A model generated the notes under the pieces. The model ran no database searches and had not been told where the DNA came from. It saw only the letters and a list, made by a program, of their open reading frames with translations. The translations under genes and the position numbers were made by a program. 45,023 nucleotides of DNA from Clostridiaceae bacterium (GTDB lineage: Bacteria; Bacillota; Clostridia; Lachnospirales; Lachnospiraceae): NCBI GenBank assembly GCA_910575585.1, contig CAJTGF010000043.1:1-45023 (forward strand). Direction: 5' to 3'. Of this stretch, positions 1 to 45,023 are shown piece by piece (position 1 is the stretch's first letter; the number at the start of each line of letters is the position of its first letter).

Positions 1-144
1 ACTCAATTATACCAAACCAGACGGTTTCATGCTATCTTATTGCCAGTTTTTATTGTATTTTCAAGGTGCATAGGCACTTATTCAAGTGCGAAGTTTGAGT
101 GACATATTAATACATGGCAAATGTCAGAAAGGAGCCTTTATCCT

Positions 145-892
145 ATGGCTATTTATGTAAATCCCGGAAACACTGCCTTTGAGATGTCCCGTTATTCTAA
201 TATATGTAGATAAAACCATGCTGATCTCCATAACCAATAATCTATATCGGTCAGAACAACGTTTTCTCTGTGTCAGCAGACCCCGGCGGTTTGGCAAATC
301 TATGGCTGCTAATATGCTTTCCTCTTATTACAGCCGCGGTTGTGATTCTTCTGCCCTGTTCTCAGGCTTAAAGATCGACAATGATATTTCCTTTAAGACA
401 CATCTCAACCAACATCATGTGATCCGTCTGGATATCCAGCGTTTTCTGGAATCAGAACAGGATCTTGATACCTTTATCTATGACATTGAGCAGGCGGTTG
501 TGGAAGAACTTATGCTGGATTTTCCCGACTGTAAATCCATTCAGTCAACCAGCCGGCTTAAAGCGGCCCTGGATCATATATTCAGCCGGACCGGAAAAGG
601 ATTTGCTGATGTGGTCTATCTGCCAAAACGGGATGTAAATCGACCGGCCCTGATCGTGGAATTAAAGTGGGATAAGTCCGCAAAAGGAGCGATCCGGCAG
701 ATCAAAGAAAAAAAGTATGCCTCCTGGATTCAGGGATATGCAGGTGACCATTATTATAGCTATATGCGCAGAAGTTCTCCGGGATTAAACGCCCCAGATT
801 TTTTTAGTTACACCCTTAAATTAAGCGCTTACGAAAAGGAAAGGCATGCTCACCACCGCGCATGCCTTTCCTTTATTTTTTATATATCATAA
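145..892 (+). pseudogene. Decayed AAA-ATPase-like / PD-(D/E)XK nuclease family gene
   Basis: This is a remnant of the common Firmicutes/Bacteroidetes family with an N-terminal AAA-ATPase-like domain and a C-terminal PD-(D/E)XK nuclease-like domain, normally over 500 residues and of unknown role. The true start is ATG at 145, behind AAGGAG. That frame reads MAIYVNPGNTAFEMSRYSN and stops after 22 codons. Loss of two bases in the TATA run near 203-209 explains this, because the family continues IYVDKT in the other frame, which is open from 179. The P-loop region PRRFGKS is present. The middle of the gene is missing: the sequence jumps from the N-terminal domain (near LDHIF) to the C-terminal nuclease core (GKGFADVV, ALIVELKWDK). 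The last ~45 codons do not look like the family and run through a terminator hairpin. It therefore has a frameshift plus a large internal deletion and is not functional. Confidence 0.8.
836..880. terminator. Bidirectional intrinsic terminator
   Basis: Arms at 836-849 and 860-873 form a perfect 14-bp stem (AAGGAAAGGCATGC and its complement) with a 10-nt loop. It is followed on the plus strand by TATTTTTTAT. The minus strand has a T run after the stem as well. It lies between the plus-strand pseudogene and the convergent minus-strand small gene, so it probably serves both. Confidence 0.8.
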
Positions 893-945
893 AAGGGGGC
901 TTAATTAACAACTCCGCACCCTTATTTATCCGCTAATATTCAATT

Positions 946-1137
946 CTATCCTTTAATCCTGTCAATCTCTGCTAGGCTTACACCTAAGCTTGACAATGTT
1001 ACTTTTAGTTCAAGATATCTCTTAAACATCATATCATATGTATTCATATCTCCATGAGCTTTTGCGGATAACATCCAATCCTGCAATCTGGAAAAATCTA
1101 CAATAGAGTCTCTAATAATGTCTGCTTCACTGGGCAT
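946..1137 (-). CDS. Small hypothetical protein, 63 aa
   Basis: I do not recognise the family. The start chosen is ATG at 1137, because AGGAGG lies 7 nt upstream. The longer open frame up to 1203 would run through the gene's own promoter. The protein (MPSEADIIRDSIVDF...) is acidic to neutral, predicted mostly helical, with no membrane segment or cysteine motif. It stops with TAG. It is monocistronic, has a recognisable extended -10 promoter, and ends against the bidirectional terminator at 836-880. Such short helical proteins are common in Lachnospiraceae, but I cannot assign a role. Confidence 0.7.
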   Translation of the reverse strand: MPSEADIIRDSIVDFSRLQDWMLSAKAHGDMNTYDMMFKRYLELKVTLSSLGVSLAEIDRIKG

Positions 1138-1180
1138 CAAATCACCTCCTGTGATCAATACGGGATTATAAACTGTATGT

Positions 1181-1209
1181 AGTATACCATAATCAGGGCG
1201 CAAAGTCTA
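1181..1209 (-). promoter_or_regulatory. Sigma-A promoter of the 63-aa gene
   Basis: On the minus strand there is a TAGACT -35 box (1209-1204), a 17-nt spacer and a TATACT -10 box (1186-1181) preceded by TGG, which makes it an extended -10. It lies about 44 nt upstream of the ATG at 1137 and supports that start over the longer open frame. Confidence 0.65.
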
Positions 1210-1279
1210 TTACAATTAATCCCTTTATAGGATCATTTATCCGAGCTTCATATTCGTATAAGAGAATCCGACTTTGCCA

Positions 1280-2158
1280 TCACCACATACTACGATATTC
1301 TTTCGGGCTTACCCCTTCCACTTTCTTAAATATCCGAGAAAAATAACTTAACTCCCCCACCCCGCAGGCCATGCCTATGGCTTCGACCTTCTCATCCGTA
1401 AACCGCAGCATCCGCTTGGCGTGGGTGATCCGCACCTGCTGCAGATATGTATTCAGGGACATCCCATACTACTCTTTAAACAGCCTGGCCAGATAATACT
1501 TGTTGATAAAAAAGTTTTCCGCCAAAAAATCCAGTGTGATCTTTTCCCTGTAATGCTCATCCATATAAGCCTTAACCTGCTGGATATCCCTCTTGGCGGC
1601 CTCTCCCCCTTCACTCCCCAAAGATGCCCCCGGGTTCCAGGATTCGCTCATGAGATGGGTCAATAGTATATTCAGCTTTTCATTGATCCTCATATCTCTT
1701 ATATAGTCATCTGAGGAAGCCACCTGGTAGATTTCCTGAAGAAGCTTGGTGTAAGGATCAGAATCTCCGGGACAGAGCACCGGCTGCCCTCCCCTCTCCT
1801 GATATTTGGCATAAACAGCCGCAAGGCTGGGGCCATAAAAGTGACACCACTGAAGCGTCCAGAGATCCCCGCTGTCAGATCCGGTGCTGTGGGCATATCC
1901 TTTCTGGCAGTCAATAAATACCACATTCCCTTTGGATAGCGAATAGCTCTGGCTGCCATAGGACAATTCCCCCCTGCCCTTGAGAACCACAAAGCAGAGA
2001 CATGACCGCAGCTTTTCCCTCTGACTGGTATGGGGGATCCGCGCTGTCAGGCGTCCTGCCTCCTGAAGATGCAAAAGGCTGGCGCGGGCAAACGAGGAGG
2101 GCGTGTAGAGAATCCGATCATCAAGTACCCTGTCTCTGTTGTTCTGACCTGTCATCAT
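1280..2158 (-). pseudogene. AraC-family regulator broken by an in-frame amber codon
   Basis: This is a transcription regulator with an N-terminal cupin-like sensing domain (about residues 20-150) and a C-terminal AraC double helix-turn-helix. Start ATG at 2158 is preceded by GGAGG at 8 nt; an earlier ATG at 2173 is possible. Codon 230 (1471-1469) is TAG and the same frame continues unbroken to 1280. The text either side, LARLFKE then YGMSLNTYLQQVR, is what AraC proteins have with Q or another residue in between, so CAG to TAG is the simplest change. The stop falls between the two helix-turn-helix motifs, so the 229-residue product would lack the second DNA-binding motif. It sits downstream of the sugar mutase gene and its target is unknown. 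Confidence 0.75.
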
Positions 2159-2177
2159 TGTTTTGTCCTCCATGGTT

Positions 2178-3914
2178 TCATTTTCCAATAAATCCCTCCA
2201 GCAGGGCGGCAATTTCTGTTTCCATATCCTCCGCCTCTTTCCTGTTTTTTCCTCTAACTGACAGATATACCTTTAATTTAGGTTCTGTTCCTGAAGGCCG
2301 AATCACCACAGAACACCCGTCGCCTAATATAAACTTCACCACATCAGACTTAGGAAGTCCCTGGATCCCCAATCGATAATCAATGACCCTTTCCACTTTC
2401 CTTCTTCCAAAAGAGACCTGTGTTTCGCGAAACGCTTCCATGATCTTCTTCATCTTTTCAAACCCGGTTTTCCCCGGAAACCTGTAGCTGTGAAGGCTGT
2501 TGACGCAAAAGCCATAACGCGCGCGCAGCTGTTCCAGCCGGTCGAGAAGGCTTATTCCCTGGGCCATGTAAAAAGCGCACATTTCACAGATCAAAAGCGC
2601 TGCCCCCACTCCATCCTTATCCCTCACATAACTCCCTCCAAGGTATCCATAGCTTTCTTCAAAGCCAAAAATAAAATCCTCTGCCCGGTTTGCCGTCTCC
2701 AGGATACTGATCTGCTCTCCTATGAACTTAAACCCGGTAAGCACGTTTATCATCTTCACCCCATAATCCGCTCCGATCCACTCCCCCATTTCTGTGGTCA
2801 CAATGGTTTTGGCAGCAACCGGCGTCTCTGGCATGGTGCCGTCCGCTCTTCTTTGCAGACAGATGTAATCCAGCAGAAGAACTCCCGTCTCATTGCCTGA
2901 CAAAAGCACATACTCTCCCTGGCTGTCTCTGACCGCGATCCCTACCCGGTCGCAGTCAGGGTCCGTGGCCACCATCATAGCCGCCTGTTTCTCTCTGGCA
3001 TACCGGATCCCAAGGGCCATCGCTTCCCTCATCTCCGGGTTGGGACATGGGCAGGTAGGGAAATTGCCGTCTGGCGCCTCCTGCTCCTTCACAACCGTAA
3101 TATTCGTGAAACCACATTCCCGCAAAACCCGCAGCACCGGCTGTAGCCCTGTACCGTTCAGAGGCGAGTACACGATAGGAATCCCTTTGTCAGCCCTGGC
3201 ATTGCCCAGAACAGACTGGTCTTTCACCGCCTGTATAAAAGCCTCGTACACATCCTGGGAAATATACACGATCTTGCCGCTGTTTTGCGCCTCCTCAAAA
3301 TCCATTGCCATTATATCATCAAAGATATCCAGCTTTGCCATCTCTTCATAGATACGGCTACATGTCTCTATCGTGATCTGACAGCCATCCCTGTCATAGA
3401 CCTTATATCCGTTATCTTCTTTAGGATTGTGGGAGGCAGTGACCATGACCCCGGCGTCGCATTTCAGCTGACGCACCGCAAAAGACAGACATGGAGTGGG
3501 CATTAACCGAGGAAACAGATACGCCTTTATGCCATTGGCCGCAAATACCCGACAGGCAGTCCCGGCGAACAGCTGAGAATTTATCCTCGAATCATAGCTT
3601 ACCGCAATAGAGATCTCTTGTCTTCCTTTTTCTCCTAAAATATAATCCGCCAGCCCCTGGGATGCTTTTGCCACTGTATAGACATTCATCCGGTTTGTAC
3701 CCGCCCCCATGATCCCTCTAAGGCCGCCTGTCCCAAAAGACAGATCTCGATAAAAGGCTTCCTCCATTTTCGCCTTATCGCCTTTCATCTCTTCCAGCTC
3801 TTTTATGATATCAGGGTCCACAACAGGGCCTTTTTCCGCGTTTTGAAGCCATTTTCCGTACTCCTCCTCTACGGCTTTGCCGCTACGGTTCAAAGGAATA
3901 TTTCTTTTTATCAT
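2178..3914 (-). CDS. Phosphoglucomutase/phosphomannomutase (alpha-D-phosphohexomutase family)
   Basis: This enzyme interconverts hexose 6-phosphate and hexose 1-phosphate in the cytoplasm. Its place after gmd-fcl-manC suggests it supplies mannose 1-phosphate for GDP-mannose (ManB role), although glucose phosphate is an equally good family substrate. Visible signs are the phosphoserine loop TASHNPKEDNGYK (Ser about 161), the metal loop TDPDCDRVG (about 313-321), the sugar-binding loop FGFEESYGYLGG and the C-terminal phosphate-binding RPSGTEPKLK. The 578-residue length is typical of the PgcA-like group. The start ATG at 3914 has AAGGAG at 10 nt and overlaps the manC stop by 32 nt, so the two genes are translationally linked. 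The longer open frame to 3947 is less likely. Confidence 0.93.
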   Translation of the reverse strand: MIKRNIPLNRSGKAVEEEYGKWLQNAEKGPVVDPDIIKELEEMKGDKAKMEEAFYRDLSFGTGGLRGIMGAGTNRMNVYTVAKASQGLADYILGEKGRQEISIAVSYDSRINSQLFAGTACRVFAANGIKAYLFPRLMPTPCLSFAVRQLKCDAGVMVTASHNPKEDNGYKVYDRDGCQITIETCSRIYEEMAKLDIFDDIMAMDFEEAQNSGKIVYISQDVYEAFIQAVKDQSVLGNARADKGIPIVYSPLNGTGLQPVLRVLRECGFTNITVVKEQEAPDGNFPTCPCPNPEMREAMALGIRYAREKQAAMMVATDPDCDRVGIAVRDSQGEYVLLSGNETGVLLLDYICLQRRADGTMPETPVAAKTIVTTEMGEWIGADYGVKMINVLTGFKFIGEQISILETANRAEDFIFGFEESYGYLGGSYVRDKDGVGAALLICEMCAFYMAQGISLLDRLEQLRARYGFCVNSLHSYRFPGKTGFEKMKKIMEAFRETQVSFGRRKVERVIDYRLGIQGLPKSDVVKFILGDGCSVVIRPSGTEPKLKVYLSVRGKNRKEAEDMETEIAALLEGFIGK

Positions 3915-5199
3915 GCACACTGATCTCCTTGCCAATCTGAACTTCAATCAACTGCAGCAACGTGTGGGCAAATATCCCATGGCGGCTCCCCGCCTTCATG
4001 ATCACCACAGATCCTGCCTGTATCTCCCGCTTTTCGTCATCCACCACAACCCATCCGGTCCCCAGGATCACCACCCACGCCTCATCTCGGTTATTATGGC
4101 TGTGGTAATTCATGCCATGACCTGGTTTCAGGGAAATCTTCAGCGTCTGGCTCTCTATTCCAGCATCCAATACCCGGAGACATCCCCAGGATTTTTCCGC
4201 GAACATGATCTGCTGGTCAATCTTATCAACAAATGGTTTGATATAGCTGGACTGCTCTTTATCGGAAACCAGGATGCCGTCTGGACTGGCGCAGATCACC
4301 GCGTCTTTCATCCCCATCGCCAGCACAGGGATTCCAAGTTCATTGATAATATGTACATTACTGCAGGCATCATTCATCATAGCTTCCCCCACGCAGTCCT
4401 CGCCCATGGACTCTGTCAAAGTATTCCATGTCCCCAGATCTTTCCACTGGCCGAGAAATCGCGCCACCTGGATCCTGTCCTCCTTCTCCGCCACAGCGTA
4501 ATCAAAACTTATCTTGTCCAATGCCTCGTACCTTTCAAACAGATCCTCATATCCTCTATAGCCCATTATTTTTCTTGCTTTGTCCAGCACATACTCAAGT
4601 CTGTAGGCAAATACGCCTCCATTCCACAGGGCGCCCTGGCGGATGTAATCCTATGCCGTCTTTTCATCCGGCTTTTCTTTAAAAGACAAAACCCTGCTGA
4701 TACTGCTGCCATCCTCTGGGATGATATATCCATATTTTTCGCTGGGGTATGTAGGTGCAATTCCCATAAGCACAAGATTCGCCTCCCCTTTGTCCGCCTG
4801 CTCACCAAGGGTCTTAAGAGCCCGAAAATAGTCTGCTTCCACGTAAGGGTCCACCGGACACACGACAACAGACTCTTTGGGATCAACCCCCAAAACATCC
4901 GTAAGGTAAGCACTGGCCAACACAATCGCCGGAAACGTATCCCGGCGGCATGGCTCCATAGAGATTCCCACCTGATCCCCCAGCTGGTTGTGGATGGAGG
5001 AAACCTGGCTCTTGCTTGTGGCAATGGTCACTTTTGCCTTCGGATCTACGGCCTTAATCTGACGGTAAACCCGCTGGACCATGGACTCATACTCCCCGGA
5101 TTCCGTCTTAAAAAGCTTTAGAAACTGTTTTGAGCGTATATCATTTGACAGGGGCCACAGGCGCTTGCCCGATCCTCCGGATAATAAAATAATATTCAT
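3883..5199 (-). pseudogene. manC: Mannose-1-phosphate guanylyltransferase / mannose-6-phosphate isomerase with in-frame TAG
   Basis: The type II bifunctional enzyme makes GDP-mannose from mannose 1-phosphate and also isomerises fructose 6-phosphate. The N-terminal nucleotidyltransferase begins with LSGGSGKRLWPLS (6-18); later VDPYVEADY and FKEKPDEKTA. The C-terminal cupin contains GHGMNYHSHNNRDEAW. The start ATG at 5199 has AAAGGAG upstream. Codon 183 (4653-4651) is TAG in an otherwise open frame of 438 codons. Relatives continue with Q, E or similar before DYIRQGALWNGGVF, so a CAG to TAG change is likely. As it stands the cell would make a 182-residue fragment lacking the catalytic C-terminal half of the transferase domain and the isomerase, unless the codon is suppressed or re-initiation occurs. 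It is the third gene of gmd-fcl-manC-pgm. Confidence 0.85.
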
Positions 5200-5265
5200 A
5201 AGTTCTATGACTCCTTTCCGATTTCCGCCGAGTCTGTCTTACGTCTTTTTTTCACGCCCGGTGCC

Positions 5266-6213
5266 TTATCTCTCAGCCCTCACAGGATTCTTTAAGAAAT
5301 CTTCATAGGACAGCCGAATGCCCTCCCGCAGTTGTGTCCTGTAGGTCCATCCCAACCCGGCTGCCTTGCTCACATCCAAAAGTTTCCTGGGAGTGCCGTT
5401 TGGTTTTGACGCGTCCCACCGGATCTCCCCATGATAGCCGATCACCTCCGCCACCATCTGCGCCAGTTCCCCAATAGACAGTTCTTTTCCTGTTCCGGCG
5501 TTGACGGTCTCATTGCCGCTGTAATGGTTCATGAGAAACACGCACAAATTGGCCAGGTCGTCCACATAGAGGAACTCCCTTAAAGGACTTCCATCGCCCC
5601 AGCAGGTCACCCATGGAGCTTTCGCCTCCTTTGCCTCATGAAACCGCCTAATCAGCGCCGGAAGCACATGACTGTGAGTAGGATGATAATTATCATTAGG
5701 CCCGTACAGGTTGGTAGGCATCACCGATATATAGTTCGTTCCGTACTGCCGGTTCAAAAATTCACAGTATTTCAGGCCGGAAATCTTGGCAAGGGCATAA
5801 GCCTCATTGGTCTTCTCCAGAGGGGAAGTCAAAAGACAGTCTTCCTTCATAGGCTGAGGAGCCATGCGTGGATAAATGCAGGATGACCCCAAAAACTCCA
5901 GTTTTTTACAGTTATTTTTCCATGCGGAGTGGATGACATTCATCTCCAAGATCATGTTTTCATACATAAAATCCGCCAGAGCCCCTCGATTTGCTTCAAT
6001 CCCTCCCACTTTGGCTGCCGCAAGAAAGACAAATTCCGGCTTCTCCTCCTGAAAGAACCTCTCCACCGCCTCCTGGCGGCACAGATCAAGCTCCTTGTGA
6101 CTGCGGGTGATAATGTTGTCATACCCCTGACGCCCAAGTTCCCGCACAATGGCAGACCCAACCATCCCTCCATGGCCGGCCACATATATTTTCGAATTTT
6201 TTTCCATTGACAT
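5266..6213 (-). CDS. fcl: GDP-L-fucose synthase
   Basis: This NADPH-dependent 3,5-epimerase/4-reductase converts GDP-4-keto-6-deoxy-D-mannose to GDP-L-fucose, the last step after Gmd. The Rossmann motif AGHGGMVGSAI lies at residues 12-22. The family features SSCIYP and YALAK (catalytic Tyr and Lys), and the family stretch MPTNLYGPNDNYHP, are all present. At 315 residues the length is normal. The start codon overlaps the gmd stop as TAATG, which indicates translational coupling. It is followed 66 nt later by manC. Confidence 0.95.
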   Translation of the reverse strand: MSMEKNSKIYVAGHGGMVGSAIVRELGRQGYDNIITRSHKELDLCRQEAVERFFQEEKPEFVFLAAAKVGGIEANRGALADFMYENMILEMNVIHSAWKNNCKKLEFLGSSCIYPRMAPQPMKEDCLLTSPLEKTNEAYALAKISGLKYCEFLNRQYGTNYISVMPTNLYGPNDNYHPTHSHVLPALIRRFHEAKEAKAPWVTCWGDGSPLREFLYVDDLANLCVFLMNHYSGNETVNAGTGKELSIGELAQMVAEVIGYHGEIRWDASKPNGTPRKLLDVSKAAGLGWTYRTQLREGIRLSYEDFLKNPVRAER

Positions 6214-7301
6214 TATTTTACAACTCCCTTTTCCAGGTACTCGACCAGATTAAAGCGAAGGTTCTCCCCTGCCCGTTCCACTGCGACCTTCTTCATATCG
6301 TGTTCTGTCATGATCCGCACAAGTTCCTCAAAAGAAGTTTTTGTGGGGTTCCATCCCAGCTCTCTTTTTGCTTTGGATGGATCCCCCCACAGATTTACCA
6401 CATCCGTAGGCCTGTAAAAATCAGGAGATACTTCCACCAGTACATTCCCGGAAGCCTTGTCGATTCCCTTTTCCTCCATGCCCTGCCCCTCAAACTCCAG
6501 CTCGATCCCCGCATAGTGGAACGCCAGACGGCAAAAATCCCGAACCGAGTGCTGCTTTCCTGTGGCAATGACAAAATCATCCGGCGCATTATTCTGAAGC
6601 ATCAGCCACATGCACTCCACATAATCCCTAGCATATCCCCAGTCCCTTAAACTGGACAGGTTCCCCAAAAACAGCTTCTCCTGTTTGCCCTGGCGGATCC
6701 TGGCGGCTGCCAGGGTGATCTTTCTGGTGACAAAGGTTTCCCCCCGCCGTTCCGATTCGTGGTTAAAAAGGATTCCGGAACAGCAGAACATACCGTAGGC
6801 TTCACGGTACTCTTTGGTAATCCAGAAACCATACTGTTTTGCCACCGCATAGGGGCTGTAGGGATGAAAGGGAGTGTTCTCATTTTGGGGAACCTGCTCC
6901 ACCTTGCCGTAAAGCTCCGAGGTGGACGCCTGGTAAATCCGGCATGTTTTGGCCTGTCCTGTAAGTCTCACCGCTTCCAAAACTCTCAAAACCCCTGTGG
7001 CATCCACGTCCGCCGTAAATTCCGGCACATCAAAGCTGACCTGCACATGGCTCTGGGCCGCCAGATTATAGATCTCATCCGGACGTACTTTGCCGATGAC
7101 GGCAACCAGACTCATGGAATCCCCCATATCTCCATAGTAAAGATGAAATCTGGGATTCCCTTCCAGATGGGCGATCCGCTCCCTGTGATCCACGGAAGAA
7201 CGGCGGATCAGCCCGTGGACCTCATACCCCTTTTCTAATAAAAACTCCGACAAATACGAACCGTCCTGGCCGGTAACGCCGGTTATTAACGCTTTTTTCA
7301 T
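6213..7301 (-). CDS. gmd: GDP-mannose 4,6-dehydratase
   Basis: It removes water from GDP-D-mannose to give GDP-4-keto-6-deoxy-mannose, the first committed step to GDP-L-fucose or other GDP-deoxysugars. The NADP-binding motif [10 protein letters not shown] (8-17), STSELYG (126-132) and the catalytic YAVAK (151-155) are visible, as is the family signature [16 protein letters not shown]. The 362-residue length is standard. The start ATG at 7301 has GAGGGT upstream. It is the first large gene of the GDP-fucose group and stops as TAATG into fcl. The C-terminal extension ([19 protein letters not shown]) is a little longer than in E. coli. Confidence 0.95.
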
Positions 7302-7355
7302 GTATGGACCCTCTGCTTTCTTTGCGGTTATTTCATTGGTTGATTTATTTTTCTG

Positions 7356-7361
7356 ATTATA
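7356..7361 (-). promoter_or_regulatory. Candidate -10 box upstream of gmd
   Basis: A perfect TATAAT lies on the minus strand 55 nt upstream of the gmd ATG. No good -35 is found at 15-18 nt (best about CCGTCT), so this is a weak or activator-dependent candidate. The region 7302-7441 otherwise holds only AT-rich sequence and two short G runs. Confidence 0.35.
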
Positions 7362-7441
7362 GGTTATTTTAAAGAAAAAGACGGGGGATTGGAATTGATA
7401 ATATGGGGGGATTGTTGTACGATATTGACTTTTGAGATGGA

Positions 7442-7518
7442 AAGTGCCTCAAAAGATGATATCGGCAGTATAGCAGGATATGGACTGCTTTACCACTACG
7501 CCATCTTTTGAGGCACTT
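7442..7518. repeat. 77-nt inverted repeat (17-bp arms) in the gmd leader
   Basis: Arms 7442-7458 and 7502-7518 are perfect complements (AAGTGCCTCAAAAGATG). The 43-nt interior has a second, weaker pairing around AGCAG and CTGCT. There is no T run after either arm, so it does not look like an ordinary terminator. It lies between the 33-codon ORF and gmd and would be part of the leader RNA. Confidence 0.7.
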
Positions 7519-7631
7519 ATTCACTGAGATATGGAAGCATCTGAATGATACTGACCGCAGTTTTTCGGATGACCTGCTCCCATGGTCACCGAATCTTCCT
7601 GCGAGCTGTAGGGAGTGTTTTGGTCAGACTT

Positions 7632-7733
7632 TTATCTCTTCTTCACTTCCTCTAAGTCTTTACACCCATTAACTATCATTTCAATCATCTGTAAAAATCC
7701 ATCGTATTGTCTGTCTGTCATAATCTCTGCCAT
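7632..7733 (-). CDS. Small ORF, 33 aa, unknown
   Basis: ATG at 7733 is preceded by GGAGG at 8 nt and by an extended -10 promoter, and the frame ends with TAA at 7632. The peptide (MAEIMTDRQYDGFLQ...) is charged and probably helical, with one cysteine and no membrane span. I do not recognise it. It could be a real small protein or a leader peptide for the gmd group, whose coding region starts about 330 nt downstream beyond the 7442-7518 hairpin. Confidence 0.55.
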   Translation of the reverse strand: MAEIMTDRQYDGFLQMIEMIVNGCKDLEEVKKR

Positions 7734-7783
7734 ATTCTTTCCTCCGTTTTTCGTCAGAATTACTTATCCCATCTGATAATACT

Positions 7784-7812
7784 ATTATAGCATGGGCAGA
7801 CTACATCCGAAA
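7784..7812 (-). promoter_or_regulatory. Extended -10 promoter before the 33-aa ORF and gmd group
   Basis: On the minus strand there is TATAAT at 7789-7784 preceded by TGC, giving an extended -10. The weak -35 TTTCGG is at 7812-7807, with a 17-nt spacer. It is 50 nt upstream of the ATG at 7733 and 45 nt after the GTPase stop, so it probably starts the transcript of the small ORF and the GDP-fucose genes. Confidence 0.6.
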
Positions 7813-7856
7813 CCTAAACAAAAAAATCAAAACCACGAGAGTAATAACATACTATC

Positions 7857-10025
7857 CTAAATAATTATAAACATCTTATTAACAAGATCGGTCATCGCGT
7901 TTCCGATTTCCTCTGCAACTATAGCCGCAAACGTTGACTTTCCAAACAGTAACAAAAACTTCCTCTGCATCTCGCGAATCGTATCATCATAAGTAAGTGC
8001 CGAATTCGTATAGATGTCTTCAACTTGTTTCTTTATCACATCATTACCATATGACAGATGAAACGCAACCGTGTCCATCACAACATAAAAAAAGCCTGAA
8101 GTCACAAAATAATCTTGGATCAATGTATGCAATTCCTGCAATTTTGCCTTTGAGGTCTGTCCGTCGAAAACAGTCGGATTAATCTTATGGCACGCAGCTG
8201 CAGTGTCCTTCCGGATTACGTGCAATTCGCTGATCAAATGATCGATCTCACCCTCTTCCATATTATCTGCCAATGTTGTCACAGCTCCATGCTCGTATAA
8301 TGAAGAAAAACTTGAAATATTTCCTATCAGGGCATTCCTAAGCATACCTTTCATATTTATACTGAAATTTCCATACACATAAGCTCTCGTTTGATAGCCT
8401 AATCCTATACACAATTTTTCATGATATTTTACAACACTTCTCCCGTGGATCCTTTTCTCATCAGTAATGGTATAGCCATTTACCGTGGCTTTGTCCTGAG
8501 TTAACTTATATTTTATACCATTAAGCATAGGCTTAATCAACTCATGATTGATCTTAATTTCAATTGCCGCTCTCTCTGGTCTTTTCACGGTAATATAGAT
8601 TGGTTTTTCCATCCCACTTGGCAAAGCCCGCTTCCGAGAGTCGCTAATGATACTGCTGATCTTATCATACAAGCCTGTTCCCTGAAATCTGTCAATGTGC
8701 TTTGACGCATTAATCCTAACCGCTTTCTGGATCGGGTCAATCTCCTCCTCTAAATATCGCATGGAAAGCCATTCCTTATGTTTAACAGTAAGTTGTCTGG
8801 CGAATTCTAAAATCATTTCGTCTACAGATGTTGTCGCATATCTAATGTGCTTGTTATAATCTTCCTGGGTAAGTTCAAGGGTGTTTCTCTCCTGCTTATT
8901 TATAATGTTTCCAATTACGATGTCTGGTTTTGTGAAGATGAGATTCACCGGCACCCTGAATTTTTCGGCTTTGCCAATTTTCTCTCCGATGATCTTACAG
9001 CAGTTTGAAACAACCACTTTGTTTTCCTCCAGACTTAACAGCAGCAGAATACTGTCCGGACTGCAGTTCAACGCAATGTCCAGCGCGTCTTTCATAGATT
9101 TTTCATCCATATCTGTCTGATTCAACCCCATAGAATCTCTCAGACAAAAACGCAGCGGTCTATTTTCAACTGTTTTTTCCAGCATCTCTTTTCTCGGCCT
9201 GCTGGCCAATACAATATCTTCGATTATCAAACTGTAGGGTTCAAACGGATCAAACAGCCCATGCAGCACATTTCCTCCATACGGAAATTCATCATCGGTT
9301 TTTGTGCTGTACTCAAGGATAGTCCCCATATCCATATGTCCGTCTAAAAGTTCAGCCAGCCTTTTCTGGATGATTCCCTCTATGGAATTCAGCCATCTTA
9401 AATACTCATCGGTCGATCCGTCAGTAATCTTGTTCCATAACTCCTCCATGACATCCCCTCTGATCTCATCCAACGAAATTCGTCCCTTACTTAACTCTTT
9501 TCTCCTCTCCTGAACCCTTGAATGGAAAGTATTCCCCAATTTGGCTATGGCTGACAACGCTTTTAAAACAGCGCTTTTAAATTCATCTTCAGACAGCTGT
9601 TTCTCGATCTTTCCCAGATGGTAAGCAGAGTCTGATGGCTCAAAGATATTCATCATAAAGGCTTTATCAATTGAATCAACCGTTTTATTCGCATTGTATC
9701 CGTTAATTGCAAATATTCTTGCCAGGCTATCAAGGATCTTTACATGAATGGATTTTACCGCGACTTTTTTGCTGTTAATCTTAATTGAAAAATGTTCCTC
9801 TCTCTCAATCCTTTCGTCAAACAAAAAGTTGCACGGAATTATCGTAGTTTGACGCTTATCTCCTATCCCTGCCATTATGTATTTAACAATGCAGCGGTTT
9901 ACCAGTGCGTATATGAGTGTACTCTTGCCCGATGACGTCGGACCTATTACAACCATTGTCTGCACCGATCTCATACGTTTGAGAGCCTCTTTCGACGACA
10001 GCAAAGTAAATTCTTGTTTTTTCAT
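7857..10025 (-). CDS. Large P-loop GTPase of unknown function, 722 aa
   Basis: It carries the motifs of a translation-factor-class (TRAFAC-like) GTPase: G1 GPTSSGKST (28-36), a possible switch I Thr in KRQTTIIP (58-64), G3 DSMG (297-300) and G4 TKPD (365-368). The insert of about 230 residues between switch I and G3 is unusual and mostly helical. The remaining 350 residues are helical with no clear membrane span, although the last six residues are hydrophobic (MFIII). It is not Era, Der, FeoB or a classical dynamin as far as I can see. The start ATG has a strong AAGGAGG, which is buried in an 18-bp hairpin. The gene is monocistronic, with its own promoter, sitting between the glycan operon and the GDP-fucose genes. 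A role in membrane remodelling or defence is only a guess. Confidence 0.75.
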   Translation of the reverse strand: MKKQEFTLLSSKEALKRMRSVQTMVVIGPTSSGKSTLIYALVNRCIVKYIMAGIGDKRQTTIIPCNFLFDERIEREEHFSIKINSKKVAVKSIHVKILDSLARIFAINGYNANKTVDSIDKAFMMNIFEPSDSAYHLGKIEKQLSEDEFKSAVLKALSAIAKLGNTFHSRVQERRKELSKGRISLDEIRGDVMEELWNKITDGSTDEYLRWLNSIEGIIQKRLAELLDGHMDMGTILEYSTKTDDEFPYGGNVLHGLFDPFEPYSLIIEDIVLASRPRKEMLEKTVENRPLRFCLRDSMGLNQTDMDEKSMKDALDIALNCSPDSILLLLSLEENKVVVSNCCKIIGEKIGKAEKFRVPVNLIFTKPDIVIGNIINKQERNTLELTQEDYNKHIRYATTSVDEMILEFARQLTVKHKEWLSMRYLEEEIDPIQKAVRINASKHIDRFQGTGLYDKISSIISDSRKRALPSGMEKPIYITVKRPERAAIEIKINHELIKPMLNGIKYKLTQDKATVNGYTITDEKRIHGRSVVKYHEKLCIGLGYQTRAYVYGNFSINMKGMLRNALIGNISSFSSLYEHGAVTTLADNMEEGEIDHLISELHVIRKDTAAACHKINPTVFDGQTSKAKLQELHTLIQDYFVTSGFFYVVMDTVAFHLSYGNDVIKKQVEDIYTNSALTYDDTIREMQRKFLLLFGKSTFAAIVAEEIGNAMTDLVNKMFIII

Positions 10026-10029
10026 AGAA

Positions 10030-10078
10030 AAAACCTCCTTGTCAGAATATCAGATATGACTTCTAACAAGGAGGTTTT
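10030..10078 (-). promoter_or_regulatory. Hairpin sequestering the GTPase ribosome-binding site
   Basis: In the minus-strand RNA, arms 10078-10061 and 10047-10030 pair over 18 bp (one G-U), with a 13-nt loop. The 3' arm contains AAGGAGG, the Shine-Dalgarno for the ATG at 10025, and the 5' arm contains CCTCCTT. The 3' arm ends in TTTT followed by TT, so the same structure could also act as an intrinsic terminator. Either way it should hold expression low unless opened. Confidence 0.75.
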
Positions 10079-10081
10079 GAC

Positions 10082-10104
10082 AAAAAGCTGTGCATTCCTG
10101 CACA
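10082..10104 (-). terminator. Candidate attenuator hairpin in the GTPase leader
   Basis: A short stem TGTGC/GCACA (10104-10100 and 10093-10089) with a 6-nt loop is followed by GC and TTTTT on the minus strand. The stem is only 5 bp, so it is weak alone, but it lies directly before the ribosome-site hairpin. Confidence 0.4.
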
Positions 10105-10151
10105 ACTATCATTCACAATCCTCAGCCGCGTACACGTTATAGGTGATGTTC

Positions 10152-10217
10152 CTATATAAGATGCATCGCAATGACTTGACTCAGCGTTTCCGTATTTCGC
10201 CATCTTGTCAAAGCCAT
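10152..10217 (-). other. Possible 21-aa leader peptide before the GTPase
   Basis: A short frame (MALTRWRNTETLSQVIAMHLI) begins 6 nt after the predicted transcription start and ends with TAG at 10152. It has no good Shine-Dalgarno, so translation is uncertain. It is listed because it lies upstream of two hairpins in an arrangement typical of attenuators. Confidence 0.25.
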
Positions 10218-10229
10218 ATCTGTCTCTTT

Positions 10230-10258
10230 AGACTACTACACAAAGTCATGATTGTCAA
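10230..10258 (-). promoter_or_regulatory. Sigma-A promoter of the GTPase gene
   Basis: The minus strand shows a consensus TTGACA (10258-10253), a 17-nt spacer and TAGTCT (10235-10230). Transcription would begin near 10223, leaving a leader of about 200 nt before the ATG at 10025. It lies just after the end of the polysaccharide operon. Confidence 0.7.
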
Positions 10259-10325
10259 GATCCCTTTTATCTTTTTTGGGTGACATTATTTTTCGGCTTT
10301 ATATTTCAATTTCATCGTTCATAAA

Positions 10326-10349
10326 GCGAACCAGCTCACACCGGTTCGC
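10326..10349 (-). terminator. Hairpin at the end of the polysaccharide operon
   Basis: GCGAACC and GGTTCGC pair around a 10-nt loop that contains the capF stop codon, followed by TTTAT on the minus strand. The T run is short, so termination may be partial. It separates capF from the GTPase promoter. Confidence 0.4.
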
Positions 10350-11535
10350 GATAAGTATCCGGATGTTCCGGGTCAAAAATCTCATTTGCCCACATCACAG
10401 TTACAAGATCTTCCGTTTCAGATAAATTAATAATATTATGTGTGTATCCCGGTAGCATTTGCACCGCTTGCATCTTATCGCCTGTCACTGCAAACTCTAT
10501 CACTTCATCGGACCCTATCTTACGCTCCTGGATAAGGCCATGTCCGGAAACAACGATAAAGATCTCCCACTTTCCGTTATGCCAGTGCTGTCCCTTGGTA
10601 GCGCCGGGCTTATTGATATTCACAGATATCTGGCCATGATCAAACGTCTTTATAAGCTCTGTAAAGGAACCTCTGTCGTCCTTGCGCATCTTCAGATCAA
10701 ATACGATCTTCTCTTTTGGAAGATAACTCAGATACATAGAATACAGCTTTTTCTCAAAGGATCCCTCTGGTATAGCCGGCATGATCAGAGTCTGCGGATG
10801 ATCGTGAAATTTTTTCAAACATTCTGCAATATACCCTAAAGTAGCCTTATGCGTTACCGGTGTACAGCAATACCGTCCATCTTCTCTATGTATAGTCTCC
10901 ACGCCATCAAACTCGCAGTGATGCTCCTTCCCTTCCAATGCGTCAAACATCTCTTCGATCAGATCATCGATAAACAGCATTTCCAACTCTACTGCAGGGT
11001 CATTTACTGTTATCGGAAGATCATTAGCAATGTTATTACAGAAAGTCCCAACAGCGCTGTTATAGTTAGGACGCACCCATTTACCTACTAGGTTAGGGAA
11101 ACGATATACCAATACCCTTGCCCCAGTCTCCTTTCCGTATTGAAAAAATAAATCCTCCCCAGCCTTTTTGCTCATCCCGTACTCCGAGATCCCAAATCTT
11201 CCTGCCAATGTTGCCTGTATACTGCTCGAAAGCATAACAGACGCCTTATTATCATGTTTCTTAAGCGTATCAAGAAGCTGCGAAGCAAACTCCAAATTTC
11301 CTTTTCTGAACTCTTCCAAATCATTCGGACGATTCACGCCTGCTAAATTAAAAACAAAATCCGCTTTCCTGCAATATTCATCTAATTCTTCCGGTGTAGA
11401 CGCGAGATCATATTCGTAAATCTCTTCAACCACAATGGTGGGTCTGGTCCTGTTCTTTCCATCTCTTATATTTTTTAGGTTCTCCACAAGATTACGACCA
11501 ACGAATCCCGCGGCCCCAGTTATCAGTATATTCAT
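10336..11535 (-). CDS. capF: CapF-like UDP-6-deoxy-4-keto-hexosamine reductase (SDR + cupin)
   Basis: CapF/WbjC/FnlB proteins reduce the 4-keto sugar made by CapE to UDP-2-acetamido-2,6-dideoxy-L-talose, the precursor of UDP-L-FucNAc. The N-terminal Rossmann domain has GAAGFVGRN (7-15) and YGMSKKAGE. The C-terminal cupin has KGQHWHNGKWE and PGYTHNI, as in the two-domain S. aureus CapF. The start ATG at 11535 fits the Rossmann fold directly; the open frame extends 4 codons further. It follows capE with 13 nt between them and is the last gene of the operon. CapG, the 2-epimerase needed to reach FucNAc, is not in the window. Confidence 0.9.
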   Translation of the reverse strand: MNILITGAAGFVGRNLVENLKNIRDGKNRTRPTIVVEEIYEYDLASTPEELDEYCRKADFVFNLAGVNRPNDLEEFRKGNLEFASQLLDTLKKHDNKASVMLSSSIQATLAGRFGISEYGMSKKAGEDLFFQYGKETGARVLVYRFPNLVGKWVRPNYNSAVGTFCNNIANDLPITVNDPAVELEMLFIDDLIEEMFDALEGKEHHCEFDGVETIHREDGRYCCTPVTHKATLGYIAECLKKFHDHPQTLIMPAIPEGSFEKKLYSMYLSYLPKEKIVFDLKMRKDDRGSFTELIKTFDHGQISVNINKPGATKGQHWHNGKWEIFIVVSGHGLIQERKIGSDEVIEFAVTGDKMQAVQMLPGYTHNIINLSETEDLVTVMWANEIFDPEHPDTYREPV

Positions 11536-11548
11536 ATATCTTTTCACT

Positions 11549-12598
11549 CTATGCCATGCTATTTATTTTTTTCCACGATGTCACTTCACTTCTTACTTCT
11601 TCTAAACTCATCAATTTTTCCATAGTTTGTTCAATAGTCAAAAGCTTTGTATTATTGCTGTTAAACTGTGACAGCCCACTTCTATCTGTTCCCTTGCTTA
11701 AATATTTGTCATAGTTTAAATCTCGTTTGTCACACGGCACTCGATAGAAATCACACATATCTATGGCATTAAAACATTCTTCATCTGTAAGTAATGTCTC
11801 ATATGTTTTTTCACCGTGCCTAATGCCAATGATCCTAGTTTCTTTTTTATAATCGAACAGTTTCATAAGAGCCTCAGCAAGAACCTTTATGGTAGTTGCC
11901 GAAGCCTTTTGGACCAAAATATCTCCATTTTCTCCATTCTCAAATGCGAATAATACCAAATCGACTGCCTCATCCAGAGACATAATAAATCGTGTCATAT
12001 TGGGGTCTGTCAATGTAAGTGACTCTCCCGACTTTATCTGCTTAATCCATAGTGGCAAAACACTTCCTCTGCTAAACATGACATTGCCGTATCTCGTACA
12101 ACATATTTTAGTACTCTTTGTTGTCCTGCTCTTTGCAACTATCACTTTTTCCATCATGGCTTTTGATGTACCCATAGCATTAACCGGGTATGCCGCCTTA
12201 TCTGTCGAAAGACATACAATAGATTCCACGCCTTCTTCAATAGCAGCTGTGAGCACATTTTCAGTACCCATAACATTTGTTTTCACCGCCTCAATTGGAA
12301 AAAATTCGCATGATGGAACCTGTTTTAATGCTGCTGCGTGAAATATGTAATTTACCCCATGCATTGCGTTTCTAACCGAGTCAATATCTTTCACATTTCC
12401 AATATAATATTTGATTTTGTCGCATTGTTCAGGATGATTCGCTTCAAAATAATGCCTCATATCATCCTGCTTTAGTTCGTCCCTAGAAAAAATCCGGATC
12501 TGTCCGATATCTGAATCAATAAATCTCTTTAATACCGCATTTCCAAACGAACCAGTACCACCAGTGATCATTAATATTTTTCCTTCAAAAATACTCAT
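11549..12598 (-). CDS. capE: CapE-like UDP-GlcNAc 4,6-dehydratase/5-epimerase
   Basis: CapE/WbjB/FnlA enzymes convert UDP-GlcNAc into the L-configured 4-keto-6-deoxy sugar that CapF reduces. The NADP motif TGGTGSFGNAV is close to the N-terminus, and CRYGNVMFSRGSVLPLW, TDPNMTRFIM and RHGEKTYETLL are family hallmarks. The position of the usual catalytic Tyr reads MGTSK, with M in place of Y, as in CapE-type inverting dehydratases that use a modified active site. The start ATG at 12598 (MSIFEGK) has AAAGGAAC upstream; an open frame up to 12682 would overlap the previous gene. The enzyme is cytoplasmic and feeds the glycosyltransferases. Confidence 0.9.
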   Translation of the reverse strand: MSIFEGKILMITGGTGSFGNAVLKRFIDSDIGQIRIFSRDELKQDDMRHYFEANHPEQCDKIKYYIGNVKDIDSVRNAMHGVNYIFHAAALKQVPSCEFFPIEAVKTNVMGTENVLTAAIEEGVESIVCLSTDKAAYPVNAMGTSKAMMEKVIVAKSRTTKSTKICCTRYGNVMFSRGSVLPLWIKQIKSGESLTLTDPNMTRFIMSLDEAVDLVLFAFENGENGDILVQKASATTIKVLAEALMKLFDYKKETRIIGIRHGEKTYETLLTDEECFNAIDMCDFYRVPCDKRDLNYDKYLSKGTDRSGLSQFNSNNTKLLTIEQTMEKLMSLEEVRSEVTSWKKINSMA

Positions 12599-12617
12599 AT
12601 TATTGTTCCTTTCATGA

Positions 12618-13037
12618 TCAACCTTCATCTTGGATCTCTTTAACAAATTTATCATAATCCCTAATATACTCCTCAGGATCATAATGTGTACTTGCTAATA
12701 CCAATAACACTGAATCAGAACTAAAATCATACATATCTTTCCAAACCATGATAGGCAGATATATGCCTGTATGGGGACGGTTTAGACAATAAATTGCCTC
12801 ATTCCCTTCGCCATCCTTTACTTTAACCTTGCTTGTCCCAGCAACATTGATAAGGACAAATTCAGATCGTCTATTAGCATGCTGACCGCGGACAACCTCC
12901 GCATCAGAGCCGTAAATATAAAACGCTCTCTTGATATCAAAAGGGATATCTTTATTTCCTTCTACAATCACAAGATGCCCTCTTTCATCCCCTCTTTGAG
13001 GGAATTCGAGCATTTGTACCTTATTCATATTATGCAT
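12618..13037 (-). CDS. FdtA/QdtA-like dTDP-4-keto-6-deoxyglucose 3,4-ketoisomerase (WxcM-like cupin)
   Basis: This single-domain cupin of 139 residues moves the keto group of dTDP-4-keto-6-deoxyglucose from C4 to C3, so that an aminotransferase can make a 3-amino sugar. RGQHANRR matches the family's RGxHAH region, and LNRPHTGIYLPIMVWKDMYDFSSDSVLLVLAS and YIRDYDKF match FdtA/QdtA closely. One usual histidine of the RGxHAH motif is N here, which may change activity. ATG at 13037 has GGAGGAG at about 8 nt; ATG at 13028 is also possible. It lies between the formyltransferase and capE with 19 nt on each side. The epimer made (Fuc3N or Qui3N type) cannot be decided from the sequence by eye. Confidence 0.85.
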   Translation of the reverse strand: MHNMNKVQMLEFPQRGDERGHLVIVEGNKDIPFDIKRAFYIYGSDAEVVRGQHANRRSEFVLINVAGTSKVKVKDGEGNEAIYCLNRPHTGIYLPIMVWKDMYDFSSDSVLLVLASTHYDPEEYIRDYDKFVKEIQDEG

Positions 13038-13056
13038 CCTCTATCTCCTCCCCTGT

Positions 13057-14247
13057 TCATTTTATTAACTCTTCTAGTGTCAATTCTTCTTTTTGCAGAT
13101 AATATAAAAGATCATGATTGTCATGATCTTTTTCTTTCTCCGATACTCCTATCCTGTTGATCAATTTAAACAACGTATTTTCCTTGTTTCTTTTATATGC
13201 CTCTTTGGCGTACATCAGCAAATTTGTTCCGTTCCTATTTTTTACTTTAGGGTCTGCACCTAAAGATAATAAATACTTGACCACATCAGTCTGATTGAAG
13301 TATGTTGCCTTTATCAATGGACTCCACCCATTTTTATCCTGTTCATTGACATGCTTCTGAACAGAACAAATATCCTTTACCTGATCTATGGCGCCATTCT
13401 CACATGCCTTCATCAACTCGTCAAATCTGTCAAAATACAAGACCATGTTGTGATCGATCGTGCTAATGATAGTATAGCTTTTTCCTCGAACGAGTTCCGT
13501 TCCTGGCTTAGAAGATGATCTCGAGTCCAATATGCGATAATCTATTATTGTGATATCAAATACTTTTGGGAGTTGATAATCCCTAAAGGACAATGCGCGG
13601 ATCTGTCTGCCAATCCCTGTAGCAGTCTGATTAAGATCAATATTAAGATCATTATAATCCAAGCTTCTCTTGGAGTAGTATGTTGATCCATAGGGAGTTT
13701 GTGCAGTTGCGATCACCTTCTTAGAGATAAGACCATCCATATTCCTCAACACCAGATCTGTGCCATACTTAATATATTTGAGATATAACGCTTTGCAATC
13801 ATCCCTATCTCCTATTTTAAACCGCTCCTGATCGATGATATCACCTGTATCAATACCAGCATCTATTTTATGAAGGGTCACGCCGGAATACTCCTCTCCA
13901 TTCAATATCGGATGAGCAGATGTATACATACCTTTATATTTCGGGAGCATGGAAAAGTGGATATTGTAAAGCCTTGCATCTTTAAACAAATGCGGCTTGA
14001 CGATCCTGTCAAATTCTAAAGACATAAAAAGGAGATCATCGATCTCATATATCTCCTCAAGCGTCTTTTCTTCTATTTTATTTTGTAGAGCAAACTTTCT
14101 CAATGACCTTTGAAATGTGTTTTCACCAGTTTCTGTCTTGTTGCAAACAACACAAATATTTTCTTTTCCATAATGTCTGATTACATGATCCAAGACATCC
14201 ACCGCAATATTATTCTTACCTGCAATACAAATAAACGGATGATCCAT
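13057..14247 (-). CDS. QdtF-like sugar N-formyltransferase with ankyrin repeats
   Basis: It is an N10-formyltetrahydrofolate-dependent enzyme that formylates the amino group of a dTDP-3-amino-3,6-dideoxyhexose. The N-terminal formyltransferase domain has NIHFSMLPKYKG (catalytic Asn 95 and His 97) and HKIDAGIDTGDI (Asp 133 or 136). It is followed by a middle domain and, at about 285-350, ankyrin-like repeats (NGWSPLIKATYFNQTDVVKYLLSLGADPKVKN). That three-part layout is known from Providencia QdtF, where the ankyrin part binds a second nucleotide sugar. The start ATG has GGAGG at 8 nt. The upstream GNAT gene reaches this start as TAATG if its G run gains one base. It groups with the isomerase and aminotransferase as one pathway. 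Confidence 0.87.
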   Translation of the reverse strand: MDHPFICIAGKNNIAVDVLDHVIRHYGKENICVVCNKTETGENTFQRSLRKFALQNKIEEKTLEEIYEIDDLLFMSLEFDRIVKPHLFKDARLYNIHFSMLPKYKGMYTSAHPILNGEEYSGVTLHKIDAGIDTGDIIDQERFKIGDRDDCKALYLKYIKYGTDLVLRNMDGLISKKVIATAQTPYGSTYYSKRSLDYNDLNIDLNQTATGIGRQIRALSFRDYQLPKVFDITIIDYRILDSRSSSKPGTELVRGKSYTIISTIDHNMVLYFDRFDELMKACENGAIDQVKDICSVQKHVNEQDKNGWSPLIKATYFNQTDVVKYLLSLGADPKVKNRNGTNLLMYAKEAYKRNKENTLFKLINRIGVSEKEKDHDNHDLLYYLQKEELTLEELIK

Positions 14248-14299
14248 TATGCCACCTCCAATAACGCGCTCTCAAAGATGGCAGGATACATGATCTTAT

Positions 14300-14872
14300 C
14301 TACTCTGTGATACCCCCCCAGACAGGGTAAAGCACTATATCATTGCTCATTGGATTGACCTCCACATATCTTTCTTGTTTTAACTCCATCTCATACTCTA
14401 TGACATCTTCGTCTTTCATCCGAGTTCCTATGATCTGAAAGGCTGCTCTTTTATAAGTCTTGATCGCAGCTATATTTCGTATATCAACCCTCAGATAAAA
14501 GGCCCTTAAATTTAATAGATCGAACCCGATCTTCATAGCCATTATCAGTGAATGATAACCATATCCCTTCCCTCTGGCATTGGGAGCGCCTATCATTATC
14601 TTTCCGATTTCCGCTCTTTGATCTTGTATATTGTAGATGGATAAAGAACCTATCACTTTCTCATCTTCCACTATAGCCCAGTAATATATGTCCGGCTGAT
14701 ATAAATATCTTTTGAACCACTCTACCTGCTGTTTTGGATCAATGAAATCTATCTTTCTGAGATATCTCGAAATATCATTATCATTTCTCCATTTTCTCAA
14801 AAGTTCCAATTCTTCTTCCTCTAACGGTTTTATCAGTAGCCGTTCCAGCCTAGCCCCATATGTGTGCTGCAT
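14300..14872 (-). CDS. GNAT N-acetyltransferase with a G7 run near its 3' end
   Basis: This is a RimJ/RimL-type GNAT of 190 residues. The acetyl-CoA loop is GAPNARGKGYG (95-105), and RVDIRNIAAIKTYKRAAF follows as in the family. It probably acetylates an amino sugar or a nucleotide-linked precursor, competing with or complementing the N-formyltransferase next door. The start lies 2 nt after the aminotransferase stop. The reading frame passes through G7 (14319-14313) eight codons before the stop TAG at 14300. One extra G would replace the last residues with a tail of about 20 and end at 14247 as TAATG on the next gene. Confidence 0.8.
   Translation of the reverse strand: MQHTYGARLERLLIKPLEEEELELLRKWRNDNDISRYLRKIDFIDPKQQVEWFKRYLYQPDIYYWAIVEDEKVIGSLSIYNIQDQRAEIGKIMIGAPNARGKGYGYHSLIMAMKIGFDLLNLRAFYLRVDIRNIAAIKTYKRAAFQIIGTRMKDEDVIEYEMELKQERYVEVNPMSNDIVLYPVWGGITE
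14313..14319 (-). repeat. Poly-G run (7) in the GNAT gene
   Basis: Seven consecutive G on the coding strand at TGG GGG GGT, near the 3' end of the GNAT. Such runs can gain or lose a base by slippage. It is one of only three G runs of this length that I found in the window, all within the polysaccharide operon. Confidence 0.9.
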
Positions 14873-14874
14873 CT

Positions 14875-15972
14875 TTATCCCTCGAATCTATTGACTGCAT
14901 CAATCACAATCCCTTGTTCTTCCTCTGTCATCCCATTATACATAGGCAGGCTCAATACCTCATCCGCATATTTTTCAGCGATCGGATAATCACCTTTCTT
15001 ATATCTAAGATATGTATAAGCTTCTGAAAGATGGGGAGGGATCGGATAATGGATCAAAGTCCCTATCTCTACTTCTTTTAGATACTTAGCTAATGAATCA
15101 CGATGCCCAGGTACATGGACTACATATTGATGCCAGGTAGAATCCGCTCCAGGACGGATCATAGGCTTCTGTATCAAGGGGTTTATTATCCCCATATCAT
15201 AGTTTGCTGCTATCCTGCATCGTTCTTCATTAAACTCATCGAGATGCCTTAACTTAACTCGTAACAGACCTGCCTGCATCTCATCTAATCTGCTGTTACT
15301 GCCAACCATCATGTTATGGTAACGCTTTTCAGATCCATAATTGCGAAATATCTTGAACAATCTCGCTAAGTCTTCATTGTCTGTAACAATTGCGCCAGCA
15401 TCTCCGAAAGCTCCGCATCCCTTGCTCGGATAGAAACTGAAACAACCCACATCACCAAAAGTACCTACTGTCTTTCCATGCCAATGATTACCATGACTTT
15501 GAGCACAGTCTTCTACGACCTTTAGTTTGTATCTGCGAGCCACATCCATGATCTTGGTCATATCACACGCCTGGCCATATAAATGAACCACAAGAATGGC
15601 CTTCGTATTATCTGTAACCACAGCCTCAATCTTGTCTGCATCTATATTATCATACTGATCCGGCTCAACAAAAACCGGCTTAGCGCCATTCACAGTAATG
15701 CCCATGACACAGGCAATGTAGGCATTTGCGCAAACGATCACTTCATCACCAACTCCAATATTGAGCAACTGAAAGCTAATCCAAAGTGCATCGAGACCAG
15801 ACGCTAATCCAACACAGAATCTGGATCCTATATACATGGCCCATTCTTCTTCAAAGGCCGATACCTCTTTTCCTAAGATATACCAGCCAGAATCCAGAAC
15901 CTCTTCCGCTTTTTTCTTATATTCATCGGCATGTAAACTATATTGTCTGACTAGGTTATTTGGCATTATCAT
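14875..15972 (-). CDS. DegT/DnrJ/EryC1 family sugar 3-aminotransferase (FdtB/QdtB-like)
   Basis: A PLP enzyme that transfers an amino group from glutamate to a 3-keto-6-deoxyhexose nucleotide. The internal aldimine lysine is in FYPSKGCGAFGDAG (Lys about 184). ASGLDALW near the N-terminus and the C-terminal HQYVVHVPGHRD are typical of the VioA/FdtB group. The start ATG at 15972 has AAGGAG at 8 nt; ATG at 15978 is too close to it. Its partners are the FdtA-like isomerase, the QdtF-like formyltransferase and the GNAT. Together they convert dTDP-4-keto-6-deoxyglucose to an N-acylated 3-amino sugar. The enzymes that make the dTDP-keto sugar (RmlA, RmlB) are not present here. Confidence 0.92.
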   Translation of the reverse strand: MIMPNNLVRQYSLHADEYKKKAEEVLDSGWYILGKEVSAFEEEWAMYIGSRFCVGLASGLDALWISFQLLNIGVGDEVIVCANAYIACVMGITVNGAKPVFVEPDQYDNIDADKIEAVVTDNTKAILVVHLYGQACDMTKIMDVARRYKLKVVEDCAQSHGNHWHGKTVGTFGDVGCFSFYPSKGCGAFGDAGAIVTDNEDLARLFKIFRNYGSEKRYHNMMVGSNSRLDEMQAGLLRVKLRHLDEFNEERCRIAANYDMGIINPLIQKPMIRPGADSTWHQYVVHVPGHRDSLAKYLKEVEIGTLIHYPIPPHLSEAYTYLRYKKGDYPIAEKYADEVLSLPMYNGMTEEEQGIVIDAVNRFEG

Positions 15973-15984
15973 CAACATATCTCC

Positions 15985-17151
15985 TTATCTTCGTTTTAAG
16001 ATCTTTTTTATGGCGCTCTTTCTTTTTTTTAGTATTTGAAATTTCCTAATATGGTCTTTCATCTCAGCATCAATACAGTTAGGTTGTTTTCTGTTTATTA
16101 GTTTATTAAAGACAACATCAGCACTGAATTTCTGTGCATATTCAAAGCATCTGTCTGAGATCAACCCATTATACAGATACTCCTTCATGATCGTCATAAA
16201 GTCTGCTCTTCGTTGTCCCGTTTCAATGTCTAAATCCGGATATTCTCCCAGTGAGTACCCTACAGAATCATATATCCACCTATATGCAACTCTGTTTGGG
16301 TCTGTAGGTCGCACAGGAGTGATCACAACTGTAGGGCACCCAGCTTTTGCGCCATCTAACGCACTTGTTCCCATTGCTATCAGTAAATCGACATAATTGA
16401 CAAAGTAATCATTTAATCCTTCATATGGGATGCTATCTATAAAGTCAATTTTATATTTAGTATCAAGTGCCTTTTTCTTTATTGATCCAACGGCATCACC
16501 ATCGCCGATAATTGTCAATTCGATTGAAACTTCACTTGATTGGATATATTCAGAAATATCATCAATCAGATGGGATAATGGGATCTCCTTAAAATCGGAT
16601 GAGACTCGCCCAACCCATGCTATATGGATTATGTTATTCTTTCTATTAGAACATCCTAAATCCCACACATTTCTCTCTGGTGTGCTAACTGCAATAGGAA
16701 AAATATTATCATCAATTTCCTCTGGAATCGTTATTCCCACAGATTTATAAGTATTATAGATCCCTACGCTATCCGTAAAAACAATAGAATCATTGCGTAT
16801 AAGCCACTGTAACGTCTTCTTTGATTCTTTTGCATACATCATATGGAGAATCCTATCAAAGAGTCTAGTAGGTGGATAATTATAGTATGAATCAGAGAAC
16901 GCTCCCATCCCCATGATCCAGATCAAAACGCGTTTCACTTCAATTCTCTTATCTGCAAGCAAATCTATATCTCCAAGTTGGGAGGAAGGCAGAATAGCTA
17001 TATCATAACAATCCTTTAGTTCATCAGTATCCACCTCATCCACGCATACACGATCGGTAGAATAACTATTTTCGATCAACCACTGATACAATCGTGAAAG
17101 GAGTTTATCTGTTCCTCCAAAAATTCCTTGCTTACATAATAAAATATCCAT
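15985..17151 (-). CDS. Putative glycosyltransferase (GT-B fold)
   Basis: 388 residues with features of GT-B enzymes: an N-terminal FGGTDKLLSRLYQWLI glycine-rich start, a C-terminal domain beginning IAWVGRVSSDFKEIPLSHLI, then LTIIGDGDA and a donor-site region (DLLIAMGTSALDGAKAGCPTVVI). The usual E-x7-E is replaced by TSALDGAKAG, so it is a divergent member. No membrane span is evident; the C-terminus is basic (KKRKSAIKKILKRR) and may contact the membrane. It lies 12 nt after the flippase gene and 12 nt before the aminotransferase. The sugar transferred cannot be read from the sequence. Confidence 0.7.
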   Translation of the reverse strand: MDILLCKQGIFGGTDKLLSRLYQWLIENSYSTDRVCVDEVDTDELKDCYDIAILPSSQLGDIDLLADKRIEVKRVLIWIMGMGAFSDSYYNYPPTRLFDRILHMMYAKESKKTLQWLIRNDSIVFTDSVGIYNTYKSVGITIPEEIDDNIFPIAVSTPERNVWDLGCSNRKNNIIHIAWVGRVSSDFKEIPLSHLIDDISEYIQSSEVSIELTIIGDGDAVGSIKKKALDTKYKIDFIDSIPYEGLNDYFVNYVDLLIAMGTSALDGAKAGCPTVVITPVRPTDPNRVAYRWIYDSVGYSLGEYPDLDIETGQRRADFMTIMKEYLYNGLISDRCFEYAQKFSADVVFNKLINRKQPNCIDAEMKDHIRKFQILKKRKSAIKKILKRR

Positions 17152-17163
17152 TCTATTTCTATC

Positions 17164-18582
17164 CTATCTTTTTAGTCTTTTCAATACTACGTTAATATAT
17201 CCTTTTCTGTATAGCTTCACTAAATTGAGCATGATCAAACATGATCCAAAGAGATTTGCTTGGATCATCATGTTTTTCATAACAAAAAAGACTTCTCCAA
17301 GCAGGAGCATTCCTTGTAGAAGAACCTCTGTTGACGGATTTTTTATTTTGATAATCTTCTTAGCATCAATTATTCGAACAACTACCACAATCACATAAGA
17401 CAATGCTGTGGCAATTACTGCCCCTAAAATATTAAATCGAGGGATAAGAAGAAAATTCATCAAAATATTTGAAGATGCACAAATAATGGTTGACTTTATC
17501 TCCAAAAAATTCGCTTTCGCAGATGCATATATTGCACCATAATAATTACTGATCCCTAAGAATACAGTTCCTACTAATAGCATGGGGATATAGTACCATG
17601 CAACAAAAAAATCTCTTCCCACATAAATCCTCATTATCGGTTTTATTATCAGGATCACAACCGAAACAAATGAGAAAAGAAATGCGGCATATACGGCATA
17701 TACGTTTTCAAAAAATGTTACATCCCTATCATTTTCGTATTCCTTTACAGCTGACATAATCCATGCCTGTGTAAAGACTGACAGCAGAGTAGTTACAATT
17801 GCTGGTATCTTTGCCGCTGCGGAATATATTCCAACTTCATTTACGGAAAAATACATATCTAGAATTAATCGATCCGAAAACGATGTGATCCACCATGACA
17901 GAGCATTGAACATTAGTGGGATAGAATAATTTAACATCTGTTTTAGCAGAGAAAGATCTATTCCTTCCTTAAATGAAATGTATTTCCTTACTCCTCCAAT
18001 GAAAATCAAAAATATAATCGAACACCAATTCCCGATCATTTCCGCTAAAAAATATCCCCTGATTGACATTTTAAAAACAGAGATAAATATAATGTCAAAA
18101 GATGCAATGATTGTTGCTGTCAAAAAACTATCAATTGAGTAGACTGTAACTTTGTTGCTTGCCTTTACAAATAATGCAGTATTCGTCCTAAAAGATTGCG
18201 ATATTAGCAGGCCCACAATATACCATCTATAATCTGCGATTGATCCATAAAAAGACAGTAAAGGAGACAACAGTAAAGTAAGGATAGATGATATAACGAG
18301 TACGGATCCAGCATTTACTACAAGCGCTCTTTTATTTGTATCTTCACTTAATCCAAACCTTAATACAGAATCGGATAGTTCTAGAGTGAGCAATGGGACC
18401 ATAAGCCCGACAAATGACACCGCAAGGTCGATTGTACCATATTGCGCAGTTGTCAATACATTTGTAAAATACGGAAGCAATATAAACTGTACAAACTTGC
18501 TGCCTATTAAGCCCACGCCAAAAATCAACATATTTTTTACTAATCCACCATATTTTTTATTTTCAATATGATATGTATTCAT
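17164..18582 (-). CDS. Wzx-type polysaccharide flippase (MOP/PST family)
   Basis: A 472-residue membrane protein with about 12-14 hydrophobic segments. It would flip undecaprenyl-diphosphate-linked repeat units to the outer face of the membrane. The N-terminal stretch NMLIFGVGLIGSKFVQFILLPYFTNVLTTAQYG is typical of the PST/RfbX group. Its ATG overlaps the stop of the upstream acyltransferase by 4 nt (ATGA), so it depends on translation of that frame. With the Wzy-like gene and the initiating transferase it completes a Wzx/Wzy system. Confidence 0.9.
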   Translation of the reverse strand: MNTYHIENKKYGGLVKNMLIFGVGLIGSKFVQFILLPYFTNVLTTAQYGTIDLAVSFVGLMVPLLTLELSDSVLRFGLSEDTNKRALVVNAGSVLVISSILTLLLSPLLSFYGSIADYRWYIVGLLISQSFRTNTALFVKASNKVTVYSIDSFLTATIIASFDIIFISVFKMSIRGYFLAEMIGNWCSIIFLIFIGGVRKYISFKEGIDLSLLKQMLNYSIPLMFNALSWWITSFSDRLILDMYFSVNEVGIYSAAAKIPAIVTTLLSVFTQAWIMSAVKEYENDRDVTFFENVYAVYAAFLFSFVSVVILIIKPIMRIYVGRDFFVAWYYIPMLLVGTVFLGISNYYGAIYASAKANFLEIKSTIICASSNILMNFLLIPRFNILGAVIATALSYVIVVVVRIIDAKKIIKIKNPSTEVLLQGMLLLGEVFFVMKNMMIQANLFGSCLIMLNLVKLYRKGYINVVLKRLKR

Positions 18583-19743
18583 TTATGACACCAACGGATT
18601 ATATATTTAGTCCTTCCTATCATTCTATTACTAAAACTATTCAAAAACTTTGATATAAGTATTCCTATTTTATTTAAGGGGATGATCAGAACTACAGTCA
18701 TTAATAACATTCCAATAAAACGTTCCTTAACACTATGCAGTAATCCCAATGTATCTACAAGTAAGTAATAAGATATAATGTGGGCAGCAAAGATCTCCAT
18801 GCTGTATCGTCCAATCACTGGCAGTATTTTTAATCCAGTTGCTCTTCTGTTTATATTCAGCGCTATTAGCATTGTACACAGCATAGCAAAAATCAAACCA
18901 TTTTGAAGCGATCCTACCTCCAGTGCTCTTTCGACCATTACTAAGGCACACATGATGCTGCATACAATCTTCTGACAATCTGACAATTTGTTAAACGCGC
19001 CTTCTTTTACGACATAATACAATATACTACCTAGGCCATAACTATAAATTCCTCTATATATGTACCACAACCATGGTTCCCAAATTGACCCAGGTATTTC
19101 ATAGATAATACCATTCAACAAAAACAGGATACGATAAAGTAAAAATCCAATGGATACACAGATCACGCCAATAACAATAGAACTTCCTAATGTTTTGATC
19201 CGTCTTAACATTATTGGATATAACATCCACATAAGTGACAAAACAGCAATATATCCTGAACCTCCGACACAAGAAAAAAATAATGAAGGGGTAAGCCAAT
19301 TTAAAAATTGATAATGAAGTACAATATCCCACCATGTTTCAACGATAATCCCATTTTTTACAACTTCTCCAATGATATACAATGTCATAAGAAGCCAATA
19401 TAATGGTATTATCCGCATAAAAGATTTTCCGATCAACTGCCAAGATGTATCCGTACCCCCCCCGTACTCGACTATCATATGATCTTGCTAGTAAGAATGC
19501 ATTGATTATGAATGTTATCTCAACACCCAATAAGCCAGATGTTCTAATATTATTCATGACTCCTGGCTGAGGAAATAGGTTACTCCACTGCAATACATGT
19601 ATTGATACGATCATAAGCATTCCTATACCTTTAAATGCATCTAGTATTCTCGATCTTGTTATTTTACCTGTTTTTTCCTTATCGCTATCCGTCGAATCTA
19701 TCATCCATGTTTTTGACAATCTATCATTACACTCGCTTTCCAA
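18579..19743 (-). pseudogene. Acyltransferase 3 family gene, out of frame at a G8 run (possibly phase-OFF)
   Basis: Two overlapping frames together make one integral membrane O-acyltransferase of about 385 residues. The upstream frame (19743-19339) gives the N-terminus SRILDAFKGIGMLMIVSIHVLQ, with the catalytic-type His, up to FLLARSYDSRVRGG. The downstream frame (to 18579) gives TDTSWQLIGKSFMRIIPLYWLLM and about eight further membrane segments. They switch at G8 (19463-19456); with seven G the frame is continuous. The start is uncertain: TTG at 19743 or ATG at 19704, neither with a strong ribosome site. As sequenced it is off, or expressed only by slippage. It would acetylate a sugar of the polymer. 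Its stop overlaps the flippase start (ATGA). Confidence 0.85.
19456..19463 (-). repeat. Poly-G run (8) in the acyltransferase gene
   Basis: Eight G on the coding strand, between GTAC and TACGG, exactly where the acyltransferase frames part. Loss of one G restores a full-length gene. Confidence 0.95.
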
Positions 19744-19775
19744 AAAGAATATCCAACAAAGAAAAATACAGCAAA

Positions 19776-20861
19776 CTATTGATCAGTAGTACTAATCCAA
19801 CAGTTAACTGATTTTTCAAGTTTTATGTATATTTCTGCGCAAGCGCACGAAATTCCAAGAGTAAATAGAAAAAGGACCCATGGATCCAACGTCAATCCTA
19901 ATACTCCCACTAAAATAGTCCTCAGATAAGGAATAACTGCATAATGTATCAAAAATGTATATGCGCTGATATTTCCAAGGGATACCAATGGATGCCATGT
20001 TAAGAATCTGCTTACCATGCCTTTCTCTGTCGCAAATAGAAAAACAAATGCCGCTGCCAAAGGAGTGTAGCAAAGTGTATTTTTAAAGACTTCGTATTGC
20101 CAAATACAGATATTATGTTCACACATATACTGTATGAGGACAAATATAATAATTGTTATGCACTCTGCAGCTGAAACGATGCGTTTATTAATCGTCTCGG
20201 ATCTTATATGAGCAAATGAATATCCCAGATAGCCGCCAATCACAAAATCCCCAAATCTAAATAATGGGCAAATATATGTAATCCAGTGAACCATATCAGG
20301 ATTATCAAACAATCTTTGCACCGGATCTAATATGGATCCAATACCCGTTAACACCTGACACAAATAAATACAAAATATAAATGCAATACTATGCTTGCTT
20401 GTCCTACGGATAAATGATAACATCAGTGGGAAAACTGCATATATAAATACACACGCAGATAAGTACCATGAGACACCATTTAATGAAAAGTATACGCTCA
20501 TATCTGGGATCCAGGATTGAATTAAAAAGCTGTTAAATACTATCATTTTCCACTGGATCATATTCTGCATGATTTTTATGTATAAAACAAGAGATAACAT
20601 TGTAAGTATATGCAGCGGGTAAAGTCTTTTAATTCTATTTATAGAAAATTGAATGCCACTTTTCAGCGAACAAGGAATTTCATCTTCTGCGTTTCTGTAT
20701 GTTAACAGGAAACCTGACAGAACAAAAAAGAGAGAAACTCCAAAAGCCCCCAGCTTAGTCAGCGTGCAATGACCTGTACAGACACATAGAAAACCAATTC
20801 CTCTAAGCCCTTGTAATGATCCAATTCTTTCGTTATTTCTAAATTTTGTCGTCTTTCTCAT
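19776..20861 (-). CDS. Acyltransferase 3 family membrane protein (O-acetyltransferase)
   Basis: About 361 residues of the OafA-like family, which uses an acyl donor to O-acylate polysaccharides. The N-terminus RIGSLQGLRGIGFLCVCTGHCTLTKLGAFGVSLFFVLSGFLLTYR contains the family Arg-Gly motif and catalytic-type His, followed by about ten membrane segments. ATG at 20861 (MRKTTKFRN) is preferred; the open frame to 20903 begins with TTG inside the upstream gene. It is a second, intact member next to the frame-shifted one, so the polymer may carry two distinct O-acyl groups. Confidence 0.88.
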   Translation of the reverse strand: MRKTTKFRNNERIGSLQGLRGIGFLCVCTGHCTLTKLGAFGVSLFFVLSGFLLTYRNAEDEIPCSLKSGIQFSINRIKRLYPLHILTMLSLVLYIKIMQNMIQWKMIVFNSFLIQSWIPDMSVYFSLNGVSWYLSACVFIYAVFPLMLSFIRRTSKHSIAFIFCIYLCQVLTGIGSILDPVQRLFDNPDMVHWITYICPLFRFGDFVIGGYLGYSFAHIRSETINKRIVSAAECITIIIFVLIQYMCEHNICIWQYEVFKNTLCYTPLAAAFVFLFATEKGMVSRFLTWHPLVSLGNISAYTFLIHYAVIPYLRTILVGVLGLTLDPWVLFLFTLGISCACAEIYIKLEKSVNCWISTTDQ

Positions 20862-20886
20862 TATTATGTAACTCTCTTTAATCCTC

Positions 20887-21675
20887 TCATAGATAAATCC
20901 CAAAATGGCTGATCAATTTTCTATACTCAATTTGAACTCTCCGCTTTACTCGTGTCATGAGATCAATATGCATTAGATCCGAATATTGAATATCTTTCCC
21001 ATCAAATAGGTCATTGGCATATTTTTCTAATCCTAGCCTTTTTATCTCATTTCCGTTCCATATACCGCGAACCATAAGCCATCCACGGTTATATCTAAAT
21101 GGAGACATTTCATCTGATCTTAAGCAAAGAAACGTTTTATCTTTTAATTGCCTCGCCCGTATGGAGCCAAATAATTCTGTCTGCCAAGGACTTTCATTGT
21201 TTTTCAGCAATAGTTTCAAAACCTTCTTATCCCACACCCCCACCTGAAGGTTCAATAAATAGTCTGCGTTTGGTTGTCTTCTGCAAAGTCCTATAACTTC
21301 GTTATAAGCATTGCGACTATCATATATATCCGCAAAAGAAATTGTCGCAATGCTCGTATCTTTTTTCAGCATATTAATGTAATGGATTATTGATCCTGTA
21401 TCAATATCCCTTTCCGGAATGAAATCATCCAGTACAAGCATCACATAGTCTGTTTTTATCTCTTCAAGATATCCGATCAGACGACCGCCCCATCCTTTTT
21501 TATCAGATCTTAATGTTTTAACCTCTTTATATTCTACATCTTTTTCTTCTAATCCTATATAGACTTGAAAAGGACAGTCCATCCACATCTTGCTAAAATG
21601 ATCAAAAAAAATATTAAGTAACGATATATTTTTATCACAGCTCAAAACTAGCACAGAACAATCTTGATTCAGCAT
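20887..21675 (-). CDS. Putative glycosyltransferase, 262 aa (GT-A-like)
   Basis: The protein begins CSVLVLSCDKNISLLNIFFDHF, and KTDYVMLVLDDFIP (about 74-87) looks like the metal/nucleotide-binding acidic motif of GT-A enzymes. The rest is soluble. It is not a standard GT2 and I cannot name the family; similar proteins occur in clostridial and streptococcal polysaccharide loci. The start has GAGG upstream and overlaps the Wzy-like stop by 7 nt, suggesting coupled translation. Confidence 0.65.
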   Translation of the reverse strand: MLNQDCSVLVLSCDKNISLLNIFFDHFSKMWMDCPFQVYIGLEEKDVEYKEVKTLRSDKKGWGGRLIGYLEEIKTDYVMLVLDDFIPERDIDTGSIIHYINMLKKDTSIATISFADIYDSRNAYNEVIGLCRRQPNADYLLNLQVGVWDKKVLKLLLKNNESPWQTELFGSIRARQLKDKTFLCLRSDEMSPFRYNRGWLMVRGIWNGNEIKRLGLEKYANDLFDGKDIQYSDLMHIDLMTRVKRRVQIEYRKLISHFGIYL

Positions 21676-23024
21676 TTATTTATACCTCGTTGATACATTT
21701 TTGATGAATGTCCTCGCACTGCAGTGAGTATCACTGCTACCAGAATTGTCTTTATAATAAAATCCTTTATACTTGATCTACCAAGGTATATTAAATTTGG
21801 AATAGTCATGAAAAGGATTATATTTGCAAACTCTGCACAATCCATATGAACATATTTTTCCATACCAATTTTTTTCTTGATACCCACTCCTTTTTGGGAA
21901 ACTTGATATGCGCATTCAACAAAACCAGCGCATACTCCTGCAACAACAAGGAATACTATATTAACCGGAAATCCACAAAAATATGATTCCGCAAAAAAAC
22001 TCGAACCAAATCCTCCTGACACCCAAGTAACACCTCTTAGGCGATCTACAAAAATACCAAAATCGTTTCTGCGGAACAGATCGATAGGGGAAAAATATAA
22101 TCTAATATCGTCTCTAAATATCACACTTCCAAAAACTGATTCCACGGAAGCGCCTTGTTGATACAACACAGACTTAATAATATTAACAAACCCAGTAGCT
22201 ACAGACCATCCCATTCTATATGAAAGGATAAAATTCGCCAAATACAAGAGTGCAATGCCAATAATTGCAAGAGTAAATATCTTGATCTTCTTTTTCTGAG
22301 AGTAAAAAAGAAGCCACAAAAACATATACATTATCGCATATCCCCGTGCTCCCCTCATTAAATAACCCAATCCGGCAACTGCTGTTATTGTACTCCCTTT
22401 GAAGAACCTATTCTCATCTCTTCCTAGTATGATCCAAACCAGAAGCGTCCATTTTCCCAGACTGAACCATCTGTATCCTTGTATGAGGACCGTTTCGGAA
22501 ACACTTAAATAATCGTGTATCTGCACTACGCTTACTTTCCTAACAGAGTCTATAAGAAACATCACAAAAAAACCTATGGCAATCCCTAGTATCATATTCT
22601 CTGCATACTTTGGAATCCTTAATCTACTGTTTCCTTCAAAAAAATATCTTTTTCTATAGGCAAAGCTTCGAGACGAAATAATCGCTGCCATGCATATGAT
22701 ATTCATCGCCATTCCAAGCCAGACAGATACTATATTCATGTTATATTCTGTGATCCCATCTCCTACAGAAATGATCTCTGCACCGTAAAAAATATTTAGT
22801 ATATACCTCATCCATACAAAAACAAAAAAGGAAAGAACCAGATAAGAATATGGCCGAATCCACCCACTTCCATCGATGATCACTGTCATTATCAATAATG
22901 TAGATACTGCAATAACATAGAATCTATGATATGAAGCACTTTCAGCCAATGCAATCCCTAAGAATCCCAATATCATTCCGAATAAATGTAGGATCAGAGC
23001 TCTTGAGTCTCTAATATTGATCAT
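21669..23024 (-). CDS. Wzy-like polysaccharide polymerase
   Basis: 451 residues with about 12 hydrophobic segments and a larger extracellular loop (about residues 260-350, containing FRDDIRLYFSPIDLFRR and WVSGGFGSSFFAESYF). This is the layout expected of an O-antigen or capsule polymerase that joins repeat units outside the membrane. Sequence similarity in this class is low, so the call rests on topology and position. ATG at 23024 (MINIRDSR) has AAAGGA at 9 nt and lies 5 nt after the stop of the upstream GT2. Confidence 0.75.
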   Translation of the reverse strand: MINIRDSRALILHLFGMILGFLGIALAESASYHRFYVIAVSTLLIMTVIIDGSGWIRPYSYLVLSFFVFVWMRYILNIFYGAEIISVGDGITEYNMNIVSVWLGMAMNIICMAAIISSRSFAYRKRYFFEGNSRLRIPKYAENMILGIAIGFFVMFLIDSVRKVSVVQIHDYLSVSETVLIQGYRWFSLGKWTLLVWIILGRDENRFFKGSTITAVAGLGYLMRGARGYAIMYMFLWLLFYSQKKKIKIFTLAIIGIALLYLANFILSYRMGWSVATGFVNIIKSVLYQQGASVESVFGSVIFRDDIRLYFSPIDLFRRNDFGIFVDRLRGVTWVSGGFGSSFFAESYFCGFPVNIVFLVVAGVCAGFVECAYQVSQKGVGIKKKIGMEKYVHMDCAEFANIILFMTIPNLIYLGRSSIKDFIIKTILVAVILTAVRGHSSKMYQRGINKC

Positions 23025-23029
23025 CGCTT

Positions 23030-23818
23030 CTATCCTTTCCGTATCCCTGCCAAAATACATTTTGGTATTAGTCCCACTATCAATGGCTTTACAGCATATA
23101 ATGCTCCTTTTGGCATTAATCCCAATCTATGGTAACCATATATCCTGGTCCTCATTTCAGCAATACGATATTTGAATTTGCGTTTCCCATAAGAGTTACG
23201 TCCTTCGTAATACTCAAAGATAGGTTTCTGGATGTTATATCCTTTGTATCCTGCCTCGTAAAGTCTCATCCACAAATCAAAATCCTCGCATCTTTTTGTT
23301 CTTGGTTTATCCAAATATCCTCCAACCCTATCAAGTATTTCTTTTCGTATCATTACGCTTGGATGCGCAAACGGACTATTCCACAGAAAATCCATTTTCG
23401 TTGGTCTTTCAGGATATTGATAAGAGCCAAATATACCTTCTTCATCAAATTTAATAATATTCGCTCCCACTAAACCATAATCAAGATTTGAGTCTAAGAA
23501 TGCAACCTGCTCTTTAAATCTATTTGGTCTACTAACATCGTCGGCATCCATTCTTGCTACATATTTAGCCTTTGTCATAGAGATCATCCTATTCAAAGTA
23601 AACGTTATGCCTTTATTCTCATCATTTTGGACCGCAACTATTTTATGAGGATACTTCTTCTCATAATCCTTTATTACATCCACAGTATTATCTTTAGAAC
23701 CATCATCGCAGATTATAAGCCGCCAGTCCGTAAACGTCTGTGACAATATTGAATCAATTGCCGTCCCTATCATTTTTTCTACATTGTATGCCGGCAATAT
23801 TACATCGATATAAGCCAT
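23030..23818 (-). CDS. Family 2 glycosyltransferase
   Basis: 262 residues of a GT-A inverting enzyme. It starts IDVILPAYNVEKMIGTAIDSILSQT and has DDGS (38-41), the metal motif DADD (91-94) and RCEDFDLWMRL, with the acidic residues that serve as general base. No membrane span is obvious apart from a hydrophobic C-terminal patch (VKPLIVGLIPKCILAG). It transfers a sugar to the lipid-linked intermediate at the cytoplasmic face. ATG at 23818 has AAGGA at about 8 nt. Confidence 0.92.
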   Translation of the reverse strand: MAYIDVILPAYNVEKMIGTAIDSILSQTFTDWRLIICDDGSKDNTVDVIKDYEKKYPHKIVAVQNDENKGITFTLNRMISMTKAKYVARMDADDVSRPNRFKEQVAFLDSNLDYGLVGANIIKFDEEGIFGSYQYPERPTKMDFLWNSPFAHPSVMIRKEILDRVGGYLDKPRTKRCEDFDLWMRLYEAGYKGYNIQKPIFEYYEGRNSYGKRKFKYRIAEMRTRIYGYHRLGLMPKGALYAVKPLIVGLIPKCILAGIRKG

Positions 23819-23973
23819 AACAATTTTCCTTCATAATATCATTTTTTGACAACAGCATTTTCAAAAAAACACTGATCATCACAGTTCCTATGACGATCAA
23901 TAAACAATAAATCGTATGTGAGACTACTCGCATGTCTAAACAATATATTTCTCCGAAAAAACAAAATATTTTA

Positions 23974-24551
23974 TTATAGCGATATCGCATTGTAAATTTC
24001 TTCCATTTCATACTCCGTAACAGAAATATCGAAGTTTCTGCTTTTTTGTTTGTTATAATATCCCATTTTTCTGCATCTAGCAGGATCATCTTTAAGTTCT
24101 AGGATAGCATTAGCAAATCCTTCTATGTCATCGAATCTACAAACTAGCGAACCATCACCGTAAGCAAAATCTCTCGTTCCTCTGTTATCAGAAACTATCA
24201 AGGGGAGTCCACTTGCCATCCCCTCTATCCCCGCAAGACCCAACCCTTCCCTTATAGATGGAAATACACATATATCTGAAGCTTGATACAAGTCAGCAAT
24301 ATTAGTTTTATATCCTAATAGGTGTACATTTCTATTAAGGTTTAATTGGTCAATAGTCTTTTGAAGTTCGTTCATCTGCTCTCCTTGTCCAGCTATCAAA
24401 TAATGGATCATATCATTATCACAGATCTTCAAAGCTTTTATAACCACACTATGATTCTTATTAATGTTTAACTCACCTACGGAAACAAGCACAAAGGCTC
24501 CAACTGGTATCTGTAACCCAATCCGAATTTGATTTCGTAAAATGATTCTGC
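23974..24551 (-). pseudogene. C-terminal half of a GT4 glycosyltransferase
   Basis: Only the second Rossmann domain of a GT-B enzyme is present: FVLVSVGELNINKNHSVVIKAL, YLIAGQGEQM, LLGYKTNIADLYQASDICVFPSIREGLGLAGIEGMASG (donor-site E-x7-E) and a C-terminal helix. Relatives have about 180 more residues in front. The codons before 24492 (RNQIRIGLQIPVGAF) belong to the same domain, and the frame is open back to the G7 run in the preceding gene. One added G there would fuse it to the full-length GT4. There is no ATG or ribosome site of its own. It looks like the remainder after deletion of the N-terminal half. About 155 nt of AT-rich sequence with no convincing gene follow it. Confidence 0.75.
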
Positions 24552-25724
24552 TCAGATGTCTGTAACCCCCCCATACTCCCTTTTCATTGTTTCTTCAACT
24601 GTTGCTATATCAAACTTCTTTATCTTCTCAAGGTTGTAAGACCCCATAGAATCCTTATCTGATCTTAACAGTTTCTTGATCGCATTTGTTACACTACTTA
24701 CATCCTCGGGATCAAAGAAAAATCCGCCTTTCCCTTCATCAATCAGGTCTGTATTTCCCCGTATCCTGCTGCACACTATCGAAAGTCCGCTGGCCATAGC
24801 CTCCATAAGAGATACCGACAGTCCTTCACGAAACGATGGGAATACAAAAGCGTCTGCCGCATCGTAGTAATCCGCAATATCCGACTGGAAACCCACCAGC
24901 TTAATACGTTCTTGCAATCTACTGTCTATTGCCAGTTTAGTTAAGCGTTCTTCTCTGTCACCGATCCCAGCAATAATGTAGTAAAGATTATCTGGTAACT
25001 CACCACACTCCTTCATTTGAGCTAACGATCTTATGACCGTTTCATGGTTTTTATTCTTATTAAATTCACCAACTGACAGGAGCATGATCCTGTCATCATT
25101 AAGTCCCAATTCTTTCCTAATCTTCTCCCTTCCATTTCCATCCGGTTTAAATTTCTCCGTATCCACCCCCACACCTGGGACATACACCGTCTTCTTTGCC
25201 TTAAACTTCCTGCTTGCTCTCTTATAGTCTTCCTTATTGATGGTGATCAAAATATCGGTATATTGGGAGAAATGCCTCTCGATCGGATAGAAGATCAGCC
25301 AGTTTTTGAAAGGGGCTCCATCATAAAAATGAAAACCGTGGGCAGTATAGACAACCTTTAGTCCATCTTTCCTTTTGCTCTTCGCCGCCTGTCTAGCGAT
25401 CACACCGCCAATTGGGCTGTGACAGTGGAGCAAAGAATAATCCTCACGATCCAACAACATTTTCACTTTCTTATAGGCTGTGCAGATTGCCGCCGGATCC
25501 ACAGAACGCGGAATCGGAATGTCAAAAACACGAACTTCCATCTCTGCTAATCGTTTCTTGAGATTTTCCGCCCTCTCTGTTGTGATCGTTCCGGGATCAG
25601 TAAAGTCTGCAGCCACATCAACTTTATATCCAAGCGTCTGAAGGATCTGAATATTAGGGATATTAAATTGATCTATCATTGAAGCAACTGAAGCCAACTG
25701 CAATGCTCGTTTTTCCATTGACAT
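24552..25724 (-). CDS. Family 4 glycosyltransferase
   Basis: A complete GT-B enzyme of 390 residues. The N-terminal domain has SVASMIDQFNIPNIQILQTLGYKV, LLHCHSPIGGVIAR and YTAHGFHFYDG. The C-terminal domain has MLLSVGEFNKNKNHETVI, YYIIAGIGDREE and PSFREGLSVSLMEAMASG (E-x7-E). It resembles EpsD/CapM-type enzymes often found right after the initiating transferase. ATG at 25724 has GGAAAG at 5 nt and follows the epimerase stop by 1 nt. The 3' end runs through G7 (24572-24566), and the last codons GGVTDI depend on the exact G count. Confidence 0.92.
   Translation of the reverse strand: MSMEKRALQLASVASMIDQFNIPNIQILQTLGYKVDVAADFTDPGTITTERAENLKKRLAEMEVRVFDIPIPRSVDPAAICTAYKKVKMLLDREDYSLLHCHSPIGGVIARQAAKSKRKDGLKVVYTAHGFHFYDGAPFKNWLIFYPIERHFSQYTDILITINKEDYKRASRKFKAKKTVYVPGVGVDTEKFKPDGNGREKIRKELGLNDDRIMLLSVGEFNKNKNHETVIRSLAQMKECGELPDNLYYIIAGIGDREERLTKLAIDSRLQERIKLVGFQSDIADYYDAADAFVFPSFREGLSVSLMEAMASGLSIVCSRIRGNTDLIDEGKGGFFFDPEDVSSVTNAIKKLLRSDKDSMGSYNLEKIKKFDIATVEETMKREYGGVTDI
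24566..24572 (-). repeat. Poly-G run (7) at the junction of two glycosyltransferase frames
   Basis: Seven G on the coding strand, five codons before the stop of the full-length GT4. With eight G the frame would bypass the TGA at 24552 and run into the GT4 C-terminal fragment without another stop. Confidence 0.9.
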
Positions 25725-25725
25725 C

Positions 25726-26613
25726 TTATCTTTCCGTTCTTCTTATGGATTCTTTTAAGCCGATCCTTTGATATTTGAAATCGTAGGCGGACATACTCTG
25801 GTCATAACTCATATTGCCAAAAGCCTTATCCGCCAATCTTCTCGTCTTTCCAGGAACAAGTCTTGCCAGTCCCACAGCCCAATTCCATGTTTTTGACACA
25901 ATTATCTTGTGTCCGCTTGCCTCCGCTATGGTCTTCACCAGCTCAGATGTCTCTGTGTACTCCTCATTCTGCGGCCAAAATATGCCGCCTTCCCCTCGTA
26001 TCATTACCTGACATAAAAACTCACAGAGGTTCTCTATGTAGAGCATCGATCTCTCATTAACCACAGCGGGAAATGCAGGCAGCCTCTTGGCTATCTTCGC
26101 AAGCGTTGGATAGTTTCCTTTGCTGCCTTTGCCATAGACCATGGGCGGTCTAAGAACAGTGACCAAAAACTTCTCGTCCGCAAGTTCCCTCACTCCTTTA
26201 TCGGCTTTCCATTTCGAATCACCGTAAAAATTTGCCGGCTGCGGCTGTGTGTACGCATGAATCCTCTTAGGCTTCCCATATGGTGCCGGGTCACCATACA
26301 CGATGGCCGAAGACATAAACACAAATTGCTTAATTCCCTCATTCTTCGCTTTCCGGCATGTCTCTATTGACAGATCCGTGTTTATTGCGTAATATTTTTT
26401 CTTAGTCTCCTCGCTCACCCTTCCCACATCCGCATGAGCAATGCCGGCGACATGATAGATGATGTCGAACTCTCCAAAATCCCTGTTTCTCCAACTCCCA
26501 TCCATCATGTCCACGGTATCTATAGAAAGCTCAGAAGCATAATGCTCTTTCACGTAATTCTCAAAGCTTACGCCGACGTAGCTGTTAGCCCCGGTAATCA
26601 AGACCTTTTTCAT
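25726..26613 (-). CDS. NAD-dependent epimerase/dehydratase family (possible UDP-4-keto-hexosamine reductase)
   Basis: A 295-residue extended SDR with GANSYVGVSF (7-16), MSSAIVYG and the catalytic pair in FYGDSKWK (YxxxK). It pairs with the initiating sugar-phosphate transferase, with a 4-nt overlap. The same pairing is seen for WbpV/WbpL and WreQ/WreU, which make and transfer QuiNAc. By analogy it may reduce a UDP-4-keto-6-deoxy-GlcNAc, but 4-epimerase activity is equally possible from the motifs alone. Confidence 0.8.
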   Translation of the reverse strand: MKKVLITGANSYVGVSFENYVKEHYASELSIDTVDMMDGSWRNRDFGEFDIIYHVAGIAHADVGRVSEETKKKYYAINTDLSIETCRKAKNEGIKQFVFMSSAIVYGDPAPYGKPKRIHAYTQPQPANFYGDSKWKADKGVRELADEKFLVTVLRPPMVYGKGSKGNYPTLAKIAKRLPAFPAVVNERSMLYIENLCEFLCQVMIRGEGGIFWPQNEEYTETSELVKTIAEASGHKIIVSKTWNWAVGLARLVPGKTRRLADKAFGNMSYDQSMSAYDFKYQRIGLKESIRRTER

Positions 26614-27383
26614 CTGGCCTTCTCCTTCTTCTTTATCTTTCCGGTACCGCCTTCAACAATCCCCTCGCTCTTTGCAATGGAGAAGATAGTACCGATAAAG
26701 CACTTCACATCAAACAGGAAACTGATCTTCTTGACATACTCGCCATCAAGCTTTGCTTTATCCGAGATTTCCAGTTCATCTCTTCCATTGATCTGCGCCC
26801 ATCCCGTAAGTCCCGGCTTTACATCATTGGCATTGTATTTATCTCTCTCTGCCACCAACACATCCTGATTCCAAAGCGCTGGCCTGGGACCTATGATGGA
26901 CATATCTCCCATAAAAATATTCCAAACCTGCGGCAATTCGTCCATACTGGTCCGGCGCATAAGGCGGCCTACCTTAGTTATGTATCGATCCGGATCATCT
27001 AACATGTGCGTGGGAACATCATGGGGCGCAGACATCTTCATGGATCTGAATTTATGCAGTTTAAAATACCTCTTATTCCTGCCAATTCTTTTCTGTGTAA
27101 ACAGGACCGGCCCGGGATCGTCAACCTTGATCGCAATCATAACGATCAAATACACAGGAGACAGTAATATCAATCCCAGACCGGCTAGAATCATATCCAC
27201 TAAACGTTTAAAATATTTCTCATAAATTCTGGGAGTATACTCACTTTTTCCCACTGCCTTAAGATGACCACGAATTCCGTCAGCATTTTCTATATCATTT
27301 TCGTCTTCAACAAAAACAACATTCTTCCCCTCCATAGGATTTTGATACTCCGTGTTTTGTTTTTTATTTCTGACATATGACAT
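26610..27383 (-). CDS. Initiating undecaprenyl-phosphate sugar phosphotransferase (PglC/WcaJ-like)
   Basis: A 257-residue small polyprenyl-phosphate hexose-1-phosphate transferase. It starts repeat-unit assembly by moving a sugar phosphate onto undecaprenyl phosphate. One membrane segment (FKRLVDMILAGLGLILLSPVYLIVMIAI) is followed by the core DDPGPVLFTQKRIGRN, KFRSMK, GPRPALWNQD and KPGLTGWAQINGR. The start ATG at 27383 (MSYVRNKK) has GGAG at 10 nt; the open frame to 27407 begins upstream of it. About 70 residues before the membrane segment are charged and not conserved in the minimal enzymes. Confidence 0.93.
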   Translation of the reverse strand: MSYVRNKKQNTEYQNPMEGKNVVFVEDENDIENADGIRGHLKAVGKSEYTPRIYEKYFKRLVDMILAGLGLILLSPVYLIVMIAIKVDDPGPVLFTQKRIGRNKRYFKLHKFRSMKMSAPHDVPTHMLDDPDRYITKVGRLMRRTSMDELPQVWNIFMGDMSIIGPRPALWNQDVLVAERDKYNANDVKPGLTGWAQINGRDELEISDKAKLDGEYVKKISFLFDVKCFIGTIFSIAKSEGIVEGGTGKIKKKEKAR

Positions 27384-27399
27384 ATGCACATTTCTCCGA

Positions 27400-27605
27400 T
27401 CAATCAATTATCCTCCCACATCGTACAGTCTTCTTCTGGAGGATAACCACCTTACTATTCTCTATTTCAATATATTTTTTAAGTTCAGTCATAGCTTCGC
27501 CATCCCAGAGATCTCTGCTCACTATTCTCTGGCTGACAAATTTTTATAACCATTGTCTCCAACACAGCGCGCGAAGCGTCTAATGCCGTCCACAACTTTT
27601 TTCAT
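27400..27605 (-). pseudogene. Small ORF of about 68 aa split by a frameshift in an A run
   Basis: ATG at 27605, behind GGAG at 9 nt, gives MKKVVDGIRRFARCVGDNGYKN and stops at 27522. A second frame, open from the same place, gives VSQRIVSRDLWDGEA and MTELKKYIEIENSKVVIL, ending at 27400. Adding one A to the A5 run near 27545 joins them into one plausible protein. I do not recognise it. Short proteins of this kind often follow the NusG-like gene in Lachnospiraceae polysaccharide loci, but that is recollection only. It fills most of the gap between the second NusG-like gene and the sugar transferase. Confidence 0.45.
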
Positions 27606-27629
27606 ATCATTTAACTCCATCCCCATCGA

Positions 27630-28136
27630 TCATGACTGCCTCTTCACAATCCCCACCCCTACAGTCACCTCTACAGCTCGTCCCATAAGAGGCACCTCCA
27701 AAACAATCAACCGCTTATGGCGCAACACTTTTTTAACTGTGCCTTTATAATCCATCATTGCGCCGGATGTTACCACCAACCGTTCCCCTTCCAGATACCC
27801 CTCAGAATATCTCACCAGATGTTCTTTTCCGCCCAATTTCTTAAGGTACGTTTCCTCCTCCGGATACAACGGCGTTATCTCCTCTCCAGTCCGCAGCACT
27901 TTCGCGTTTATCTTCCTCTGCTTCAACCGCAGAAAAAAGTCCTCTGCATCATCAGTCTCTGCAAACACATAACCTGGAAACAGCCTGCCGCTAACCAGCT
28001 TCCACTCCCCCAGAACCTTCGTCATCCTCTCCGCTGTCAGCACAAACACATCCTCATCAGCTTCCATGATTGTTCTGCGGCACTGTTGGCATATTTCTTC
28101 CTCGGCACCTGTGCTGACCTGCATTACGTACCACAT
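27630..28136 (-). CDS. NusG-family transcription antiterminator (LoaP/UpxY-like), second copy
   Basis: 168 residues: an N-terminal NGN domain (MWYVMQVSTGAEEEICQQC, then LFPGYVFAET) and a C-terminal KOW domain (GTVKKVLRHKRLIVLEV). Specialised NusG paralogs of this class bind RNA polymerase and allow it to read long polysaccharide operons through internal terminators. The start overlaps the first copy's stop by 13 nt, so they are translationally linked. Only about 20-30 percent of positions appear shared with the first copy, so they are not a recent duplication. It is intact, with TGA as stop. Confidence 0.87.
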   Translation of the reverse strand: MWYVMQVSTGAEEEICQQCRRTIMEADEDVFVLTAERMTKVLGEWKLVSGRLFPGYVFAETDDAEDFFLRLKQRKINAKVLRTGEEITPLYPEEETYLKKLGGKEHLVRYSEGYLEGERLVVTSGAMMDYKGTVKKVLRHKRLIVLEVPLMGRAVEVTVGVGIVKRQS

Positions 28137-28702
28137 CCTGCCGCCTTTCCGGATCCGTTTAATATGTTTGGATATGCGTATGTCTTGTATGTCTTCTTTG
28201 TGATCTCCAACCCTACCTCAACCAGGTTTTCTTTACCACAGAGATTCATACTGATGAGCCCTTTTCTCTTATGGCGGTCTATCTTTCTGACTCTGGACTC
28301 CATCCCTGTCAAAGGTCCTTCATAAATGCTCAGAACATTCTCGCATATCACTCCATAGGACATGTCAACTTCATCCTTTCCTCCTGTAATCTTTATGAGA
28401 AACTGTTCCTCCTCGTGCGTTATCGGACGAAATTCATCAATCTGTCCTGAGATCATGCAACATTTCAAAGGGTCTGTATTCTCCAAAGTCGGAATTTGAT
28501 TTCCCATATACGGAATCCTGGTGACAAAAAACACATATCCAGGCAAAAACCGCTCCCTCTCATCATGCCACATGCCCTGATATCTTTTCTTTTTCACACA
28601 AAACAGCTCCCGCCACTCGCCATCCAATCCGAAAAACTCGCCCTCTAGCTGACGGCTGATCATTTTCTCCTTGCCCGACGCGTTCTGGACTGCGTACCAC
28701 AC
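28124..28702 (-). CDS. NusG-family transcription antiterminator (LoaP/UpxY-like), first gene of the operon
   Basis: 192 residues. The NGN domain starts WYAVQNASGKEKMISRQLEGEF and includes RFLPGYVFFVTR; the KOW region is SRVRKIDRHKRKGLISM. The start is GTG at 28702 with GGGGGA upstream at a good distance. It is the first gene after the candidate invertible promoter region, where a class-specific antiterminator of the downstream operon would be expected. The C-terminal tail (YAYPNILNGSGKAAGCGT) goes beyond the KOW domain and overlaps the next gene. Confidence 0.87.
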   Translation of the reverse strand: MWYAVQNASGKEKMISRQLEGEFFGLDGEWRELFCVKKKRYQGMWHDERERFLPGYVFFVTRIPYMGNQIPTLENTDPLKCCMISGQIDEFRPITHEEEQFLIKITGGKDEVDMSYGVICENVLSIYEGPLTGMESRVRKIDRHKRKGLISMNLCGKENLVEVGLEITKKTYKTYAYPNILNGSGKAAGCGT

Positions 28703-28798
28703 TCTGATCCCCCGCCCTTCTTAAGTTAAATTCTGATCCCTTCAAACTTTTTCTTCCTGCTTCTTTTTAAATGAAAGCACCAAACATTCAAGCGCTCC

Positions 28799-28804
28799 AT
28801 TATA
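28799..28804 (-). promoter_or_regulatory. Candidate fixed -10 box upstream of the glycan operon
   Basis: TATAAT on the minus strand, 97 nt before the GTG start and outside the inverted repeats. A TTGACA sits only 10 nt upstream of it, too close for sigma-A, and the hexamer at 17 nt (GTCGTT) is poor. It could be a weak basal promoter. The stretch 28703-28827 otherwise holds only AT-rich leader sequence. Confidence 0.3.
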
Positions 28805-28827
28805 GAACTGATTTTGTCAAAAACGAC

Positions 28828-29068
28828 CGCTTAACTGTCTGTTAAGCGACATTTTTTTGCTTTCTTCAATACTGTTGTTTTTGGAAAATTTAGACAATTT
28901 ACAAAATATGATAAAAATATAGCAAATTTTCTTGTTATAGTTGGAAAATATGATATTTTATCACAGTTGACACATAGCAGAAAGAATGATATAATCGAAC
29001 ACGTTATAGAAATTAACGTTTTTGATAATAAAGCAAATAAAAAGTGTCGCTTAACAGACAGTTAAGCG
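28828..29068. other. Candidate invertible promoter segment (inverton) upstream of the glycan operon
   Basis: Two 24-nt sequences, at 28828-28851 and 29045-29068, are exact inverted copies. Each contains the palindrome CGCTTAAC ... GTTAAGCG, but the loop (TGTCT versus AGACA) and a 3-nt extension (ACA/TGT) show true inverted orientation. The 193-nt interior is AT-rich, has no gene and carries one consensus promoter on the plus strand, away from the operon that starts at 28702. Flipping the segment would aim it at that operon. No recombinase gene is present in the window. The alternative is a small RNA gene between two terminators. Confidence 0.6.
28967..28995 (+). promoter_or_regulatory. Consensus sigma-A promoter inside the inverted repeats
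   Basis: TTGACA at 28967-28972, a 17-nt spacer and TATAAT at 28990-28995 with TGA before it (extended -10). Every element matches consensus. It points right, and transcription would begin near 29002 and meet a strong terminator within 80 nt. Confidence 0.85.
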
Positions 29069-29079
29069 ACACTTTTTTC
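29002..29079 (+). ncRNA. Possible ~78-nt transcript
   Basis: If the promoter at 28967-28995 is active in this orientation, it makes only this short RNA, which ends in the hairpin at 29044-29078. The 5' half is AT-rich and the 3' half is the terminator. It may be a by-product of the OFF orientation or a true small RNA; the sequence alone does not decide. Confidence 0.35.
29044..29078. terminator. Strong bidirectional intrinsic terminator
   Basis: GTGTCGCTTAAC and GTTAAGCGACAC pair over 12 bp with loop AGACA (29044-29072), followed by TTTTTT on the plus strand and TTTTTATTT on the minus strand. It blocks read-through from the ClC gene into the glycan operon as well as the rightward transcript. 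The outer four base pairs use sequence outside the inverted repeat, so this full stem exists only at the right-hand end in the present orientation. Confidence 0.85.
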
Positions 29080-29176
29080 CTAATCAGACTAACACCCCAC
29101 TCTATTTTTCCCCTTATCCACCCCACACAAATCCCCGCGCCATTAATATAGGAAGAACCCCCTCTCCCCCTCCACT

Positions 29177-30436
29177 TCAATGGGCCCTCCGGTTAATAAA
29201 CTCCGTCTTCGTCTTAGAATACACAAACTTCTGGCTCCCATACAGCCCATAATACCCCGACAACGTAAAACTCACCGCAACAGCCAAAGCAAAATAAGGC
29301 ATTGCCTCAAACCCGCACATCTCAAAAGCCATGAACAAACCGGAGATCGGGCAATTCGTCACCCCCACAAACAAAGCCACCATGCCGCAGGCGGCGCACA
29401 GAGACGGCGAAAAGCCCAGCAGAGTCCCCACCATGCATCCGAAGGTAGCCCCCACGCACAGCGTAGGAACAATCTCGCCGCCTTTATACCCGGCTCCCAA
29501 TGTCATGGCAGTAAACAGCATCTTCAAAAGAAACGCCTCATACCTGACGCGGCCGTTTAACGCCTCCTCAATCAGCCCCATGCTGCTCCCGTTATAATCC
29601 CGGTTTCCCACCAGCAGGGTAAGGCCGATCAAAAGTACGGATGCCGCCAGGATACGCCCATAGGGGTTGGGAAGATACCTTTTGTACAGATATTCCGCCT
29701 CATGGAGCATCAGGCAGAAAAAAATACTGACAACAGCGCCAAGAATTCCCAGACACACGATGATCATTCCCGGAACAAGGCCGAACTTGGGGATCTCCAA
29801 AATCTCAAAATGTTCCCCGGAAAGCCCCATAAGCCCTGCCACTCCAGCCCCCAGAAAAGAAGCGAACAGACACGGCACCAAAGCCGCGTAATACATGACG
29901 CCAATGCTGATGACCTCAAGGGAAAAGATTCCCGCTGCCAGCGGCGTGCCGAACAGCGCGCCGAAACAGGCGCTCATGCCGCACATTACCGCTACCTTCG
30001 CGTCCCTGTCATCCAGCTTTAACACCTTGCCCGCCAGTGTTCCCAGACTTCCCCCGATCTGCAGAGCCGCGCCCTCCCGCCCTGCGGAGCCGCCGGTAAG
30101 ATGGGTCAGGATCGTGCTTATAAAAATCAGCGGCCCGGTAGAAAGAGAGATTTTCTCATTGGACGAAACCGCTGCCAGAACCATATTGGTCCCCTGGTTC
30201 TTCCACTGATGAAAGGTTCCATACAGCCACACGATCAGAACTCCGGTTACCGGCAACAAAAACAAAAGCCAGTGATACTTCCCAAAGCTTTCCGCCGCCA
30301 CGCGGATTCCCCGGCCGAAAACTCCTCCGATTACGCCGCCCGTAACGCCTACGGCCATGGAGATCAGGCTCCACTTCACAAAATAATCTGCCTGAGCCTT
30401 AAATGGCGTCCTTATTTTTAATAATTCAAGCTTCAT
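29177..30436 (-). CDS. ClC-family chloride/anion channel or antiporter
   Basis: A 419-residue integral membrane protein with about ten membrane helices. GSAGREGAALQIGGS corresponds to the ClC GKEGP motif, and GYKGGEIVPTLCVGA to the GxFxP anion-binding loop. The first motif (GSGIP) is replaced by NQGTNMVLA, as in a divergent bacterial subgroup whose ion and coupling I cannot tell. ATG at 30436 (MKLELLKI) is preferred; ATG at 30442 lies too close to the GGGG. There are no CBS domains. It stands alone between ilvA and the glycan promoter region. Confidence 0.88.
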   Translation of the reverse strand: MKLELLKIRTPFKAQADYFVKWSLISMAVGVTGGVIGGVFGRGIRVAAESFGKYHWLLFLLPVTGVLIVWLYGTFHQWKNQGTNMVLAAVSSNEKISLSTGPLIFISTILTHLTGGSAGREGAALQIGGSLGTLAGKVLKLDDRDAKVAVMCGMSACFGALFGTPLAAGIFSLEVISIGVMYYAALVPCLFASFLGAGVAGLMGLSGEHFEILEIPKFGLVPGMIIVCLGILGAVVSIFFCLMLHEAEYLYKRYLPNPYGRILAASVLLIGLTLLVGNRDYNGSSMGLIEEALNGRVRYEAFLLKMLFTAMTLGAGYKGGEIVPTLCVGATFGCMVGTLLGFSPSLCAACGMVALFVGVTNCPISGLFMAFEMCGFEAMPYFALAVAVSFTLSGYYGLYGSQKFVYSKTKTEFINRRAH

Positions 30437-30527
30437 TTCCATTCCCCTGTTATGTACAAAAATGCAAGTTCCATCTCAAGTATGCCAATACTGCGGTATT
30501 GGATATCGTTCTGTCCTTTTTAAGCGT

Positions 30528-31751
30528 TTACTCCGTGTACGTTCCCGAAGCCCGAACCACCTTGGGACGATATCCCTCCACATTCAACGCGTTGACGATG
30601 GCGTTCTTATGCTCTGTGCCGAATGCCTCGATGGTGATCTTTAACTCCACCGCCGCGTTGCGGTTGATGCTGACAAACTGGTTGTGCTCCAGCTTGATCA
30701 CATTGCCCTTCTGCTCCGCAAGGAGGGAAGACACCTTAGCCAGCTCTCCCGGCTTGTCGGGAAGCAGCACGGACACCGTAAAGACCCGGTCTCTCTGGAC
30801 CAGACCGTGCTGAACCACGGAAGCCATGGTGATCACATCCATATTGCCGCCGCTTAACACGGACACGATCTTTTTCTTCTGCACATTAAGATGTTTTAGC
30901 GCCGCCACGGTCAGAAGCCCGGAATTTTCCACGATCATCTTGTGGTTCTCCACCATGTCAAGGAAGGTGACGATCAGCTCGCTGTCCTCCACGGTGATGA
31001 TGTCGTCCACATTTTCCTGGATATAGGGAAAAATCAGATCGCCGGGACACCGCACCGCCGTACCGTCCGCGATGGTGTCCGCGCTCTTTAACTCTACCAC
31101 ATGGCCTGCCCGCAGGGATTCCTGCATACAGTTGGCCCCTGCCGGCTCCACGCCGATGACCTTGATCTTCGGGTTTAAAAGCTTTGCCAGGGTGGAGATG
31201 CCGGCGCACAGCCCGCCGCCGCCTACAGGCGCCAGGATGTAGTCCACGGTAGGCAGTTCCTTGATGATCTCCATGGCAATGGTCCCCTGGCCGGTGGCCA
31301 CAGCCAGATCGTTAAATGGGTGAACAAAGGTCAGCCCACGCTCCTTGGCCAATTCCAGGGCGTAGGCGCAGCACTGGTCAAAATCATTGCCCTCAAGGAC
31401 CACGGTGGCCCCGTAGTTTCTGGTGCGGTTTACTTTGATCAGAGGCGTGGTGGTGGGCATCACCACTGTGGCCGAGATCCCCGCCAGCTTGGCCGCATAG
31501 GCTACTCCCTGGGCGTGATTGCCTGCGGACGCCGTAATAAGCCCCCGCTCCTTCTCCTCCTGGGATAAGGTGCTGATCTTGTAATAGGCTCCTCTTAACT
31601 TGTAAGCCCCTGTATACTGCATGTTTTCCGGCTTAAAATACACCTTGTTGCCGGTGTGCTCTGAAAAATACTCGCTGTACACCAGTTTCGTCTCCTGGGC
31701 CACTCTGCCCACTGCCTCAGATGCTTCCTCAAAACTCTCCAATGTCATCAT
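30528..31751 (-). CDS. ilvA: Threonine ammonia-lyase with ACT domain
   Basis: A PLP enzyme that deaminates threonine to 2-oxobutyrate, for isoleucine synthesis or threonine breakdown. The PLP lysine is in GAYKLRGAYYK (Lys 51), the phosphate-binding loop is PVGGGGLCAG (175-184) and SAGNHAQGVA (75-84) is conserved. A single ACT-like domain (about 328-400) follows. The 407-residue length with one ACT domain fits the allosteric Firmicutes form (IlvA/TdcB-like) rather than the two-domain E. coli IlvA. It starts 5 nt after the ftsY stop, so it is probably cotranscribed. Confidence 0.93.
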   Translation of the reverse strand: MMTLESFEEASEAVGRVAQETKLVYSEYFSEHTGNKVYFKPENMQYTGAYKLRGAYYKISTLSQEEKERGLITASAGNHAQGVAYAAKLAGISATVVMPTTTPLIKVNRTRNYGATVVLEGNDFDQCCAYALELAKERGLTFVHPFNDLAVATGQGTIAMEIIKELPTVDYILAPVGGGGLCAGISTLAKLLNPKIKVIGVEPAGANCMQESLRAGHVVELKSADTIADGTAVRCPGDLIFPYIQENVDDIITVEDSELIVTFLDMVENHKMIVENSGLLTVAALKHLNVQKKKIVSVLSGGNMDVITMASVVQHGLVQRDRVFTVSVLLPDKPGELAKVSSLLAEQKGNVIKLEHNQFVSINRNAAVELKITIEAFGTEHKNAIVNALNVEGYRPKVVRASGTYTE

Positions 31752-31756
31752 GATCC

Positions 31757-32701
31757 CTAATCCTCTTTTCTTTCCTGTACGTCAAACAGCGCGTTGATAA
31801 ATTCCTCCGCATGGAACTTCTGCAGATCGTCGATCTTCTCCCCGATGCCGATATATTTCACCGGAAGACCCAGCTCCGACTGGATGGCCACCGCCACACC
31901 GCCTTTGGCCGTGCCGTCCAGCTTTGTCAGAATGATGCCGGTCACGTCGGCCACCTCCATAAACTGCCTTGCCTGAGAGAGGGCGTTCTGCCCTGTGGTC
32001 CCGTCCAGGACCACCAGCGTCTCCCGGTACGCCTCCGGGTACTCTTTGTCAATGATCCGGTTGATCTTTTTTAACTCCTCCATCAGGTTCTTCTTATTGT
32101 GAAGTCGCCCTGCCGTATCGCAGATCAGCACGTCCGCGTTTCTGGACTTGGACGCGGCGATGGCATCATAGATCACCGCTGCCGGGTCGGAGCCCTCCTG
32201 CTGAGCGATCAGCTCCACGCCGGCTCTGTGGGACCACTGGGTCAGCTGCTCAATGGCCGCCGCCCGGAAGGTGTCCGCCGCTGCCAGGATGACCTTCCTT
32301 CCGCTGTCTTTCAGCTGTCCCGCCAGTTTTCCCACAGACGTGGTCTTTCCCACCCCGTTGACGCCGATGACCAGCACCACGGACTTTCGGTTCTCAAACT
32401 CGTAGGCATTTTCCCCAAGGTCCATCTGCTGTCTCATGCTCTCCATAAGGATGGCCTTGCACTCCGAAGGCTCCTTGATGTGCTGCTCCTTGACTTTCGC
32501 CTTTAAATCTTCCACAATGGACATGGTTGTCTGGATGCCCAGATCCCCCATGATCAAGATCTCCTCGATCTCCTCATAAAAATCATCGTCAATGGCCGAA
32601 AACCCGCTGAAAATCGAGTCCATGCCTGACACAATATTGGCTCTGGTTTTGGCAAGCCCCTCTACCAGACGGCCAAAAAAACCTTTTTTCCCCTCTGCCA
32701 C
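31757..32701 (-). CDS. ftsY: Signal recognition particle receptor FtsY
   Basis: The SRP GTPase that docks ribosome-SRP complexes at the membrane. The 314-residue product has a short N-terminal region ([18 protein letters not shown]), an N domain, then the G domain with [16 protein letters not shown] (about 113), [16 protein letters not shown] and [10 protein letters not shown]. The start is GTG at 32701 because GGAGGA lies 6 nt upstream. The open frame extends to 32815, but that part is the palindromic repeat at 32726-32853. It belongs to the plsX-acpP-rnc-smc-ftsY gene group. Confidence 0.95.
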
Positions 32702-32725
32702 CTGCGCTCCTCCTGTTCTCACTTC

Positions 32726-32853
32726 ATGTACTCTCGGAATCTCTCTTGCACCTGCCTTTGCGGATGATTTTCCGTCATATGGACATAAATTTATGCACAT
32801 CTGACAAAAAATCATCTCACAAAATCAGGCACAAAGAGACTCCGAGAGTACAT
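32726..32853. repeat. MITE-like palindromic element, copy 1 (~128 bp)
   Basis: The ends ATGTACTCTCGGA and its complement are inverted repeats, and pairing continues inward over most of the element (CATAAATTTATG near the middle). It lies in the 185-nt gap between the SRPBCC gene and ftsY and creates a false N-terminal extension of the ftsY frame. A second, diverged copy is at 42189-42351 in opposite orientation. It has no coding capacity, so it resembles a MITE mobilised in trans. Confidence 0.8.
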
Positions 32854-32886
32854 ACTTCCTTTAAAACCGCCGCCCTATAGGCGCCG

Positions 32887-33297
32887 TCACTCCAGCGCCC
32901 GCTTCAGATCCGCAATCAATCGTGTCTGTTCCTTCTCCAGATATGTTTTCTCAAACACGCCTTTTCCAACAGGCCGCGTCTGAAGCTTTTTTGCCGTTAC
33001 GGACGCCGTAAAGTCGATTTCCGTCTCACATCCCTTGGATGTAAGGACCAGGATCCAGTGTCCTTTTATATGGCTGTTTTCCACATCAAGCTCCAGCCGC
33101 TCCGGCGCTTTTGCCGCAGTAACCGTAAACACGGTCCCATAGCCGTCTTTGGTAGAGACCTTAAACCGTTTTTCATCTTCCGCCACCGTTTTGCTTACAT
33201 CTGACTGCCACTTGGCATAGTCCCTGGCCCCGGCTATGGTGTCCCAGACTTTTTGAATCTCGCATTGGATATTCGCTTTTCTATTGGATGTTGTCAT
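32887..33297 (-). CDS. SRPBCC (START-like) family protein, 136 aa
   Basis: A small helix-grip protein: MTTSNRKANIQCEIQKVWDTIAGARDYAKW is the classic beginning of the polyketide-cyclase/dehydrase-like group, and it ends FEKTYLEKEQTRLIADLKRAL. Such proteins bind hydrophobic ligands; the ligand here is unknown. ATG at 33297 sits 10 nt after the smc stop. It is inserted between smc and ftsY, which are adjacent in many Firmicutes, so it may simply ride in that operon. Confidence 0.75.
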   Translation of the reverse strand: MTTSNRKANIQCEIQKVWDTIAGARDYAKWQSDVSKTVAEDEKRFKVSTKDGYGTVFTVTAAKAPERLELDVENSHIKGHWILVLTSKGCETEIDFTASVTAKKLQTRPVGKGVFEKTYLEKEQTRLIADLKRALE

Positions 33298-33307
33298 ATC
33301 TTGTCTC

Positions 33308-36300
33308 TTACCCCACTTTCTCCCCTTCCAGACTGTCCTCAATCAAGTTTACAGATACCAGGGTGGACACCCCCTTCTCCTGCATGGTAATCCCGTACAG
33401 CCTGTCCGCCGACACCATGGTCCCCCTTCGGTGGGTGATCACGATAAACTGGGTGTTTCTGGTCAGTTTATGGAGATATCCCGCAAAGCGGTCCACATTG
33501 GAATCATCCAGGGCCGCCTCGATCTCGTCCAGCAGGCAAAAGGGCGAAGGCTTTAAGTTCTGGATGGCAAATAAAAGGGCGATAGCCGTCAGGGCCTTCT
33601 CCCCGCCGGACAGCTGCATCATGTTCTGCAGCTTCTTCCCCGGCGGCTGGGAGATGATCTGGATGCCTGCCTCCAAAATGTCCTCATCCTCCACCAGCTC
33701 CAGCTGGCCGTGGCCGCCGCCGAACAGCTCCTGAAACACCTGGTCAAACTCCCGGCGGATCTCCTTAAATTTTTCCTCAAACTGCCGCCGCATGCCGGTG
33801 TCCAGCTCTTCAATGATGCCCATCAAAGTCTCTTCCGCCTTCACCAGATCCTCATGCTGGGTCCGCATAAACTCATACCGCTCCGAAATCTCCTTGTAGT
33901 CCTCAATGGCATTGACATTCACATTGCCCAGGGCCCGTATGGACTCCTTAAGGGTCCCGGCCTGCCGCTTCATCTCCCCCAAAGACGTCCACTGGGGATT
34001 GAAAAATGCCTGAGCCGCGGTGGCGGTCAGCTCATACTCGCTCCACATGTACTCCACATGGCGCTCCAGCCGCTCGTCCAGTTTCTCCTTCTGGCTCTGG
34101 AGCCGGAACAGTTCTTTATCCAGATGGTTCATGCGCCCGGAAAGCTCCTCCCGCTTATCAAACAGCCGCTTCTGCTCCCCGGTCTTCTCCTCCCTGGCCC
34201 TGGCAAAGTTCAGCCCCTCCTGCTCCAGGCCGGCCGCCTTTTTTGCCAGCTCTTTGATCTGCTCCTTGATCTGATCAATCTCCTCCATCCTCTCGCTAAT
34301 GGCGCGGCTGCTGGCGCCGGCGCTGCCTTCCAGCTGGGAAAGTTCCTGATCCAGCTTATCCATCTCTCCCCGGACACGCCGGACATTCTCCTGGATAAAC
34401 TGGTATTTCTGCTGCAGATTGGCGCTGGCAAGCTGCACGGCCGACAGATCCTTTGCCAGCTGCTCCCGCCGCTCTTTTTCCTCCTCCAGCTGCCCTGACA
34501 GGGCCTCGATCTGTTTCTCTTCCTGAAGATTTTTCGTCTCCAGCCCCTGGACTCCGTTTAAAAGCTCCTTCTGATTCCGCTCGATCTCCCGGATCTGCTC
34601 CTCCAGATGGCTATTTTCCAGCACCATGTCCCGGGAGGACTCCTGGATCTCCTGGATCTTGTCGTCCAGTTGGGCCAGGTTCATGCGGATGGTGTTCTGC
34701 TCCAAAAAGGCGCTCTGCTTTTGCTGCTTTAACTGCTCCAGCTCCTCCCTCTGCTGCTTTAGCTGCTCCTCGGCCATCACCAGCTCCTGCTGGACCATCT
34801 CCGCGGCCTTTAAAGCCTTCCGGCACCGCTGCTCCAGCTCCTCGATCTCCCGCTTGCGCCCAAGAAGGTTGCTGGTATTCTTAAAAGCGCCTCCGGTCAT
34901 GGAGCCGCCTGCGCTCAAAAGCTCCCCGTCCAAAGTGACGATCCGCAGAGAATACTGATACTTTCTGGAAAGGGCGATGGCATTGTCAATATTGTCCGCC
35001 ACCACCACCCGGCCTAAAAGATACCGGATAAGCCCTTCGTACTTTTCATCCGCCTTCACCAGCTGGCTGGCAAGCCCCAAAACCCCAGGTTCCAAAAGGG
35101 CCTTGTCCTGGGAAAACCCGCCCTTGACGCCGACGCTTGTGAGAGGCAGGAACGTGGCCCTGCCGTACTTATTTTTTTTCAGATACTCGATCAGCTGCTT
35201 GGCCGTCGTCTCCGAGTCTGTGACAATGTTCTGGATGCTGCCTCCCAGAGCCGTCTCAATGGCTGTCTCATAGGCTTTCTGGGTGGTAATAATGTCCGCC
35301 ACCACCCCATGGATGCCATGGACCCGGTTTTTCAGCTCCATAACCCTGCGGATGCTGTTGCCGTACCCCTCATAGCGCTCCGCCAGATTCCGCAGAGATT
35401 CCAGCTTGGTGGACGCCTTGTGGTACTCCTGCTGTCTGTCGTTTAAATTGCGGTTCAGCCGCTTTACTTCCCCCTCCAGATAAAGGATGGCCTCCTCGCC
35501 GTTTCCCTGCTGCAGGGTAAGGTCCTGGATGCGCTCCTCCACCTGAGAAAGCTTAAGGGCCTCCTCCTTCTTTTCTTCCTCCTGGACCGACTCGTCGCTT
35601 TTGGACTTAAGGAGCTTTTGCGCCACTTCGGCCCTGCGGACCTGAACCTGCTCCAGCATGGCCTCGTACCGCTGCTGCCTGGCGGTCAGGGATGCCTTCT
35701 CGTTCATGGTAAGGATTATGCGGTTTTTCCCCTCCTCAATCCTCCCCTCCAGCATCATGATGCCCTCGTCGGCCTTTCGCAGCGTTTCCTGGGCTTCCTC
35801 CTGCCGTTTTGTCTCGCCCCGCACCTGGTCCGACAGAAGCCTGTGCTCCTCTTTGTACTCCTCCATCTGGCCCTGTCTCTGCTGGATCTCCTGGGAAATG
35901 GTCCGCTTCCTGGCATTGATGTGCTCTTCGTTCATCCGCTCCGTGTTGATCTGCTCTAAGAGAACGTTGATATGGCCCTCCAGGTTCCCTTTCTCCATGT
36001 TGGCCGCCGCGCTGCGGCTGCGGCTTTCCTCCAGCTTTTCCTCCAATTCCTCCAAGGTCTGGGAGATCTGGTCATAGGTCACCCGGATCTGATCCGCCGC
36101 CGCCTTAGTCTCCCCCAGATCCCCCGACACAATGGCGGCATGTTCCTCCGTCTCCTTTAACTGGACCCGGATCTCCTGTGTCTCCGTCAGGAACACATTG
36201 ACCTCATATGCCTTTAACTCCTCCCGAAGCCGCAGATACTGCCTGGCCGCCTCCGACTGTCTGGCCAGAGGCCCCACCTGCTTCTCCAGCTCCGACAAAA

Positions 36301-36880
36301 TATCGCTGACCCGCACCAGATTCTGTTTCTCGTCCTCCAGCTTCTTCTGGGCAATGACTTTGCGCCGCTTAAATTTCACGATGCCGGCCGCCTCGTCGAA
36401 AAGCTCCCGCCGCTCCTCCGGCTTGCCGCTTAGGATCTTGTCGATCTGTCCCTGTCCGATAATGGAGTACCCCTCCTTGCCGATGCCGGTATCGTAAAAC
36501 AGCTCGTTAATATCTTTGAGCCGGCAGGAACTGCCGTTGATCAGGTACTCGCTCTCCCCGGAGCGGTAGATCCTTCTGGCCACGGTCACCTGGTCATAGT
36601 CAATGGCCAGCTGATGATCCGAATTGTCCAGCGTGATGGCCACATAGGCAAATCCCTGAGGCTTCCTGGTCTCCGTGCCGGAAAAAATCACGTCCTGCAT
36701 GCTGGCGCCCCGAAGCTGCTTGATCCGCTGCTCTCCGAGGACCCACCGAACCGCGTCCGCCACGTTGCTCTTCCCGCTGCCGTTGGGGCCTACGATACCT
36801 GTGATCCCGTTGTGAAACTCAAATACGATCTTATTGGCAAATGACTTAAAGCCCTGTACCTCTATGCTTTTTAGATACAT
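33308..36880 (-). CDS. smc: Chromosome segregation ATPase SMC
   Basis: A 1190-residue condensin subunit. Walker A is GPNGSGKSN (31-39) and the N-terminal QGFKSFA is conserved. Two long Glu/Gln-rich coiled coils flank a hinge (about 515-680, containing GVVADIITTQKAYETAIETALGG). The C-terminal head has the signature LSGGEKALTAIALLFAI and Walker B PFCLLDEIEAALDD. It works with ScpA and ScpB, which are not in the window. Its start overlaps the end of rnc by 10 nt. Length and order are normal. Confidence 0.97.
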   Translation of the reverse strand: MYLKSIEVQGFKSFANKIVFEFHNGITGIVGPNGSGKSNVADAVRWVLGEQRIKQLRGASMQDVIFSGTETRKPQGFAYVAITLDNSDHQLAIDYDQVTVARRIYRSGESEYLINGSSCRLKDINELFYDTGIGKEGYSIIGQGQIDKILSGKPEERRELFDEAAGIVKFKRRKVIAQKKLEDEKQNLVRVSDILSELEKQVGPLARQSEAARQYLRLREELKAYEVNVFLTETQEIRVQLKETEEHAAIVSGDLGETKAAADQIRVTYDQISQTLEELEEKLEESRSRSAAANMEKGNLEGHINVLLEQINTERMNEEHINARKRTISQEIQQRQGQMEEYKEEHRLLSDQVRGETKRQEEAQETLRKADEGIMMLEGRIEEGKNRIILTMNEKASLTARQQRYEAMLEQVQVRRAEVAQKLLKSKSDESVQEEEKKEEALKLSQVEERIQDLTLQQGNGEEAILYLEGEVKRLNRNLNDRQQEYHKASTKLESLRNLAERYEGYGNSIRRVMELKNRVHGIHGVVADIITTQKAYETAIETALGGSIQNIVTDSETTAKQLIEYLKKNKYGRATFLPLTSVGVKGGFSQDKALLEPGVLGLASQLVKADEKYEGLIRYLLGRVVVADNIDNAIALSRKYQYSLRIVTLDGELLSAGGSMTGGAFKNTSNLLGRKREIEELEQRCRKALKAAEMVQQELVMAEEQLKQQREELEQLKQQKQSAFLEQNTIRMNLAQLDDKIQEIQESSRDMVLENSHLEEQIREIERNQKELLNGVQGLETKNLQEEKQIEALSGQLEEEKERREQLAKDLSAVQLASANLQQKYQFIQENVRRVRGEMDKLDQELSQLEGSAGASSRAISERMEEIDQIKEQIKELAKKAAGLEQEGLNFARAREEKTGEQKRLFDKREELSGRMNHLDKELFRLQSQKEKLDERLERHVEYMWSEYELTATAAQAFFNPQWTSLGEMKRQAGTLKESIRALGNVNVNAIEDYKEISERYEFMRTQHEDLVKAEETLMGIIEELDTGMRRQFEEKFKEIRREFDQVFQELFGGGHGQLELVEDEDILEAGIQIISQPPGKKLQNMMQLSGGEKALTAIALLFAIQNLKPSPFCLLDEIEAALDDSNVDRFAGYLHKLTRNTQFIVITHRRGTMVSADRLYGITMQEKGVSTLVSVNLIEDSLEGEKVG

Positions 36881-37590
36881 GGCTCACCTGCGGGCTGCCC
36901 GTCCGCTTTTCCTTTCAGACAAAGGATGCCGCGGTAAGCCGCCAGGCTCTCCGCCCCTTTCTTCGTCCTGCCGATGCCGCGGCCGATCTCCCTGGCCCCC
37001 ACCAATGCCCTGGCCTCAAAAACCTTGTTGTGATCCGGCCCTTCCTCCCGGATCATCTCATAGTTTAGCAGCTCGTCCCCCATGGCCTGCACCATCTCCT
37101 GTAAAATAGTCTTGCTATCGTAAAAGAGCTGCTTATGCTCAATATCATCCAGAACAAACCGATGTATAAACTCTTTTGCGCTAGCAAACCCACCATCCAG
37201 GTAGATCGCCCCGATCAGCGCCTCCATAGCGTCGGACACGACGGAATTGCGCTCCCGGCCGCCGGTGGCCTCCTCGCCTTTTCCCAGCCGCAGATACTTG
37301 CCCAGCTCAATCTCCCCGGCGCACAGAGCCAGGGTAGGCTCGCACACCATGCTGGCCCTAAGCTTTGTCAATTCCCCCTCCGGCAGATCCGGATGCCTGT
37401 GGTAAAGGTGATCGCTGGATACCACTTCCAAGACCGCGTCCCCCAAAAATTCCAGCCTTTCGTTGCAGCGCTTCTTCTCGATGCGGTGCTCATTGGCGTA
37501 GGAGCTGTGGGTCATGGCATCGAAAAGCAGATCCCTGTTCTCAAATTGGTACCCGATGCGCTCCTCCAGCTCATTCAGTCTCCGATTCAT
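36871..37590 (-). CDS. rnc: Ribonuclease III
   Basis: A double-strand RNA endonuclease that processes rRNA precursors and structured mRNAs. The signature NERLEFLGDAVLE lies at 43-55, the second acidic cluster at SDAMEALIGAIYLDGG, and the double-strand RNA-binding domain covers about 158-228 (LNYEMIREEGPDHNKVFEARALVG). 239 residues is standard. ATG at 37590 has AGGAGG upstream. It overlaps smc by 10 nt, so the pair is coupled. A hairpin with a T run separates it from acpP. Confidence 0.96.
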   Translation of the reverse strand: MNRRLNELEERIGYQFENRDLLFDAMTHSSYANEHRIEKKRCNERLEFLGDAVLEVVSSDHLYHRHPDLPEGELTKLRASMVCEPTLALCAGEIELGKYLRLGKGEEATGGRERNSVVSDAMEALIGAIYLDGGFASAKEFIHRFVLDDIEHKQLFYDSKTILQEMVQAMGDELLNYEMIREEGPDHNKVFEARALVGAREIGRGIGRTKKGAESLAAYRGILCLKGKADGQPAGEPCI

Positions 37591-37613
37591 GTAAAACCTC
37601 CTTTTATAGAGGG

Positions 37614-37650
37614 AAAAAACCCCTAGTACAGCGTTGCACTAGGGCTTTTT
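37614..37650. terminator. Intrinsic terminator between acpP and rnc
   Basis: CCCTAGT (37621-37627) and ACTAGGG (37638-37644) pair with a 10-nt loop. On the minus strand GTTTTTT follows, and on the plus strand CTTTTT. On the minus strand it stands between acpP and rnc and could lower the level of rnc-smc relative to plsX-acpP. Confidence 0.7.
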
Positions 37651-37680
37651 CGTCTATCCTTTTCCTATCCTGATATTCCC

Positions 37681-37911
37681 TTAGTTCAGGATATTTCTGA
37701 TCTGCTCAACGGCATCGCCTACGGTCACGATCTTCTCCGCCTCTTCCTGTGGAATCTCGATATCGAACTGCTCCTCAATGGCAGCGATAATCTCGAAAAT
37801 ATCCAGGGAGTCAGCGCCCAGATCGTCTACAAATGTGGTGGATGTGGTAATCTCATCTTCACTGACATTTAACACCTCTGCAATAATCCCCTGTAATTTT
37901 TCCAATTCCAT
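37681..37911 (-). CDS. acpP: Acyl carrier protein
   Basis: A 76-residue acidic carrier for fatty acid synthesis. The phosphopantetheine attachment motif is GADSLDIFE (Ser 35). The usual DSLD is present, with I in place of the more common T/V after D. It follows plsX after 22 nt, the classical arrangement, and ends about 90 nt before rnc, with a terminator between. Confidence 0.96.
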
Positions 37912-37933
37912 AGCAATAACCTTCCTCTCTTTT

Positions 37934-38944
37934 TTATTCCTGCTCTTTATTTGGCTGCAGGCTCTCCTTAATTTTTTCGTTGATCTGCTGTTCCTTAAAG
38001 GTGATGCACTGGAGAATGGAGTTGCACACCTCCACGGATTTTGAATTGCCGTGGGCCTTCACCACCAGACCTTTTAATCCCAGCAGGGGCGCGCCTCCGT
38101 ACTGGCTGGCGTCAAACGCCTTCATGGTCTCCTTTAGGGCCGGCTTTACCAAAAGGGCTCCCATCTTGCTGCGAAGCGTCTTCATCAGCCCCTCCTTCAC
38201 CATGGCCAGCATGGTGGCGCCTACGCCCTCATAAAGCTTTAAGATCACATTGCCCACAAATGCCTCGCTGACAATAACGTCGGCTCCTCCGTCAGGGATA
38301 TCCCTGGCCTCAATGCTCCCGATAAAGTTCACATCCTCACAGGCTTTTAAAAGAGGAAAGGTCTCCTTTACCAGGGCATTGCCCTTCTCCTCCTCGGCGC
38401 CGATATTGACGATGGCCACCTTTGGATGCTTAATGCCTATGACATGTTCCATATAAATAGAACCCATTCTCGCGAACTGCACCAGATGGGAGGGTCTGGC
38501 ATCCACATTGGCCCCGCAGTCAATAAGCAGGGACACGCCTTTTCTGGTGGGGATCAGCGGCGCAAGGGGCGGACGCTCCACGCCCTTTATCCTTCCCACA
38601 ATGATCTGCCCGCCTACCAAGATGGCTCCGGAACTTCCTGCGGACACAAAAGCGTCAGCTTCCTGCCTCTTTACCAGATTCATCCCCACTACAATGGAGG
38701 AATCCTTCTTCTTGCGGACAGCGTTGACCGGCGGCTCCCCGGTCTCGATCACCTCAGAGGCATGGACAATGGAAAGCCTGTCCGCCGGATATGTAGAACC
38801 CTCCAGCTCTTTTTCGATCTTATCCTTCTGCCCTACCAGGATCACGCTCACCTGGTCCTTTTTCTTCAGTGCCTCCAAAGCCCCTTTGACCATCTCCCCG
38901 GGAGCATAATCGCCTCCCATGGCGTCTACAGCTACCTTTATCAT
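37934..38944 (-). CDS. plsX: Phosphate acyltransferase PlsX
   Basis: It forms acyl-phosphate from acyl-ACP for PlsY in phospholipid synthesis. It begins [27 protein letters not shown] and [14 protein letters not shown] are family motifs. ATG at 38944 is chosen with AGGAGAGG upstream; the frame could start three codons earlier at TTG. 336 residues is normal. It is the first gene of the plsX-acpP-rnc-smc group, about 50 nt after a good promoter. The usual rpmF upstream is absent. Confidence 0.96.
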
Positions 38945-38994
38945 GACTCCCAACCTCTCCTTCCGGCCCAGGGCCTTTCGATAACCTATTACAT

Positions 38995-39023
38995 AATATA
39001 CTCGATATTGTTTTATAAATCAA
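38995..39023 (-). promoter_or_regulatory. Sigma-A promoter of plsX-acpP
   Basis: TTGATT (39023-39018), a 17-nt spacer and TATATT (39000-38995) on the minus strand, 51 nt before the plsX ATG. I see no FapR-type palindrome that I can vouch for. The rest of 39024-39132 contains nothing clear. Confidence 0.7.
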
Positions 39024-39132
39024 TAGTTTTTTCACATAGGTTCCCGATTCCCCCAAAAGGCCGGCAAAGCCCCGGCAATGGCAGAGGAAATACGCGTTGC
39101 AGAAGCGGTAACAAACACCGCCCCAAACTGGG

Positions 39133-40089
39133 TTACCATGACCCGTAAGGCAGCAGGCCGCAGCCAAACAGATCCAGCTGACCGTCGCTCCAAGATGTCT
39201 GCGCCGCGTCTTTTATGACATCTCCCTCCCGAAAGCCCCCAATAAGGAAGGGGGAATCCAGGTTATGGTTTTTCATGTTGCGTATGACCGTCTCTGTGTC
39301 GTAGTTGGCATAGCAGTACCGGCACCCATGGCCGCAGGTGTTGTACGCCCCGATATCCGCTCCTAAAAGACAATCACACGCCGGACGGGCCCGTTTCCTC
39401 TTCGGCACACGGAGCCGCATGCCAATAGCTCGCTCCAAAACCTCCTGTGTCATACAGCCTCTGGCATCCACATGATCGGTCTCCAAAGCCTTTTTCTCAC
39501 AGCACAAATGGATCTGCATATGGTTTTTGACCGCGATCCGGGAAAATGCTTCAATGAGCCGCTTCTGATCCTGCCAGGCCACCTCCCTTACGCCGGGAAA
39601 ATTCCGCTTCGTCTTCTCATACAAGTCCAAAAAACTGACCACGCACTGGTCCGTAAAAGGAGCCAGAGATCCGGCCATGGCTTCAAACCGTTCCACATGG
39701 TATTCCAGAGAATAGACATCGGAGAGAAACACCGGGTCATACCTCCAGATGACCCGCTCCTTCCCGACTGCCCTGGACAATCGCTTAAAGCTTTCCTGTA
39801 CCTGCTCCGCGTTCGGGACAAAAGGCTCCACATCCCTTCCGTAAGAGGTTATGGTCACGTACCACAGGCAGGAATATTCTGATAATTCCCGCAACCTATC
39901 CAGCATAGGCTGAGGATTTTTGGTGCAAAAGGTTAAAATGTCGATAACTTTTGGAGTTAACCTGTACCTTGTAACCTGGGAAGGAGCATATGGATTGCGC
40001 GCCAGAACATAGCCTTCCCGGATCCGGTTAACGAACCAGTCGCTGTAAAATGCCGGGATATCGGTCCGGCTGCCTGTGTTAAGGATCAT
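39133..40089 (-). CDS. DUF1848 family protein with C-terminal cysteine cluster
   Basis: A 318-residue protein of the DUF1848 family, function unknown. It begins MILNTGSRTDIPAFYSDWFVNRI, and TKNPQPMLDRL, GKERVIWRYDPVFLSD and SFLDLYEK are family landmarks. Near the end are CDCLLGADIGAYNTCGHGCRYCYA, where CGHGCRYC resembles a radical-SAM-like iron-sulfur motif placed at the C-terminus. ATG at 40089 has AAAGGGG at 10 nt. It is a single gene after the amylase. Confidence 0.85.
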   Translation of the reverse strand: MILNTGSRTDIPAFYSDWFVNRIREGYVLARNPYAPSQVTRYRLTPKVIDILTFCTKNPQPMLDRLRELSEYSCLWYVTITSYGRDVEPFVPNAEQVQESFKRLSRAVGKERVIWRYDPVFLSDVYSLEYHVERFEAMAGSLAPFTDQCVVSFLDLYEKTKRNFPGVREVAWQDQKRLIEAFSRIAVKNHMQIHLCCEKKALETDHVDARGCMTQEVLERAIGMRLRVPKRKRARPACDCLLGADIGAYNTCGHGCRYCYANYDTETVIRNMKNHNLDSPFLIGGFREGDVIKDAAQTSWSDGQLDLFGCGLLPYGSW

Positions 40090-40138
40090 ACTCTGCGGGC
40101 CCCTTTCCGGCTATCGTTTCCTATGACTGTCTCACAAC

Positions 40139-40170
40139 AGGGACGCTGCCAGATAAATGACAGCGTCCCT
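40139..40170. terminator. Hairpin downstream of the amylase gene
   Basis: AGGGACGCTG and CAGCGTCCCT (40139-40148 and 40161-40170) pair over 10 bp with a 12-nt loop, 16 nt after the amylase stop. There is no proper T run on either strand, so it may protect the 3' end rather than terminate by itself. Confidence 0.5.
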
Positions 40171-40185
40171 GGGTGTTCCCCCTCG

Positions 40186-42105
40186 TTACCGGAAACTCTT
40201 TATCCAGTTAATGAGGGAATTATGGTACACATTCTCGATAACATCCTGGCGCATCCGGTCCGTCACAGGTCCGTTCATGGCCATTCTGTCCAGGATCGCC
40301 TGCTGAAGCTCCTCAATGGTCATCTCCTCATAAGTTTTCTTTCTTTCAGAGCCGGCCTCCTTGGCAGTGCGCTCTTCCCCAAAGCTTTCGGTCTCCTTGG
40401 CCGGCGTCAGATCCTCTTCCTGCTCCGGCCCTGTCGTTGGCTGGATATTGGACTGCGGCTTTGGCGCGGCTGTTGGCTGGATGTCCGGCTGCTGTTCTGA
40501 TTCGGCCTTAGGCTGAGCCTCCTCTTGCGGCTCCGAAGGGGTCATCGGCTGCTGTTTTGGCACAGCCTCTGAATGGTCTTCCGGCTGCTGCCTTTCCGGC
40601 TCTTTGGCCTCTGTCCCCAGGCCTTCTTTTTCCTGGGGGTGTTCCGTTGTCTTTAACACTGCCCCGCCTTCAGACTGACAACTTCCCAAAGGTGTCGTTC
40701 CATCCGCCTGGCCCGGCGTCTCCGTGAATGCCTCCTCTTGTCCGTCGGCTTCTTCTCCCAAAGCAGGGACCCAGATCCCGCCGCCGTTGCCTTTGACCGG
40801 CACATTGAGCCGCCCGTCCGTCACTGTCACCTGCTGCCCTGACAACACATCCCGGTAAGCGGGCGCCGAACCTGCGGGCAGGCTCATAAAGGTGTCGTTG
40901 TCGTCATTGTTCACCGTAATGAAAACCGTCTCCCCGTCCCTTGTCCTGGAAAAACCGTACTGACGGTTTGTCAAAATAAGCTCCTTGTAATCGCCGTAGG
41001 AAAGAGCTTTGATCTGCCTGCGGGCTTTTCCCAGCGCCTGTATCAGCTTAGTGCATGGATTGTTGTCCAGGGCGTCTTTGTAGTCCTCCAGAGACAAGGC
41101 GGGACGTAGGGAGTCGTCGGAATGCCGCTCCTTCTTCCCTTCAATCCCGAACTCGGAGCCGTAGTAAATGGACGGCACCCCGGGCAGGGTGTACATCAGG
41201 ATATGGACCGGCTCAAAGTGGGCCTTATTGGTCAATTTGGTGTAGATCCTCTCTACGTCATGATTATCCACAAAATTGTACAGTTTCAGCCCGTCCGGAC
41301 GGTTGCCTCCCATCTCGTAGAGCCGTCGTACGGTGTGGGCGATCTCAAAATAATTATGATCATTGTGTCCCGAGTACAGGGCTTTGTGCAAATGGTAATT
41401 GGTAACCGAGTGGAGCGTTCCCTCATTGACCCACCGGGTATAATCCCCATGTATCACTTCCCCCATAAGCCAGAAATCCGGTCCGATCTCCCCGGCTGTC
41501 TGCCGAAGGGCCTGCATATACCCGAAATCCAGCACATCGGCAGCGTCCAGACGGATGCCGTCGATGTGGAACTCTCTTGCCCAAAAACGGATCACATCGC
41601 AGATGTAATCCCGCACATTCGGATTGTGCTGGTTTAACTTAGCCAGAAGGTTATAACCTCCCCAGTTTTCATAGGAAAATCCGTCATTATATTCATTATT
41701 GCCCCAGAAATTCACATTGCAGTACCAGTCCTTGTAAGGGGAATTTTCCCGGTTCCTCTTAATATCCTGAAACGCGAAGAAATCCCGCCCCGTATGGTTG
41801 AACACTCCGTCCAGAATCACCCGCACGCCCTGCCTGTGGCACTCCTCCACAAAGGCCGTCAGATCTTCGTTGGTCCCAAGGCGGCTGTCCAGTTTTTTGT
41901 AATCCGTGGTCTCATACCCGTGTCCCACAGATTCAAACAGAGGGCCGATGTAAAGGGCATTGCAGCCCAGATCTTTTATGTGGGCGATCCATGGGATCAG
42001 CGTGTTCAGCCGGTGTTCCCCCTCCTCGTAAGAATTGGTCTTGGGAGCATTTGTAAGTCCCAAGGGATAAATGTGATAAAATATGGCTTCGTCATACCAT
42101 GCCAT
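40186..42105 (-). CDS. GH13 alpha-amylase family glycosidase with long Pro/Gln/Glu-rich tail
   Basis: A cytoplasmic-type GH13 enzyme (no signal peptide) acting on alpha-glucans or maltodextrins. Conserved regions: DGVFNH (99-104), GIRLDAADV with nucleophile Asp 187, GEVIH with acid/base Glu 216, and FVDNHD with Asp 283. A beta-domain C follows to about 458. Then comes a stretch of about 130 residues rich in E, P, Q, T and S with QPDIQPTAAPKPQ-like repeats, and a final helical segment of about 50 residues (KTYEEMTIEELQQAILDRM ... NSLINWIKSF). Relatives usually end after domain C. ATG at 42105 has GGAGGA at 9 nt. Confidence 0.92.
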   Translation of the reverse strand: MAWYDEAIFYHIYPLGLTNAPKTNSYEEGEHRLNTLIPWIAHIKDLGCNALYIGPLFESVGHGYETTDYKKLDSRLGTNEDLTAFVEECHRQGVRVILDGVFNHTGRDFFAFQDIKRNRENSPYKDWYCNVNFWGNNEYNDGFSYENWGGYNLLAKLNQHNPNVRDYICDVIRFWAREFHIDGIRLDAADVLDFGYMQALRQTAGEIGPDFWLMGEVIHGDYTRWVNEGTLHSVTNYHLHKALYSGHNDHNYFEIAHTVRRLYEMGGNRPDGLKLYNFVDNHDVERIYTKLTNKAHFEPVHILMYTLPGVPSIYYGSEFGIEGKKERHSDDSLRPALSLEDYKDALDNNPCTKLIQALGKARRQIKALSYGDYKELILTNRQYGFSRTRDGETVFITVNNDDNDTFMSLPAGSAPAYRDVLSGQQVTVTDGRLNVPVKGNGGGIWVPALGEEADGQEEAFTETPGQADGTTPLGSCQSEGGAVLKTTEHPQEKEGLGTEAKEPERQQPEDHSEAVPKQQPMTPSEPQEEAQPKAESEQQPDIQPTAAPKPQSNIQPTTGPEQEEDLTPAKETESFGEERTAKEAGSERKKTYEEMTIEELQQAILDRMAMNGPVTDRMRQDVIENVYHNSLINWIKSFR

Positions 42106-42188
42106 TGACCAGTTCCTCCCTGATACGTAATTTTCGCCTCTGCCCCGTCCGGGGCCCCAGACACCAGGAATCCTCCTTTTGTCTGATA

Positions 42189-42351
42189 ATGTACTCTTGG
42201 AGTCTCTTTGTGCCTGATTTTATGAGATGAATTTTGGTCAGATGTGCATAAATTTATGAGGCGTACGTGGAACGTACGTTGATTAAATTTATGTGCATAT
42301 GACGGAAAGTCAGCCACAAAGGCAGGTGCAAGAGAGATTCCGGAAGTACAT
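42189..42351. repeat. MITE-like palindromic element, copy 2 (~163 bp)
   Basis: A diverged copy of the element at 32726-32853 in reverse orientation, with the same ends (ATGTACTCTTGGAG and CCGGAAGTACAT) and the same CATAAATTTATG-type centre. The centre has an added block with a short palindrome (CGTACG ... CGTACG, around 42261-42285). It lies between the amylase start and the GH3-like stop. Confidence 0.8.
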
Positions 42352-42499
42352 TGATAACGTGTTTTTTAGTATAGCACATTTTCCCAGGATTGGATACTGC
42401 CAAAAGGCCAAAATCTTATCTGCACAACTGCCCCGATTTACTGTTTACAAGTACCCTGTGAACGGGGCGCATATGCCCCTCCTAACGGTACTGGCCCAT

Positions 42500-44239
42500 T
42501 CACTGTTTACAGTTACCTGTGGACGCAACTCCATAGGGCCGTTTAAAATCGCCTGCGGCCTGCTCCGACGCAAAAAACAGTTTCTTGTCCGCCGTGTCCA
42601 GGACACAGACCCGCTTGCTCTGCCCTCTTGGAATCCCTCTGGCCGCCAGATACTCTTCATACCTGCGAAAACATCCCTGCTGCAGATAGGCCACCCGGGG
42701 CAAATGGATCTCCTCCATCTTCCTGCGCTGCCGATATCGGTGGTTGACCTGGCACAGGCACTGATCCAGGATCGTCTCCGCCCCAAGTTCCTCCCGGGAA
42801 TCTGCCCCCTGTCCCCCGTCTCCTGCAGGCTCCACATAAAACAGATACCTTGGTCCTGTCTCCCCGGCCACCTCCTGGACACAGTACCCGGCCATAGCCG
42901 TGCCTGTTCCGGCCGCAAACCGGTCCATTGCTTCCTGGAGCTGTTCCGGGTCCGTCTCCTCCCCCGCCACATTGACCACCTGATCCATCCGATAGCAGAC
43001 CCGCACCACCGGGGCTTTCTCATACCAATCCACAACCTGGATCACATCTTTCATCTGATAGCGGTACAGCCCGGAATGGTTGGTAAACAAAAGCTCATAC
43101 CGCTGCCCCTGTTCCAGTTCCCACAAAAACAAAGGCTCTCCCCTCTCCTTTCCATGTCCCGTTACGGGTAGGAACTCAAAAAATCCGGCCTCCGGAAACA
43201 GGACGTAGGCGTCCGGCTCATCCATTTTCCTGGCCACGCCGAAGATCCCTTCCGACGCCCCGTAGGCAGAGTAATGGAACGGAATATCCCCCGCATACTC
43301 CCGCATCTTGTCCATATAGCAGAAAAATCCCTTTCCGCCTACTGCCAGGCAATACCGCGTCTTGGGCCACAGCTTCCTTACCAGACCGTCGCCCACATCG
43401 CTGCCAACGGATCTTCTAAGCTGGGCCGCCCGCCCGGGATCCGGCGGCAGTCTCTCCATCAGGAAGCGGCGCCAATGGCTGCTAAGGCGAATGCTTTCAT
43501 GGACCGTCCCCCGCTCCATATCCTCAAGCAGCAGCAGCCATTTTCGCCGGATATAGTCAAGCACTCCCCACACCCGGTTAATAAAGATGCCGTGGATCGC
43601 GCGGATATCCGGCTGCGCAAGGGCGAACCGCACTTTAACGTAAAGCAGATCTTCTAAGTTTTCCGGAAAAAGCACTTCCTTGGGAACACAGTAATCCGAC
43701 GCGTCAAACTGGCCGTCTCTGTCCAACCACTGGAAAAGACAGGAAGAACGAATCCCGTTCATAATCCCGTTTTCCGTGTACGACTTGGCAAACTCCCCGA
43801 TCTGAAAAATTTTTCCAAATACTTTTTCCACAGGCAGATCCCGGTAATACTCCCTCACACATCCGAACACCGTCCCATAGGCATACCGATACTGGAGGTC
43901 CAGATCAGCCTGTGTCAGAGGCAGGTACTTAGGCTTTCCTGTGGCGCCGGAGCTGGCGCAGAAATACACCACCGGATCAGCGCTCAGCACATGCTTTTTT
44001 CCTGCCATGATCTCACGGATATAACCCTCATAATCCCCATACCCGGAAATCGGAACCTTTCCCTGAAACTCCCGGGGCGTCCAGATGGTGTGAAAACCAT
44101 ATCTCCTGCCGTATTCCGTGCCGCGGTTTCGGCGCATCAGGTCCACCAGAAGCCGTTTTTGCACCGCCTCTGCCTGGGCCGCCGTACTCCTAAGCCGCTC
44201 CATGGACTCCTGCCCCAATTTGCTGTAGTCTGTCTTCAT
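42500..44239 (-). CDS. GH3-like acyl-adenylating enzyme (auxin-responsive GH3 family homolog)
   Basis: 579 residues of the bacterial GH3 family, adenylate-forming enzymes that in plants conjugate acids to amino acids; bacterial substrates are mostly unknown. Visible motifs are SSGATGKPKYLPLT (ATP-binding, Thr/Ser/Gly-rich), YGASEG and TNHSGLYRYQMKDVIQV, plus the C-terminal domain with YLFYVEPAG and NHRYRQRRK. ATG at 44239 has GAGGGTGAAGGG upstream; the open frame to 44287 is less likely. It appears monocistronic. The 42352-42499 stretch after it holds a small GC hairpin (GGGGC/GCCCC) and nothing else clear. Confidence 0.85.
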   Translation of the reverse strand: MKTDYSKLGQESMERLRSTAAQAEAVQKRLLVDLMRRNRGTEYGRRYGFHTIWTPREFQGKVPISGYGDYEGYIREIMAGKKHVLSADPVVYFCASSGATGKPKYLPLTQADLDLQYRYAYGTVFGCVREYYRDLPVEKVFGKIFQIGEFAKSYTENGIMNGIRSSCLFQWLDRDGQFDASDYCVPKEVLFPENLEDLLYVKVRFALAQPDIRAIHGIFINRVWGVLDYIRRKWLLLLEDMERGTVHESIRLSSHWRRFLMERLPPDPGRAAQLRRSVGSDVGDGLVRKLWPKTRYCLAVGGKGFFCYMDKMREYAGDIPFHYSAYGASEGIFGVARKMDEPDAYVLFPEAGFFEFLPVTGHGKERGEPLFLWELEQGQRYELLFTNHSGLYRYQMKDVIQVVDWYEKAPVVRVCYRMDQVVNVAGEETDPEQLQEAMDRFAAGTGTAMAGYCVQEVAGETGPRYLFYVEPAGDGGQGADSREELGAETILDQCLCQVNHRYRQRRKMEEIHLPRVAYLQQGCFRRYEEYLAARGIPRGQSKRVCVLDTADKKLFFASEQAAGDFKRPYGVASTGNCKQ

Positions 44240-44319
44240 CCCTTCACCCTCTTTGCTTGCAGCGTTTCTTATGGCTTTTGTTGTCATGATCTGTTTTAAA
44301 TTTTCCCTGCATATACCGG

Positions 44320-44328
44320 ATTATAACA
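44320..44328 (-). promoter_or_regulatory. Extended -10 promoter of the GH3-like gene
   Basis: TGTTATAAT on the minus strand (44328-44320), a perfect -10 with TG extension, 80 nt before the ATG at 44239. The -35 position (about GAACCA) is poor. Confidence 0.5.
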
Positions 44329-44430
44329 AAATTTTTTCCCTATGGTTCTGTGTGGGATATTTGGCGCTTATTTAGGGACAATTTTCATGTTCTTTCTTAT
44401 TGGAAAAGAAAAAGCCCCTGCTCTTCCATC

Positions 44431-44483
44431 AAAAAAAGAGCCGCCGCGCCCCCTTTTGGGATGCCCGGCTGCTCTCTTTTAGA
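44431..44483 (-). terminator. Intrinsic terminator on the minus strand
   Basis: GAGCAGCCG and CGGCGGCTC pair (one mismatch), with an inner CCC/GGG pairing around AAAA, followed by TTTTTTT on the minus strand. It would stop a leftward transcript entering from beyond 44484, separating it from the GH3-like gene. Confidence 0.7.
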
Positions 44484-44599
44484 TGGGGTGATGATACTAT
44501 ACCACATCATAGATCCTTAAGAATGATTTCTTGCGCGAAATGGCAAAATAATGGAATTGCTGTATTGTTGAGTGAGCAATGGGCGGGGATTGTCGTGGG

Positions 44600-44763
44600 C
44601 CCGGGAGGGAAGGGAGGCTGTGTGCCGTTCGGGTTCAGATATGCCAGACATTCCGATGAGCCCAAAGCGGAAATCAGTCGGGTATCAGCCCTCCTGCTTT
44701 CCTGGTCTCATCTCCATAGCATATATTCACCCGCCCGGCACACAGCCTCCCTTCCCTCCCGGG
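44600..44763. repeat. Long palindrome with perfect 28-bp arms
   Basis: Arms 44600-44627 and 44736-44763 are exact complements (core GGGAGGGAAGGGAGG / CCTCCCTTCCCTCCC). Pairing goes on imperfectly inside (CGGGT..ATATGC with GCATAT..CCCG), so nearly the whole 164 bp can fold. No convincing gene is present. It abuts the next palindrome at 44762. Confidence 0.85.
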
Positions 44764-45022
44764 CAAAAGCAGAATTCGCTGGCCGGGATTTGCTCGCTTA
44801 AGGTGGTTTCGATAGGGAACGCCGTTTCGACTCTGTAGTGAAAAGATAACTGCTTTGTCTGCAGATCCTTTCAGGTTCACAGCAACATCGCCTTAACCTT
44901 ACTCAACAATATACTTGAGGCCATAAAAACAGCTTTTTTTTTCGCAGCAAAGCTGAGGCAGCGTCCCCTACCGAAACCACCTTAAGTGAGCAAACCTTAG
45001 CCAGCGAATTCTGGTTTTGCCA
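44762..45022. repeat. Element with ~61-bp imperfect terminal inverted repeats
   Basis: Positions 44762-44822 and 44962-45022 are inverted copies with roughly 85 percent identity (both contain CAGAATTCGCTGG and CTTAAGGTGGTTTCG in matching orientation). The 139-bp middle has no gene. It may be a MITE or the remains of an insertion sequence; the window ends one base after it, so its true right limit is unknown. Confidence 0.75.
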
Positions 45023-45023
45023 G

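What the first reader, a model, noticed from the sequence alone, without database searches (positions are those of the whole stretch)
28828..29068. Candidate invertible promoter controlling the polysaccharide operon, caught in the OFF orientation
A perfect consensus promoter (TTGACA, 17 nt, TGA-TATAAT) lies between exact 24-nt inverted repeats directly upstream of two antiterminator genes and an 18-kb glycan operon, but points away from them into a strong terminator 50 nt downstream. Inversion would point it at the operon. It would also replace the 12-bp terminator stem by an 8-bp stem with a poorer T run at the left end, because the outer base pairs come from flanking sequence. Invertible promoters upstream of surface polysaccharide genes are known in gut bacteria (Bacteroides; invertons also found in Firmicutes). 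A segment where the recombination repeats double as terminator hairpins appears unusual.
Basis: partly seen in the sequence, partly recalled or inferred. Interest (0 to 1): 0.88.

Follow-up and report, generated by a model that had tools for sequence, protein, structure and literature searches.

The report
Invertible promoter for surface-sugar genes
This gut bacterium carries several short DNA switches, each apparently able to flip a promoter toward or away from a set of surface-sugar genes, and the same repeats that let the DNA flip also form the stop signal when the switch is off.

Summary
The element is one of a family of invertible promoters in front of LoaP/NusG-type antiterminator genes heading polysaccharide operons in Hungatella-related bacteria. 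I found 43 site pairs in 10 genomes. Each site is CGCTTAA-N7-TTAAGCG; the 7-bp core is identical between the two sites in 43 of 43 pairs, yet 26 different cores occur. Of 39 elements whose antiterminator side is known, 36 point the promoter away (OFF, as here) and 3 toward the operon. In five ON/OFF comparisons the operon-side flank aligns forward and the segment backward. In two metagenome assemblies contigs break at the base where OFF and ON sequences diverge, so both orientations probably coexisted. The likely enzyme is an unlinked ~329-aa tyrosine recombinase encoded among polysaccharide genes; a scan with it brought in five further genomes, all carrying the sites. OFF gives a long terminator hairpin, inversion a shorter one. 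This is a new variant of a known kind (Bacteroides capsule switches). Actual switching, expression and the enzyme's activity are inferred; in this strain only OFF is seen.

The parts
28828..28848 (.). Operon-side (near) recombination site, CGCTTAA-CTGTCTG-TTAAGCG; core 28835-28841
29048..29068 (.). Far recombination site, same core in inverted orientation (29055-29061)
28849..29047 (.). Segment between the sites that would invert; the crossover inside the cores is inferred
   Evidence: inversion seen in relatives
28967..28995 (+). 12/12 sigma-70-type promoter with extended -10, pointing away from the operon (OFF)
   Evidence: conserved in relatives
29039..29077 (+). Terminator hairpin made by the far site and its A/T flanks (17 pairs, then T's)
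28124..28702 (-). NusG-type antiterminator gene, LoaP-like (109.8 bits, below NCBIfam's LoaP cut-off of 125; Pfam NusG above cut-off)
27630..28136 (-). Second NusG-type gene, LoaP (139.5 bits, above cut-off)
10336..27407 (-). Run of minus-strand ORFs taken as the polysaccharide operon; only the first two were tested (26610-27407 sugar transferase, 25726-26613 NAD-dependent epimerase)

Best explanation
The segment is a phase-variation switch. Two palindromic sites with 7-bp asymmetric cores in inverted orientation flank the promoter. A tyrosine recombinase acting in trans, most likely the ~329-aa enzyme encoded in a separate polysaccharide cluster (G000:C100:3033-4019), exchanges strands in the cores and flips the promoter. 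In the OFF orientation (shown here) transcription should end after about 80 nt at the far site, which folds as a strong intrinsic terminator. In the ON orientation (seen in relatives) the same inner arm is joined to the operon-side outer arm, giving a shorter hairpin, usually with a poorer T run, so polymerase should read into the LoaP-type antiterminator genes, which would then carry it through the long polysaccharide operon. One enzyme would serve 2 to 8 such switches per genome. Shown: anatomy, recurrence, matched cores, both orientations in related genomes, assembly branching at the predicted bases. Inferred: the enzyme, flipping in this strain, read-through, surface phenotype.
For: 43 of 43 pairs with identical cores, 26 different cores. 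36 OFF and 3 ON of 39 with known antiterminator side: 38 on the same contig (35 OFF, 3 ON) plus G010:C49, whose antiterminator lies on overlapping contig C33. Five of five ON/OFF comparisons show the segment reversed within forward flanks, OFF/OFF control not. Contig breaks at the predicted bases. Recombinase at 450 bits or more in 5 of 5 site-bearing genus genomes and 1 of 21 siteless ones; five further genomes reached through it all have sites and LoaP-type genes. Terminator stem shorter after inversion in 38 of 39 elements, mean 15.2 against 7.3 pairs; T run shorter in 35, equal in 2, longer in 2.
Against: Strong OFF bias: all 7 complete elements of this genome are OFF, and most of the 43 elements assembled straight through in one orientation. 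No reads were available. G005 has the recombinase but no sites or LoaP (73% complete). In the window the ON hairpin keeps five T's, and the ON state may itself terminate in part. Only 18 selected integrases were compared, from a capped listing, so another enzyme is not excluded. Elements are related by descent, so p values overstate.
Confidence: 0.88

Rival explanations
1. A fixed small-RNA gene: promoter, ~78-nt RNA and terminator, with a second palindrome upstream; the RNA might act on the operon leader, which carries the same hairpin.
For: 36 of 39 elements point away from the operon; promoter to hairpin is the best conserved part.
Against: Three ON copies and reversed alignments; matched but diverse cores at both ends; no Rfam match.
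Confidence: 0.05
2. An invertible promoter as above, but flipped by a different enzyme (another integrase or a serine recombinase).
For: The link to the ~329-aa enzyme is by co-occurrence and gene neighbourhood only; these genomes hold 9 to 47 integrase matches each among the five site-bearing genus genomes.
Against: Presence pattern and the five further genomes. G024 has sites but 0 serine-recombinase matches, though only 78% complete. A 7-bp matched core fits a tyrosine recombinase better (general knowledge, not tested).
Confidence: 0.2
3. A non-autonomous mobile element (MITE-like) with terminal inverted repeats.
For: Dispersed copies with inverted ends.
Against: In all 39 elements with a known side the copy sits just upstream of a NusG-type gene, with a fixed near/far asymmetry; the ends covary within an element instead of following one consensus. 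Target duplications were not tested.
Confidence: 0.02

Closest known systems
Bacteroides capsule switches: invertible promoters before UpxY antiterminators (B. fragilis PS loci, master serine recombinase Mpi)
   Same: Many invertible promoters, each before a NusG-paralog antiterminator and a polysaccharide operon, with one unlinked master recombinase (passages of PMC5903667, and PMC11892184)
   Different: LoaP-type instead of UpxY-type antiterminators; a tyrosine recombinase is the candidate; the sites are palindromes that double as terminators, with a 7-bp core of the element's own
Clostridioides difficile cwpV switch (RecV)
   Same: Clostridial inversion switch, unlinked tyrosine recombinase, terminator formed in OFF (abstract and passages of PMC2784873)
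   Different: In cwpV the promoter lies outside the inverted segment and only the terminator changes; here the promoter is inside. Kinship of the recombinase with RecV was not tested
Eggerthella lenta capsule inversions
   Same: Capsule clusters with LoaP, rearranged at short inverted repeats (passages of preprint PMC13174815)
   Different: About 2-Mb inversions at one 16-bp repeat, against ~160-275-bp promoter segments flipping within a locus
Clostridial inverton groups 139 and 125 of the hCom2 survey
   Same: Invertons in Clostridia; group 139 linked to a tyrosine recombinase (passages of PMC11892184)
   Different: Group 139 nearly always has its invertase within 5 kb; here it is unlinked. 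The motifs are in a supplement that I could not read, so overlap is open

Membership tests
Invertible promoter (inverton) | Inverted repeats flanking a promoter | tested here: met
   42 of 43 pairs contain a promoter (none found in G045:C55)
Invertible promoter (inverton) | Both orientations exist in related genomes | tested here: met
   3 ON, 36 OFF of 39
Invertible promoter (inverton) | Both orientations in one population | tested here: inconclusive
   Contig breaks at predicted bases in G010 and G045; no reads
Invertible promoter (inverton) | Expression depends on orientation | not testable with these tools
   needs an experiment
Bacteroides UpxY/Mpi capsule switch | UpxY-family antiterminator | tested here: not met
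   Of 5 NusG-type proteins scanned, UpxY matches in two, both below the cut-off; all five match LoaP, two above cut-off
Bacteroides UpxY/Mpi capsule switch | Serine recombinase Mpi | tested here: inconclusive
   Serine recombinases in 6 of 7 genomes searched, none in G024; not compared with Mpi
cwpV/RecV-type terminator switch | Terminator stronger in OFF | tested here: met
   stem shorter after inversion in 38 of 39, in silico
cwpV/RecV-type terminator switch | Promoter outside the inverted segment | tested here: not met
   promoter lies between the sites
Tyrosine-recombinase (lox-like) site | Inverted arms around a short asymmetric core identical in partner sites | tested here: met
   43 of 43
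Tyrosine-recombinase (lox-like) site | Binding and cleavage by the enzyme | not testable with these tools
   needs an experiment
Known structured RNA family | Rfam match over the segment | tested here: not met
   0 matches in the window at gathering threshold

The most novel reading that the evidence does not exclude
A genome-wide phase-variation regulon of Clostridia in which each site is at once a lox-like recombination site and a transcription terminator, so that one recombination flips the promoter and exchanges a strong terminator for a permissive leader hairpin. The variable cores serve as locus addresses: one trans-acting recombinase flips each switch without joining different capsule loci, while loci that share a core (4 such pairs within genomes) can exchange flanks and so shuffle capsule operons.
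Probability: 0.35. Interest if true: 0.82.

Novelty: new variant of a known kind. Interest (0 to 1): 0.66.

Why it matters
Capsule phase variation by promoter inversion is best known in Bacteroides. Here a like layout (invertible promoter, NusG-paralog antiterminator, polysaccharide operon) appears in Lachnospiraceae with different parts, which suggests convergent or modular evolution of surface variation in gut bacteria. It offers a testable recombinase-site pair with naturally varied cores, a resource for studying tyrosine-recombinase specificity, and a way to read surface states of these bacteria from ordinary metagenomes.

Tried and rejected
Selection for different cores inside a genome: not supported. 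39 distinct observed, 40.6 expected after shuffling cores among genomes. The 'address' idea rests on mechanism only.

At most one ON switch per genome: true of the 10 genomes as far as seen, but 3 ON of 39 is too few to test.

A scan of named genomes with the window's first antiterminator found no relative. A scan of viral contigs for the exact site found none. In 397 genomes drawn from the family, 7 match the site within one mismatch; besides G000 only G308 has a plausible pair, the other five have one hit each.

Left out of the 43 pairs: G000 C28 and C131 (single sites with the same core, beside Tn916-type genes on C28), G000 C3 (a near site and an orphan palindrome), G010 C31, C33, C51, C63 end and C71, G045 C5, C17 and C34, G042 C85, G046 C38 (single sites, contig ends, irregular cores or too far apart). 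Left out of the orientation count: G046:C79 and G042:C103 (no antiterminator on the contig), G045:C55 (no promoter) and G024:C46, which searches had counted as OFF from flank resemblance alone; one search showed this, so 37 OFF of 40 became 36 of 39. The odds did not change.

G010:C31 was first suspected to be a recombinant of the C2 element; its interior differs, so another element with the same core is simpler.

Prior art: searches (open-access PMC only) listed no paper that I recognised, from its title and the abstract start shown, as describing this family. PMC6543533 is not held; supplements could not be read.

Full report
What is there. Segment 28828-29068 has two inverted 24-nt repeats, each containing a palindrome CGCTTAA-N7-TTAAGCG, around a 12/12 promoter. 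The promoter points right, into the far palindrome, which with its A and T flanks folds as a 17-pair hairpin followed by T's. To the left lie two minus-strand NusG-type genes, the second a LoaP above NCBIfam's cut-off, the first LoaP-like below it, then a run of minus-strand ORFs that begins with a sugar transferase. No Rfam family matches. In 28000-30000 none of the promoter-like matches faces the operon.

It is a family. In the window's genome (G000, 6.13 Mb, 253 contigs) the site pattern gives seven complete pairs 209-222 nt apart, each just upstream of a NusG/LoaP-type gene. Of 25 other genus genomes four have sites, G010, G011, G022 and G024, with no match to the reversed control in any of 26.

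Matched cores. Within the stretches fetched around sites and antiterminators, I asked only for the arms (at most 2 mismatches in 14 bases) at 100-450 nt distance. This gave 43 pairs in 10 genomes, with the 7-bp core identical in both sites in all 43 and 26 different cores. Random reassignment gives 1.6 matches on average and at most 8; reassignment within genomes 10.6 and at most 24. A tyrosine recombinase needs such agreement of the overlap (general knowledge). Cores within one genome are not more different than chance would give.

Both orientations exist. In 38 pairs a NusG-type gene was found beside the element on the same contig: 35 OFF, 3 ON. For G010:C49 it lies on contig C33, which overlaps by 55 bases, giving 36 OFF and 3 ON (G011:C77, G022:C98, G044:C3). 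I ran six comparisons. In the five ON/OFF ones the operon-side flank aligns plus and the segment minus: C. symbiosum against C. transplantifaecale (75% plus, 82% minus), G010:C11 against G011:C77 (79%, 81%), two loci of G022 (68%, 80%), and more weakly G000:C1b against G011:C77 (79%, 73% over 91 bp) and G022:C131 against C98 (63%, 76% over 110 bp). The OFF/OFF control aligns plus throughout. The first pair also shares far flank (83% over 561 bp, offset by some 830 bp, whose output was cut); for the others orthology is not established, since operon-side flanks resemble each other widely. In G022 the inner halves are visibly swapped between the sites of the ON copy.

Assembly footprints. In a de Bruijn assembly (assumed here) a mixed population makes contigs end where the two orientations diverge. 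G010 contigs C33 and C49 share 55 end bases that stop after the 4 bases common to OFF and ON; G045 contigs C34 and C74 share 55 that stop after the 7 common there; G010 C63 ends with the 21-base site plus 34, as predicted if C51 is its other side. Five G010 contig ends lie within 60 nt of a site against 0.2 expected; this is rough, with about 24 sites, a rounded contig number and two of the five ends from one break. C51 and C31 fit but could not be tested fully; G042:C85 and G046:C38 also begin or end near a site and were not tested. Most elements assembled through in one orientation.

The enzyme. From a capped listing of integrase matches in ten genomes I compared 18 proteins. One group of about 329 aa (PF00589 with PF14659) had members in all five site-bearing genus genomes. 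In 26 genus genomes its best score is 519 bits or more in those five and in G005, and 193 or less in the other 20. G005 has one 3-mismatch site hit, no more than its control, and no LoaP match (73% complete). The gene sits between a glycosyltransferase gene and a Wzz-like gene in six genomes, judged from ORF order and protein starts; Pfam was run on the G000 genes (glycosyltransferase, sugar transferase; Wzz just below cut-off) and on the G022 flippase. A second paralog lies beside other genes. A scan of named genomes with this family returned 12 loci, seven in genomes already known and five in new ones, among them C. symbiosum ATCC 14940 and C. transplantifaecale; all five have sites with 0-1 mismatch and LoaP-type genes. 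In 397 family genomes G000 and G308 score best and alone have plausible site pairs; two genomes of another genus score almost as high as G308 (328 and 322 against 334 bits) without sites; 45 of 397 match at E 1e-60, with few candidates scored per genome. Among solved structures the profile matches Xer recombinases and an 'Int protein'. G024 has no serine recombinase match.

How it should work. For 39 elements I compared the hairpin in OFF with that in ON, joining halves in a script: the stem is shorter in ON in 38 (means 15.2 and 7.3 pairs), and the T run shorter in 35, equal in 2 and longer in 2 (p values are overstated by common descent). So one inversion changes promoter direction and terminator strength together. 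In the window the ON hairpin keeps five T's. LoaP binds a leader hairpin and opposes NusA-dependent termination in Bacillus (passages of PMC12691694), so LoaP may overcome the residual ON hairpin; that is speculation.

Compared with the known. The layout works like the Bacteroides capsule switches, but the antiterminator class and probably the recombinase class differ. The terminator idea resembles C. difficile cwpV, whose promoter lies outside the inverted segment (abstract and passages of PMC2784873). A 2025 survey reports clostridial invertons with previously unpublished motifs (passages of PMC11892184); overlap cannot be excluded. Hence a new variant of a known kind.

Noticed in passing
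L233, L234, L235 (G308): In another genus of the family, variant sites and promoters lie next to genes with a Cas12f1-like TNB domain (TnpB-like), not antiterminators; one matched pair 367 nt apart and two single sites.
   Followed up: partly
L030 near 7997 and L033 near 5393 (G000 C28 and C131): Two single sites with the same core, one beside an antiterminator gene and followed by Tn916-type integrase and excisionase genes, the other with the promoter: probably one element interrupted by such a transposon.
   Followed up: partly
L031:7974-7994 (G000 C3:123973): An orphan perfect palindrome with A/T flanks and no partner, perhaps left from a lost switch or serving as a plain terminator.
   Followed up: no
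window 27630-28702; L025, L028, L035 and others: Many of these operons begin with two different NusG-type genes in tandem, which recalls the UpxY/UpxZ pairs of Bacteroides (recalled, not tested).
   Followed up: no
window 28967-29020 and related elements: The promoter spacer (often AGAAATGATG) and first transcribed bases (often CGTTATAGAAA) are conserved beyond promoter needs in many copies; some could form a small hairpin before T's (listing).
   Followed up: no
L125, L126, L135: A second paralog of the recombinase lies near a thiamine-pyrophosphate-type enzyme and genes that look like cell-wall-binding repeat proteins, judged from protein starts only.
   Followed up: no
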